DNA from: a virus | Virus record (IMG/VR): IMGVR_UViG_3300032163_000041 | Location: 1 to 40,123 of that record | Reading direction: 5' to 3' (one strand) | Length of the DNA stretch: 40,123 bases | Notes under the pieces: generated by a model | The model's database searches: none | What the model was told of the DNA's origin: nothing | What the model saw: only the letters and a program-made list of their open reading frames with translations | Program-made: the position numbers and the translations under genes | Part shown: positions 1 to 40,123 of the stretch, in pieces | Position numbering within the stretch: the first letter of the stretch is position 1 | Layout: each line of letters opens with the position of its first letter

Positions 1-127
1 CATGAGCGACTACGAGACATTCCTACGATCCAAGGACTTCGCGCAAGTCGAGACGGGCATCAAAGACGGCTACACGCTGTCGGCGCATCTGAAGCCGTTT
101 CAAGCGGACGTTATTCGATGGGCGCTC
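1..127. repeat. 127-bp terminal redundancy, left copy
   Basis: Bases 1-127 are identical to 39997-40123. This is seen directly. The length equals a common maximum k-mer of short-read assemblers, so the simplest reading is the closing overlap of a circular contig and not a true physical end. It cuts the helicase-methyltransferase gene, whose ribosome-binding site lies at the other end of the window. Confidence 0.95.
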
Positions 128-2278
128 CGCAAGGGCAAGGCCGCGCTGTTCGAGGATTGTGGCCTTGGGAAGACAATCCAACTTCTCGAATGGTCGCGGA
201 TCGTTTCCGAACATACAGGCGGGCGCGTCTTGATCCTCGCGCCTCTCGCCGTCGCGCAGCAGACAGTGGGCGAGGGCGTGAAGTTTGGGATTCCATGCGC
301 CTACGTTCGCAAGCCGGGATCGGACGCAGACCTACCGCCGATCACGGTTACGAACTACGAGATGCTCGAACGGTTTGATCCGGCCGTTTTCTCGGGGATT
401 GTGCTGGATGAAAGCTCGATCCTGAAATCCTACGATGGCGCGACGCGGACGGCGATCTTGGAGGCGTTCGGACGGACGCCATATCGGCTGGCGTGTACGG
501 CGACACCGGCACCTAACGATTTCATGGAGCTAGGGAATCATTCGGAGTTTCTTGGAGTCATGCGGCGAACCGAAATGCTCTCGATGTTCTTTGTCCACGA
601 TGGCGGGGAAACGCAGAAATGGAGATTGAAGGGCCACGCCGAAAAAGACTTCTGGCGATGGATGGCGACGTGGGCCGTGACGATGAGATCGCCTGCGGAT
701 CTTGGATACGATGCGTCCGAGTTCGTCCTACCGCCGTTGAAGACAGAGACGATCATCGTGGACGCTGGCGAGTCGGATCACTTGGATCGTGGGCTGCTAT
801 TCCCGTTGCCAGTTTCGACGCTCGAAGAAAGGCGGGCCGCTAGAAAGGCGAGCCTGTCCGAACGAGTCGCCAAGGTCGCGGAGATCGTGAACGGATCGAA
901 GGAGCAATTCTTTGTCTTGTGCAACTTGAACGCCGAGGGCGATGCGCTGGAAGAGTTGATCGGCGACGCGGTGCAAGTCGCTGGCGCGGACACTCTCGCC
1001 GACAAAGAAGAACGGCTAACCGGATTCGCGGAAGGGCGGCATCGAGTCCTGATTTCCAAGAGCAAGATCGCGGGCTTTGGATTGAACCTACAGCGATGCG
1101 CGAACGTGATATTCGCCGGAGTCAACGATAGCTACGAGTCGTACTACCAGACCATCAGGCGGTGTCACCGATTCGGACAGAAGCGGCAAGTCACCGTCCA
1201 TCGAATCATCGGAGAGTCAGAGCAACCCGTGTTAGCCAACATCGAGCGCAAGGAAAAGGAGAACGCGACAATGGCGGATGAGATGTCGAAGAACATGGCC
1301 GAGTACGTCCGGGGAGAGATCCAAGGAACGCACCGCGACGTTGCGCCCTACGAGGTAGGCAAGACAACCGGCGAGGGGTGGACGATGCACTTGGGCGATT
1401 GCGTCGAGACGTTGCGGACGATGGAGGCTGATTCGATTGATTACTCGGTCGCGTCCATCCCGTTCGCCAGCCTGTACACCTACAGCGCATCGGATCGGGA
1501 CATGGGCAACAGCAAGGATCACGCGGAGTTCTTCAAGCACTTTGCGTTTCTGGTAGGCGAATGGCTCCGGGTTACGAAGCCGGGGAGGTTGATCTCGGTC
1601 CACGTTACGAATCTGGCGACGGTGAAGGTTCGAGACGGATACATCGGGATCACGGACTTTCGAGGCGACACGATCCGGGCATTTCAAGCGGGCGGCGCGG
1701 TGTTCCATTCCGAGGTCTGTGTCTGGAAAGATCCGGTAACGGCGATGCAGCGGACAAAGGCGAAGGGGCTGTTGTGGATGCAGTTGAAAAAGGATTCGAC
1801 TGCTTCACGGCAAGGAATCCCCGACTACGTTTTGACGTTCCGAAAGGTCGGCGACAACGCAGAGCCGGTCATGCACACGCCGGAAGACTTCCCGGTCGCG
1901 GTCTGGCAGCGCTACGCCTCGCCGGTCTGGTTCGACATAAACGCTTCGGAGACGCTACAGAAACAATCGGCGCGGGAAGATCGAGACGAGCGGCATATCG
2001 CGCCGCTGCAACTCGAAGTGATTCGCCGATGCCTGCAACTCTGGAGCAATCCGAACGATCTGGTTCTTTCTCCGTTCGCGGGGATCGGATCGGAGGGCTA
2101 CGAGGCGATCAAGAACGGGCGGCGGTTTGTTGGAGTTGAACTGAAAGGCTCGTACTACCAGCAGGCGGTTGCGAATCTGCAACGGGCGGAGCGGGATACC
2201 AAGTCCGGCGACTTGTTCGGAGGCGTTGCGACCGAAGCGACCGAAGCGACCGAAGCGACCGAAGCCGTGACGGCATGA
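2..2278 (+). CDS. SNF2-like helicase fused to N4/N6 DNA methyltransferase
   Basis: A 758-residue two-domain enzyme. The N-terminal half is a superfamily 2 helicase: Walker A GLGKT at 54-58, DESS at 136-139, TATP at 166-169, and the arginine-finger motif RRCHRFGQ at 386-393. The C-terminal half is an amino-methyltransferase: catalytic motif SIPF at about 485-488 stands in place of DPPY, and the SAM-binding motif FAGIG at 692-696 lies C-terminal to it, the beta-class order. The SIPF variant is known in phage enzymes of this kind. The start ATG overlaps the stop of the preceding zinc-motif gene across the circle junction (39998), with GGAG seven bases upstream. The likely role is DNA remodelling or replication plus self-methylation; no cognate restriction partner is obvious apart from the HNH protein two genes on. 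The tail ends in four TEA repeats. Confidence 0.88.
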   Translation: MSDYETFLRSKDFAQVETGIKDGYTLSAHLKPFQADVIRWALRKGKAALFEDCGLGKTIQLLEWSRIVSEHTGGRVLILAPLAVAQQTVGEGVKFGIPCAYVRKPGSDADLPPITVTNYEMLERFDPAVFSGIVLDESSILKSYDGATRTAILEAFGRTPYRLACTATPAPNDFMELGNHSEFLGVMRRTEMLSMFFVHDGGETQKWRLKGHAEKDFWRWMATWAVTMRSPADLGYDASEFVLPPLKTETIIVDAGESDHLDRGLLFPLPVSTLEERRAARKASLSERVAKVAEIVNGSKEQFFVLCNLNAEGDALEELIGDAVQVAGADTLADKEERLTGFAEGRHRVLISKSKIAGFGLNLQRCANVIFAGVNDSYESYYQTIRRCHRFGQKRQVTVHRIIGESEQPVLANIERKEKENATMADEMSKNMAEYVRGEIQGTHRDVAPYEVGKTTGEGWTMHLGDCVETLRTMEADSIDYSVASIPFASLYTYSASDRDMGNSKDHAEFFKHFAFLVGEWLRVTKPGRLISVHVTNLATVKVRDGYIGITDFRGDTIRAFQAGGAVFHSEVCVWKDPVTAMQRTKAKGLLWMQLKKDSTASRQGIPDYVLTFRKVGDNAEPVMHTPEDFPVAVWQRYASPVWFDINASETLQKQSAREDRDERHIAPLQLEVIRRCLQLWSNPNDLVLSPFAGIGSEGYEAIKNGRRFVGVELKGSYYQQAVANLQRAERDTKSGDLFGGVATEATEATEATEAVTA
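2228..2263 (+). repeat. 4 x 9-bp tandem repeat (gcgaccgaa)
   Basis: Four perfect copies of gcgaccgaa at the 3' end of the helicase-methyltransferase gene encode a (ATE)4 tail. The copies keep the frame, so copy number could vary without breaking the gene. Confidence 0.9.
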
Positions 2279-2553
2279 GCCGCGAGATCTTGCGCGTGAT
2301 TGAGCTGAAGGCGTGGACGCGCTACGGCCTACCGCCCTCGCGGCCGATCCTGTGGGGCGAAGTACCGCCGGGTAGAGATATTGGCTGTTGGCTTGGAAGG
2401 CCAATCATGGAATTGACGCCACAGCAATCACTCGGCACTTGGATCGACTTTCTCGCGGAACCGAATCCGTGCGCCATCGGCCAGCCCTGCCGAGTTGAAA
2501 GCACGGAATCTTGGGAGTCTCGAATCACGATCAACGGGAGGCGGGCGAGATGA
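2275..2553 (+). CDS. Hypothetical protein (92 aa)
   Basis: The ATG overlaps the stop of the helicase-methyltransferase (ATGA), so the two are translationally coupled. The protein is Trp- and Pro-rich in its first half and has no motif I recognise. It ends in an ATGA overlap with the HNH gene, which makes it a linker gene of the same transcript. Confidence 0.65.
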   Translation: MSREILRVIELKAWTRYGLPPSRPILWGEVPPGRDIGCWLGRPIMELTPQQSLGTWIDFLAEPNPCAIGQPCRVESTESWESRITINGRRAR

Positions 2554-3155
2554 GCGTCAAGGTGGCATCCGAGGCCGAGGCGCGGCGGTACGCCGAAGCT
2601 GCTGGCGCGAAGTTTCCGAAGCCCGTGCCAGTCTTGAAGGTTCGCAAGCCGCTGGCGCGTTCGATGCCGCCGACTCGAAAGACGCCGATCAAGCGGAGTG
2701 CTGCACCGAAGCGGAAGAAGGGGCCGACTGCGCTATCGGAGTTGAAACGCAAGGAGAACGAGAGATGGCCGGGAATCAGGCGAGCGATCTACGACCGAGA
2801 GGGCGCGATCTGTCAGCTTTGCCGTTCGGTCCATGATGCATGGACGGCGCACCACTTGGACAAGAAACGAACCGGATTCGACGCCGAGACGGGGATGGTG
2901 ATGATCGGTCTCGCTACGGGCGGCGGCGGGTTTTCGGGCTGTCACCGGGCGGCGCACAACGATCTGCGGGCGAGCCGATTGAGCCTTGGATGGTCGAACG
3001 CGAAGCGGTACGAGTGCGAGAACAGAGTGCGTTGGCTTGTGTCCGAAGAGTGGCCAGAGCAACTCGCTCTGAACCAGGCGCTCACGGAAGTGCAGCGCGA
3101 GATTGACGCGGGGCGACTGGCCTCGCGGTTGAGGCGGCCAAAAGGAGAGGTGTAA
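2550..3155 (+). CDS. HNH-type endonuclease
   Basis: A 201-residue protein. I start it at the ATG at 2550, which overlaps the previous stop and has GGGAGG upstream; an in-frame ATG at 2511 lies inside the previous gene and lacks a comparable site. The basic N-terminal third is followed by CQLC, then HHLDKK, then GCHRAAHND, the Cys/His spacing of HNH nucleases in which CxxC holds zinc and the HH pair begins the beta-beta-alpha metal finger. Phage HNH enzymes nick DNA in packaging or recombination, or act as homing nucleases. This one lies far from the terminase but two genes from the helicase-methyltransferase, so a DNA-modification or recombination role is possible (inference). Confidence 0.7.
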   Translation: MSVKVASEAEARRYAEAAGAKFPKPVPVLKVRKPLARSMPPTRKTPIKRSAAPKRKKGPTALSELKRKENERWPGIRRAIYDREGAICQLCRSVHDAWTAHHLDKKRTGFDAETGMVMIGLATGGGGFSGCHRAAHNDLRASRLSLGWSNAKRYECENRVRWLVSEEWPEQLALNQALTEVQREIDAGRLASRLRRPKGEV

Positions 3156-3159
3156 CGCA

Positions 3160-3372
3160 ATGGAACGAGACGAGGCGCTTTTGGCATCGCAGAGGATCGG
3201 GGACTTGGTGACTGCGGCACTATGGATCGCAGTTCCGATAACAATCGGGATCATGATCTGCGGAATTATATTAGTGATGGATTGGTCAGAAACGAAAAAA
3301 GTCAAGGCCTTGGGATTAAAAAGGTGTCCGCAATGCTCCGGTAGTTTTTTGCCAAAAGGAGAAACGGAATGA
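3160..3372 (+). CDS. Small membrane protein with a CxxC tail
   Basis: A 70-residue protein. A hydrophobic stretch at about residues 20-41 is a good single membrane helix. The short C-terminal tail carries CPQC, half of a zinc ribbon. The site ggagaggtg lies upstream of the ATG. The 3' part of the gene is noticeably more A/T-rich than its neighbours, which may mark recent acquisition. Function unknown. Confidence 0.6.
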   Translation: MERDEALLASQRIGDLVTAALWIAVPITIGIMICGIILVMDWSETKKVKALGLKRCPQCSGSFLPKGETE

Positions 3373-3431
3373 ACGAGCGCAATAAAACCAAGATGGCAAC
3401 AGTCGCGGAAGCGACAGGAGGAATGGCGTGA
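3369..3431 (+). CDS. Possible 20-residue peptide
   Basis: ATG overlaps the preceding stop (ATGA) and has AAAGGAG upstream. Its own stop overlaps the GTG of the next gene. The reading frame is only 20 codons and may serve to carry ribosomes between neighbours. Supported by context only. Confidence 0.3.
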   Translation: MNERNKTKMATVAEATGGMA

Positions 3432-3703
3432 GCAACAGACAAACGGACAAGGGATGTGCATGGCACAATGGGGAACGCAATGGGAAACCGCCCGTGGAAT
3501 GCGGCAGGGCTTTGGCGGACCATAGCTTTTGTCGGACGCATCAAGAGCGGGCCGAGGTGATCGCGGAGATCGCGGTGCGGAAGTGGCCGATGCTGACGGT
3601 TCGCAAGAAGTCCACAGAGGTACACATGGCCGCATACATGGTCCACGGGGCATGCCGAACGCTGGATGGAAAGGTGCTGTTGGGGGGAGCGCTCGCGGCA
3701 TGA
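3428..3703 (+). CDS. Hypothetical protein with N-terminal Cys/His cluster
   Basis: A 91-residue protein with a GTG start; AGGAGG lies six bases upstream. The first 40 residues hold Cys/His pairs (CAWH, then ECG, then CRTH) spaced like a small zinc-binding module. It ends in an ATGA overlap with the membrane glycosyltransferase gene. Function unknown. Confidence 0.6.
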   Translation: MSNRQTDKGCAWHNGERNGKPPVECGRALADHSFCRTHQERAEVIAEIAVRKWPMLTVRKKSTEVHMAAYMVHGACRTLDGKVLLGGALAA

Positions 3704-4800
3704 ACACCCGCACGGCTTGGGCAGTCGGCTTGATCGGAATGGCATTGGTAGCCGTCCAATCCTTCGGACTCGGGGATGGGCAAGACTTCCGAACGCTGTA
3801 CGATTCGGCGCGGCTTGGCGCATCTCTGTCAATGCGGGGACACTTCACGGGGGATCTGTCCCCTGGCGGTCTGGACGTTCTCTGCATCCCGCCTTTCGGT
3901 CCCGTGTTCCGGGCGTTCGGCCTTTGGACTTTGCCGCTCGGATTCGAGGGGGCGCTGATGTTGTTTCGGATCGCGTGCTTGGGCGCAATCTCACTCCTTG
4001 CCTGGTATTGCAGAAGCCCTTTGCTCTTGATCGTCGCGCCGCTTTGTCCCGAGTACGTCTGGGCGTTGAAGGTCGGGAACATCACGGCGCTACAGGCACC
4101 GTTGATCTGGCTCGCTGTCTCGATGGCGGGGGGCGTGGCATGGCTGCGCATTCCGAAGCCGATACCGGCGGCGATTCTATTCGGCGGGATCTCGGCGCTG
4201 AAACCGTCGCTACTGCCGGTCGGGCTGATATTCCTGTTTCTCGGATGGCGGGCGGTTTTGGCGATGGGCCTCGCGTTCGCCGTCCCGATTGCCCTGTGCC
4301 TCGTTGCGCTACCGGGCGAGACAATGGCGGGATGGTGGGCCGGATTGACCGGGTTGATGTCCAATCCGTTCACGGCCTCCCCGGCGAACGTCTCGATACC
4401 GGGGCTGATGCTCCGGGCGCAGGGCTACCACTTCGGATCGGAGATACCGGCTCATGTCGCAAGTCTGTGCAACTTGGCTGCGGCCGGAATCCTTGGCATC
4501 GGAGCGATTGCCGCTTGGGCCTACGCGGCATCAGGCCCCGCAACCATCGGTGCAGTCTTGGCCTGCGCCGCGTGTCTCGCTGGTCCCGCATCGTGGTATC
4601 ACTACCCGACCATCATGCTCTGCGCGTTGACGTGCGTTGCCACCGCAACCCCATCGGGTATCGCCGCGCTCGTCCTAACGGTCACGGTCATGAACGGCGA
4701 CGGCCATTTGATCGGGACCGGCCTCGCGCCTTGGCCGACACTCGGACTTGCGCTACTCTTCGCCTGCTGGATCTGGATTGCGAGGGAGGAAAGCAAATGA
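3700..4800 (+). CDS. GT87-like polytopic membrane glycosyltransferase
   Basis: A 366-residue protein with about nine to ten hydrophobic helices. The start is the ATG at 3700, which overlaps the previous stop; the open frame extends upstream only in the shadow of that gene. Features recall GT-C glycosyltransferases of family GT87 (DUF2029): an acidic DFxxxY motif after the first helix (D29, F30, Y34), a GN-[IT]xALQ segment at about 126-133, LKPS at 167-170 in a membrane loop, and NVSIPGL at 230-236. The family uses polyprenyl-phosphate sugars to glycosylate envelope polymers on the outer face of the membrane. In a phage it could alter a receptor and exclude competitors, as Gtr proteins do. The specific sugar and target are unknown. 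DUF2029 assignment is from motif memory, not a search. Confidence 0.7.
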   Translation: MNTRTAWAVGLIGMALVAVQSFGLGDGQDFRTLYDSARLGASLSMRGHFTGDLSPGGLDVLCIPPFGPVFRAFGLWTLPLGFEGALMLFRIACLGAISLLAWYCRSPLLLIVAPLCPEYVWALKVGNITALQAPLIWLAVSMAGGVAWLRIPKPIPAAILFGGISALKPSLLPVGLIFLFLGWRAVLAMGLAFAVPIALCLVALPGETMAGWWAGLTGLMSNPFTASPANVSIPGLMLRAQGYHFGSEIPAHVASLCNLAAAGILGIGAIAAWAYAASGPATIGAVLACAACLAGPASWYHYPTIMLCALTCVATATPSGIAALVLTVTVMNGDGHLIGTGLAPWPTLGLALLFACWIWIAREESK

Positions 4801-5051
4801 CCAAGCCGATGGAATTGCGAACCGAAGACGGGCGATTGATCGGTTGTCCAGCAGACACGTTTCACGGATTGTCAGACGTTGAACGAGCCGAAGCGATTGG
4901 ATTTCTGGCGCAACTCGGCGGATATGCATGGCCACCGCAAGGCATTGTCTATACGTCACAGGTAATGCTGGACGCCGAGAAGGTGGCAGCAGCGCTTCGG
5001 ATCACGCGATGGGGGCAGGACGCCGCAGATTCGTTGAGGCCGAGGCCATGA
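4797..5051 (+). CDS. Hypothetical protein (84 aa)
   Basis: Starts with an ATGA overlap after the glycosyltransferase and ends with another. Acidic and soluble, no recognised motif. The coupling suggests it is co-expressed with the glycosyltransferase, but nothing in the sequence shows a joint function. Confidence 0.6.
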   Translation: MTKPMELRTEDGRLIGCPADTFHGLSDVERAEAIGFLAQLGGYAWPPQGIVYTSQVMLDAEKVAAALRITRWGQDAADSLRPRP

Positions 5052-5314
5052 CGCTCCGCGCGGCCAAGAAGAGAAACCGAGCGTTCCTAGCAGTCGCGGT
5101 TGGAATGATCGGGTATGGTGCTGCGGCGGAAATGATGGCGATAGCATCAAGCAGCGAGACTGACAAGGATGGGCAGATGGTCGCTGTAATAAAAAACGCG
5201 GGAGCGGCGATCCGTTTGGCGAGACTACACGTTGGGCGCTCGAAAGATTTGCGCCGCAGGTTACGAGGCGTGGAACGATCGCTTCGCCAGATCATAGCGA
5301 AGGTCAGACGTTGA
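5048..5314 (+). CDS. Small membrane-anchored basic protein (88 aa)
   Basis: Start chosen at the ATGA overlap at 5048. After a short basic N-terminus there is one hydrophobic segment (about residues 13-32), then a polar region and a strongly basic C-terminal helix rich in Arg. The layout suggests a single-pass inner-membrane protein with a cytoplasmic or nucleic-acid-facing tail. Function unknown. Confidence 0.55.
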   Translation: MTLRAAKKRNRAFLAVAVGMIGYGAAAEMMAIASSSETDKDGQMVAVIKNAGAAIRLARLHVGRSKDLRRRLRGVERSLRQIIAKVRR

Positions 5315-5330
5315 CGCCGGAGGAAATCCG

Positions 5331-5534
5331 ATGATTCCTAAACAATGTCGGCGAAAGGGGCATCGGATGGAGGCAAGATTTATTTGGTTTTTTGGTTCGT
5401 TCGGCCCTGTCGGTGGCGTGCAACAAAAAACCAGGGGGGCAGAATACGTCAGTCAGTGCGTCAGGCGTGGATGCTCGTTCGAGTCCAAGATTGACACCGG
5501 GCCGCCGCCTTCGGAAAGAGAGGAGAGCCGATGA
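5331..5534 (+). CDS. Small Cys/His-motif protein (67 aa)
   Basis: GGAGGAAA lies just upstream of the ATG. The layout C-x3-KGH, a central hydrophobic/aromatic stretch, then C-x4-C matches the small zinc-knuckle-type proteins common in phage accessory regions. The early part is A/T-rich compared with its neighbours. It ends in an ATGA overlap with the next zinc-motif gene. Confidence 0.55.
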   Translation: MIPKQCRRKGHRMEARFIWFFGSFGPVGGVQQKTRGAEYVSQCVRRGCSFESKIDTGPPPSEREESR

Positions 5535-5701
5535 ACTGCCCGAACATGAAATGCGCCGAGTTTCAGAAAAAGCACGATACGAGAGTGCCGCTTCGTCCAA
5601 CGCGAAAGAGCCGCAAGGGGGATCGGCGCTGTAACTTTTGCGGGAGCAGATTCCGTCCGGGACGCAAACGGGCGCTGCGGATGCGCGAGGGAATCCGATG
5701 A
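5531..5701 (+). CDS. Small zinc-ribbon protein (56 aa)
   Basis: ATG overlaps the previous stop, with AGGAGAG upstream. The peptide has CPNMKC near the start and CNFCG in the second half, a four-Cys zinc-ribbon layout separated by a Lys/Arg-rich linker, and a basic C-terminus. It probably binds nucleic acid (inference). Its stop overlaps the next ATG. Confidence 0.6.
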   Translation: MNCPNMKCAEFQKKHDTRVPLRPTRKSRKGDRRCNFCGSRFRPGRKRALRMREGIR

Positions 5702-5943
5702 TCTACCCCCTGCCAATAAACTGGCAGCCAGATTCCTACGGTGCCGATGTGAATGGCGCGACTCTGGAAGTGTCTCGCAACAAGGACGGCAACGCTTTCG
5801 GGATCACATTCGAGTCATGGTATTTTCGGGTGCGTTTCCGAAGCCTTATCGCTGATGGGATATTCGAGAGGAGAGAAGATGCCATGGCGCAGGCCGAATC
5901 GTGTTTGGCGGAAATGTTGAAAAGATCGGAGACGAAGCCGTGA
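5698..5943 (+). CDS. Hypothetical protein (81 aa), MIYPL start
   Basis: ATGA-coupled. The sequence suggests a small beta-rich fold followed by a C-terminal amphipathic helix. Its first codons (atgatctaccccct) are nearly the same as those of the very short gene at 5940, so the two share a start module. Confidence 0.6.
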   Translation: MIYPLPINWQPDSYGADVNGATLEVSRNKDGNAFGITFESWYFRVRFRSLIADGIFERREDAMAQAESCLAEMLKRSETKP

Positions 5944-5996
5944 TCTACCCCCTCGCTGTGACGTGCTGGACTTGCGGAGCCGAGGCAGCATCATGA
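5940..5996 (+). CDS. Possible 18-residue CxxC peptide, MIYPL start
   Basis: GTG overlaps the preceding stop. The peptide begins MIYPL like the gene before it, carries CWTC and stops after 18 codons with an ATGA overlap to the next gene. It may be a truncated paralogue of a small zinc protein or a coupling peptide. Confidence 0.35.
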   Translation: MIYPLAVTCWTCGAEAAS

Positions 5997-6238
5997 GATG
6001 GCTGGCGGAGGCGTTGGTGGCGCTCGCTCGCGCGGAGAGATGGTTCAAGGCGGCCGAGGCGGGACCTATGCGGCTTCGGCACGGGCCGAACGTGCCATAT
6101 ATTCGATCCAAGGCAAACCTTAGGGCGCTAGGTTGGCGGCAAATCAACATTGCGATAGAAATGATGGAGTTCTGCGAACAGTCTGGATGGTTGCGTTTGA
6201 CGCACAGGCAGTTGAGGGATTGCGGGGCCGCAGATTGA
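5993..6238 (+). CDS. Hypothetical helical protein (81 aa)
   Basis: ATGA start. Predominantly helical with a Trp/Arg-rich first third. The C-terminal part reads like a short helix-turn-helix (QINIAIEMMEF then WLRLTHRQL), but the match is weak. Lies directly upstream of the packaging genes. Confidence 0.5.
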   Translation: MRWLAEALVALARAERWFKAAEAGPMRLRHGPNVPYIRSKANLRALGWRQINIAIEMMEFCEQSGWLRLTHRQLRDCGAAD

Positions 6239-6411
6239 AAGACCGCCGGGGCAGACCCATGACCCGCGTTGGAGAGGCCAGAGCCAAGCATCAAAAGCAC
6301 GTCGCGGACTGCGGGCCTTGCTGGATGGCCAGAGCCATGAAGGCCGGTTCCGAGTGCGCGAAGGGAATCCGTCTCCGACAAACCGCTGCAAGTCTCATGA
6401 AGTTGGGGTAA
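6235..6411 (+). CDS. Small Cys/His protein (58 aa) before terminase
   Basis: I place the start at the TTG at 6235, which overlaps the preceding stop (TTGA) as elsewhere in this genome; an ATG at 6259 is the alternative. The core H-x4-C-x2-C followed by another Cys resembles a minimal zinc knuckle. Function unknown. Confidence 0.5.
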   Translation: MKDRRGRPMTRVGEARAKHQKHVADCGPCWMARAMKAGSECAKGIRLRQTAASLMKLG

Positions 6412-6420
6412 GAATCTGGC

Positions 6421-6891
6421 ATGGCTAAACACAACTTCTCGCGGCAGGGCAAGGTCAAGAAGGGGCCGCTTCACGGCTGCGATCATCGGGATTTGCTGAT
6501 CGTCAAAACATACGAGGCACATCCGATGTGGTCGGATGATGAGGTTGGGAAAGAGATCGGGCTATCAGGCTCCGCTGTCCAGGCGCGACGAACGAGCGCC
6601 CGGTATGTCGCCATGCTGGCCGACCGATACCCGCCGGCCAAGGAGTTCAACGCCCGCCTGTTGCCGAGGGCGAGGGCGAAGTTGATCGCGCTCATCGAAG
6701 CCGAAAACGAGACCGTTGCGTTGAAAGTCTGCGAACGTCTGTTAGGCTCTGACCTATCCCCGACGCATGAAGAAAACAGCGATGCCCAACGTGCCGCAGA
6801 TCGTAGCGCGGTCGCGTTCCTTGGTGGCGTCGAGAGAGTCGAAGAGATTCTCCGAAGGTCCAAGGCTGGGGAGCCTGCGGTGGGAGGATAG
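6421..6891 (+). CDS. Terminase small subunit (probable)
   Basis: A 156-residue protein immediately upstream of the large terminase. Residues about 38-60 (DDEVGKEIGLSGSAVQARR) read as a helix-turn-helix, the usual DNA-recognition element of small terminases, followed by a helical oligomerisation region and an acidic tail. Its 3' end overlaps the large-subunit frame by 125 bp, which is unusual. It would recognise the pac site and load the motor. Assignment rests on the HTH, size and position. Confidence 0.65.
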   Translation: MAKHNFSRQGKVKKGPLHGCDHRDLLIVKTYEAHPMWSDDEVGKEIGLSGSAVQARRTSARYVAMLADRYPPAKEFNARLLPRARAKLIALIEAENETVALKVCERLLGSDLSPTHEENSDAQRAADRSAVAFLGGVERVEEILRRSKAGEPAVGG

Positions 6892-8287
6892 GCAGGCCGA
6901 GCCGAGTTACGAGGATCTTTTCGCCGACATCTACCGCTGCAAGCACGACGCGGCCTATTTCTTGGATCGGTACTGCTGGTTCCGCCCGCAGGAAGGTGGA
7001 AGCCCGCAACCGATGCGGCTCGCGCAATACCAGATAGACAAGATCATCGAGCCCTACGGCAACGCGATCGAGACGCAGACCGGATTGCTGTGGCAGAAGT
7101 CGCGCCGGATGCGATTTACCTGGACGATGTCTGCACTCGAACTGCATCGGCTGACATTCTGGCGCGGATCAACCGGCCTCATCATCGCGAAGAACGAGGA
7201 TCAAGTAGACGATGGCGGGGAAAACAGCACGGACGATTCGATATTTGGAAAGCTCCGGTATATCTGGGACCGGCTGCCCGATCACATCAAGCAGCCGATC
7301 GTTTGGAAATCCATGAGCGCGTTCAATCCGTTCCTTGGTTCGTTCATCGCCGGATCGGCCGCAAGCGGGACGGCAGGGCGTGGCAGCGGGTTTGAGCGGA
7401 TTTGGTGGGACGAGGCCGCTCACACACAGAATGACCGGCTCATCTGGGCTTCGATTTCCAGCGCGACCAAGTGCGTGCTGATGGACTCTTCCGTGTTCGG
7501 CATGGACAACGTGTTCGCCGAACTGCGCCACGCAGACCCGCCTCCGCTGAAAGTCATCGTCATTCACTGGAGCATGGACCCGGCCAAAGACATGGCCTGG
7601 TACAAAATACAAGCGGCAAAGATCGGCATCCCCGAGATCGTGGCGAGCGAGTTGGACATGAGCTATGATCGTTCGCTGACTGGCAGGATCTACCCGGAGT
7701 TTTCGTCCGTGACGCACGTCTTGGAAACGGCCGACTATGACAAGCGCCTGCCTCTTTACCGTTGCTGGGACTTTGGAACAGCCGCCCCGTGCGCCGTTGC
7801 CTATTTCCAGATAGACAAGACGCGCGAGATTCGAGTGGTAGACGAGATCCAAGAGACGAACCAGACGGCCGCCGGAATCGCCGCGCTCTGCCACCTGAAA
7901 GACAAAGAGCAAGGATGGAAGGTGCATACGGACTACGGCGACATTGGCGGCAAGGCGCGGAACTCGCAAGGCACGAGCTGGATCGTTGACCTCGAAGCCG
8001 AAGGCATCAGCGTCGAGACGCGCTCGCAGTCCGTCTCGGAAGGCATTGCGCTTGTGCGAAAGGCCGTGATAAAGGGACCGGGTGCAGAGGGATTGGTTGT
8101 CCATCCGCGATGCCGCAAGTTCATTGCCGCGATGTTGGGCTACCGCTGGCCGGATTCCCAAAGAAACGACGATGACAAGCCACTCCACTCGATCCACTCG
8201 CACATGATGGACGCCTTCCGTTACGGGATCGTTGGCCGTTTCGGTGGGCCTCTCGCCGTTTGGGGTTCACAGCCGAGGAGTTACTGA
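6767..8287 (+). CDS. Terminase large subunit
   Basis: A 506-residue packaging motor and headful nuclease. The ATPase has a degenerate Walker A (QKSRRMRFT, about 110-118) and Walker B with catalytic Glu (RIWWDEA, 211-217). The RNase H-like nuclease has its three acidic positions at WDFG (D334), TDYGD (D388) and MMDAFRYG (D481). The start is uncertain: ATG 6767 or ATG 6782, both inside the small-subunit gene; no plausible start lies after its stop. It ends in a TGATG overlap with the portal gene. Terminases of this kind package from a circular or concatemeric genome, in keeping with the circular assembly. Confidence 0.92.
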   Translation: MKKTAMPNVPQIVARSRSLVASRESKRFSEGPRLGSLRWEDRQAEPSYEDLFADIYRCKHDAAYFLDRYCWFRPQEGGSPQPMRLAQYQIDKIIEPYGNAIETQTGLLWQKSRRMRFTWTMSALELHRLTFWRGSTGLIIAKNEDQVDDGGENSTDDSIFGKLRYIWDRLPDHIKQPIVWKSMSAFNPFLGSFIAGSAASGTAGRGSGFERIWWDEAAHTQNDRLIWASISSATKCVLMDSSVFGMDNVFAELRHADPPPLKVIVIHWSMDPAKDMAWYKIQAAKIGIPEIVASELDMSYDRSLTGRIYPEFSSVTHVLETADYDKRLPLYRCWDFGTAAPCAVAYFQIDKTREIRVVDEIQETNQTAAGIAALCHLKDKEQGWKVHTDYGDIGGKARNSQGTSWIVDLEAEGISVETRSQSVSEGIALVRKAVIKGPGAEGLVVHPRCRKFIAAMLGYRWPDSQRNDDDKPLHSIHSHMMDAFRYGIVGRFGGPLAVWGSQPRSY

Positions 8288-9870
8288 TGCCGAATGAGGC
8301 CCTGTTTCAACCGCAATCGGACGCGCAGATCCAGATGCTCGTCAAAGGCATGAAGCTGGCCGAACACGATGCGAGGAAAGCGGTGCAAGCGCGAGCGTGG
8401 GATTACTACATGGGCGCTGGGATTCAGCACACGATAAAAAAGATGCAGCGCCGGTTTGTTGACTGGAAGAAATACTCCATCGTGCCTGCCGATCTCGTAG
8501 CGACGATGACGGACGAACGGGCCGTGCTTTACAAAGACGAGCCCGCACGGTCGCTCGTGAACGAGAAAGGCGATCCGCTGCCCGACAACATCCAGGCGAT
8601 TGCATCGGAGATGTGGGAACAGGCGCAGATGAACGTGGTTATGAGTCAGGTGGAATCGTTGACGCTTTTGCAGCGGACGATTCTGGTTCATCCCTGTTGG
8701 CGGATGGCGGCAGACGATCCAAGCGATCCGGGCCGGATTGAAATAGACGTGATCGGGGCGCACATGGCCGACGTGATCCAGGCGCAGGGAGATCCTACGC
8801 GAGCGGTCGGCGTGCTGTACTCGACGAGCTACCCGGATACCGTTTATGAACCGGACGGAGGGCTGGCGAACGAACAGGTGATCGGCGCGGGAGAGCGAAG
8901 CGGCGGGCCGGTCAACCCGGATGCGTTGGGCGTGACGTACTGGACGAAAGACCGGGCGATGGAGTTCACCGGAGACGGCAAACGCATCGTTGATCCAAAC
9001 AACCCATCCGGCGAGAATCCCTATGGGACGCTGACTTTTATCACCTACCGCGACTCGCTGGCGATGGATCGCTTCTGGCTGGAGCCAAAGCACGCGCTGG
9101 TTGAAGCCAACGAGACGCTGAATCTCGCGCTGACCGATCTATTCCACGGGATGCATTTGCAGCTTTGGGGCGTGCCTGTTGCCATCGGGCCGGGCGTTCC
9201 CAAGATCCTCGTCTTTGGCCCCGACAAGGCGCTGACCATCGAGACGAAAGACGGACAGGCTGCCAGCTTCACTTTCGAGAAACCGAACACCAACATCGTC
9301 GAATGCCTGGACACCATCGAGCGCACGCTCCAATGGGTTGCGCGGTTGAACCATCAGAGCCCGTCCGACTATGAGCTACGGGGAACGGCCGCGTCTGGAT
9401 TCGCGCTGACAGTTCGCAACATGCCCAAGGTGGAAGATCGCAAGAAGCGCCTGCCGCTATTCATGCGGAACGAGATGGACCTGTTCGCCAAGATGCGGGC
9501 CGTCTGGAACTATCACAACGCGGGCAAGCAGATCCCACTCGATGCGAAACTCTCGATCAAGTACGAGGAGCCCAACGTACCGCAAGATCCGATGGTGTCC
9601 GAGGAAGTCTTGCAGAAGAAACTCGACATGGGCCGCGTGAACATCCTCGACGTGATCCGGCAAGAAAACCCTGACCTCAAAGACGATGCGGCGGCGGAAA
9701 AGTGGATGATGGCGAATCTCCAACGCCGGGACAGGATCAAGAAGCAGTTCGGGTTTTCGTTCGGTCTGAATGATCCGAACCAGCCGAAGCCCGGAGCGCC
9801 TCCGATTGCCGGTGACAAGCAGCCGCCAGACAAGGCCGTACCGGATCAAAGCCAAGGCGCGGGCCAATGA
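8287..9870 (+). CDS. Portal protein
   Basis: A 527-residue protein directly after the large terminase. The start is the ATG at 8287, overlapping the terminase stop, with GAGGAG eight bases upstream. Sequence style and size fit the SPP1 gp6-like portal family: an N-terminal helical clip/wing region, a central segment rich in Trp and Asp, a long helix near residues 400-450, and a Pro/Gln-rich C-terminal tail. Twelve copies would form the DNA channel at one capsid vertex and dock the terminase and adaptors. Confidence 0.85.
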   Translation: MPNEALFQPQSDAQIQMLVKGMKLAEHDARKAVQARAWDYYMGAGIQHTIKKMQRRFVDWKKYSIVPADLVATMTDERAVLYKDEPARSLVNEKGDPLPDNIQAIASEMWEQAQMNVVMSQVESLTLLQRTILVHPCWRMAADDPSDPGRIEIDVIGAHMADVIQAQGDPTRAVGVLYSTSYPDTVYEPDGGLANEQVIGAGERSGGPVNPDALGVTYWTKDRAMEFTGDGKRIVDPNNPSGENPYGTLTFITYRDSLAMDRFWLEPKHALVEANETLNLALTDLFHGMHLQLWGVPVAIGPGVPKILVFGPDKALTIETKDGQAASFTFEKPNTNIVECLDTIERTLQWVARLNHQSPSDYELRGTAASGFALTVRNMPKVEDRKKRLPLFMRNEMDLFAKMRAVWNYHNAGKQIPLDAKLSIKYEEPNVPQDPMVSEEVLQKKLDMGRVNILDVIRQENPDLKDDAAAEKWMMANLQRRDRIKKQFGFSFGLNDPNQPKPGAPPIAGDKQPPDKAVPDQSQGAGQ

Positions 9871-10112
9871 GCAACCTGAAAGAGCGCCTGTTCGCGCAGG
9901 AGCGAAGCATGGAAGCCGAGGCGGAAAACAGGATCGTTCAGCAGTTCGATTCCGAGATCAACGCGGCGGCCGAGGCACCGGAACAGTTTGTCGCGGGGGT
10001 AGTCAGCGGCCTCGTCAACCTCGCGGCCAATGACTTCTTGCCTCGCGTGGCGGCGCTGGCAACCAGCGCGGCGGATCAGATCGCCATCGAGGCTGGCTAC
10101 ACTCCGAAATGA
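9867..10112 (+). CDS. Hypothetical helical protein (81 aa)
   Basis: ATGA overlap with the portal gene. Mostly helical, Ala/Glu-rich, with a mildly hydrophobic middle (VAGVVSGLVNLAAN). Small genes between portal and minor head protein are common in siphoviruses; no function can be assigned. Confidence 0.6.
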   Translation: MSNLKERLFAQERSMEAEAENRIVQQFDSEINAAAEAPEQFVAGVVSGLVNLAANDFLPRVAALATSAADQIAIEAGYTPK

Positions 10113-10405
10113 TCTCGAATATTTGGCGGATCTGGCTCTATTCTTTTTGCGCCGTTGTCGGGCATGAAGCGGCGCGGAACACGTTGTCATGTCGCAGGTG
10201 CAGATTTTCGGATATGGATGCGACCGAAAACCGAGTGAGAGCGTTTTTTATGCACTTCGATCCGATGGACTTGCGGCGCAACTTGCTTATGAATCCGTTG
10301 CCGAAATGGTGGACGGCAGAGGCAATGGCCGAACATGAAAGGCTTGCCGAAAAGTGGCGGCAATATTTCGCGGATCTAGACATGGTTGGAATCGGCCTTG
10401 CCTGA
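10109..10405 (+). CDS. Hypothetical protein (98 aa)
   Basis: ATGA overlap with the previous gene. It has a short aromatic/hydrophobic N-terminus, a CRRC pair near residue 28, and a C-terminal helix rich in charged and aromatic residues. Weak resemblance to zinc-motif proteins. It overlaps the start of the minor head gene. Confidence 0.5.
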   Translation: MISNIWRIWLYSFCAVVGHEAARNTLSCRRCRFSDMDATENRVRAFFMHFDPMDLRRNLLMNPLPKWWTAEAMAEHERLAEKWRQYFADLDMVGIGLA

Positions 10406-11018
10406 TTTCGTCGCCGAGCGCGACCTACTGAATAGCCAGCTTGCCCTTTTCAACCAGATAGTGCGCTCGAAAGGGCAGGCGTTCCTTGACGGAATCAACC
10501 AGGAGATCGAGCGCGGGCGGATCTTGGGGCAGACGTTGGAGGATTCGACGCAGGCGGTGATTGATCGCACGATGCGCCGTGAATCCGGGGCGCTGTCCGC
10601 ATTCCGGGATGACATGGTTCGAGAGTTCCGAAAACTCATCGGGCAAGCGACCATCGCCACGTTTCAGACGCGCCTGGAATCCTTGGCCGCAGAGGCCGCG
10701 ATCCAGACCGGGGGCGACATCATCCCGACCGACTCCGCATCAGGGGTTTGGGTTTGGGTTGCGGTGGGGTCAAGCGCAACCTGCCAATGGAGCCCGAAAT
10801 CGGGGAAGTACATCTTCCGTGGGCGGAACATGATCCCGACGGATTTCTGCGCGAATCGCCATGGAATGACCGGAGATCCGGCATTTTGGGATGACTTCGG
10901 AAGGCCAAGGCAGGGATTCACGCCATGCAACTCGGCCTGCGAATGCAGTCTTGTTCCGGCCGAGTTCGCCAAATCGAATCCCGGTCTTTTGGAGGCGGTA
11001 GACCTAACAGGGGCTTGA
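10386..11018 (+). CDS. Minor head / head morphogenesis protein
   Basis: About 210 residues. The start is a TTG at 10386 or, with slightly less overlap, a TTG at 10398. The N-terminal half is a long charged helix. The C-terminal part has the pattern of the SPP1 gp7 / Mu gpF group: CQWSP, a G-rich segment, then a Cys-rich end (CNSACECS) in place of the usual HxxCRC. Such proteins associate with the portal and act early in capsid assembly. Position between portal and scaffold agrees. Confidence 0.6.
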   Translation: MESALPDFVAERDLLNSQLALFNQIVRSKGQAFLDGINQEIERGRILGQTLEDSTQAVIDRTMRRESGALSAFRDDMVREFRKLIGQATIATFQTRLESLAAEAAIQTGGDIIPTDSASGVWVWVAVGSSATCQWSPKSGKYIFRGRNMIPTDFCANRHGMTGDPAFWDDFGRPRQGFTPCNSACECSLVPAEFAKSNPGLLEAVDLTGA

Positions 11019-11044
11019 CACGGATCGCCGTTGCGTGCCATACG
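11015..11044 (+). promoter_or_regulatory. Possible promoter before scaffold and capsid genes
   Basis: TTGACA at 11015-11020, 18-nt spacer, then CATACG at 11039-11044. The -35 box overlaps the stop of the minor head gene and lies at the start of a 120-nt gap. The -10 is poor, so this is a candidate only. A promoter here would boost scaffold and capsid expression. Confidence 0.3.
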
Positions 11045-11138
11045 CCCGGCGTGAAGCCAACCATCCTACACACCGTAGCGGGAATGCCGGGCCAGTTCGC
11101 CCGTCAGTCCCGCGAGACGTAAGGGGAGAACGAGCGAC

Positions 11139-11738
11139 ATGACGCAACAAGAGACGGAAGCCAAGGCGAAGGCGGAAGCGGACGCGAAGGCAAAGGCGGA
11201 AGCCGATGCGGTTGCGAAAGCGGAAGCCGACGAGAAAGCGAAGGCCGACGCCGAGCTTGTTCCCCGCAAAGAACTGAACGCCACCTATGCGCGAATGAAG
11301 CAAGCCGAACGTGAGCGCGACGAACTGGCGAAAAAGTTCGCGGATGAGGAAAAGGCCAAGCTGTCGGAAACCGACCGGGTAAAGAAAGAGTTGGAGGAAC
11401 AGACCAAGGCCGCAGAGCGAGGCAAGAAGGCGCTGGCGACCGTGGAACGGATGCTCGAAGCCGAGATGAAGTCTCTGCCTGACAACGCTCGCGCATTGGT
11501 GCCGGAGGATCTTTCCCCGGAGGAAAAGCTAGAACAGGTGCAAAAGATTCGCGCCTCTGGCCTCCTTGGGAAAGAACACACGATTACGACTCCGGGGGGA
11601 AAACCCGCCCGCACCGATGGGAAGCAATTCACGTCAGCAGACCTTCAACGCATGATGCGCGATCCTGTTGAGTACGACAAAAACAAGGACGCCATTCAGG
11701 CGCAGGTCACGGCCAACGGCGGACGCCTCGAACCCTAA
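11139..11738 (+). CDS. Scaffolding protein
   Basis: A 199-residue highly charged protein with AAGGGGAG upstream. Residues 5-40 are Lys/Ala/Glu repeats, residues about 45-120 a coiled-coil-prone helix, and the C-terminal 60 residues are basic and Gly-rich. This composition and the position directly before the major capsid gene are typical of phage scaffolds, which direct procapsid assembly and are then lost. No protease motif is visible, so exit without cleavage or host cleavage would be needed. Confidence 0.75.
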   Translation: MTQQETEAKAKAEADAKAKAEADAVAKAEADEKAKADAELVPRKELNATYARMKQAERERDELAKKFADEEKAKLSETDRVKKELEEQTKAAERGKKALATVERMLEAEMKSLPDNARALVPEDLSPEEKLEQVQKIRASGLLGKEHTITTPGGKPARTDGKQFTSADLQRMMRDPVEYDKNKDAIQAQVTANGGRLEP

Positions 11739-11745
11739 CTAAACC

Positions 11746-11763
11746 CGGCTCCGAAGGGAGCCG
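11746..11763 (+). promoter_or_regulatory. Hairpin enclosing the capsid ribosome-binding site
   Basis: CGGCTCC (11746-11752) and GGAGCCG (11757-11763) form a perfect 7-bp stem with loop GAAG. The AAGGGAG ribosome-binding site of the capsid gene (ATG 11767) sits inside the 3' arm, so folding would hide it. It could tune capsid translation. No U-tract, so not a terminator. Confidence 0.5.
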
Positions 11764-11766
11764 CGC

Positions 11767-12609
11767 ATGGCAGCAGGAACGATGACCGTTACCACCGGGG
11801 CCATTTTCATCCCGGAACTTTGGGCGCTGGAACTGTTCGCAGCGATGCGAAAGAATCTCGTACTCGCGGGCCTCGTCTGGACGCCCCGAGATTCCGAAGC
11901 GTCCAAGATCACGCGAATGGGCGACACGATCCGCTTGCAGCAGATCTCGCACATCACTGCCCGCGACAAGACCGCGAACACGGATGTCACCTACGACAAC
12001 GTGACCGAAACGGATTTGACGCTCGCGATCAACAAGCACAAGTACGTCGCGTTCAACGTCGAAGACATGCTCGCTGCACAGGCGCAGCCGGATCTTCGAG
12101 CGGAGTACGTCGGGGAAGCGGGCTACGGGCTGGCGTTGGCGGTGGACTCCGACCTCGCGGCGCTTGTGACCGGCTTCTCGCAGTCGGTGGGGGCGGGCGG
12201 GTCGGACATGAGCGAGCAAACAATCCTGGATGGAAAGCTGCTTCTCGACAACGCGGACGTTCCGCGTGAGGGCCGCTACATCCTGGTTGCTCCGTCGCAG
12301 GAGAACGTGTTCCTGAAGATCCCGCGATTCAGCGAGGCGCAGATCACCGGAGTCGGCGGCATCATCGCCAACGGCAAGATCGGGCGCATCCACGGGTTCG
12401 ACGTCTACGTTTCGACCAACGTCTACGCGTCGGGCGGAACGACGTACAACATCATGGCGCACCGCGAAGCATTGGGCTTGGCGATGCAGAAAACCCCCAC
12501 GATGAAGGCGCTGGACGATCCCGATAGCATCGGATGGAAGACGGTTGTCCACGAGATCTACGGCGTGGGCGAAGTCCGCGACAGCCACGGAATCCAGCTT
12601 CTCTCGTAA
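11767..12609 (+). CDS. Major capsid protein
   Basis: A 280-residue protein after the scaffold. It has the look of HK97-fold coat proteins of the P22-type group: a short N-terminal arm, IRLQQISHITARD (about residues 55-68) leading to a long helix EDMLAAQ, a spine helix around residues 110-140 (AVDSDLAALV), a Gly-rich loop, and a C-terminal beta segment with the mid-late motif GKIGRIHGFDVYVS. No pro-domain is evident. Hundreds of copies form the icosahedral shell. It is followed by a strong GC-rich hairpin. Confidence 0.82.
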   Translation: MAAGTMTVTTGAIFIPELWALELFAAMRKNLVLAGLVWTPRDSEASKITRMGDTIRLQQISHITARDKTANTDVTYDNVTETDLTLAINKHKYVAFNVEDMLAAQAQPDLRAEYVGEAGYGLALAVDSDLAALVTGFSQSVGAGGSDMSEQTILDGKLLLDNADVPREGRYILVAPSQENVFLKIPRFSEAQITGVGGIIANGKIGRIHGFDVYVSTNVYASGGTTYNIMAHREALGLAMQKTPTMKALDDPDSIGWKTVVHEIYGVGEVRDSHGIQLLS

Positions 12610-12622
12610 CGCGAATGAGGGC

Positions 12623-12651
12623 GGGGGAGTTGCGACCGGCGCGACTCCCCC
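12623..12651 (+). other. GC-rich hairpin after the capsid gene
   Basis: Arms 12623-12634 and 12640-12651 pair as a 12-bp stem with one G-T wobble and a 5-nt loop. It lies 14 bases after the capsid stop. No T-run follows, so termination would be weak; it could protect the capsid mRNA 3' end or cause partial termination to reduce downstream expression. Confidence 0.6.
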
Positions 12652-12706
12652 TAACCCAACAGTCTCGCCGGAACGCGCAATCAACCCCAACAAGGAGCAA
12701 GACTCG

Positions 12707-13306
12707 ATGAAAAAGACCCTGCAAGCCCTCCGAGAGATCTTCGGACGCCCCGGCTTTCTGGCGATGGCAGCCCTCGCGCTGTTTGTCGCGGCATCCATGA
12801 TCGGCAACGCGAACGCGATGCGGACGCGGGCAACCAGCCCGTTCACCTCGACGACTCCCAAGACCGGGATCACGCCGTTTTACTCGACGGCGCAGGATTC
12901 ACCGGACTGGAACGCGGTGTCACTCTTCATCAACGTGACGGCGCTTGCCGCATCCCCGACGCCAGCGCTGACCATCTCGCTCGAACACAGCGCGGATAAC
13001 TCCGTGTGGGCGACGCATACGACTCTGACCGTCATTACCGCGACGGGCACTTACGAGTCGCACGTCTCCAACTTCGCCCGCTACTGGCGCGTCAAGGCTC
13101 TGCTGGGCGCGGCCTCCGGGATCACGGGCACGTTCACGATCAAGGCGTACGAGAAAGAGTTCACCTCTGCGCCGCAGGTCGGTAGGCCAATGATCGACCT
13201 CGCGTTCAAGATGGACGAGGGAGCGAAATACCTCGTCAGCGATTCCGTAGATTCTTCGATCTACGGTGCGCCGTCGAGCATTACGGTCGCAAGCGCCAAA
13301 CGGTAA
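12707..13306 (+). CDS. Probable capsid decoration protein with signal peptide
   Basis: A 199-residue protein. The start is the ATG at 12707, ten bases after AAGGAG. Residues 1-37 look like an export signal: MKKT start, basic n-region, hydrophobic core at about 16-32, and ANA at 35-37 before Met38. The rest is Thr/Ser-rich and beta-type with regular WxxxxL and Y/V patterns, as in immunoglobulin-like phage decoration or head-fibre domains. A signal sequence on a gene between the capsid and connector genes is odd because head assembly is cytoplasmic. The hydrophobic segment could instead act as an anchor or assembly tail. Confidence 0.5.
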   Translation: MKKTLQALREIFGRPGFLAMAALALFVAASMIGNANAMRTRATSPFTSTTPKTGITPFYSTAQDSPDWNAVSLFINVTALAASPTPALTISLEHSADNSVWATHTTLTVITATGTYESHVSNFARYWRVKALLGAASGITGTFTIKAYEKEFTSAPQVGRPMIDLAFKMDEGAKYLVSDSVDSSIYGAPSSITVASAKR

Positions 13307-13324
13307 GCAACCGCCGCCGGGCGG

Positions 13325-13354
13325 GGCATGGGGAGCAGGGCGCGGCCCCATGCC
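13325..13354 (+). other. Perfect 9-bp GC-rich hairpin after the decoration gene
   Basis: GGCATGGGG (13325-13333) and CCCCATGCC (13346-13354) are exact inverted repeats with a 12-nt loop, 19 bases after the preceding stop. No T-run. The second of three such hairpins behind successive head genes. Confidence 0.6.
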
Positions 13355-13401
13355 TGCCTCGGAGGCTTGACTCCAACAGCGCCCGCTGAAAGGTGGCAAT
13401 C

Positions 13402-13647
13402 ATGGCGAAACCCGAACCTGGAATCCTGGCGATCAACGCCAAGGGCCATCCGGTGCTTTTGAGCAAGCGGCTTTGGGAAGAGCTGGGCCGCGAGTTCATT
13501 CCGGGGAACCGCACGCAGTCCAAGCAGACGCTCTACAAGCGCCTCGGCGAGGGCTTCTCGGCGGATCTCAACAAACTCATCGCAAAGCACCGCGACGAGG
13601 AAGACGACGGCGAGACGGCCGCAAAGGCCACCAAGGCCGCGAAGTAA
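13402..13647 (+). CDS. Hypothetical head-region protein (81 aa)
   Basis: I use the ATG at 13402, seven bases after AAAGGTGG; an in-frame GTG at 13393 is inside that site. The small basic protein ends in an acidic then Ala/Lys-rich tail. It lies between the decoration and connector genes, flanked by hairpins. Function unknown. Confidence 0.55.
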   Translation: MAKPEPGILAINAKGHPVLLSKRLWEELGREFIPGNRTQSKQTLYKRLGEGFSADLNKLIAKHRDEEDDGETAAKATKAAK

Positions 13648-13666
13648 GGATCAGCCGATGATGCGT

Positions 13667-13695
13667 GGGCGGGTCTGCCAAAGCGCGGCCCGCCC
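13667..13695 (+). other. GC-rich hairpin before the DUF1353 gene
   Basis: GGGCGGGTC (13667-13675) pairs with GGCCCGCCC (13687-13695) with one T-G wobble and an 11-nt loop. It is followed by a weakly T-rich tail (tcgtttcg). The third hairpin of the series, at the start of the connector genes. Confidence 0.5.
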
Positions 13696-13716
13696 TCGTT
13701 TCGATTGGCGCGACCG

Positions 13717-14190
13717 ATGAGCAACCAGATCAAATACCGCGACCTGACAGGGTACAAATACCAACTCGCGGAGGATTACGAGATTGGGATCTCCGGAGCG
13801 TTCGGACAGGTCCGCGAGCGATCCGTAATGATGCACCCGGCGAAGCGCCCGATGATTCGCCTCACGCGATTGGTAGGCAACCCCGGATGCTCGCTCCTGT
13901 GGATCTCGGCAGGCTACTCGTGGGATGGCCCGAGCGGCCCGACGATTGACACGCCGAACTTTATGCGCGGATCGCTTGTGCATGACGCGCTGTACCAGTT
14001 GATCCGCGAGCGGCTGATTCCCGTGGCGTTCAAGGATGAAGCCGATCAAGTCTTGCGAAAGATTTGCCTGCAAGACGGCATGAGCGCACTCCGGGCGTGG
14101 ATCGTCTATCAAGGCGTCAAGAGGTTCGCGGGATTCGCTACGGCCAATCGGGACCGGGAACCAATCGAGATCATCAGGATCGCGCCTTGA
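13717..14190 (+). CDS. DUF1353 family protein
   Basis: A 157-residue protein. The ATG at 13717 is preferred to the ATG at 13705, which precedes no clear site. The core YSWDGPSGPTIDTPNF, then VHDALYQ, then FKDEADQVLRK, matches the DUF1353 pattern of a small phage protein of unknown function seen near head and connector genes. It may act in head completion. Its stop overlaps the next start (TTGA). Confidence 0.6.
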   Translation: MSNQIKYRDLTGYKYQLAEDYEIGISGAFGQVRERSVMMHPAKRPMIRLTRLVGNPGCSLLWISAGYSWDGPSGPTIDTPNFMRGSLVHDALYQLIRERLIPVAFKDEADQVLRKICLQDGMSALRAWIVYQGVKRFAGFATANRDREPIEIIRIAP

Positions 14191-14894
14191 AGCAGCAGAT
14201 CCAGTTCGAGGTTGGCGGGACTCTTCGCTTTCAGCCAACGCTTGACGGCAAGCCGATCTCTGTTGGGAGCGAGTCCGACCCCATCGTGACGGTTTCAAGG
14301 GCGGATGGAACGGCGCTCCCGGAAGCGATCAGCGAAGCGTTGGCCACAAGGGAGGCCGATGGTTCGGTTTCGATTGGCGTCTCTGCTGCCGCCGTGACAC
14401 TACCAGGGCCGGAAGCGAACCTCATCGCCGATTGGACGTACAGCTACGACGGGCAGACGATCCGCAGGCGCGATCTTTTTGACGTGGTTCGCTTCCCTCT
14501 CTATTCGACCGTCTCGGACGATGACATCAAGCGCGAGATGGGGAAGCTAACCACGATCCTGTTTCCGAATGCAGATATGACGTTCGCGGACACGATCAAC
14601 CTGGCTTTTGAGGAAATCTACGCAGGGCTCGAAGCGATGGGGAATCGCCCGTCGCTTGTCATGGAGTCGGAGCAGTTGAAACTGGCCCACTCCGCGAAGT
14701 GCATGGCGCGAATCTACTCGGATCAATCAGGTGCGCCCGATGACATTTGGAGCGCGAGGGCGAAGCGGGAACAGGCGAGATACGAAACGCTCATGGACGA
14801 GCTGCCCTACCGCTACGACACGAACGATAGCGGGACAATTACCCAGAGCGAAGAGGGAACGAACTGGGGCACAAGTACAATCGTGAGGACGTGA
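14187..14894 (+). CDS. Head-tail adaptor-like protein
   Basis: A 235-residue protein with a TTG start overlapping the previous stop. The N-terminal 120 residues look like a beta-sandwich; the C-terminal half is helical, with a segment (SDDDIKREM ... LAFEEIYAGLEAMG ... KLAHSAKCMARIYSD) like gp15-type connector adaptors. Position between DUF1353 and tail completion supports an adaptor ring beneath the portal. Confidence 0.5.
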   Translation: MKQQIQFEVGGTLRFQPTLDGKPISVGSESDPIVTVSRADGTALPEAISEALATREADGSVSIGVSAAAVTLPGPEANLIADWTYSYDGQTIRRRDLFDVVRFPLYSTVSDDDIKREMGKLTTILFPNADMTFADTINLAFEEIYAGLEAMGNRPSLVMESEQLKLAHSAKCMARIYSDQSGAPDDIWSARAKREQARYETLMDELPYRYDTNDSGTITQSEEGTNWGTSTIVRT

Positions 14895-14895
14895 A

Positions 14896-15390
14896 GTGGT
14901 ATTCCTGACGCTCGGACTCAACGGCGAGCAGGCGCTTGCACGGATTTTTTACAAAGCCCCGGCTTCGCTGAATGATCTCACCAAGGAAATGCGCCGGGTC
15001 GGGGCAATAATTAAAAACTCGTTCGTTAGCGTTTTCTTGGATGAGGGGGCCGTTGGCGGCAATCCTAAATGGGTGCCGCTGTCTTCACAATGGACCGTAC
15101 CGGAACGAATAAAGCAAGGCTATGGGGGCGAGGAGCCAATCCTTCGGCGCAGAGGCGGATACATGCGTTCGTTTCGCCCGACAGTTGGCAAGTTTTCAGT
15201 ATCGGTCGCATCGAATGACATCCGAGATACTCTCCTACAGCTCGGCGGATTAAACGGACTGAAGCGTCGCGTGCCTGCGCGAACGATCACGGCGCGAGTC
15301 CGGGCGGCGTTCGAGCGAAGTGATTGGCGCGAGATCATTGACATCCTGCGGAACGGACTGAAAGACCGCATGGAAAAGGCCGCGTCATGA
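14896..15390 (+). CDS. Virion morphogenesis / tail completion protein
   Basis: A 164-residue protein with a GTG start. The pattern WVPLS, then ILRRRGGYMRSF, then a long C-terminal helix, is that of the Mu gpG / Phage_tail_S family, which completes the tail end or head-tail joint. It is moderately basic. ATGA overlap with the next gene. Confidence 0.6.
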   Translation: MVFLTLGLNGEQALARIFYKAPASLNDLTKEMRRVGAIIKNSFVSVFLDEGAVGGNPKWVPLSSQWTVPERIKQGYGGEEPILRRRGGYMRSFRPTVGKFSVSVASNDIRDTLLQLGGLNGLKRRVPARTITARVRAAFERSDWREIIDILRNGLKDRMEKAAS

Positions 15391-15878
15391 GCGCCCCGAA
15401 CTACTTCATGGACCGTCTGGAAAAACTCCGGGATCTCGCGGTGACATGGCCGGAGTTCGTTCCGAAGTCTGGGACGTTCACACGCATCGAGATTTTCCCC
15501 GATGACACCGGGCGCGGCCTCGGTCCGGCTGAACTACCGGCGCTTTGCTTTTCCCCCGGAGAGGAAATCCTGTCTCCCTATTCGACGGCGCGATCCGAGA
15601 TGACGATGGTTGTCAAGGTGAGCGTGTTCGCCTACGTCAATCCCAACGGAAAGCCAGCCGACGAAACCAGGCAAGCCTTGGACCGCATCGCCAAGGTAAA
15701 CCGCTTCCTGTTTTCCAAGAAGCGAGTCGAGGGCTTTTGGTGGCGCATCGAGCCATCGGGCGGCGAGTTCCTGCATTGGACGTACACCGCACTTTCTGAT
15801 TCTGAAACCGGAAAGACAGCCATTCGCGTATCGGCAGACCTTCGTCTGGCCGTTGCAAAGCTAGACCTCACCGCATAG
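15387..15878 (+). CDS. Probable tail terminator protein
   Basis: A 163-residue protein following tail completion and preceding the tail tube, the usual place of the tail terminator. The alpha/beta layout with long strands (MTMVVKVSVFAYV) and a final run fits that family, but no diagnostic residue is visible. Stop TAG is merged with the ribosome-binding site of the tube gene (TAGGAGGCACC). Confidence 0.5.
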   Translation: MSAPNYFMDRLEKLRDLAVTWPEFVPKSGTFTRIEIFPDDTGRGLGPAELPALCFSPGEEILSPYSTARSEMTMVVKVSVFAYVNPNGKPADETRQALDRIAKVNRFLFSKKRVEGFWWRIEPSGGEFLHWTYTALSDSETGKTAIRVSADLRLAVAKLDLTA

Positions 15879-15886
15879 GAGGCACC

Positions 15887-16846
15887 ATGACGCCGATTTC
15901 AACCGACCTACTCACGATGGGAGTGGCGAAAGAATTCGCCTACGGTACGGCCGTAGCGCCGACGACTTACCCCATCGTAGACCCAAGCAGCAAGTTCGAG
16001 ATGGTGCATCAGCCCATCGAACACAAGGGCAAGGCCGGATCGCGGGCCGAGTTGCAGAAAACATCAGCGGGACCGGAGAGCGTGAAGGGAACGATCAAGT
16101 TCCGGCTGGAGCCTGAAAACGCCGGGGAGATCCTGGGCGCGTTCTTTGGATCGGATACCGTCACCGATCTCGGGAGCGGAGCCTACCAGCATGACATGGT
16201 GGCAGCCGAAGCCTCGCAGACCGAATCCCTCACGATCTCCGTTGACCGTGGCGCGGCAGATGGGCGGCATAACTACGTCGGATGCGTCCCGGACAAACTG
16301 ACGTTCGAGGGAGACGATTCCGGCGCAGTCTCGCTGACGTGCGAAATGATGGGGAAGGACGAGGAAGATGGATCTGCACTTACGCCGACCATCTCCGACC
16401 TCGAACCATTCGTGTTCCACATGACCGCGATCAACCTGAACGGCAGTACGCTGTCTTGCAAGAAATGGAAGATCACGCTCGCAAACAACGTCAAGTTGCA
16501 GCGCGGCATTCAGGGCGGGGGCGTTCGTACCCCGCAGAGCTACATCGTCGGGGTCGTATCCGCCGACTTTGAAGCGTCCATCGTATTTGAAAACAACGAT
16601 CTGCGGGACGCGTGGAAGGCCGCGACGGTCGGGAACTTCACCGTCACCCTGACCGGCGACGTGGTGAGCGGATCGAACAACTACCAGCTCGTACTCGAAC
16701 TGACGAAAGTCATCTTCGGGGCTGGGGAGTTTTCGGAATCCGACGGGGCAATCGGCGTGGAAGTGAAAGGCAACGGGATCTATGACCGGGACGCGGGGGC
16801 GCTAATCACGGCGACTCTCGTAAACAGCGTAGCAGCAGCGTACTAA
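15887..16846 (+). CDS. Major tail tube protein
   Basis: A 319-residue protein with AGGAGG seven bases upstream. Opening residues GVAKEFAYGTAVAPTTY and the GTIKFRLEPENAGEIL segment are typical of siphovirus tube proteins (Phage_TTP-type). Beta-rich throughout; a C-terminal Ig-like extension is possible. Polymerised in stacked hexameric rings around the tape measure. No sheath gene follows, so the tail is non-contractile. Confidence 0.78.
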   Translation: MTPISTDLLTMGVAKEFAYGTAVAPTTYPIVDPSSKFEMVHQPIEHKGKAGSRAELQKTSAGPESVKGTIKFRLEPENAGEILGAFFGSDTVTDLGSGAYQHDMVAAEASQTESLTISVDRGAADGRHNYVGCVPDKLTFEGDDSGAVSLTCEMMGKDEEDGSALTPTISDLEPFVFHMTAINLNGSTLSCKKWKITLANNVKLQRGIQGGGVRTPQSYIVGVVSADFEASIVFENNDLRDAWKAATVGNFTVTLTGDVVSGSNNYQLVLELTKVIFGAGEFSESDGAIGVEVKGNGIYDRDAGALITATLVNSVAAAY

Positions 16847-16861
16847 CCGGAGGCAGCGAAC

Positions 16862-17308
16862 ATGATCCAAAGAACAACTGGCAAGCGGCTGGAGTATGTC
16901 TTCAACTCCGAGAGGGACAAAGACAAGCCCCTCACGTTTTTCTACACCAAGCCGGACGCCTCGATGATGGCGAACTATCGGAACGCGATGGTGAGCGGCA
17001 ACTACTCCCAAAACGGGGATGAGAAGGTCCGCGTTACCACGGCGATTACTACCGGGACGGCCAAGCTGTCGCTGGTTGCCGATTGCGTGACCGGATGGAG
17101 CGGGTACGGAGACGACAAGGGCAACCCCGTTGCCTACTCCCGAGACGAACTGATGAGGTTCGACCCTGACCTCATGGACGAGTTCATGGCGCACCTGGAC
17201 TCGCTGCTATTCGTCGGCAAACTGGAAACAAAAAACTACAAGAGGCCGTCCGAGGCAGGCTCACCGGGCGTCCCAAGCGGATCGAGCCAAGAGCAGCCAG
17301 GCTCGTAG
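16862..17308 (+). CDS. Tail assembly chaperone, short form (gpG-like)
   Basis: A 148-residue protein with GGAGG upstream. It lies between the tail tube and tape measure, as tail chaperones do. Its 3' end contains a slippery heptamer (17230-17236), so a fraction of ribosomes shift by -1 to give a longer form. After the slip site the zero-frame product has a short polar Ser/Gly/Pro tail. The ratio of the two forms controls tail assembly in lambda-like phages. Confidence 0.75.
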   Translation: MIQRTTGKRLEYVFNSERDKDKPLTFFYTKPDASMMANYRNAMVSGNYSQNGDEKVRVTTAITTGTAKLSLVADCVTGWSGYGDDKGNPVAYSRDELMRFDPDLMDEFMAHLDSLLFVGKLETKNYKRPSEAGSPGVPSGSSQEQPGS

Positions 17309-17502
17309 ACCTGTTTCTCGGATGCAAATATTGGGGAAGCCTGCCGCACGCGGGAGGCTTGCTCGATCAGCCGGGGGATCTCATGGATCGGTTCGGGATC
17401 ATTCAGGAAGAGTTCGAGGGCATCAGACTGACGGAGCAAAAAAGACAAGAGGCCAAGATGAAGGCTGAAATGGATCTCCAAAGGAAAAAGGGCCGTGGCT
17501 GA
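16862..17502 (+). CDS. Tail assembly chaperone, -1 frameshift form (gpGT-like)
   Basis: Reading -1 from codon 125 at A_AAA_AAC continues without a stop to 17502, giving about 213 residues: 125 zero-frame residues plus 88 new ones. The added domain has the typical WGxLPHxGG-type segment and a Lys/Gln-rich helical tail, and it stops 8 bases after the tape measure start. The frame is open only downstream of the chaperone and has no good start of its own, which supports the fusion. Confidence 0.8.
17230..17236 (+). promoter_or_regulatory. Programmed -1 frameshift site A_AAA_AAC
   Basis: The bases a_aaa_aac are read as codons ACA AAA AAC in the chaperone frame. A_AAA_AAC is among the strongest -1 heptamers known. 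The next codon after the slip is CUA at 17236. I did not see an obvious pseudoknot by eye, though the region downstream is GC-rich enough to form one. Confidence 0.8.
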
Positions 17503-19069
17503 CGCCAATCTCGAAATCGTCATCCGGGCGCAGAACCAGGCGTCGAAGGCGATGGCCGACGTTCAGAAGGCGTTGGACGATCTCGCAAAATCTGGCGTTA
17601 CGACCGGGCAGCAATTTATAAAAACAGGCGACGATGCATTGGGTCTCGATGTCCGTCATCGAAAGCTAGAAACGACCACAAGAATCCTCGGCATGGAAAT
17701 GTCGAATATGGCAAGAAGCGGATTTACCCAAGCAGCGGCTGCAACTTCTGCAAGTTCGGCGATTGGATTGCTCGGGAATAGCCTGACCTTTGCATCAGGT
17801 CCGCTGGGACTAGCTTTTGTCGCAGTAACAGCACTCGCAGAGGGTCTGTTGACATGGTATACGAATGCAAACAAAGCCAACACGGCAACGATAGACCTCA
17901 CGGAATCTACTGACGCCCTGCGCTCTGCGGCTGACACGCTGGAAGCCAACAATGAAATAGGAGCTTCTCGTAGATTGTTGCGGGCGTCAAAAATACTTGA
18001 ATCTGAAAAACAGTTGGCGGCTGCTGGGAAACTGTTGAAAGACCTCGCAGGGGAGCGGATGGCGTTAGAGCAGCAGAATGAGCCGATTCTGGAGCAGCTA
18101 GCGCGGACCAAAGAACGATTGGCCAGAGATGAAAAAGCGGCCAACCAACTTGGCGGGGAGTTCGTAACGATTGCAAAGATGACAAGGCTTGAAGTGTCGA
18201 ATCTTGAAGCGCAACTGAAGCCCACCGCCGCGAGAATAACACTTTTGGGGGAAGCGACATTTGCAACCGGGGAAGCGCTTGCAATTATGAATGAAGCAAT
18301 GAAAGATATAGGGAAATCTTCTGCATCTGGGCAAATGGGCATTGGGGCAATAACTGTTGGCATCGCAAACATGGGCATTGAGACCGACAACGCCTTTCTA
18401 CAGATGCACAAGAATATGGATCTGACGAAGGTAAAATGGCACGAGGTGTCCGCAGCGGCAAAGGACTCTGCGGTAATTCAAATATTGGTTGCTCGGATGA
18501 TTGCCGAAGAACAGATGCGTCGAGACGCTGCGATGTTCCAATACAAGATATCGGCATTCCAGCAAACCGCACAGGTGGCCGGAGCATTGGCTACCTACCT
18601 GCAACAGACCGGGCAAGCGTCTTTCGAGACGGTCCAAGCCCTACGCATGGGCGAGGCTGTCATAAACACGGCGGCGGGCATCATGAACGCGATCGGCGGA
18701 TCTGGTATCCCATACCCGTACAATCTCGTAGCAGCGGCCTCCGTAGCGGCTCTGGGGGCCATCCAGATAGCCACCATTGCCAGCGCCTCGCCTGGTAGCT
18801 CCGGTAGCGTCTCGATGCCCTCCGGGTCAACCAGCAGCGGAGGGACGAATAGCCCGTTTTCAAATAGCCAATCTGGAACCAACTCCGGGAGCATGACGCG
18901 CACGGGGCAGAGTTTCGCGGGCGGCGGCGGGAATACGATGTACGTCTACTTCAACGGAGTGGTTGCGTCGGATGAAGCGATTGAACTGCTATTCCGCAGG
19001 GCGCGACAAATCGGGATCTCGGATATGAGTTCAAACCGGCAGGCGCGAGTCGCGGGAGTCACGCGGTGA
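17495..19069 (+). CDS. Tape measure protein
   Basis: A 524-residue protein with a GTG start. It is long, helical, low in Cys, with a hydrophobic segment at about 88-118 and a hydrophobic C-terminal block (INTAAGIMNAI, then VAAASVAALGAIQIATIASA) before a Ser/Gly-rich linker, all typical. The helical rule of about 0.15 nm per residue gives a short tail near 75-80 nm. A C-terminal globular end closes it. The middle of the gene is more A/T-rich than its neighbours. Confidence 0.82.
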   Translation: MADANLEIVIRAQNQASKAMADVQKALDDLAKSGVTTGQQFIKTGDDALGLDVRHRKLETTTRILGMEMSNMARSGFTQAAAATSASSAIGLLGNSLTFASGPLGLAFVAVTALAEGLLTWYTNANKANTATIDLTESTDALRSAADTLEANNEIGASRRLLRASKILESEKQLAAAGKLLKDLAGERMALEQQNEPILEQLARTKERLARDEKAANQLGGEFVTIAKMTRLEVSNLEAQLKPTAARITLLGEATFATGEALAIMNEAMKDIGKSSASGQMGIGAITVGIANMGIETDNAFLQMHKNMDLTKVKWHEVSAAAKDSAVIQILVARMIAEEQMRRDAAMFQYKISAFQQTAQVAGALATYLQQTGQASFETVQALRMGEAVINTAAGIMNAIGGSGIPYPYNLVAAASVAALGAIQIATIASASPGSSGSVSMPSGSTSSGGTNSPFSNSQSGTNSGSMTRTGQSFAGGGGNTMYVYFNGVVASDEAIELLFRRARQIGISDMSSNRQARVAGVTR

Positions 19070-19953
19070 GCCAAGACTACGCACGGATTGCCAGGCTGAA
19101 TACATCGCAGCAGATCCCATCTCCGAACATGGTGCCGGTTGTTTCGTTCACGGTGGCATGGGTCGCTGGTTCGATTACGACGAATACCTACTACTTTCGG
19201 GCGACGGCGCTGCGGGCCAGCCAGAACGCAACGCCTCTTTGGGAAGGCGAGACGTTGGCGAGCGACGAGCAAACGCTCGCAGGGGCGGCATCGAAAGACC
19301 GGGCGCGGCTCGTTGTAACGATGGACGGCGATGCGGACGGTTTCAGGATCTACCAGCACCTGCACGTCGCGGCAGGGGGATTGCCAGAGGTCCACCTATG
19401 GGCAGAGGTCCGTGTCACGCGGGACGCGAACGGGGATATCACTTCGGCCGCGCTGCAAGCGCCCTACAACATCGGGACCGTGGTAGGGACAACCGCATCA
19501 ACGGTGACATGGGATTCCCCATCCGGTGCGTCCGGCTCCGCGAGCGCGAGCAATCCCGTAGTGCCTACGGTCGAAACGGCGCACGTCACCTACCTCGTTC
19601 TATCCGATCCTCTGTTTGTTGACGGGGGCGGCATGAATCGCAAAACGATAGACCAAGAACTGTGCGACGGATCGAACGCGAGCAACCTGCGGGGCCACGT
19701 TCCCGAGTTGGATCTCCGCGTCGAAAGCACGTCTGCTGATTCCGCCGCAGACATCCGCACGCTTTTGGGATGGGGATACATCAGGCTATGGCTGCTGCCC
19801 GATACATATCCGGCAGTCGCGTGGGATGGATTCTTCGCTGGCGGGATGATGGAGCAGTTTTTGAGCGCATGGGACACCGGGCCGAGACTCTGGCCGCTGA
19901 AGTTTCGAGGATCTAAAGCCTACGGAACTCCCCCGGCGCTCGTAATCGGATAA
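19066..19953 (+). CDS. Tail tip structural protein
   Basis: A 295-residue protein with a GTGA overlap after the tape measure. It starts with a beta-rich region, has a Ser/Ala-rich linker around residues 150-165, and a C-terminal domain that looks like a tail-tip or distal tail protein by place. Family not recognised; the tail-associated role is from position. Confidence 0.5.
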   Translation: MSQDYARIARLNTSQQIPSPNMVPVVSFTVAWVAGSITTNTYYFRATALRASQNATPLWEGETLASDEQTLAGAASKDRARLVVTMDGDADGFRIYQHLHVAAGGLPEVHLWAEVRVTRDANGDITSAALQAPYNIGTVVGTTASTVTWDSPSGASGSASASNPVVPTVETAHVTYLVLSDPLFVDGGGMNRKTIDQELCDGSNASNLRGHVPELDLRVESTSADSAADIRTLLGWGYIRLWLLPDTYPAVAWDGFFAGGMMEQFLSAWDTGPRLWPLKFRGSKAYGTPPALVIG

Positions 19954-19956
19954 GCC

Positions 19957-22900
19957 GTGCCGACGATTCCGACCGTCACGCTACCGGAGCCATCGCCCAC
20001 CGCCCTCGTAGCACTCCGCAACATGGTCGGGCGGCAGATGGCCTTTTACCTATACCTCTTCGATTGGTTCGTCCGAACCGATAGCAAGCAGGATTGGAAA
20101 TATGGGGCGACGACTACGGGCGGGACGGCCGACCTTGATCCCGCCACGCGAACGGCTGCCACGATCAGGCGATGGCAAGCGGGGGATCGGACATTGCGGA
20201 CGCCGGAATATGGAGGCGTTGCCGTCACCGATCCGACCTACGCCGATGCCATCTCGATTCCAGATCCTGCACCGTGCGATCAACGGGGGCAGGATTTCGA
20301 TTCGGCAACGGTGGCGGTTGATGCTGAAACCGTTGACGCCCGGATCTCTGCCAAGGCATTGCTGCAATGCGTGGATGCCGACAAGGGGCGCATCTATGCG
20401 ACCGACTGGCCGAACCTGACGGGCTGGACGAACGGAACCACGGGCGGCGGATTCGGGGGGGCGGTGAACGCGCTCGATCCGAGATTGCAGATCGTCCATT
20501 CGGCGAGCGTGGCAGGCACGGAAAAGTCTCGATGGACTTCCTACGACACGGCGCAGGCGATGGTCGGGAAGATATTGACCATCCCGATTCAAAAGAACGG
20601 AGCGCCGTCGGCAGACTCGGACAAGGGGGCCCTGGTTTTCTCGAAGGCGCAAAACACGGCCAACGATCCGCTTTATGACGGCGGGGCGGGATTCAATGGC
20701 CTGGAAATCGGCGTGAAGACGCAGACCGGAAGCCCGACGAACGTCTGGTATGCAACCGCATGGCTGAATGGTGTTTCAACGGCGCTCACTCTGTCTGCGA
20801 ATCCAGACGATGGGGATGCGGTTGTAGTCGTCGAGTTGACAGGCCCGAGCGGAGGCTCCCACTATCTGCGCGTGCGCGTGGACGGAACGGAGATCTTCAA
20901 CGGGACGATCGGCGTCGAGCTATCCGGCGGGGCATGGTACGTCAACATGGTAAACCGATCCAAGACAACGGACTCGCGGGATGTCATCTTCGGAACGAGC
21001 GACCCGAGGGGATTGCGGATCTTTTCCGAAACCGTCTTACACTTCGCTGGCCTCGATCCGAATATGCTCGCTGCAATCTGCGCCCAAGATGGGACGGTCT
21101 GGCATACCGAGACTGCGGATGGATCGGGGAACGCAGACATTGACATTGACGCCTCGCTCGGCGGGACGAACTATATCGAGACTGGAAACGTGCCGGTACC
21201 TTGCAGCCTCCGTCTAAAAGACACCGATGGAGTTGTGATCCAGCGCACGCAGCCTTTCGGTCTGTGCAACGACACCGATGCGAGCGAGCAACCTACCGGC
21301 GTGTATGGCGGGGATACCGTGCGCTTTGCGAAAGTCTTGGGCGCGGCGCAGTACCAATCCATATGGCAAGGCTCGGAATGGTGGAGTGCGATCTACGATT
21401 CCCTGATGCCGTCTGGATGGGACCGTGCGGCAGAGTGGGGGCGGTTGCTCTTCGACGATGCGTTCTTGCGGCTGATTCACTCATTGGGCCTTGTGAATGC
21501 GCCGATCTCAAACACGTTGCTACTCTATGAATCTTTCGAGTCGGCCGCATCGGTGCGCGGTACCGGAGGCGCGGTAGTCGGTTCTCGCTTCGATACCGGG
21601 AAGCACGGGCGGGCGGTCTACTCGGGGCCGGCCGATTACGTCAGCTATCCGGCCTCGGTGATTGACATGACAGAGGGATGGTTCGCGGCTTGGGTTTCGG
21701 TCGCACAGGATGGGACGCTGCATGACTGGACACCGACAGGAGCACCGCAGGTTTTGTTTGCACAGGGGGATGAGGGCTTTATTGAGATGTACCTGTCACC
21801 ATCTGCGGATCAAATCGTATTCAGGTGCGATGCCAACGAGACGACTACGACTCTGACCCACGATGTCACCGCAGACGAGAAGGCGGCAGGCTGGATACAT
21901 GTCGCTGGATATTGGAGCGGCGCGACGTTTGAACTAATCGTGAACGGTACGAGTCGCCATGTTGGTACTCCGAACATTCCGAGTGCCGTGGATTATGTCC
22001 ATATCGCCAACGGTGCGGACCTGGCCGCTGGCGCGGAAATCGCCGTGGATAAGGCCGTGCTGATGTCCGGGCCGGTCGGGATGACGTATCCGAACCTGTA
22101 CGGACTCTGGGCGCTGTCCTACTCGATTGCCGTGTCAGAGACGCCGGATGATCTATTGCAAACATCCGTACCGACGTGGACAGTCCTTGATCCGATCCTG
22201 CCGTTGTTCGATGTCCTCAATCCGCAACGGGCGAGATACGCACGGCTGAAAGTCACGTTCAACGATGAGAACGAATATTACCCGCTGGACGCGGACCCAT
22301 TCGCCAGCCAGCTAACCACGCCGACCGGCGCATACGTTGATGCCGTCGAGCCACACGCGCGATTCAGACTCGGGGCGCACGCGATCATCAGCCGTGGAAC
22401 AAGCCGGAGGCAGTTGGAGGAAAAGGGAACCATCGGCGTATTCACGTCGGGGGGGTACAACTACTCCTGCGTTCTGAACAATGAGGATGGATGGGCAAAT
22501 CTGAATCGGCACGATGGCGTGTTCAACAACAACCAGATCCTCAATGCAACGCTGGCCGTAGTGGCCGGGCCGGTCTTGGACGATGAGACGGAGGAGGTCT
22601 ACCGGCAGGGATTGTTTTTCGTTGACGATTGGAAAGCATCTGCGCCTAACCGCACCTTCACCCTCAACGCGCATGACCGTTGGCGATCCATCGCGGACAA
22701 GTCGCTACAGGATGGCATCAGTTACTTGGCGGCGGCGATGACGGCGAGCGGAACGGAAGACGTGCAATTGGAGGACAACCCGCAGACCCTTGGCTTTACA
22801 GCCGCGCCCGGATACGCGCAGGTTGACGATGAAATAATCGCCTATGCGACATGGGACGCCGGGGCGCAGTTATTCAAAGACGTGACGCGGGGCCAGTTAG

Positions 22901-24933
22901 GGACGGTCGCGGAGGTTCATGAACAGTTCGCACCGATCCGGGCTTTGCTTGCACAGCAGACGGTTGACACGGTGATAGACGCCATCAGCACGGAGATAGG
23001 GCTTGCCGACGATGAGTTAGACCTACCCGGAAGCGGCGAGGGAACGAACTACATCAGAACAACGCGCCGGGTAATCGAGCGGGCCGATGGTAGCGTCGTG
23101 GACGCGCCGCTACAGCCGACTGTGCAGACCGGGGACGGTTACGGCCAGATCGGGAGGCCGGTTGCGAATCCAACAGGCGACGGAGGGGCGTTCACTTCCT
23201 GCGAGATCAATGACGCGCTTGTTCCTACGACGCTAACGACGTTCCACGGAGTGACCTTTCTCGAAGCCGGATCAGGCGGGCCGACGCGAATATGGGTCAA
23301 GATCTTGACGGCGGATGGTGGAGTGGCGGCGCTGTCTCCGATCGCGGCCGCGTTCGGAGGCGGGAGCATTTGGACGCGATCCATCCGCCCTAGCCAGGTT
23401 GGGCTACACACGAGGAGCATTGTGGTATCGGGTAGCATCCCTGTATTGCGGATCTTCGTTTACGGAACCTACGAAAAGAACGTCGGAGAGGATTGGTTTT
23501 ACGTCGGCATCGCCGAAGTCGACTGGCAAGGAATTATCGGGCCTAACCCCGTCGAAATAGTGGCAAGGCCATGGGACAATCTCGGCGTGGCGGGATCGGC
23601 AACAGGCATGGCCGGTTCTGGTTCGATGTTCTGGAACGAGGTAAACGATACGCTTTACTATGTGACGCATGAGGACGGACAGACGCGGATCTATTCTGTT
23701 GGGTTGCCGGATTGGGATGCTCTGGTAGCGCCCGTGCTGACGTTGGAAGCAACGCTGTCAGGGTACGAATACGCCACGGGATTAACCTACATCCCGGCCG
23801 ACAAGAATCCGCTCGGCAACAATACGGCGCGGTACATTCTGGCAGCGCAGAGAGTCTCGGACGAGCGCCCGATCCTGGTAATGCTCGATACGTCGTTCGC
23901 GGACGTAGGCGCGTCCGTTGACAGCCAGTTCCCCGTGCTTGGGCTTGGCTTCGTCCAATCCCACGCCTACCTGTGGGGATTGTCGGAGCCTGCATCGTTC
24001 CTGCTTGGCGGCTCGGGCCCGGGCGCGGCAACCGAGAACGTAGTCCACACGTTCGATCCACAGACGATGGGGAATCTCCCGGTCGGAATCTGCGCGATCT
24101 TCGATATGTACCTACAGCATCCGAGGCTGTCAGGGATGATCTCGGACGTGAAGCTGAACGGCACGTCATGGTCTGCGAGCAATTACCTTTTCGACGATCA
24201 AGGCAACTTCCCGCGCCTCTCGTTCGAGACGTTGCTCCATGCGACGGATCAACTCACGGCCTCGTACAACTTCCTGTACGCGGTTACTAACGCGGTGCTT
24301 GGAGGCAAGACAGCATCGGAGGCGCTGGAATCGGCCGCGATGGCGGCGTGCTTCGGCGTGTGGATTGATGAAGATGACGTGTTCCACGCGGAGCCAAAGG
24401 GCCGGATTCGACCTTCCAATATGCTGCTGACAACCGGAGGCTCTGGATTCGGAGTCGGTGCGGCCGGGTCTGGATTGCCAAACCTGAAAACCATCGAGTT
24501 TGGTGCTGGGCTTGGAACGCTGAAAAACACGATCCGATTCGAGATGGGGAATCCCTACGATCCCGGCGGGGATGCGGTTATCGTTTACCGGGACGTCTCC
24601 GCGCAGCAGCCGTCTACGAATGAGTACGTCAACACGCTTGACCTGTTCGACGTGCGCGAGTTGCAGCTATCGAATCTCTGGATGTTTGCGCGGCAGGACG
24701 TGCTTGATCTCTGCGACATTTATCTTGCCTACTACGATCTCAAAGCAACAGGGTCATTCGAGGCGCTGCTGCTTGCCAACTTGCGGCTGGCGGATACGGT
24801 CTGCATCCGGTCCCACTTCGATCAGATCGGGCCGGGCGAGAGGTCGCGCCCGATTGGATCGTGGTTTCAGATCATCGGCATAACGAGAAACTGGCAGGCA
24901 TACACCGTCAGCGGGGAGGTCCGAGAGTTATGA
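19957..24933 (+). CDS. Giant tail hub / receptor-binding protein with LamG-like domain
   Basis: A 1658-residue protein with a GTG start. Domains in rough order: an N-terminal beta-type region to about residue 500; a concanavalin/LamG-like jelly roll at about 520-720 (YESFES start, WIHVAGYWSG, ELIVNG, then a closing strand), a carbohydrate-binding fold; a hub-like domain at about 760-1000 with YARLKVTF, and a VDDEIIAYATWD ... RGQLGTVAEVH segment as in tail hubs; a long beta region; and a C-terminal hub-closing part (LKNTIRFEMGNPYD). It probably contacts the tail tube end and recognises a surface sugar. It ends in an ATGA overlap. Confidence 0.7.
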   Translation: MPTIPTVTLPEPSPTALVALRNMVGRQMAFYLYLFDWFVRTDSKQDWKYGATTTGGTADLDPATRTAATIRRWQAGDRTLRTPEYGGVAVTDPTYADAISIPDPAPCDQRGQDFDSATVAVDAETVDARISAKALLQCVDADKGRIYATDWPNLTGWTNGTTGGGFGGAVNALDPRLQIVHSASVAGTEKSRWTSYDTAQAMVGKILTIPIQKNGAPSADSDKGALVFSKAQNTANDPLYDGGAGFNGLEIGVKTQTGSPTNVWYATAWLNGVSTALTLSANPDDGDAVVVVELTGPSGGSHYLRVRVDGTEIFNGTIGVELSGGAWYVNMVNRSKTTDSRDVIFGTSDPRGLRIFSETVLHFAGLDPNMLAAICAQDGTVWHTETADGSGNADIDIDASLGGTNYIETGNVPVPCSLRLKDTDGVVIQRTQPFGLCNDTDASEQPTGVYGGDTVRFAKVLGAAQYQSIWQGSEWWSAIYDSLMPSGWDRAAEWGRLLFDDAFLRLIHSLGLVNAPISNTLLLYESFESAASVRGTGGAVVGSRFDTGKHGRAVYSGPADYVSYPASVIDMTEGWFAAWVSVAQDGTLHDWTPTGAPQVLFAQGDEGFIEMYLSPSADQIVFRCDANETTTTLTHDVTADEKAAGWIHVAGYWSGATFELIVNGTSRHVGTPNIPSAVDYVHIANGADLAAGAEIAVDKAVLMSGPVGMTYPNLYGLWALSYSIAVSETPDDLLQTSVPTWTVLDPILPLFDVLNPQRARYARLKVTFNDENEYYPLDADPFASQLTTPTGAYVDAVEPHARFRLGAHAIISRGTSRRQLEEKGTIGVFTSGGYNYSCVLNNEDGWANLNRHDGVFNNNQILNATLAVVAGPVLDDETEEVYRQGLFFVDDWKASAPNRTFTLNAHDRWRSIADKSLQDGISYLAAAMTASGTEDVQLEDNPQTLGFTAAPGYAQVDDEIIAYATWDAGAQLFKDVTRGQLGTVAEVHEQFAPIRALLAQQTVDTVIDAISTEIGLADDELDLPGSGEGTNYIRTTRRVIERADGSVVDAPLQPTVQTGDGYGQIGRPVANPTGDGGAFTSCEINDALVPTTLTTFHGVTFLEAGSGGPTRIWVKILTADGGVAALSPIAAAFGGGSIWTRSIRPSQVGLHTRSIVVSGSIPVLRIFVYGTYEKNVGEDWFYVGIAEVDWQGIIGPNPVEIVARPWDNLGVAGSATGMAGSGSMFWNEVNDTLYYVTHEDGQTRIYSVGLPDWDALVAPVLTLEATLSGYEYATGLTYIPADKNPLGNNTARYILAAQRVSDERPILVMLDTSFADVGASVDSQFPVLGLGFVQSHAYLWGLSEPASFLLGGSGPGAATENVVHTFDPQTMGNLPVGICAIFDMYLQHPRLSGMISDVKLNGTSWSASNYLFDDQGNFPRLSFETLLHATDQLTASYNFLYAVTNAVLGGKTASEALESAAMAACFGVWIDEDDVFHAEPKGRIRPSNMLLTTGGSGFGVGAAGSGLPNLKTIEFGAGLGTLKNTIRFEMGNPYDPGGDAVIVYRDVSAQQPSTNEYVNTLDLFDVRELQLSNLWMFARQDVLDLCDIYLAYYDLKATGSFEALLLANLRLADTVCIRSHFDQIGPGERSRPIGSWFQIIGITRNWQAYTVSGEVREL

Positions 24934-25400
24934 GCCCGGAACAAGAGGAACGGTTATTCAAAAGCATCGGTAGCCTGGAGTCGGGGCAAAACGAGATCCA
25001 CCATCGGATCAACCGATTGGCGGATGACGTTGAAGAGGTGACGAAGGCGACGGCGAGAACGCGGGATGCGGTGGAGTCCTACGCGACGAACACGGTTACG
25101 AGGATCGTTGCGCTGGAACAGGCGGCGGTTCCGAAGGTGGAAACCGGGGCGACGAACCGTGAGGATCGAGATGCGTTGGAGGTCGGTCGGACGTTGAAGG
25201 GGTTGCCAAAAGTCCTGACGTTGGCCGGAAAGAACGTGCAGGCGATAGTGCTTCTATTGATCGTCTGTCTATTGGCGTGGCGCGAGCTACGCGGACAGGC
25301 GCAATCGAGCCAGCCGACAAGACAGGCGGCGACATGGGGGCCAACGGCTCCCGCAGAGAGCGGCCATCGGCACTTTCGCCCGATGACCCCTTCGGAGTAG
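24930..25400 (+). CDS. Coiled-coil membrane protein (XhlA-like layout)
   Basis: A 156-residue protein starting at the ATGA overlap. Residues 3-75 are coiled-coil-prone; one membrane helix lies at about 103-118 (AIVLLLIVCLLAW); the tail is Pro/Ser-rich. This resembles XhlA-type accessory lysis proteins, but the location just after the tail hub also allows a tail-tip anchor. Function unproven. Confidence 0.5.
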   Translation: MSPEQEERLFKSIGSLESGQNEIHHRINRLADDVEEVTKATARTRDAVESYATNTVTRIVALEQAAVPKVETGATNREDRDALEVGRTLKGLPKVLTLAGKNVQAIVLLLIVCLLAWRELRGQAQSSQPTRQAATWGPTAPAESGHRHFRPMTPSE

Positions 25401-25409
25401 GATGCGACG

Positions 25410-25787
25410 ATGAGCGGAACATTGATCCCAATGCTCGGAGTGATCCCGTGGATTGTCGGTCGGGACATGACGATTGACTTCACGATTCTGGACGGGGGCG
25501 GCGAGCCGTTCCCCATGACCGGAAGTTGCGATCATGCGTTTATCGTGAAGGTGAACAAGCGGGACGCGGACGATCAGGCGATCCTGCACAAGACGGGCGC
25601 GTGCTGGACGGTGACGGACGGCCCGAACGGAATCATTACGCTACAGATCGGCGCGGAGGATCGGAGCGCGGCGGCGGTAGACGGTCGGCTTTACCCGGCG
25701 GAAGTTTGGTTCAAGAATTCCGGAGGCAAACAGATTTCGGGCTGGCTTGGTTCGATGCTGGCCCAGATTCCCGTGAGGCGAGCATGA
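25410..25787 (+). CDS. BppU N-terminal-like baseplate/tail protein
   Basis: A 125-residue beta-sandwich protein. The pattern GRDMTIDFTILDGGGEPF, a VxVNKRDADDQ strand, then GIITLQIGAEDRSA and YPAEVWFKNSGG, resembles the N-terminal domain of phage upper baseplate (BppU) and fibre-attachment proteins. It may link fibres or tip proteins to the tail. An ATG with GATGCGACG upstream rather than a strong site. Confidence 0.55.
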   Translation: MSGTLIPMLGVIPWIVGRDMTIDFTILDGGGEPFPMTGSCDHAFIVKVNKRDADDQAILHKTGACWTVTDGPNGIITLQIGAEDRSAAAVDGRLYPAEVWFKNSGGKQISGWLGSMLAQIPVRRA

Positions 25788-26188
25788 GCGCTGCACTTCA
25801 GGTCCAGGGCTTTGCGAGTGTCGGGACATCGGTTATTACGAACGCATGGAGCGCGAGGGATATCGAGTCGGCGGGACCGGGCGACGGAATCCAAGATACA
25901 GAGATGATTCTCGCTGCGGCGGTCGCTGCCGGGCTGTACGAGGTCAAGGCCGTTGCGACGGCGCAGACGAACGCGGACACGGTGACGGTCGCGGTGACGT
26001 ACAACGATGGCGTTCTGGGATCGTCTCTGACAAAGCCGGTCATGGGGGCGGTAGCTGTCGCCGGGAGCGATTCGGAATCAGGCGCAATCCTGATCCGTGT
26101 CGCGGAGGCGTCAGACATTCGGCTTGCTCTGACGCTCTCGGATCAGCCCGACACGCGGGCGTCGGCGACGCTAAAGAGGGTCGGGTAA
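25784..26188 (+). CDS. Tail-associated protein (134 aa)
   Basis: The ATG at 25784 overlaps the previous stop (ATGA). Ala/Val/Thr-rich and probably beta-sheeted, in the tail-tip block. Its stop overlaps the next start (TAATG). No family recognised. Confidence 0.5.
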   Translation: MSAALQVQGFASVGTSVITNAWSARDIESAGPGDGIQDTEMILAAAVAAGLYEVKAVATAQTNADTVTVAVTYNDGVLGSSLTKPVMGAVAVAGSDSESGAILIRVAEASDIRLALTLSDQPDTRASATLKRVG

Positions 26189-26286
26189 TGCGCTGGCTTC
26201 GGAACGCGCTGGATGATTTGCTGTTTCTGGCGATTGCAGCCGTCTACTTCTGGCGCGAGGATCGGGACCGGCGATGCTCGAACTGA
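26188..26286 (+). CDS. 32-residue membrane peptide
   Basis: ATG shares its A with the previous stop (TAATG). A basic N-terminus, one hydrophobic helix at about residues 10-22 and a charged Arg/Asp-rich C-terminus. Overlaps the next 32-residue peptide by 13 bases in another frame. Possible lysis accessory peptide. Confidence 0.45.
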   Translation: MRWLRNALDDLLFLAIAAVYFWREDRDRRCSN

Positions 26287-26372
26287 TCGTGATTTATTCG
26301 ATTGTCGCGCTACTCGTCACGGCGTTCGCGCTGATGCCGAACGAGCAGCCGCCTTGGAGGCCACCGTTTTGA
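26274..26372 (+). CDS. Second 32-residue membrane peptide
   Basis: ATG at 26274 inside the previous gene. It has one hydrophobic helix at the N-terminus and a Pro-rich end. It is equal in length to its upstream neighbour but oppositely arranged, with the helix first. Together they resemble small holin-type or antiholin-type pairs. Its stop overlaps the TTG of the Thr-rich gene. Confidence 0.45.
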   Translation: MLELIVIYSIVALLVTAFALMPNEQPPWRPPF

Positions 26373-27400
26373 TTCCGACAAATCACTTTTACTTTCGCGT
26401 CTTCCAATCCCATTGGTTCTTTCTGATTGCCGTCTCCCTCATGGCTTGGTTCAATCCGCATGAAGCGAAGCCTGCCGCCACAAACACCCCCACACCGGTT
26501 TCATGCGACGGTACCCTAGTCACCGTAGGAGACGCACTAACTGCTTCCCTAAACGCCCCGGATAACGCCGCAACTACTTATCACTTTCTTGCAGTAGGTC
26601 CTGCTTCATACATAATGCCTTTCGGCGGAAAAGTCGTCGCATGGCGGATCAAACATTCCACCTGTCTCGTTGGGCAAGCAAACACACTGACAATATGGAG
26701 ACTTGTTTCGGGGACAACATATTCTTGCGTCGGTACCGACCAGCAGACAACATCTACTTCGGCAGAATCGGAAACCTTTACCGTTTCAGTGCCCATCAAT
26801 GTTTTATCAGGAGATATAATAGGGATGCAGCGCGTCAATACAGTCAACAACTATGTGGACGGAGGATCACAAGCAGGCGCAAGCCAACAAATCAAGTCCG
26901 ATACAACCCCTGTTGCTTGTATCAATATGAATCTTGCCACAAATAATGCAACACAACGATTACTCAATGTCGTTCTTTGCCAATACTCTACTACATCCAC
27001 GGCAACCGCTACCGCTACCGCCACGTCCACGTCCACGGCAACCGCTACGCATACGTTCACACACACTTCAACGGCGACGTTGACCGATACGGCGACGGCG
27101 AGCGCAACCCACACGTCAACAGCGACGGCGACAAGCACGGCGACTCACACGGCGACGGCGACAAGCACGGCAACGCGAACGGCAACGTCAACCCACACGT
27201 CAACAGCGACGATCACGCGAACATCAACCCGCACGGCCTACCACACGCGAACCGCAACCGCGACGGCGACGGGGCATTGTTGCACGGACACTCCGGTTAC
27301 GAGCGTGACGCCAAGTAGGACGGCGACGCGGACGAAGACGCGAACCTGGACGCGAACGCGGACGCTCACCAAGACGCGAACGCGAACGCCTACGCCATGA
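26369..27400 (+). CDS. Exported Thr-rich repeat protein
   Basis: A 343-residue protein. I choose the TTG at 26369 (TTGA overlap), since it precedes a signal-type helix (FFLIAVSLMAWF, about residues 16-27). Residues about 45-205 are a globular, A/T-richer domain with paired Cys. The rest is a T-A-T/S-T/R-T low-complexity tract, ending TRTRTPTP, of the sort seen in exported linkers of several bacterial phyla. It may be a surface-exposed host-interaction protein. Acquisition from a host gene is likely, given the lower GC of the globular part. Confidence 0.5.
   Translation: MIPTNHFYFRVFQSHWFFLIAVSLMAWFNPHEAKPAATNTPTPVSCDGTLVTVGDALTASLNAPDNAATTYHFLAVGPASYIMPFGGKVVAWRIKHSTCLVGQANTLTIWRLVSGTTYSCVGTDQQTTSTSAESETFTVSVPINVLSGDIIGMQRVNTVNNYVDGGSQAGASQQIKSDTTPVACINMNLATNNATQRLLNVVLCQYSTTSTATATATATSTSTATATHTFTHTSTATLTDTATASATHTSTATATSTATHTATATSTATRTATSTHTSTATITRTSTRTAYHTRTATATATGHCCTDTPVTSVTPSRTATRTKTRTWTRTRTLTKTRTRTPTP
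26998..27398 (+). repeat. Thr-rich codon repeat tract
   Basis: A string of imperfect ACG/ACC/ACA and GCG/GCA/TCA codons. Two 20-nt copies of gcgacggcgacaagcacggc start at 27122 and 27152, a 30-nt period, and a further shorter repeat (cccacacgtcaacagcgacg) appears around 27110 and 27190. In-frame expansion or contraction is expected. Confidence 0.8.
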
Positions 27401-27828
27401 TCGGGATGATCTTGGCGGTCTTGCTTGGCGCGGACGTTCACGCGGCGAGTACCAACACGTTCACGCAGACCGCGACCGAAACAGCAACGGCCACCGTGAC
27501 GGCCACGCATACGACTACGCTGATATTCACGTCCACGTTCTACCCGACGTACACCTTCCAGGACACTTGCCAGCCATGGCCGACCGACACCGCATCGCCT
27601 ACCGTCACGGCAACACAGACGCTGACGATGACGCATACCCGGACGCCGACTCTCGCGCCTCCCCCCGCCGACGCTCACGCTACCTATGACGGCGCGGGAA
27701 CGGGCCTACCAGCGCCTCACGATAGCGATGGGGAAAACCCAAACCGCCGTTGCGAAAACCGCGACAGCACAGGTGCCAGATTGATAGGATCTCCCGTGCC
27801 TCATAACTGGATGCGGGCGACGCCGTGA
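27397..27828 (+). CDS. Second exported Thr-rich protein
   Basis: A 143-residue protein with an ATGA overlap. Residues 1-17 form a signal peptide (MIGMILAVLLGADVHAA). The middle is again Thr-rich; the C-terminal 50 residues are polar and contain an odd Asp/Asn/Arg mixture. It may be a paralogue of the upstream gene's tail. Stop overlaps the lysozyme GTG. Confidence 0.45.
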   Translation: MIGMILAVLLGADVHAASTNTFTQTATETATATVTATHTTTLIFTSTFYPTYTFQDTCQPWPTDTASPTVTATQTLTMTHTRTPTLAPPPADAHATYDGAGTGLPAPHDSDGENPNRRCENRDSTGARLIGSPVPHNWMRATP

Positions 27829-28427
27829 TCCCAGGCCTCGACGTTTCTCATTGGGAAGCAAAGATCCGGTGGGCCGACGTACTGCGGGCGGGGTACTCAT
27901 GGTGCTACGCGAAGGCAACCGAGGGGCTGACGTACACCGATCCGCTGTTCTCGAAACATTGGGAAGACATGAAGGCGGCGGGGATGGCTCGGGGCGCGTA
28001 CCACTTCGCCCGCCCGCAGTTCGACGCGACAGCACAGGCCGATCATTTCGCCAAGACGGCGGGCCTGATGGACGCGAGCGACCTGATGCCGTGTCTCGAC
28101 CTCGAAACTGACGGCAACATGGGGGCGGTCCATACAATCGCGTGGATGCGGAACTTCATGGCACGCGCCGAGAAGCTGTTCGACCGGCCGCTGATGATCT
28201 ACCTCGGCCACTCATTCCTGCTGGAATTTCTCGGCGATCCGCTGATGCCGGATCTCGCAAGCCGCCCGCTTTGGATTCCTCGCTACGGGACAAACTTCCC
28301 GAAGCCCTCCAAGACCTGGCCCAAGTGGACGATCTGGCAGCACAGCGAGGATTTCGAGATCCCCGGCGTCGGGAAGTGTGACGCAAACTGGCTGGACGGA
28401 GATCTTTCCCCATTGCGTGCCGCGTGA
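27825..28427 (+). CDS. GH25 muramidase (endolysin)
   Basis: A 200-residue single-domain enzyme with a GTG start overlapping the previous stop. The glycosidase family 25 signs are clear: GLDVSHW (Asp6), YAKATEG (about 28-34), GAYHFARP (57-64), and the DLE catalytic dyad at Asp92 and Glu94. It hydrolyses the MurNAc-GlcNAc beta-1,4 bond of peptidoglycan. There is no signal peptide and no cell-wall-binding domain, so a holin is needed for release. Length fits the catalytic domain alone. Confidence 0.9.
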   Translation: MIPGLDVSHWEAKIRWADVLRAGYSWCYAKATEGLTYTDPLFSKHWEDMKAAGMARGAYHFARPQFDATAQADHFAKTAGLMDASDLMPCLDLETDGNMGAVHTIAWMRNFMARAEKLFDRPLMIYLGHSFLLEFLGDPLMPDLASRPLWIPRYGTNFPKPSKTWPKWTIWQHSEDFEIPGVGKCDANWLDGDLSPLRAA

Positions 28428-28549
28428 AAGTCGATGGCGGCCGGACCAGCGAAGTGCTTACGGATCGCGGCTGGTCTCTGGCTGTTGCGCTTGCCGCCGC
28501 CTGTCTGATAGGTTTGATTCTGACTTACGTCACGCTTCACGCGAAATAG
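28424..28549 (+). CDS. Single-helix membrane protein (41 aa)
   Basis: GTG start overlapping the lysozyme stop. One strong membrane helix at about residues 18-37 follows a charged N-terminus. Its position makes it a candidate holin or antiholin. The stop TAG merges with the next ribosome-binding site (TAGGAGGCACC), the same 15-nt cassette seen before the tail tube gene. Confidence 0.5.
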   Translation: MKVDGGRTSEVLTDRGWSLAVALAAACLIGLILTYVTLHAK

Positions 28550-28557
28550 GAGGCACC

Positions 28558-28707
28558 ATGCCACCCCAATCCGATCCGAACGCAGCGCCAGCCCCGGCGG
28601 TAGACCTGACCGTGAAACCGCTGGACGAGTACGCCCGCGACCGGCTGAAAGATTTGATCGGCAAGGAAGCATCGCGGGGGGGGCGCGGGTCGCAACAGCG
28701 GCCGTGA
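28558..28707 (+). CDS. Upstream part of a split holin-like frame (49 aa)
   Basis: AGGAGG and ATG as in the tail tube gene. The polar, Pro/Ala-rich N-terminus ends in a helical segment (YARDRLKDLIGKEA), then turns into G/R-rich tail after a run of eight G. A -1 shift at that run would join it to the membrane protein at 28704 to give about 117 residues. Confidence 0.5.
   Translation: MPPQSDPNAAPAPAVDLTVKPLDEYARDRLKDLIGKEASRGGRGSQQRP
28676..28683 (+). other. G8 homopolymer at holin frame junction
   Basis: Eight consecutive G at the boundary of the 28558 and 28704 frames. A -1 shift (or a nine-G tract) joins them. It could be phase variation, programmed slippage or an assembly error. Confidence 0.6.
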
Positions 28708-28910
28708 TTGGATTCGCTGCCGCGCACGCCATCGGCTTGAACGCGGCCGACCACGCCTACCTGTCGGCCGGCATTCAGGCTGCGTCCGTGGCGATTCCGG
28801 TCGTCGTCGGGATTCTACTGCGGAGGCTCGGAGCCTACGCGGTGGAACACAACCCGAAAAGCCAGCCCCTCGCGTGGTTTCAAAAGGCAGTATCTTGGCT
28901 GCCGCTTTAG
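28704..28910 (+). CDS. Two-helix membrane protein, probable holin
   Basis: A 68-residue frame with a GTG start that overlaps the preceding stop. Hydrophobic segments at about 1-14 and 21-39 are followed by an amphipathic C-terminus, as in class II holins. No good ribosome-binding site precedes the GTG, so expression probably depends on coupling or on a shift at the G8 tract. Position right after the endolysin fits. Confidence 0.5.
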   Translation: MIGFAAAHAIGLNAADHAYLSAGIQAASVAIPVVVGILLRRLGAYAVEHNPKSQPLAWFQKAVSWLPL

Positions 28911-28955
28911 CTCCGTCCTCCTAGCTCGCTGCGTCCACGGTGATCGGGAGATCCG

Positions 28956-28993
28956 GCCCGGCCCTCCGCCAGTCGGGGGCCGGGCTTGTTTTT
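28956..28993 (+). terminator. Intrinsic terminator of the late operon
   Basis: Stem GCCCGGCCC (28956-28964) and GGGCCGGGC (28977-28985), nine perfect GC-rich pairs with a 12-nt loop, followed by TTGTTTTT. It lies 46 bases after the last lysis gene and probably ends the packaging-to-lysis transcript. It begins the 334-base gap to 29244, which otherwise holds the operator at 29020, a second terminator and the early promoter. Confidence 0.88.
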
Positions 28994-29019
28994 GCCACAG
29001 CCAGCGCCCGGCATAGATA

Positions 29020-29033
29020 GTAGAGGCCTCTAG
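29020..29033. promoter_or_regulatory. Isolated operator-like palindrome
   Basis: GTAGAGGCCTCTAG contains TAGA-N4-TCTA, the same core as the sites at 29171 and 31079. It sits between the two terminators, 150 bases upstream of the promoter, with no convincing -35 or -10 around it. It may be an auxiliary site for looping or cooperative binding. Confidence 0.5.
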
Positions 29034-29121
29034 CTGGCCTAATAGATGGGGTAGGCGGGGCGGAGGGGCCGCGCCGCGTACCTTTTGACCCCGATCTCGG
29101 AAACCCTGCAAAACATAGGGT

Positions 29122-29150
29122 AATCGGCATACGATTTATTGCCGATTTTT
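29122..29150 (+). terminator. Second intrinsic terminator
   Basis: AATCGGCA (29122-29129) and TGCCGATT (29140-29147) form an eight-pair stem with a 10-nt loop, followed by TTT and overlapping a T-run. It ends 11 bases before the -35 of the early promoter and would insulate it from read-through. Confidence 0.7.
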
Positions 29151-29161
29151 GACGAATTCGC

Positions 29162-29190
29162 TTGACGTTACTAGAGGTGTCTAGTAATAT
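29162..29190 (+). promoter_or_regulatory. Early promoter P1 with operator in spacer
   Basis: TTGACG (29162-29167), 17-nt spacer, TAATAT (29185-29190): a good sigma70-type promoter. The spacer carries the palindrome CTAGAGGTGTCTAG at 29171-29184, three bases after the -35 and abutting the -10. A protein bound there would block RNA polymerase. It drives the small-gene block from 29245. Confidence 0.8.
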
Positions 29191-29244
29191 ACATTCATGG
29201 ACACAGGGAGTCAGTCAACCGGCCTAGAGGCCACAGGGGGAAAC

Positions 29245-29508
29245 GTGAAAACAACGATACGCATCAAGTCGGGAGATCCGATCTACATGGTTACAGATCC
29301 GCAATCGAACACGGCCGTCCTGGAAGACATTTGCGGGCTGACAACGCTCGCCAGCATCGGGCGGCAGGTTCTCGGCGGACTGGACATCTCGAACGAACGC
29401 GCCACGATCTACGTCGGGCGCAATGCCGAGGTAATGGCCAAGGCCGATGCCAAGGCGCGTCTGCTTCGCGTGCGGCTGGCAGCCTACGGGATCGCAGGGT
29501 CGAAATGA
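29245..29508 (+). CDS. Hypothetical protein (87 aa), first gene of early operon
   Basis: I choose GTG 29245 with AGGGGGA upstream. An in-frame ATG at 29197 would coincide with the predicted transcription start of P1 and give a leaderless message; it is less likely. Thr/Ile/Arg-rich N-terminus, then a helical tail. Contains a DxxSNTAVLE-type stretch of unknown meaning. First gene after the promoter, so probably an early regulator or host-takeover protein (inference). Confidence 0.6.
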   Translation: MKTTIRIKSGDPIYMVTDPQSNTAVLEDICGLTTLASIGRQVLGGLDISNERATIYVGRNAEVMAKADAKARLLRVRLAAYGIAGSK

Positions 29509-29717
29509 CCGCCCCGAGGGTCGCCGCGCACAGGCCGGGGCTGCGTAGCCGGTCGGTACACGACGCCACCGACAGGGCGGCAGGGTATCTGGCCGACGCG
29601 AACGAGGCGGCAGAGCGCGGTGACAAGCGCAAGGCAGAGCGGCTTTACGCCAAAGCGCAGTACTGGCAGGATGCGATGAACCGCCGCATGGGGAACGGCG
29701 ACGGGGTGGCGTCGTGA
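29505..29717 (+). CDS. Hypothetical helical protein (70 aa), MTAPRVAAH start
   Basis: ATGA overlap. Helical and Arg/Ala-rich, no recognised family. Its first nine codons are repeated exactly at the start of the next gene, so the two share a 28-bp cassette. Confidence 0.6.
   Translation: MTAPRVAAHRPGLRSRSVHDATDRAAGYLADANEAAERGDKRKAERLYAKAQYWQDAMNRRMGNGDGVAS
29506..29533 (+). repeat. 28-bp gene-start repeat, copy 1
   Basis: Identical to 29715-29742; covers codons 1-9 of its gene except the first base. Only the start codon differs (ATG here, GTG in copy 2). Confidence 0.95.
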
Positions 29718-29971
29718 CCGCCCCGAGGGTCGCCGCGCACAGTATGAGTGATGCGGCGAGGGCTTGTGAACGCTGCGGGGATCTGCTTGACCCGAAGACG
29801 AAAGTATACCTGGAACTGAACTGCTATACCGGGATCTACACAGATCCCGACAAGGTGACGGTTCCGGGCAACGAGTCGCAAGGGCTTTTTTGGTTTGGAC
29901 GCGCGTGCGCGAAGAGGGTACTCGCGAGCGGCGGGTGTAATATTCGTACGCCGAAAGGCGGTGCCCGGTGA
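29714..29971 (+). CDS. Zinc-motif protein (85 aa), MTAPRVAAH start
   Basis: GTGA overlap with the previous gene. It has CxxCGD at about residues 18-23, then a YLELNCYTGIYTDP segment and a final RACAKRVL, a Cys spacing seen in small phage zinc proteins. Shares its N-terminus with the preceding gene. Confidence 0.6.
   Translation: MTAPRVAAHSMSDAARACERCGDLLDPKTKVYLELNCYTGIYTDPDKVTVPGNESQGLFWFGRACAKRVLASGGCNIRTPKGGAR
29715..29742 (+). repeat. 28-bp gene-start repeat, copy 2
   Basis: Exact copy of 29506-29533. A third, diverged version begins the gene at 29968 (MSAPRITAD). Confidence 0.95.
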
Positions 29972-30267
29972 GCGCCCCCCGAATCACCGCCGACATGCTG
30001 GCCGACAAGAAAGCCTGCGCCGATCAAGTCGAGACGTTCCGCAAACTGTTCCCTCGCGGGACGCCGGTCACGCTCGCCGCTGCCAAGCGGTGCGTCAAGG
30101 CCGGGTTGGATCTCGACTGGTTCGCCCAAGCGTTTTTGCCACCGAAGGCATACGCGGACTACTTGGCCAAGCGCGCCCCGCTGCTCGCGGACTACCTGGC
30201 CAAGCGCCACACGCTGCTCGTCCGCGCCTATCGTGCGGCGGGCAAGGCGTCAGGCGGTGCAGCATGA
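29968..30267 (+). CDS. Hypothetical protein (99 aa), MSAPRITAD start
   Basis: GTGA overlap. N-terminus is a diverged version of the MTAPRVAAH module. The middle resembles a short phage protein type with DQVETFRKLFP and a WFAQAFLPP segment. An internal repeat ADYLAKR occurs twice in tandem near the C-terminus. Function unknown. Confidence 0.6.
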   Translation: MSAPRITADMLADKKACADQVETFRKLFPRGTPVTLAAAKRCVKAGLDLDWFAQAFLPPKAYADYLAKRAPLLADYLAKRHTLLVRAYRAAGKASGGAA

Positions 30268-30428
30268 CGCCCGAGGCGTGGATTCTGGTAGCTGTCGCGC
30301 TGGCGTCGGGCTTCATGTTCGGTCTTGGCTACGGCGACGGGCGCGGATTCCGGCGCGGGATGGCACTCGGTCGGCACGTCGGCTCGGAGGCGCTGCGTGC
30401 GGCGGCGCGGCAGGCTGGTGAACGATGA
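30264..30428 (+). CDS. Small membrane protein (54 aa)
   Basis: ATGA overlap. One membrane helix near the N-terminus (WILVAVALASGFMFGLGYG), followed by an Arg-rich tail. Function unknown. Confidence 0.55.
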   Translation: MTPEAWILVAVALASGFMFGLGYGDGRGFRRGMALGRHVGSEALRAAARQAGER

Positions 30429-30760
30429 GAGTCGAACAGGATCGCCTACGCGGAGACGGTCGGCCTCGGATGTTCGGGCGCACGTCCGACGAACATCGGG
30501 CAGAGGCTCGGCGGAATCGAGGCTCGGCGCTGCATTGGATCTCGGTCGGCGAGCGCGATCTGGCTCTCTCGCAACGCGCATTCGCGGATCGGTGCAACGC
30601 CTGGGCGCGTTCGCTCGAACGGATCGAACGCGCTGATGCGGCCCGCGAACGCGAGCGCATGGGCCATCCTCGATTCGAGGACTCGGTGCGCCTCTGCGTC
30701 TCACGCGGAACGATCTCGCCATCCGTGGGACGGCGGCTGATCGCGGAGGCGGGGGCATGA
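30425..30760 (+). CDS. Arg-rich protein (111 aa)
   Basis: ATGA overlap. Very rich in Arg, Glu and Ala, low in hydrophobics, possibly nucleic-acid binding. Its other frames are also open because of the composition, but the overlap and start pattern favour this frame. Confidence 0.5.
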   Translation: MRVEQDRLRGDGRPRMFGRTSDEHRAEARRNRGSALHWISVGERDLALSQRAFADRCNAWARSLERIERADAARERERMGHPRFEDSVRLCVSRGTISPSVGRRLIAEAGA

Positions 30761-30966
30761 GGCCCCTGCGGTTCTGGTTCTACGCGGCATGGTGGCGCTA
30801 CCTGTTGGGCAAGTCTAATAACCGATGGCCGGATCGCGGGCTGGGGGCATATTTACGGCGCGTCGTTTGTCGCGCCCGAGGTCATCCTGCTGGCATCGTA
30901 TTCTTCAATCCGGGCGGGTTGGAGCCCAACATGTCTTGTAGAAACTGCGGCGAGGATGCATCGTGA
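30757..30966 (+). CDS. Basic protein with C-terminal zinc motif (69 aa)
   Basis: ATGA overlap. It begins with a hydrophobic aromatic segment, then RVVCRARGH, and ends CRNCGED. The Cys/His layout suggests one zinc site formed between the middle and the end. Confidence 0.55.
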   Translation: MRPLRFWFYAAWWRYLLGKSNNRWPDRGLGAYLRRVVCRARGHPAGIVFFNPGGLEPNMSCRNCGEDAS

Positions 30967-31073
30967 AGTGGATCGGCTGGCTCTATCTCGCTGGCTGCTG
31001 GGTGTTCATTCTCGCCGTAGTCGTCTGGCCCCTATGCCGGGCAGCAGCACGCGGAGATCAGATTAGGCGTTGA
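30963..31073 (+). CDS. 36-residue membrane peptide
   Basis: GTG overlaps the previous stop. One strong helix at about residues 4-24 (Trp- and Val-rich) and a basic end. Its stop TGA lies inside the -35 box of the second promoter. Confidence 0.5.
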   Translation: MKWIGWLYLAGCWVFILAVVVWPLCRAAARGDQIRR

Positions 31074-31098
31074 CATTCCTAGATGGGTCTAGTAGTAA
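31070..31098 (+). promoter_or_regulatory. Second promoter P2 with the same operator
   Basis: TTGACA (31070-31075), 17-nt spacer, TAGTAA (31093-31098; weak -10). The spacer holds CTAGATGGGTCTAG at 31079-31092, again three bases after the -35 and abutting the -10, the same layout as P1. It precedes the HTH gene at 31129. Confidence 0.7.
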
Positions 31099-31128
31099 GA
31101 AGTCGGACGCAGGAAACGGAGGCACCGA

Positions 31129-31338
31129 GTGGGAAAAGAACTGACAACAGCGGAGCTAGCGAGGCGCGTTCCGTGTGCGCGTGGCACCGTGCAATACTTC
31201 GCCGACGCGGCGAGGGTGAAACACCGCGTGATGGTTCGCGCGGGGGCGCTGTGGAAGATGTGGCCTGCGAACGCTCCCGCAAAACTGCGGGCGGCGCGTA
31301 GGCGCAAACAGAGAGGCGGGCGACGTGGAAACGATTGA
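31129..31338 (+). CDS. Small HTH DNA-binding protein
   Basis: A 69-residue protein with a GTG start and GGAGG upstream. Residues 5-30 (LTTAELARRVPCARGTVQYFADAARV) read like the recognition helices of MerR/excisionase-type winged HTH proteins; the C-terminus is strongly basic. Being the first gene after P2, it is the natural candidate for the regulator that binds the CTAGA-N4-TCTAG sites, which would be autoregulation. It could instead be an excisionase-like or accessory DNA-binding factor. Confidence 0.6.
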   Translation: MGKELTTAELARRVPCARGTVQYFADAARVKHRVMVRAGALWKMWPANAPAKLRAARRRKQRGGRRGND

Positions 31339-31879
31339 CGCAGATACGGGCGAAGTAACCGAAACGGCGCTCGTTACCGCGCCGCTGGGGCCGTCGCCAT
31401 TCAACCGCGAGCGCCCTCTCGTAGAGATTTCGCTCGCGTGTGATCGAGTGTTGGCAAACCTGAGGGACGAGACACGCCCGCTAGACGCGCTACCATCAGA
31501 TACCCACCAAGTCGAGGCGCTGGCGAAGGCCTTCTATGCGTGGTGGAAGGCCTGCGATGCGGCGATTGTCTCTCGGATGCGGGCGCGAAACTCGAAACTT
31601 ATCGGCGACCCACGCAAGGGGCCAGCACTCGCGCTGAAAGAAGAACACGACTACACGTTTGACGAGAAGATTCTGAAGGGGCTGATCGCATTCGTGGACA
31701 AGCCGGACGGCCTGACGGCGGGAGAGTACGAAGGGGCGCTTCGATACACGTTCGATCCGTCCAAGACGGCGCTGAACAATCTGCAAAAGCGCGGCGGCAA
31801 GGTCGCGGAGATCATCGCGCTTGGCGTCCGTGACAACCCACAATACAAACTCGAGCTACGCGGAGGAACGCACAAGTGA
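31325..31879 (+). CDS. Hypothetical protein upstream of recombination gene (184 aa)
   Basis: GTG start overlapping the HTH gene. Mixed alpha/beta, with a central EEHDYTFDEK stretch and a C-terminal region ending in EIIALGV. Tight GTGA coupling to the next gene suggests a shared role. Family not recognised. Confidence 0.6.
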   Translation: METIDADTGEVTETALVTAPLGPSPFNRERPLVEISLACDRVLANLRDETRPLDALPSDTHQVEALAKAFYAWWKACDAAIVSRMRARNSKLIGDPRKGPALALKEEHDYTFDEKILKGLIAFVDKPDGLTAGEYEGALRYTFDPSKTALNNLQKRGGKVAEIIALGVRDNPQYKLELRGGTHK

Positions 31880-33231
31880 CCAACGAGACGGGCAAGGCAA
31901 CCGAGATCCCGATGGTGTCGGCAGAACCGATGCCGACGAACGGTAGCGGGGCGCTGGCGATCCGCGCAAACGAGCCGATGGTCATGGACATTCGGCGCTC
32001 GCTCCCGCAGGCGAAAGCGCAGTTCGAGGCGATCCAGGAGTTTGTCAAAGACGTGCTGAAAGAGTCCGTCGCGGAAGACAAGGAAAAAGGGATCGAGGCC
32101 AAGGACGGCGACTATGGCCGCGTGCCGGGGATCGCAAAGCCGTTCTTGTTCAAGAGCGGTGCGGAGAAAATCGCGGCGCTGTTCGGCTACGCCCCGGTCT
32201 ACGTCACGCTCGAAAAGATCGAAGACTTCGGCGAGCGGGCGGTGAACGGGTTTTTCTTCTACCGCTACCGATGCGACCTCACATCAAAGAACACGGGCGC
32301 GGTCATGGGATCGGGCATCGGATCGTGCAACTCGAAAGAGGAGCGCTACCGATGGGCGCAGACGGAGCGCGTTTGCCCGAACTGCCAGAAGGCGGCGATC
32401 ATCAAGGGCAAGAAGGAATACGGTGGCGGCTGGCTCTGCTTCCAGAAAAAGGGCGGCTGTGGCAACAAGTGGCCGGACGGGGACCGATCCATCGAGAGTC
32501 AGTCCACCGAACGAGTCGAGCGCGAAGCATTCTCGCTCGTCAACACGATTGACAAAATGGCGCAGAAGCGGGCGCTGGTTGCGGCGGTACTGATTGCTAC
32601 CGGCACGTCGGCGCTGTTTACGCAGGACGAAGAGACGGTCGAGGCGTCCGACAAGGGCGCGACCGCGAAGCCCGCGACGGTTGTCTCGGGCGCAACGGCC
32701 AGCCCGCCAGCTACCGAAAAACCAGGGGCGAAAGCGGCACCTGCGGAATCGGCGAGCGGCCCGTTCTGGCGCGAGGCGGCACCGATTGAGGTCGAGCGGC
32801 ACTTCCTGCATCCAGAGGACAAACACGGGAAGTCGAAAAGCAAAAAGGGCGGCGAGTTGCCAGAAGGCTGCCGGTATCAGGTGACGCAAGAGAAGGGCGT
32901 CAAGGGAAAGCCTGGCTACGAGCCAGCGGTCTTTGCCAAGATGGTTGACGCGAACTTGTACGGGGCCGATCCGAGAAACGCCTCCGCGCCGGGACCAAAG
33001 CCCGCGACGGTCGTCTCGGTGGAATCTCCCGCGCACGGCCCGCTGCAAGGCGACAATCTGGACCGGGAGATCGCGCTAGAGATCCGCAAGCGGGGCTGGA
33101 CGCCTTCAAAGGTAACTCTGCGGGCGCACGCGCTCGGCGCACAGGATGGCGAGTGGACGCGGGCCGACGAGGCAATCAAGATGCGCCTGCTGTCTGCGCT
33201 CTGTGATTCGGAAGTCGCGGTGACGGCATGA
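31876..33231 (+). CDS. Putative recombination/annealing protein with zinc ribbon
   Basis: A 451-residue protein with a GTGA start. It belongs to a widespread phage family: YGRVPGIAKPFLFKSGAEKI (about 80-99), FFFYRYRC (126-133), a zinc ribbon (CPNC at 167-170, Cys188, Cys195), and NTIDKMAQKRALVAAVLIATGTSALFTQD (about 223-251). The last block recalls the helix seen in Rad52-like and RecT-like annealers, but I cannot prove this. A Pro/Ala/Lys-rich linker (about 255-300) and a C-terminal helical domain follow. Likely ssDNA binding or annealing in recombination. Confidence 0.55.
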   Translation: MTNETGKATEIPMVSAEPMPTNGSGALAIRANEPMVMDIRRSLPQAKAQFEAIQEFVKDVLKESVAEDKEKGIEAKDGDYGRVPGIAKPFLFKSGAEKIAALFGYAPVYVTLEKIEDFGERAVNGFFFYRYRCDLTSKNTGAVMGSGIGSCNSKEERYRWAQTERVCPNCQKAAIIKGKKEYGGGWLCFQKKGGCGNKWPDGDRSIESQSTERVEREAFSLVNTIDKMAQKRALVAAVLIATGTSALFTQDEETVEASDKGATAKPATVVSGATASPPATEKPGAKAAPAESASGPFWREAAPIEVERHFLHPEDKHGKSKSKKGGELPEGCRYQVTQEKGVKGKPGYEPAVFAKMVDANLYGADPRNASAPGPKPATVVSVESPAHGPLQGDNLDREIALEIRKRGWTPSKVTLRAHALGAQDGEWTRADEAIKMRLLSALCDSEVAVTA

Positions 33232-33767
33232 GCCAACCGAATCCGCCGCAGACCGAGGGCGCACTCGAAAAGAGGTTCCCGGGCATGACGGCGCTGCCGT
33301 GGAGGCTGACGGGACACGGAATCAGAAACAAAGAGGACTCACTGAATAGCATAGAGCCAGCAGGGGCATTAGGCAGATACGTGGCGGTTTTCGGTGGACT
33401 GGACGATGAAGGCGAACGGGTTGACGCAACAGATCAGAACGAGCAGGACGCGGCGGCGGTCCTGCACGCCGTCTCGACCTACGACGCTAGCGCGGAAATG
33501 ATCGCGGCGCTCCGGGCAGTGTCGGCAGAGTGGAAGGCCGAGAGCAAGCGGGCCTCCGAAGATTGCACGGCACTCGGAAACAAGGCGGTTGAGATCGCAA
33601 CGCAAGCCATACAGTTGCGCGATGCGCTGCGAGAGACGCTGGGCTTTTGGCAAGGGATCTTGGCCCCGATGCCGGGGGCTACCGTCGAAATCAACCTCGC
33701 TCATGCGCGGGCATTCGCGGAACATGCGAGCAAAGCCATAGAGCTGGCGCTTGGGATGAAGCCATGA
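33228..33767 (+). CDS. Hypothetical protein (179 aa)
   Basis: ATGA overlap. N-terminal pattern TALPWRLTGHGI ... DQNEQDAAAVLHAV resembles the Ea8.5-like/TPGPWR phage proteins of unknown function, with DAAFIxxAV before a long helix. The C-terminal half is a coiled helix. Early-region accessory. Confidence 0.6.
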   Translation: MSQPNPPQTEGALEKRFPGMTALPWRLTGHGIRNKEDSLNSIEPAGALGRYVAVFGGLDDEGERVDATDQNEQDAAAVLHAVSTYDASAEMIAALRAVSAEWKAESKRASEDCTALGNKAVEIATQAIQLRDALRETLGFWQGILAPMPGATVEINLAHARAFAEHASKAIELALGMKP

Positions 33768-33868
33768 CCCAGCCGACAGCAGGGGAGACGCGGGTGAACG
33801 CAGAGCGGTTCAGGTCCACGAGGAAGCCAACGCAAACATCCGGCGCGTCCGGGAGGGGGTTGAAGTGA
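33764..33868 (+). CDS. Possible 34-residue peptide, PTAGE start
   Basis: ATGA overlap before, GTGA after. Thr/Arg-rich. Its codons ccg aca gca ggg gag recur at the start of the gene at 35383, in a 16-bp match. Could be a linker peptide. Confidence 0.35.
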   Translation: MTQPTAGETRVNAERFRSTRKPTQTSGASGRGLK

Positions 33869-34188
33869 ACCAAACGAACCAGCAAGGCGACGTGATCTTC
33901 GTCCGCGAGGCTATCCCCGCAGACGCGAAAGTCAGGCAGTCGAATGTCGTCAGAGAGGGAGAGGGGCATCACGCCCACGTCCTCGTCGGAGACGAGGTCG
34001 AGTTGTTTGAGAAAGACGGCACGATCTACGCCCGCGTCGGACATGGTGGTGCCACCATCGAGCACCAACGGGTCGGCGGCGGGCCGGGCGAACACCGGAC
34101 GCAGACCATCGCGCCTGGAGAGTACAGGACGCCAGGAGTGGTCGAATGGAACCCGTGGGAACAGGAGGCACGCCGTGTCCAGGACTAG
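33865..34188 (+). CDS. GDV/HHAHV-type partner protein
   Basis: A 107-residue beta-rich protein with a GTGA start. It shows QGDVIFVREA at the N-terminus, GEGHHAHVLVGDEVELFEKDG in the middle, then an EHQR, and ends PGEYRTPGVVEWNPWEQEARRVQD. Proteins with this layout (GDV...TGHAH...HEEH...PGxYxVxxQREY) often precede DUF6745-type proteins in bacteria; the pair has no known function. The His cluster looks metal-binding. Overlaps the next gene by 14 bases. Confidence 0.6.
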   Translation: MNQTNQQGDVIFVREAIPADAKVRQSNVVREGEGHHAHVLVGDEVELFEKDGTIYARVGHGGATIEHQRVGGGPGEHRTQTIAPGEYRTPGVVEWNPWEQEARRVQD

Positions 34189-35386
34189 CGGCGTTCCGGC
34201 CGAATACATCGAGGCGTGTACGTATCCCGGTAGGCTCAACGAGGCGGAGGTCCAGACCGCGCTCGAACATTACGTGTCGAGCCTCGGGATCTCGCGGGAG
34301 GTAAGGCGGCTGCGGAGGGGATGGACGGTTGAGGACGACACTAATCTGCGTGCGTGGGTTGGAACGCTGGCGGCAGACGTTTGTGATCTTCTCGACGCCC
34401 GCGACGCCCTCGACGCCCGCGACGCCCTCGACGCCAGCGACGCCCGCGACGCCCTCGCCGCCCGCGCCGCCCGCGCCGCCCGCGCCGCCCTCGACGCCCT
34501 CGACGCCCGCGCCGCCCGCGACGCCCGCGACGCCCGCGACGCCCTCGCCGCCCGCGCCGCCCGCGCCGCCCGCGCCGCCAGCGCCGCCCTCGACGCCCGC
34601 GACGCCCGCGCCGCCCGCGCCGCCCGCGCCGCCAGCGACGCCCTCGCCGCCCGCGACGCCCTCGACGCCCGCGACGCCCGCGACGCCAGCGACGCGCTGG
34701 AACGGTTCGCGCGATGGGCAGTAGCAAAATCTGGCTGGTGGTATTCATTCGATATATCGTGGATTTCGACCACGCACATCGGAGCGCGGCAAACTGGTAA
34801 GATTTTGCCGTGGGCGAGGCACCTCTACGATTCGTTCTTGGTCGGAGCATGGTATTTGATCTGGACCGACAAGGTGATCTATTGGGTGGCGAAGCCGACA
34901 GTCCACAAGACTGCCGAGAGACGCCTGCACAACGATCATGGCCCCGCAATCGTGTCGGACGCAGAGGATCTATATTTCCTCAACGGGGTGCTCGTGGAGC
35001 CGTGGCTGGTCGAGACCCCGGCAGATAAGTTGGACCCGGTGAAGGTAATGGCGTTGGAAAACGTGGACGAGCGGCGAGAGGGAATCCGCAAGGTCGGAAT
35101 AGATCGGATGCTAGAAAAACTGGACGCCCGGATCGTGGACACGTGGAGCTACCAGACCGAGAACGGCGAAGTGCATCCGTACGAACTGTATGCTCTGAAA
35201 CTACCAGGGGCCGAGGCAGAGTCGAAGGCGCTGAAGATGCGGAATCCGTCGCTTGGCGTGTATCACGTCGAGTTTGTCTGGCCAGGAGTCAAGACGTGCC
35301 GTGAGGCGCTGGCTTGGCGCAACACGGGCGGATCGCAGGATAGTAAGGTTCTCGCCGCATGGACGCCGCCTCCGGTGCTGACGTGA
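34175..35386 (+). CDS. DUF6745-like protein with Ala-rich 34-unit repeat
   Basis: A 403-residue protein. Start GTG 34175 with AGGAGG upstream; the frame is open further upstream only in the shadow of the partner gene. An N-terminal helical region is followed by 34 three-residue units D/A-A-R/L/S, then a Trp-rich segment (ARHLYDSFLVGAWYLIW) and a C-terminal domain with RRLHNDHGPAIVSDAEDLYFLNGVLV and then EEN/ERR-like positions (ALENVDERREGIRKVG). That arrangement is typical of DUF6745-type proteins, whose role is unknown. Confidence 0.55.
   Translation: MSRTSGVPAEYIEACTYPGRLNEAEVQTALEHYVSSLGISREVRRLRRGWTVEDDTNLRAWVGTLAADVCDLLDARDALDARDALDASDARDALAARAARAARAALDALDARAARDARDARDALAARAARAARAASAALDARDARAARAARAASDALAARDALDARDARDASDALERFARWAVAKSGWWYSFDISWISTTHIGARQTGKILPWARHLYDSFLVGAWYLIWTDKVIYWVAKPTVHKTAERRLHNDHGPAIVSDAEDLYFLNGVLVEPWLVETPADKLDPVKVMALENVDERREGIRKVGIDRMLEKLDARIVDTWSYQTENGEVHPYELYALKLPGAEAESKALKMRNPSLGVYHVEFVWPGVKTCREALAWRNTGGSQDSKVLAAWTPPPVLT
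34394..34699 (+). repeat. 34 x 9-bp in-frame tandem repeat
   Basis: 34 units of GAC/GCC GCC CGC/CTC/AGC encode D/A-A-R/L/S. Third positions are C in almost every codon, except the final DAL unit which uses GCG and CTG, which implies recent expansion. All six frames are open across it. Confidence 0.92.
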
Positions 35387-35979
35387 GCGATTCGCCGACA
35401 GCAGGGGAGGGGTCTTGCCGGGAGTGCAAGGGCGCGGGCCGCTGGGATAGGTCGGGACTCGTCAAAATGGCCTGCCCCCGCTGCACCGGCACGGGCAAGG
35501 AACCTCGCGGCGAAGCAAGGGACGGAGGGGAAGGTGGTGGATCAAGGCGCGGACCAACCGGAGCCCCTGGCTTCGGAGTAGCGCAGCCCGTACCAAGTGG
35601 GCCTGCTACGCAGTCCACCACCGACCCATCCGCCCCTCGCGGCGAAACCGAATCTCCGTGGGCGGAGAAGGAGTCGCCGTGGTGTCCGGAATGTGGCGGA
35701 ACGGGCCGAAGCGGCCAGCAGGAACATCATCGCGGCTGCGGAACGGACTCCGGGGAGTGCAACTGCGGCGGCGTCGAAGTTCAATGCGACTGTGCCGGAA
35801 CGGGACTCTCGCCGCGCGTCCAAGTCTGCCTAGACGCCCTTCGCGGCGTGCCCGACCCCGCAAAGTTGCTCGCGGCGGCGGCTGCCATGTTCGAGGAGAT
35901 CGAAGCAGTGGGCTCCGTTGCGAACGGCACGTTCGACGCCTACCGCTCCGCCCGCCGCTCCCAGGAGGATATGGGATGA
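35383..35979 (+). CDS. DnaJ-type zinc-motif protein without J domain
   Basis: A 198-residue protein; GTG 35383 overlaps the DUF6745 stop. Cys-rich motifs of the DnaJ type: CRECKGAG, CPRCTGTG, CPECGGTG and CDCAGTG. A Ser/Pro/Gly-rich linker separates the first and second pair. The end is helical. In DnaJ this domain binds unfolded protein and zinc; no J domain is present. Confidence 0.65.
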   Translation: MSDSPTAGEGSCRECKGAGRWDRSGLVKMACPRCTGTGKEPRGEARDGGEGGGSRRGPTGAPGFGVAQPVPSGPATQSTTDPSAPRGETESPWAEKESPWCPECGGTGRSGQQEHHRGCGTDSGECNCGGVEVQCDCAGTGLSPRVQVCLDALRGVPDPAKLLAAAAAMFEEIEAVGSVANGTFDAYRSARRSQEDMG

Positions 35980-36188
35980 GCGCCTGGACCGTCAGCGAAG
36001 AGACAACGGAGGTTGGACGGCTGCGGCTAGTGATGAGGGTTTGTCGGTTCGGCTGGTACACGCACGTCTACAAGGGCCGCACAAAGATTCACATGATCGC
36101 GCCGGATCAGAACCAAGTTCGCGCGGGGATCGCCGCGATCCTTTGGGCGCGGGAGTGGAACCAAAAGAACGAGGGAGGTGCGCGATGA
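35976..36188 (+). CDS. Hypothetical protein (70 aa)
   Basis: ATGA overlap; the longer upstream frame is a shadow of the DnaJ-like gene. A beta-strand-rich pattern (VGRLRLVMRVCRFGWYTHVYKG) followed by a helix. Unknown. Confidence 0.55.
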   Translation: MSAWTVSEETTEVGRLRLVMRVCRFGWYTHVYKGRTKIHMIAPDQNQVRAGIAAILWAREWNQKNEGGAR

Positions 36189-36454
36189 CGCCGAACGAGA
36201 GAGCGCAGAGCGTCACGGCGATTCTGAAGCTCTCGCTCGGAATCGAGTTGAACGCGGAGGACTGGGAGTTCATCGCCGGAGAGATTGAAGGAACCATCCA
36301 CTCGGCGGTCCTGGCCGAGAGAGAAGCCTGCGCGACGGAGGCGGATGAATGCAGACGAACCGGCAATAGAGCCTGTGAGTGCGCAGCAGCAATCCGCTCC
36401 CGCTCCGAACCAGCGGCGAGCGTCACAACGGAAAAGGAGGCGAGACATGGGTGA
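36185..36454 (+). CDS. Hypothetical protein (89 aa)
   Basis: ATGA overlap. Helical, with a CATEADECRRTGNRACECAAAIR stretch holding four Cys. Such Cys-rich helices with RREACAAAA-like pattern are common in phage accessory genes. Overlaps the next gene by 8 bases. Confidence 0.55.
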   Translation: MTPNERAQSVTAILKLSLGIELNAEDWEFIAGEIEGTIHSAVLAEREACATEADECRRTGNRACECAAAIRSRSEPAASVTTEKEARHG

Positions 36455-36668
36455 TTTCAGAGATGAACTACAGTCGCTGTTGAACCATTGGAGCAAGGAG
36501 AACGGATCGAACACGCCCGATTTCGTGCTGGCAGCGTATCTCGCCGCGTGCCTGGAAGCGTTCGACGCGGCCACGCAGGAACGCGAGAAGTGGTACGGCC
36601 ACGGGCATGTGCCAGAGCAGACCGAATCATCATTCACAAAAACCAGGGAGGCAGGCGATGCCGCGTAG
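36447..36668 (+). CDS. Hypothetical protein (73 aa)
   Basis: ATG with AAAGGAGG upstream; GGAG sits close. Acidic and helical with FVLAAYLAACLEAFDAATQEREKWYG. Small phage proteins with this pattern (YLxxCLxAFdxAtxxRdxWYg) are common; function unknown. Confidence 0.55.
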   Translation: MGDFRDELQSLLNHWSKENGSNTPDFVLAAYLAACLEAFDAATQEREKWYGHGHVPEQTESSFTKTREAGDAA

Positions 36669-36840
36669 CGTGAAGCAGGCGAGGGCGAAGGCGTGCTGGC
36701 TGTGGGTGGAAACCAAGAGCGGAGATCCGATGCCGCTGGTAGGTGGCGGCAGGTTAGCGGCGGGGGGTCCGGTCAAGGGTTGGCGGCGAGTTTGCTACGT
36801 CCCGGCCTCCCGCCGATCCACTAGGGGGAGGGCGAAGTGA
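36658..36840 (+). CDS. Basic hypothetical protein (60 aa)
   Basis: ATG with GGGAGGCAGGCG upstream, overlapping the previous gene by 11 bases. Basic, Gly-rich middle. No family seen. Stop overlaps the next GTG. Confidence 0.45.
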   Translation: MPRSVKQARAKACWLWVETKSGDPMPLVGGGRLAAGGPVKGWRRVCYVPASRRSTRGRAK

Positions 36841-37028
36841 CGAAGGCGCAAAACGACAAGTGCTGGGGGTGCGACGGAACCGGCCTGTTGAGATACGGAA
36901 AGTGGGAGAGCGGTCCTCCGCCGCAATGCGATAGGTGCGGAGGCGACGGCAAGGAATCGAGTCGTTTGGCGCGAATCGAAGCAGCCCAAAAGCTGCGGGC
37001 ATCGTGGGCGATGAAGGGACGGCGATGA
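36837..37028 (+). CDS. Second DnaJ-type zinc-motif protein (63 aa)
   Basis: GTGA overlap. CWGCDGTG and CDRCGGDG, a two-motif version of the DnaJ cysteine-rich domain, with 16 residues between them and a short basic helix after. Probably one zinc site. A relative of the gene at 35383. Confidence 0.6.
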   Translation: MTKAQNDKCWGCDGTGLLRYGKWESGPPPQCDRCGGDGKESSRLARIEAAQKLRASWAMKGRR

Positions 37029-37432
37029 GGAGCGAGCGCATGATTGCGCTGTCTCTGATGCAACCGTGGGCGTCTCTTGTGGCTCTGAAGCACAAACGAA
37101 TCGAAACGCGATCGTGGACGACGATCTACCGAGGGCCGCTTGCGATTCACGCATCGAAGGGGATGCCGCTATGGGCAAAAGAGGTCTGCGAGGATGAGAC
37201 AGAGCGCGGACTACTTCCGCCGGATAGCCTGCCTCTCGGCGCAATCGTCGCGGTCTGCCGACTCGCTGACGTGCGGCGAACGGAGATTGTCGAGCCGACG
37301 CTTTCGGAAAACGAAAGACGGCTCGGGAACTATGAGCCGGGCCGATTTGCGTGGTTTCTGGAAGACGTTGATGCGCTACCGGAGCCGATCCCGGCAAAAG
37401 GCTCGCTCGGACTTTGGAGCTGGCGGCGATGA
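37025..37432 (+). CDS. ASCH domain protein
   Basis: A 135-residue protein starting at the ATGA overlap. ASCH signs: ALSLMQPWASLVALKHKRIETRSW, YRGPLAIHASK, GAIVAVCRLADV, and a GNYEPGRFAWFLEDVDAL ending with the GxLGLW. ASCH is a PUA-like fold that binds RNA or nucleotides and is common in phage early regions, where it may act on tRNA or transcripts. Confidence 0.75.
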   Translation: MRSERMIALSLMQPWASLVALKHKRIETRSWTTIYRGPLAIHASKGMPLWAKEVCEDETERGLLPPDSLPLGAIVAVCRLADVRRTEIVEPTLSENERRLGNYEPGRFAWFLEDVDALPEPIPAKGSLGLWSWRR

Positions 37433-37677
37433 AGCGGACTCTGCGCGTTGGTGGGAGGCGGTGGCACTTCGTGCAGGACGAGAACGGGATGGCGGACAAC
37501 TACTACTGGCAGAGCGGCAGCGGACTAGGGATAGGGCTATTCGTGATTCTGTTCTGGCGCGGAGGCAAGCCCGCATGGTTATGGCGGCGATACGCGGAGG
37601 GATGGCAAAACTCGGCACACAAGACACGACGCGCGGCGATGCTCGCTGCCACCCGCGCCGCCAAGGAGAAGCGGTGA
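37429..37677 (+). CDS. Hypothetical basic protein (82 aa)
   Basis: ATGA overlap. Aromatic-rich middle (NYYWQSGSGLGIGLFVILFW) and a basic C-terminal helix. Could be peripheral-membrane; no family recognised. Confidence 0.5.
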   Translation: MKRTLRVGGRRWHFVQDENGMADNYYWQSGSGLGIGLFVILFWRGGKPAWLWRRYAEGWQNSAHKTRRAAMLAATRAAKEKR

Positions 37678-37946
37678 AAATCCTGGTCCTGATCCTTGTG
37701 CGGATGGATGGTCCGGGCCTGGACGACCGCGGATTCGCATGGACGGCACGCGGCGGACCGCCGAACCTAGACGTGATCCTTGGCGAGGTGGACCACGAGC
37801 AGATCTTATTGGCGTTGGAGAGCGGGAAGGACCGAGTCGAACGGTGCGTTCGATGCAAAGCCAGAGTCGTGCTACTGGCGAAGAGGGACGGTGAAGAATG
37901 GGAAGTTGCGCCACCTGTTGATGATCTCGTGTGCGATCTGTGTTGA
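37674..37946 (+). CDS. Zinc-motif protein (90 aa)
   Basis: GTGA overlap; the frame continues upstream only as a shadow. Hydrophobic N-terminus (KILVLILV) followed by an acidic middle, then CVRC and a terminal CDLC. The two CxxC pairs suggest a zinc ribbon. Confidence 0.55.
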   Translation: MKILVLILVRMDGPGLDDRGFAWTARGGPPNLDVILGEVDHEQILLALESGKDRVERCVRCKARVVLLAKRDGEEWEVAPPVDDLVCDLC

Positions 37947-37986
37947 CCGAACCTGCGGCGACCCCCGGAACCGGAGAGCGGAGAGA

Positions 37987-38343
37987 GTGACGCACTCGGA
38001 GAAAGTGTGCCTCTGGCTCGAAGCGAATCCGGGCAGCACCTACGGAGACGTGACGCGGGCGACGGGAGTTTGCTCGCCGCACAGACGAATCACGGGTAAG
38101 GAATCTCCGAAGGGCTGGACGCTCCACACCGAGAAACGCGGCAAGCTGTTCGTCCACTTCGCCAGCCGCTCGGCGGTCGAGTGCAGGGCAGACGGGATCG
38201 CGGGCCAACGATCAAGCCAACCTGATCGCCCCCCACCTCCCGCCCCCGTCTGTCCTGCACCGGACCGCCCGGAGCCGAGCGAGGAAGAGGTCGAATCCGC
38301 GCTGGCAAAGTTGGGGATTGACAGGCCGAGAGTTCTGGCGTAG
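37987..38343 (+). CDS. Winged-helix-like protein (118 aa)
   Basis: Start GTG 37987 with GGAGAG upstream; the ATG at 37921 is inside the previous gene and has no site. N-terminal 65 residues (KVCLWLEANPGSTYGDVTRATGV ... GWTLHTEKRGKLFVHF) look like a winged helix, followed by a Pro-rich linker and an acidic helix. Could be a replication accessory protein given its neighbour. Confidence 0.5.
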   Translation: MTHSEKVCLWLEANPGSTYGDVTRATGVCSPHRRITGKESPKGWTLHTEKRGKLFVHFASRSAVECRADGIAGQRSSQPDRPPPPAPVCPAPDRPEPSEEEVESALAKLGIDRPRVLA

Positions 38344-38373
38344 GCGAGACAACGTAATAGGAGGCCAGCCGAA

Positions 38374-38481
38374 ATGATTCAGCTCGGAAAGATGCTTTGC
38401 GTTCACAGGTGCGCCGTTCGCACCGGGAGATCGTCGCTGGCCTCCGTGGGCGCAAGGCAGCTTTGCGGGCTGATTCATTGA
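38374..38481 (+). CDS. Possible 35-residue leader peptide
   Basis: ATG with AGGAGG nine bases upstream. Cys-rich short frame ending in a TTGA overlap with the replication gene. It provides the only good ribosome-binding site for that gene and so may be a coupling leader. Confidence 0.4.
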   Translation: MIQLGKMLCVHRCAVRTGRSSLASVGARQLCGLIH

Positions 38482-39290
38482 GCCGCCAGCGATTTATTGA
38501 TCCTGACATTTGGACCGATGGGAGGGTGATTCGATTGGACGAACTGGGAAGGCTGATCTATGTAGGCACGATCACGCTGGCGGATGACGAGGGCAGGCTA
38601 CAGGCCGATCCGGCCATCATCCACGGGCGGATGTGCATCGGATTGAGGTTCACGGTCGAAGACGTGCGGGCGGTTTTGGTTGAACTGGATCGCGTCGGAT
38701 TGTTGCGAATCTACCAGACAACCTCTGAATGGATCGCGGACCATCCTAGGTGGAAGCAATACCAAAACCCCAAGTACCGAAAAGACTCGAAACTACCAGG
38801 CTTTAGCGCCGATTGTCCCAGACTCCGGGACAATTCGGCCCGGAACCCGGCCAATGTCTTACATGGGGTAGTGGTTGGGGTTGGGGTTGGGGTTGGGGTA
38901 GTGGATAAAAAGAAAGATCTAAATCTTCCCGTGCAAAAGCGCACGGGAGCCCCGAACATTCACGAGGGCTTCAAGATCACAGAGACATTTCGGGCTTGGT
39001 ACGCGACACGCTACAACCGGCCTCACGCGCAAGCGACGAAAGGACAGGCCGCGCGGCTAATGCAACTACTTCGGCCCGTCGCGACGAACGGGAACGGGGT
39101 CAAGGAATATGCTGCATCGCCTGCGGCAGAAAACTTTATCTCGGCGTGCGAGGTGTCCTTCCGCGCATCTCCCCCGCCTTGGTTTTTGAGAAATGATCCG
39201 TTGACACTAGAAGCCGTCCTGAAACATTGGACGGAGATATGGGACCGCTACGTCCAGAAAGGGCAAAAACTTGGAATCATTGGCAAGTAA
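38478..39290 (+). CDS. Replication initiator / DnaD-like protein
   Basis: A 270-residue protein. I start at TTG 38478 (TTGA overlap), since the family begins with a short MxxRxxIDPxIW module and the earlier TTG 38397 lies inside the leader. SRQRFIDPDIW, LDELGRLIYVGTITLADDEGRL, ADPAII, and a winged-helix body ending YQNPKYRKDSK match the N-terminal domain of phage replication organisers. A VGVGVG linker encoded by (GGGGTT)n precedes a helical C-terminal domain that may load the helicase. It could hold the origin within the gene, as in lambda O. Confidence 0.7.
   Translation: MSRQRFIDPDIWTDGRVIRLDELGRLIYVGTITLADDEGRLQADPAIIHGRMCIGLRFTVEDVRAVLVELDRVGLLRIYQTTSEWIADHPRWKQYQNPKYRKDSKLPGFSADCPRLRDNSARNPANVLHGVVVGVGVGVGVVDKKKDLNLPVQKRTGAPNIHEGFKITETFRAWYATRYNRPHAQATKGQAARLMQLLRPVATNGNGVKEYAASPAAENFISACEVSFRASPPPWFLRNDPLTLEAVLKHWTEIWDRYVQKGQKLGIIGK
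38877..38898 (+). repeat. (GGGGTT)3GGGG G-quadruplex motif
   Basis: Four G4 tracts separated by TT at 38877-38898, with a fifth G4 at 38865-38868. It encodes the VGVGVG linker. It can fold into an intramolecular quadruplex in DNA or in the transcript and is followed by an A/T-richer stretch (gataaaaagaaagatctaaat). Confidence 0.9.
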
Positions 39291-39816
39291 CGCAGAGCCA
39301 ACGGCGGCGCGGGGCGTCTTCACCGCAAGCCAGCCATCCGCGAGGGACGTGCTGTCGGATTGGTTTGTCCAGCACTACCGGCTGTCGTTTGTCTTGATCG
39401 CAAGGGATCGGGAATACTGGCCGGAAGTCGAGGCGGTGATTCGCGAGAAGTTTGTGAACGGTGGCACGGCCGGGATCTGGCGGACTGCCTGCCTAGCGTT
39501 CCGAGACAAGCCTGCGTCAATCTTTTCGCTGCTGGATCGGTACAACGAACTGCTGGCCGAGGAAAAACGGACGGCCCAAAACCGCATCGAGCAATCGGTC
39601 GACGGTGAGGAAAAGATAGGCCCCGAGATTCGCGAAATGCTCGACGAACTAAAAGAGCGGCTGGCGATGCGGAGCGATGGGGCGAAAGGCGCGACGCCGC
39701 AGTTGATGGCCGCGCTGGCGCTGCGAACGCTGGCCGACGCTAGGGAAAAAGGGATCGAGAAAGATCGAATCATATTTCACACGCTCGATGCGGACGCCAT
39801 CGGGACAGGAGGCTAG
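39271..39816 (+). CDS. Hypothetical protein following replication gene (181 aa)
   Basis: TTG start overlapping the replication gene; AAAGGG upstream. Alpha-helical, with a long charged central helix and a C-terminal helix rich in Arg/Lys/Asp. Position between initiator and helicase suggests a replication accessory role such as loader (inference). Confidence 0.55.
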   Translation: MESLASNAEPTAARGVFTASQPSARDVLSDWFVQHYRLSFVLIARDREYWPEVEAVIREKFVNGGTAGIWRTACLAFRDKPASIFSLLDRYNELLAEEKRTAQNRIEQSVDGEEKIGPEIREMLDELKERLAMRSDGAKGATPQLMAALALRTLADAREKGIEKDRIIFHTLDADAIGTGG

Positions 39817-39818
39817 GG

Positions 39819-40001
39819 ATGTCTGGAGCTTTTGGATTGGTGACTTGTCGGACGTTCAAGTGCCAGCACAAGGTCAGGCGCAACTTTCAGCGCCCGGCCG
39901 ATGCGCGTGGAGCGCGGGGCCAGCAACTCGCGGATGGGGAACGCTGCTACCGTTGCCGCAAGCGACTGGCGCGGGCGAAATGGCGCGGAGTCGAAGCATG
40001 A
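39819..40001 (+). CDS. Small zinc-motif protein (60 aa)
   Basis: ATG two bases after the previous stop with AGGAGGC upstream. CRTFKC then CYRCRKR, a zinc-ribbon layout in a basic protein. Its ATGA overlap sets up the helicase-methyltransferase start. Confidence 0.55.
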   Translation: MSGAFGLVTCRTFKCQHKVRRNFQRPADARGARGQQLADGERCYRCRKRLARAKWRGVEA

Positions 40002-40123
40002 GCGACTACGAGACATTCCTACGATCCAAGGACTTCGCGCAAGTCGAGACGGGCATCAAAGACGGCTACACGCTGTCGGCGCATCTGAAGCCGTTTCAAG
40101 CGGACGTTATTCGATGGGCGCTC
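39997..40123. repeat. 127-bp terminal redundancy, right copy
   Basis: Same as 1-127. Shows the circle junction. Confidence 0.95.
39998..40123 (+). CDS. 5' fragment of helicase-methyltransferase (copy)
   Basis: Repeats the first 42 codons of the gene at 2. GGAG at 39987-39990 supplies its ribosome-binding site. Not a second gene. Confidence 0.9.
   Translation, partial: MSDYETFLRSKDFAQVETGIKDGYTLSAHLKPFQADVIRWAL

Follow-up and report, generated by a model that had tools for sequence, protein, structure and literature searches.

A predicted GT87-type membrane glycosyltransferase in a phage genome record and its possible role in modifying host surface glycans

Introduction

What would a phage do with a lone membrane glycosyltransferase from a family otherwise known from cells, and how firmly can such a protein be assigned to that family? 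The question is raised by an open reading frame (ORF) of 366 codons in an uncultured phage, the IMG/VR virus record IMGVR_UViG_3300032163_000041. The window, i.e., the whole stretch of DNA analyzed here, is this record of 40,123 bases, which may be incomplete. Nearly all of its genes lie on the plus strand, and the set includes genes for terminase, major head protein, neck, tail, tape-measure and replication-initiation proteins as well as a GH25 endolysin.

Results

The ORF is intact, with an ATG at 3700 and a stop codon ending at 4800, i.e., exactly where a reading made from the sequence only had placed a gene, and the neighborhood agrees with the remark in that reading that the gene lies among small genes and away from tail genes. 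To the left are a helicase-methyltransferase fusion gene (2 to 2278) and an HNH endonuclease-like gene (2511 to 3155), and to the right small genes precede the terminase gene at 6767. Because the gene is chained by ATGA overlaps to one gene upstream and two genes downstream (Table 1), these four genes (3428 to 5314) are probably translated together; in Pfam and PHROG searches, the products of the two immediate neighbors have no match. Codon usage trained on confident phage genes favors the annotated frame by +0.16 log units per codon, with the other two frames negative, and the GC3 of the gene, 0.75, equals that of the structural genes of this phage. Hydropathy indicates some ten hydrophobic segments in the protein, the first of which is followed by a polar loop.

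Other features of the record are noted for completeness. A 70-aa ORF upstream of the chain (3160 to 3372) has a single predicted TM helix and then ends in a zinc-ribbon-like CxxC sequence (RCPQCSGSFLP). The fusion gene joins, in a single ORF, a helicase of the SNF2-like type with an N6/N4 DNA methyltransferase; phages of Synechococcus, Methanosarcinales, Alteromonas and Mycobacterium have proteins or pairs of genes with 44 to 57% identity to it. At the methyltransferase C-terminus, 4.2 perfect tandem copies of a 9-base unit (GCGACCGAA; 2228 to 2265) code for ATEATEATE. A second 9-base unit forms a tandem array of 33.7 copies (34393 to 34695), which lies inside the ORF at 34175 to 35386 and gives three-residue repeats such as DAR/DAL/AAR, after which this ORF has a sub-threshold DUF6745 match. 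Assignment of a host via the capsid, terminase and helicase-methyltransferase proteins was abandoned because their relatives occur in phages of very different hosts.

Table 1. Coordinates of the GT87-type gene, its predicted motifs, the overlapping genes and the threonine-rich genes
Feature	Position	Strand	Basis or remark
91-aa gene with Cys/His pairs, upstream	3428..3703	+	Stop overlaps GT87 start (ATGA)
GT87-type GT-C membrane glycosyltransferase (predicted), 366 aa	3700..4800	+	Pfam GT87 above cut-off; hhalign to cellular GT87 proteins; model versus PimE Z 20.9
D29, predicted catalytic base, outer end of TM helix 1 (QDFRTLY)	3784..3786	+	PimE D58
IPPF motif, PPF residues 64-66	3889..3897	+	PimE YPPF; three-way alignments
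G126-N127, GQ-motif counterpart (PimE G162-Q163)	4075..4080	+	Same in 6/6 alignments
K168, predicted lipid-phosphate ligand (PimE K195)	4201..4203	+	Alignments
W299-Y300-H301-Y302, counterpart of PimE W319-x-H321-H322	4594..4605	+	Alignments
84-aa gene, downstream	4797..5051	+	Start overlaps GT87 stop (ATGA)
88-aa gene, one hydrophobic segment	5048..5314	+	Next ATGA-chain link; sub-threshold matches only
Thr-rich, signal-peptide-like protein, candidate O-glycan acceptor (speculative)	26369..27400	+	TTG start after TTGGAGG; 24% Thr
Second Thr-rich protein, candidate acceptor (speculative)	27397..27828	+	Signal-peptide-like start MIGMILAVLLGADVHA-AS; 23% Thr

Pfam GT87 (PF09594) is the sole family matched by the protein; it covers residues 64 to 294 with 28.8 bits (E 1.3e-6; 30.3 bits in the DNA search), the curated cut-off being 25 bits, and nothing was found in PHROGs or NCBIfam. 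Because hydrophobic composition can inflate Pfam-type scores, two extra tests were run. First, hhalign aligned the profiles of the protein and of 22 cellular GT87 proteins with a probability of 90% and an E of 1.5e-6. These relatives were fetched from genomes and themselves score as clear GT87 members in Pfam; two consensus sequences of the family, 259 and 277 aa long, were used as baits only for fetching the real sequences, which then served. Second, against a home-built GT87 profile with composition uncorrected, the protein scored 43.5 bits, and 1,000 local shuffles that roughly preserved hydropathy had a mean of 9.0, an s.d. of 3.9 and a maximum of 32. With composition correction on, this narrow, mostly alphaproteobacterial profile gives the protein no significant score.

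With 16 cellular GT87 proteins supplied as alignment, AlphaFold2 gave a model with a pLDDT of 61.5 and a pTM of 0.63. Foldseek returned nothing significant for this model, and its own top matches were not GT-C enzymes. When the Foldseek candidates were superimposed by VIA-align, PimE, the mycobacterial polyprenyl-phosphate-mannose transferase of GT87, was best (PDB 9dm5; 316 residues, 4.0 Å), followed at Z 18 and more by GPI mannosyltransferase I, ALG3, a chain from a GPI transamidase entry and ALG6, and then, as far down as Z 8.0, by oligosaccharyltransferases and arabinosyltransferases. All chains above Z 8 are GT-C enzymes, and the unrelated ones score 5.7 or less. The model from the single sequence was poor (pLDDT 45), and VIA-align listed no GT-C chain for it; because this model is unreliable, the non-match is not counted against a GT-C fold. 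Conversely, the match to PimE partly restates the alignment and is no independent proof, because it is seen only when GT87 relatives are supplied. A fold search in BFVD gave nothing significant. Three lectins from a search of PDB sequences (E 0.014 to 0.034) were set aside as chance because what they match are hydrophobic segments within soluble proteins.

A polytopic membrane protein of another kind, e.g., a transporter or an exclusion protein, could resemble GT87 by composition alone; score inflation by hydrophobic residues, the silence of the narrow profile under composition correction and the Foldseek top matches outside GT-C all suit this explanation. However, the corrected Pfam score still exceeds the curated cut-off, the score against the GT87 profile is higher than those of all 1,000 shuffles, and the motifs described below occur in the right order along the whole length of the protein. 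That the protein is no glycosyltransferase is, in our judgment, quite improbable. Identity to known GT87 proteins is only 17 to 24% in an alignment of 17 proteins (A4), and the GT87 match is, by these comparisons, real and distant. We consider it highly probable that the protein belongs to GT87 and to the class of membrane GT-C glycosyltransferases.

In PimE, D58 is the base, K195 and H322 are phosphate ligands, and W319 has a supporting function; D58, Y62, Y92, Q163, K195 and W319 are essential, with Q163A or Y92A inactivating the enzyme, and H321 and H322 mutants are weakened (PMC12041525). Counterparts of these residues were placed by six alignments of the phage protein with PimE together with A4. 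In each of the three alignments containing the family, D29 is placed at PimE D58, and D29-F30 is invariant among the 17 proteins of A4; alignments of two to three sequences did not place this end residue. G126 is likewise invariant in A4. K168 is nearly invariant there and falls on K195 in three of the six alignments and one residue off in the rest. W299 corresponds to W319 in all six, H301 to H321 in four and Y302 to H322 in half, and Y62 falls on L33 or Y34. The set of residues essential in PimE is incompletely kept: N127 replaces Q163, and I63 replaces Y92, in a gap-rich stretch that the larger alignments shift. Judged from the residues, both substitutions are genuine differences from PimE and point to another donor, another acceptor or another efficiency. 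Y302, by contrast, is no sign of decay because this residue is nearly invariant among the other aligned GT87 proteins.

The sequence-only reading had proposed a GT-C enzyme like those of GT87 and had made this depend on a catalytic acidic residue. The former is borne out by the Pfam score above the cut-off, the profile match, the motif counterparts and the model compared with PimE, and the latter by D29 at the place of D58. As for the GT-C fold on which that reading had staked its proposal, the model built with the GT87 alignment matches GT-C enzymes, and the single-sequence model matches none.

Relatives in other phages were sought in several ways. With the 366-aa protein as query, tblastn detected no relative among 50,697 phage genomes at E up to 1, and plasmids gave only one chance match at E 8. 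Three cellular GT87 baits retrieved nothing from the 50,697 phage records, and a search of viral contigs with cellular GT87 baits was likewise empty. Peptide scans of IMG/VR viral and genome contigs, which needed exact 8-residue matches and are weak negatives, revealed no relative, and none was found in about 950 bacterial genomes. BLAST against 398 Pseudomonadota and about 300 Chloroflexota/Dormibacterota-group genomes gave no close relative, in a search with no positive control that would miss distant GT87 proteins. A literature search on GT87 or DUF2029 in phages, among open-licence papers, turned up no phage example. On another IMG/VR contig, L033, which is phage-like and 65,636 bases long, an ORF beside a lysozyme-like gene (1165 to 1860, minus strand) encodes a membrane protein that resembles GT87 in having DFPVYYWAA and later GN and YKPYLA. 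It differs in having only 231 aa and no Pfam or significant profile match and, as its likeness is one of motifs only, was rejected as a phage relative. On these searches, the 366-aa protein would be an uncommon and divergent phage representative of a known enzyme family that is otherwise cellular.

The replaced PimE-essential residues and the lack of a relative in other phages by the searches used would also fit a host GT87 gene acquired by chance, whose product is inactive or takes part in general host envelope synthesis with no phage-specific role. By contrast, the open frame, the phage-like codon usage and the coupled, overlapping neighbors speak against recent or decaying cargo, as does the near invariance of Y302 at the H322 position. 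Altogether, we regard acquisition by chance as unlikely.

Discussion

Our data are compatible with a scenario in which a lone, periplasm-facing GT-C enzyme transfers sugar from a host polyprenyl phosphate to a host surface glycan, thereby altering phage adsorption. We propose this chain of events tentatively and, taken as a whole, rate it somewhat short of an even chance. From the mechanism of PimE, we infer the chemistry and orientation: the protein would be embedded in the inner membrane of the host, its active site turned outward, and the polar loop after helix 1, which bears D29, would face outward. A host-made polyprenyl-phosphate sugar would bind, its phosphate held by K168 together with W299/H301/Y302, and D29 would act as the base that deprotonates the acceptor hydroxyl. 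For the further steps, we infer a host donor, a surface-glycan acceptor and an effect on adsorption: the sugar would be placed on a glycan or glycolipid of the host cell envelope during infection, and the altered surface would hamper adsorption of further phage.

Matches to a GT2 donor synthase (PF00535) or a GtrA-type flippase (PF04138) were absent from the record, which may be incomplete, so that the donor would be that of the host; a gtr-type cluster was rejected, GtrA and GtrB both being absent. In phage gtr clusters, the polytopic GtrC adds glucose to the O-antigen and in that way blocks adsorption (PMC3688519; PMC11436027). Because of this gtrABC precedent, a surface glycan and altered adsorption are the most likely purpose of the phage enzyme (PMC3688519; PMC11436027). 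Counting against this role, the gene is not adjacent to surface-glycan or tail genes, and PimE Q163, H322 and Y92 are not conserved. Mannose as the sugar of GT87 is documented here for PimE-type members only. No tyrosine integrase was found in the possibly incomplete record, in a search that covered neither serine recombinases nor repressors; this fits a lytic life without proving it. If the phage is lytic, exclusion would protect the cell during infection only.

The enzyme might instead act on proteins of the phage itself. Two consecutive genes directly before the GH25 endolysin gene encode threonine-rich proteins that stand alone among the 38 listed genes (24% and 23% Thr versus 0 to 9%), and both start with signal-peptide-like stretches; in the first, the last 135 aa are 56% Thr plus Ser. 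All four Thr codons are used, and the bias is therefore not that of one simple repeat. GT-C enzymes of other families, i.e., the PMT enzymes of GT39, glycosylate comparable exported Thr-rich stretches. O-glycosylation of the two proteins after Sec export would make this a lone phage GT-C enzyme acting on phage proteins in a phage-encoded protein O-glycosylation pathway. However, these genes are 22 kb from the GT87 gene and have no genetic link to it, a GT87 member acting on proteins is not documented here, Thr-rich stalks are common among bacterial extracellular proteins, and in the repeat of the first gene a second frame is also open (26977 to 27318, rich in Gly, Asn, Asp and His). The two proteins have no useful homologs, with none found for the first. 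We consider such O-glycosylation very unlikely, and slightly more so its fuller version, in which the enzyme would sugar the two mucin-like proteins to form a glycan coat on the infected cell or virion.

Returning to modification of the host surface, this reading would have a broader consequence. With this gene, and given the searches used, GT87, a cellular family of polyprenyl-phosphate sugar transferases, reaches a phage; one enzyme may then suffice for a phage to alter envelope glycans, with donor and flippase borrowed from the host.

Among known systems, the O-antigen glycosyltransferases of the GtrC type from phages like P22 (gtrABC) are similar in being phage membrane enzymes for which, as for the protein described here, a polyprenyl-phosphate sugar donor and a site of action beyond the inner membrane are expected. 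However, GtrC comes with the GtrA flippase and the GtrB (GT2) donor synthase, which the record lacks. PimE has the GT-C_A fold, with its conserved seven-helix core and juxtamembrane helices, which the model built with the GT87 alignment suggests for the phage protein; its D58, G162, K195, W319 and H321 have counterparts there, but the two are only 12% identical, with Q163, H322 and Y92 replaced, and PIM4, the acceptor of PimE, is peculiar to mycobacteria and their relatives. The GT87 proteins from cells of Alphaproteobacteria and Chloroflexota, L051, L087 and L091 among them, are 17 to 24% identical and differ in having a longer N-terminus and GQN and DYD where the phage protein has GNI and HYP; they share with it the Pfam family, the invariant D29-F30, G126, P169 and P296, and the nearly invariant K168 and Y302.

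Follow-up and report, generated by a model that had tools for sequence, protein, structure and literature searches.

In lambdoid phages, a site that fills the space between the -35 and -10 hexamers of a promoter is the classical position of repression, and the operator of phage 434 is a 14 bp dyad. The operators of Arc, a ribbon-helix-helix protein of the Arc/MetJ type, have TAGA half-sites. L5-type mycobacteriophages have numerous stoperators, which are asymmetric and scattered across the genome. The locus analysed here resembled the lambdoid CI/Cro systems of the 434/P22 type in two ways: a short dyad with a variable centre overlapped promoters, and a single operator sequence was common to several promoters. 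It lies in a window (the whole stretch of DNA that was analysed) of 40,123 bases. Because a 127-base terminal repeat was identical at the two ends, the window probably represents a phage genome that is complete and was assembled as a circle. Comparison of its sequence with those of other phages and of potential hosts makes it likely that a phage-encoded, phage-specific repressor acts at CTAGAN4TCTAG in two promoters.

Promoter A (29162-29190, plus strand) read TTGACG-TTA-CTAGAGGTGTCTAG-TAATAT, with the -35 hexamer TTGACG, a 17-base spacer and the -10 hexamer TAATAT. Its spacer contained the first operator-like palindrome, CTAGAGGTGTCTAG (29171-29184, strandless), which extended to 29168-29187 as perfect 8-base arms, TTACTAGA-N4-TCTAGTAA. 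Promoter-like element B (31070-31098, plus strand) read TTGACA-TTC-CTAGATGGGTCTAG-TAGTAA, with a 17-base spacer and a weak -10, TAGTAA; the second operator-like palindrome, CTAGATGGGTCTAG (31079-31092, strandless), was inside this spacer, and the -35 overlapped the stop codon of the small upstream ORF 30963-31073. In both A and B the palindrome began 3 bases past the -35 hexamer and abutted the -10, confirming the preliminary description, which had placed both 14-mers between -35 and -10 at the same offset. The two spacers were identical at 14 of 17 bases (simple binomial probability about 1e-6 per pair), and the two promoters had the same orientation and were not divergent. The third palindrome, GTAGAGGCCTCTAG (29020-29033, strandless; core TAGAGGCCTCTA at 29021-29032), was upstream of promoter A, between A and a terminator-like hairpin at 28955-28986, and carried TAGA-N4-TCTA as had been described. 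It was without a clear promoter; a weak match across the site was TTGCCA-18-GATAGT (9/12). All three symmetric sites fell within 29020-31092 (2.1 kb) and were intergenic by our own gene list, in a window of which about 8% was non-coding.

The assigned genes were all on the plus strand. A helicase-methyltransferase (2-2278) was followed, ahead of the hairpin, by genes for an HNH endonuclease-like protein, terminase, major head protein, tail proteins and tape measure, and a replication-initiation-like protein was assigned at 38397-39290. The hairpin, with its T run on the plus strand, stood behind this upstream gene block and before the operator region; 14 terminator-like hairpins were observed in 25000-40123 compared with 12.9 in shuffles, which is not significant alone. 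The first ORF after promoter A (29245-29508, plus strand) had a GTG start behind AGGGGG and an in-frame ATG at 29197, and the first after element B was 31129-31338 (plus strand). Further downstream, a 451-aa protein (31876-33231, plus strand) matched PHROG 10048, listed in PHROGs as of unknown function, and served as the query for relatives. The ORF at 35359-35979 matched PHROG 6060 (anti-termination protein Q-like; E 9.9e-05), and its product may possibly have a role in modifying RNA polymerase. A PHROGs scan of 40 window proteins gave neither an integrase nor a CI-type repressor, in agreement with the earlier statement that neither gene was seen.

One phage-specific dimeric repressor would bind both CTAGAN4TCTAG operators and, once bound between -35 and -10, would exclude host RNA polymerase of the sigma-70 type. 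Because the dyad fills the gap between the hexamers, binding of the dimer and of RNA polymerase should be mutually exclusive. Closing promoter A would silence the gene block at 29.2 kb, and closing promoter B would silence the block at 31.1 kb that leads to the replication-type genes; we infer that both blocks are expressed early. The third site would probably serve as an additional place of binding, and a role for it in regulating a promoter is so far not supported. Among the observations against a phage repressor, no repressor gene was recognised in the ORFs scanned, the -10 of B was poor and only two promoters carried the site.

No close relative was found by DNA search with the 5-kb gene 19957-24933 or by a search with the terminase. 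The protein search with the PHROG 10048 protein gave 23 distant loci with 25-51% identity, and 15 phage records held a relative of this protein. Relatives of the helicase-methylase were found in 915 phage records, the best having 56.6% identity among the matches listed. A scan of related phages for the palindrome, which the preliminary description had proposed, did not find it shared: among records with a PHROG 10048 relative, TAGAN4TCTA was present as a single site in 3 of 18 and more than once in none (the 18 records correspond to 19 loci, with L023, L026, L038 and L044 left out as near-copies). As the pattern occurred at most once in relatives, the operator sequence is phage-specific and not common to them.

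A similar design with another sequence was observed in one distant locus, L031 (contig IMGVR_UViG_3300048591_000384), whose helicase-methylase and PHROG 10048 protein were respectively 39 and 44% identical to those of the window. The palindrome-like motif TCACGN2TGATA occurred 3 times in its 17,578 bases, and a control with the pattern reversed had no match. As in the window, the dyad-like motif lay at the -10 end of the spacer (17 bases) in all three cases, each in a TTGACA promoter. The copies at 5794 (plus strand) and 1627 (minus strand) had an equal offset; unlike in the window, the copy at 5167 (minus strand) was two bases further upstream. The sequence at 5167, TTGACA-TTC-TATCACGCATGATA-TAGAAT, contained TATCA-CGCA-TGATA, showing the exact 3 + 5-4-5 geometry of the window. 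The promoter at 1627 was directly before the helicase-methylase homologue. L031 further differed from the window in its motif, in having divergent promoters and in having a recognisable Cro/CI-type gene between two motif sites: the ORF at 5454-5708 (minus strand), flanked by the promoters at 5167 and 5794, encoded an HTH_26 domain (28.3 bits, cut-off 22).

Among 24 sequences (the window and the 23 loci), promoter pairs with equal spacer length and at least 58% agreement were found only in the window and in L031, the latter being a single case picked after inspecting many loci. The spacers of the L031 pair agreed at 12 of 17 positions, with a simple binomial probability of about 1e-4. A spacer dyad at p 0.05 or better was present in 6 of 56 promoter-like sites from 17 relative loci compared with about 3 expected, and two of the six belonged to L031, indicating that spacer palindromes are not general in the group. 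A phage repressor is the best-supported reading mainly because of the similar design in L031, with its Cro/CI-type gene; a host-wide regulon was not seen.

When viral sequences were searched, TTGACN4CTAGAN4TCTAG was found in 19 stretches and was followed by TANNNT in four (L004, L009, L012 and L017). L004 and L012, which had the same sequence, fell within a reverse ORF and were discounted as chance matches. L009 preceded a small ORF in which all helix-turn-helix (HTH) matches were below cut-off, and the ORF following L017 was without an HTH match. With CATGA/TCATG as a control palindrome in that frame, and TA behind it, 10 stretches were found; the -10 matched TATAAT at 5 or 6 of 6 positions in L051, L052, L053 and L058, and L053 adjoined an HTH_26 gene. 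The control stretches with a good -10 show that the layout occurs with other palindromes and that the CTAGAN4TCTAG sequence is not special.

The extended pattern TTGACN4CTAGAN4TCTAGTA had 5 matches in 84,980 bacterial and archaeal species, one each in five organisms; the count is for a strict pattern in a collection from which the host of the window may be absent. Three of the five (L045, L048 and L049) fell within long ORFs, L046 was promoter-like and L047 adjoined a PadR-like gene, as judged from translation. Binding of the palindrome by a host transcription factor (e.g., a stress or SOS-type regulator), by which the phage would sense the state of its host, is unlikely. Such a factor would agree with the absence of a clear repressor gene in the phage and with the unrelated L009, L017 and L046, where the palindrome was placed in a promoter in the same way and the -10 was good. 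However, a host regulon is not indicated by single matches in five organisms, most of them inside long ORFs. The preliminary description had named a phage-encoded repressor or a host factor as governing these genes; the design of L031 favored the first, and the scattered matches gave no indication of a host regulon.

It is quite unlikely that the palindrome serves for activation, by a phage activator or a modified polymerase, and not for repression. The weak -10 of B would need help, and the agreement of the A and B spacers at 14 positions would fit an activation element. However, a site occupying the whole spacer is at the established position for repression, promoter A had a usable -10, and both spacers were 17 bases compared with the 19-20 of MerR-type activators.

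Shuffle counts were made on the unique 39,996 bases. TAGAN4TCTA occurred 3 times compared with a shuffled mean of 0.064, and at least 3 occurrences were reached in 0/1000 shuffles. CTAGAN4TCTAG occurred twice (shuffled mean 0.005), in line with the earlier remark that no other full palindrome of this type was found by eye, and TTGACN4CTAGAN4TCTAG also occurred twice (shuffled mean 0.000); for each of the two, 0/1000 shuffles reached 2. A search-anything control, in which any repeated palindrome with 5-base arms and an identical 5-mer at equal upstream distance was accepted, gave at least one case in 32/100 shuffles. What carries the case is therefore that the shared 5-mer matches the -35 consensus, that a third copy exists and that the sites are not in genes.

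No enrichment was observed when up to 2 mismatches to the site were allowed (6 vs 5.89 expected). Promoter A was the sole site in the whole genome to pass a promoter filter; B failed because its -10 lacks the last T. A looser promoter scan of 25000-40123 gave 4 sites (A included, 9/12; B excluded) compared with 3.2 in shuffles. With promoter-like counts near the shuffle level, neither A nor B was conspicuous by promoter score alone. That two short palindromes and a near-match landed by chance at promoter-like spots would agree with the search-anything coincidences, the relaxed pattern and the regional promoter counts, but it is very improbable given that no shuffle had two full sites or three cores, that both sites followed TTGAC at equal distance and that all three were intergenic.

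The leading candidate for the repressor gene, and a tentative one, is the ORF 31129-31338, which directly follows operator 2. It encodes 69 aa with a weak HTH-like N-terminus, and it weakly matched PHROG 3282 (sigma factor; E 0.0014) and Pfam NinH (E 0.0078, below cut-off). No homologue was found in viral contigs, phages or plasmids, and the fold model was poor (pTM 0.34) with no Foldseek match. The preliminary description had proposed footprinting this protein on both promoters; with weak HTH-like matches only and such a fold model, binding by it is so far not supported. The protein of the ORF at 29245 had no homologue in the phages searched, and no family was found for it.

A 111-aa ORF upstream of B (30425-30760, plus strand) resembled an XRE HTH protein by eye only, and the likeness was not confirmed: Pfam (up to E 10) and NCBIfam gave no support, a PDB sequence search gave one irrelevant match (E 0.43), and the low-confidence model (pLDDT 68.8) had no Foldseek match at E <1. 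It had no homologue in phages. A repressor gene hidden on the minus strand around 29 kb was also considered; the ORFs there, 28815-29111 and 28921-29130, were judged to be probable shadow ORFs, and no Cro/CI domain was listed for them in the batch Pfam scan.

No Cro/CI, MerR, TetR or ribbon-helix-helix DNA-binding domain scored above the Pfam cut-off in 61 distinct window ORFs. These were drawn from 309 mechanical ORFs of at least 50 aa, the batch scan gave the best 25 of 29 families by E-value, and a diverged HTH or an ORF outside the 61 could be missed by the Cro/CI search. The same Pfam library detected HTH_26 in both L031 and L053. No ribbon-helix-helix family was among those listed for the 61 ORFs, small members of which are easily missed. 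The ORF 6421-6888 weakly matched an AsnC-type HTH (E 0.032; 14.5 bits, cut-off 27), and 25526-26188 a TetR C-terminal domain (E 0.029; 14.8 bits, cut-off 22). A fuller and more doubtful version of the repressor reading is that this phage, which has no recognisable CI/Cro or integrase, closes its twin promoters with a repressor of an unrecognised family, possibly the 31129 protein, that reads CTAGAN4TCTAG.

With these sites, an orphan phage lineage has a concrete operator that can be tested. Should the 31129 protein prove to bind them, a family of small regulators would be added, one for which no homologue was found here. Taken together, the window and L031 suggest that an operator can hold its place within the promoter among distant relatives while its sequence changes, which would be expected of phages that each evolve a repressor specificity of their own.

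The window resembles phages with L5-type stoperators in that what would be the site of a phage repressor recurs in the genome, and differs in having three symmetric sites within 2.1 kb. Unlike lambdoid phages, it had no Cro/CI gene recognised in the scanned ORFs, no divergent promoter pair with a repressor gene between, no cluster of adjacent operators and no integrase among the 40 PHROGs-scanned proteins, and its assigned genes were on one strand. A literature text search with the operator written as CTAGANNNNTCTAG, CTAGAN4TCTAG, TAGAN4TCTA or TAGANNNNTCTA found no paper in the collection covered. As in lambdoid phages, the dyad overlapped the space between -35 and -10 at both A and B, which are presumably early promoters. 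The arrangement is of a known kind, and the operator sequence in it is new.

Downstream of promoter A, which carries the palindrome in its spacer, the sequence GGCCTAGAGGCC was found at 29222-29233, before the GTG start of the first ORF. A pattern search of the whole window located TAGAGG on the + strand at positions 29021, 29172 and 29225 only, and because of this restricted distribution GGCCTAGAGGCC may be a further half-site. The neighbouring small ORFs at 29505 and 29714 both begin with MTAPRVAAH, a common start that results from a 28-base direct repeat (29506-29533 and 29715-29742).

Identical copies of a 127-base repeat were present at both ends of the window (1-127 and 39997-40123), suggesting a complete genome that is circular or circularly permuted. 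The ORF at 35359-35979 matched PHROG 6060, an anti-termination protein Q-like family, over residues 16-50 (E = 9.9e-05); from this match, its product is possibly a second transcription regulator of the phage. The ORF at 3529-4800 matched glycosyltransferase family 87 with 27.6 bits against a Pfam cut-off of 25; it is overlapped by a longer ORF (3666-5051), and either frame could be the one used.

The distant relative L033 encodes a relative (41%) of the window ORF at 29968, and its PHROG 10048 match was located 2.3 kb downstream of a consensus promoter, TTGACA-17-TATAAT (165-193). At this promoter, TATATA-CAGTGT-TATATA lies within the spacer and the -10, with a dyad p of 0.067. In L053, a stretch of another phage, TTGACAATACATGATATATCATGTATAAT at 1048-1072 had the promoter-palindrome layout of the window but a different palindrome, and lay directly 3' of a gene with an HTH_26 (Cro/CI-type) domain (1095-1304, - strand; 34.1 bits).

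Follow-up and report, generated by a model that had tools for sequence, protein, structure and literature searches.

A 28-bp exact repeat shared by the starts of two unrelated neighbouring genes in a phage operon

The operon and its surroundings

The window, by which we mean the whole stretch of DNA analyzed, is the 40,123-bp IMG/VR virus record IMGVR_UViG_3300032163_000041 of an uncultured phage. Its positions 29197 to 30966 contain the operon U-A-B-C-D-E-F, with a 4-nt ATGA or GTGA overlap at every junction. The features considered here are:

29197..29508, + strand: gene U, 103 aa, first in the operon, ATGA overlap with A
29505..29717, + strand: gene A, ATG start, 70 aa; MTAPRVAAH start followed by a helical-hairpin family body
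29506..29533, + strand: 28-bp direct repeat, copy 1, exact match to copy 2
29506..29714, + strand: 209-bp unit (one repeat plus the A body), removable by recombination between the repeats
29714..29971, + strand: gene B, GTG start, 85 aa; same 9-residue start as A
29715..29742, + strand: 28-bp direct repeat, copy 2, whose TGA doubles as the stop codon of A
29968..30267, + strand: gene C, GTG start, 99 aa; [RK]IT..hL..K.AC..QV..F family, with 11-aa ADYLAKR repeats

Searches of gene U against Pfam and PHROGs gave no family match. Because the starts of A and B, as at all junctions of the operon, overlap the stop codon of the gene upstream, both are probably translated by coupling to that gene. The operon is bracketed by a promoter/operator-like element, TTGAC-N4-CTAGA-N4-TCTAG-TA, present at 29162–29186 and again at 31070–31094 (0 chance copies expected), and an imperfect third CTAGA..TCTAG palindrome lies at 29020; the CTAGA-N4-TCTAG elements are possibly sites of a shared early-gene regulator.

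Elsewhere in the window, positions 2–2278 hold a gene whose product joins an SNF2-like helicase to an adenine-type DNA methyltransferase domain, according to weak NCBIfam matches that all fall far short of the cut-off. Inside a gene at 34328–34741 runs a long array of a 9-bp repeat, which reads LDARDALDARAARAA... on the + strand and faces an open RRG-repeat frame on the other strand. The record ends in a 127-bp exact terminal repeat (1–127 and 39997–40123), which is probably not biological but a k-mer overlap left where the assembler closed a circular genome.

A 28-bp repeat at the starts of A and B

The 40,123-bp record contains two exact copies of the repeat, TGACCGCCCCGAGGGTCGCCGCGCACAG, and no further copy was found elsewhere in the window with up to three mismatches allowed; 0 occurrences are expected in shuffled sequence. 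It is the sole exact repeat of its size in the window that is neither low-complexity nor terminal. In both genes it runs from base two of the start codon through codons 2–9 and stops two bases into codon 10. The one start-codon base outside it differs, giving ATG in A and GTG in B within the respective ATGA and GTGA stop-start overlaps. Over the 28 nt the two genes are identical, with 0 synonymous differences, and the flanks beyond are unrelated (60-nt local alignment, p 0.53 after and 0.90 before the repeat). The earlier note, made from the letters of this stretch, had described such an exact repeat over the first nine codons of two neighbours, and the copies at 29506–29533 and 29715–29742 bear it out.

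No promoter or terminator was found within the repeat on the coding strand. The earlier note had also proposed looking for the same 5′ segment in front of other genes elsewhere; a scan of viral contigs with the first 20 bp was negative, its one 20-bp match sitting inside an unrelated GC-rich gene and being attributable to chance. Across 1.69 Mb of fetched loci we saw no second case of two genuine gene starts paired in this way; the other hits of this survey comprised tandem repeats, one plain duplication (L033) and starts judged non-genic (L157, L027).

The three gene bodies belong to separate families

For A, B and C, nothing convincing came from Pfam or PHROGs, and single-sequence searches found no relative of any of the three in viral contigs, nor of C in genome contigs. 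Their families were detected only through two-row alignments or motif patterns. Using HMMs built with the window gene left out of the profile, each of A, B and C matched its own phage family alone, and none hit the profile of another gene even at E up to 10. The bodies thus fall into three separate families, which excludes plain tandem gene duplication and agrees with the earlier proposal that the genes differ downstream of their shared start. One genome (G017/L183) carries relatives of A and B on a single contig, about 3 kb apart.

The A family core (LADxNEAxExG...KA..) matched at E 1.9e-20 over residues 17–65. Its members occur in phages and on six genome contigs, all proteobacterial and including Pleomorphomonas, Caballeronia, Cupriavidus and Pseudaminobacter; a search of 397 genomes of one order returned a single relative, the one already known. 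Structure prediction places helices at residues 11–38 and 41–61 of A, with a pLDDT of 55 for residues 1–10. The first predicted helix therefore begins directly after the 9-residue module, and this N-terminal extension is probably unstructured. The relatives begin differently (M..KTLxEKIxDA), and 10 of the 12 listed have 19–24 residues before the core compared with 28 in A, the exceptions being L035 with 27 and L037 with 55. A MTAPRVAAH-type start was absent from all A relatives found.

The B family (CxxC...LEL...SQG.F.FG..CA; E 1.5e-22, residues 12–74) is widespread in phages; it has a CxxC...C pattern and is probably zinc-binding. Residues 1–10 of B were predicted with a pLDDT of 54, and a fold search gave no confident match.

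The start of gene C resembles those of A and B more distantly. MSAPRITAD agrees with their start in 4 of 8 residues after the methionine and at 19 of the 28 nt. Among the other starts in the window it ranks first by peptide score (23, a value that 6e-5 of random start pairs reach), and among the remaining RTGA sites it ranks first by DNA. Its own family, however, accounts for much of this segment: the C profile (E 2.1e-16) covers residues 5–70, from R-I-T onward, and C relatives natively begin M[RK]IT..hL..KGAC, one of them (L169) beginning VTAVIITADLL. Only the prefix "SAP" lies outside the family domain. Since R-I-T and what follows belong to that domain, a diverged copy on C is not established and a third copy of the module is unproven. 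Of the earlier claim of three module copies, with a diverged one on the third gene, the resemblance stands and the copy status does not; just two copies, on A and B, are certain.

Origin of the shared start

We consider it probable that this coupled operon of small phage genes acquired A through recombination at a gene border, and that the event duplicated B's first 28 coding bases. The body of A would have entered at an ATGA/GTGA border by mosaic exchange, and A would thereby carry the start of B as a 9-residue N-terminal extension. Because A is flanked by 28-bp direct repeats, it is precisely deletable: removal of 29506–29714 in silico leaves U unchanged, a U-ATGA-B junction and an intact 85-codon B whose start is now ATG. 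Homologous or single-strand-annealing recombination between the repeats could carry out such a deletion. Searches for relatives of the region found no close one, and none in which U and B are adjacent and A is absent. We infer the insertion of A, as opposed to copying of B's start onto a resident A, and likewise the recombination pathway and the recency of the event. If C were a true third copy, a single insertion would not explain its start.

Given such a gain, copying quite probably ran from B to A. The segment is probably native to B, as A relatives lack this start, the first helix of A begins at residue 11 and the best match to the segment is a B relative. When 7,979 start peptides from the fetched loci were compared with TAPRVAAHS, the top match was L050 (MTSMQAPRVMGHTNEIDPSSRYC), and in a MAFFT alignment the APRV of B falls on the PRV with which L050 and L131 start. 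None of 16 A relatives scored 10 or more. Among B relatives 15% did so against a background of 17%; with the family as a whole not enriched, the direction rests on one subgroup, whose members start with (T/A)PRV.

Phage annealing proteins are able to use diverged or very short homologies (PMC2327257). Downstream of the operon, positions 31876–33231 encode a 451-aa protein with a CxxC zinc-ribbon-like stretch; it matches only PHROG 10048, of unknown function, and has relatives in 23 fetched viral loci.

The same end state could arise in another order: B would first be duplicated in tandem, and the body of the first copy would then give way to that of A. This would yield the same junctions and would fit a start that appears native to a B subgroup, but it needs two events, and no remnant of B is seen in A past codon 10 (p 0.53 over the next 60 nt). 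We regard it as unlikely.

Alternative roles of the shared start

The earlier note read the repeat as start-region shuffling, in which a proven translation-initiation cassette moves in front of new coding sequences. A short 5′ coding segment does appear to have been copied between neighbours; the cassette part of the proposal does not hold. The repeat lacks a Shine-Dalgarno sequence and leaves out the start codon's first base. Over the 60 nt that precede them, A and B are unrelated. Among 27 starts tested, the initiation regions of B and A were the second and fifth most strongly folded, with folding energies at the shuffle average, so that their structure is not unusual. Nothing in these features marks the repeat as a good initiation cassette. 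They also speak against a selected module, that is, a 5′ coding segment kept for initiation or coupling and recruited by several genes. Similar starts on two, perhaps three, consecutive coupled genes and a repeat that begins inside the start codon would suit such a module, but this genome holds no further copy and the first 20 bp had no usable match in the viral collection, and we consider it quite improbable. The shared start is most likely ordinary phage mosaicism, a by-product of gene splicing at the border and not a special translation-start cassette.

A broader version, in which three consecutive coupled early genes from different families actively retain M[ST]APR[VI][AT]A, whether as a shared tag or as a coupling element that spreads by copying, seems very improbable to us. 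There is similarly a slim chance that MTAPRVAAH / MSAPRITAD is a shared N-terminal peptide tag with a role in proteins A, B and C, such as a signal for binding or degradation. Such a tag would be in keeping with the predicted lack of structure in residues 1–10 of A and B, and the C peptide resembles the other two beyond chance, its changes being conservative or synonymous. The lack of any synonymous change between A and B, however, points to recent copying and not to selection on the peptide, R-I-T in C is part of that gene's own family domain, and A relatives do without the peptide.

An assembly artefact joining two reads at the 28-mer is highly implausible: a record from the IMG/VR virus collection is probably a metagenome assembly, but the 127-bp terminal repeat suggests a k of about 127, longer than the repeat, and neither the reading frames nor the stop-start overlaps are broken on either side.

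If A was gained by recombination at the border, the repeat is a legible record of how phage operons take up small genes: the splice lies at a stop-start overlap, the new gene inherits the first codons of its neighbour, and the leftover direct repeats make it removable. An N-terminus common to adjacent phage genes need not imply a common function.

Comparison with known systems

The PeSL elements of T4-like phages are mobile promoter/stem-loop cassettes, short repeats at gene borders that are linked to module shuffling. The A/B repeat is likewise a short repeated element at gene borders, but on the coding strand it carries neither a promoter nor a terminator.

Start Associated Sequences of Cluster K mycobacteriophages lie 3–7 bp upstream of the start, contain AGGAG and occur in 11–19 copies per genome, mostly in wide intergenic gaps (PMC3203893). 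They too are tied to starts of different gene families; the A/B repeat, by contrast, lies inside coding sequence, lacks a Shine-Dalgarno sequence and has two copies, and is not a repeat of this kind, which would bear a Shine-Dalgarno sequence upstream of many starts.

In the mosaicism of lambdoid phages, short conserved boundary sequences mark gene borders (PMC3029335, PMC2327257). Like the 28-bp repeat, they are stretches of short homology at such borders where recombination can take place; they recur across related phages, whereas the A/B repeat is so far unique to one genome.

The nearest precedent comes from the Cluster I mycobacteriophage Island3, whose genes 67 and 68 share ∼60 bp at their 3′ ends, with a single copy in Brujita (PMC3029335). 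There, as in A and B, unrelated neighbours have a common terminal coding segment at the nucleotide level, and recombination between the copies would account for gene gain or loss. Two differences remain: the shared segment is ∼60 bp at 3′ ends in Island3 and 28 bp at 5′ ends here, and in Island3 the event is supported by a gene present in one phage and absent from the sister genome Brujita, whereas no sister genome is known here. With an end segment shared by unrelated neighbours and a gene order left intact by in-silico recombination, the A/B case appears to be a close match to Island3 and hence a known kind of event.
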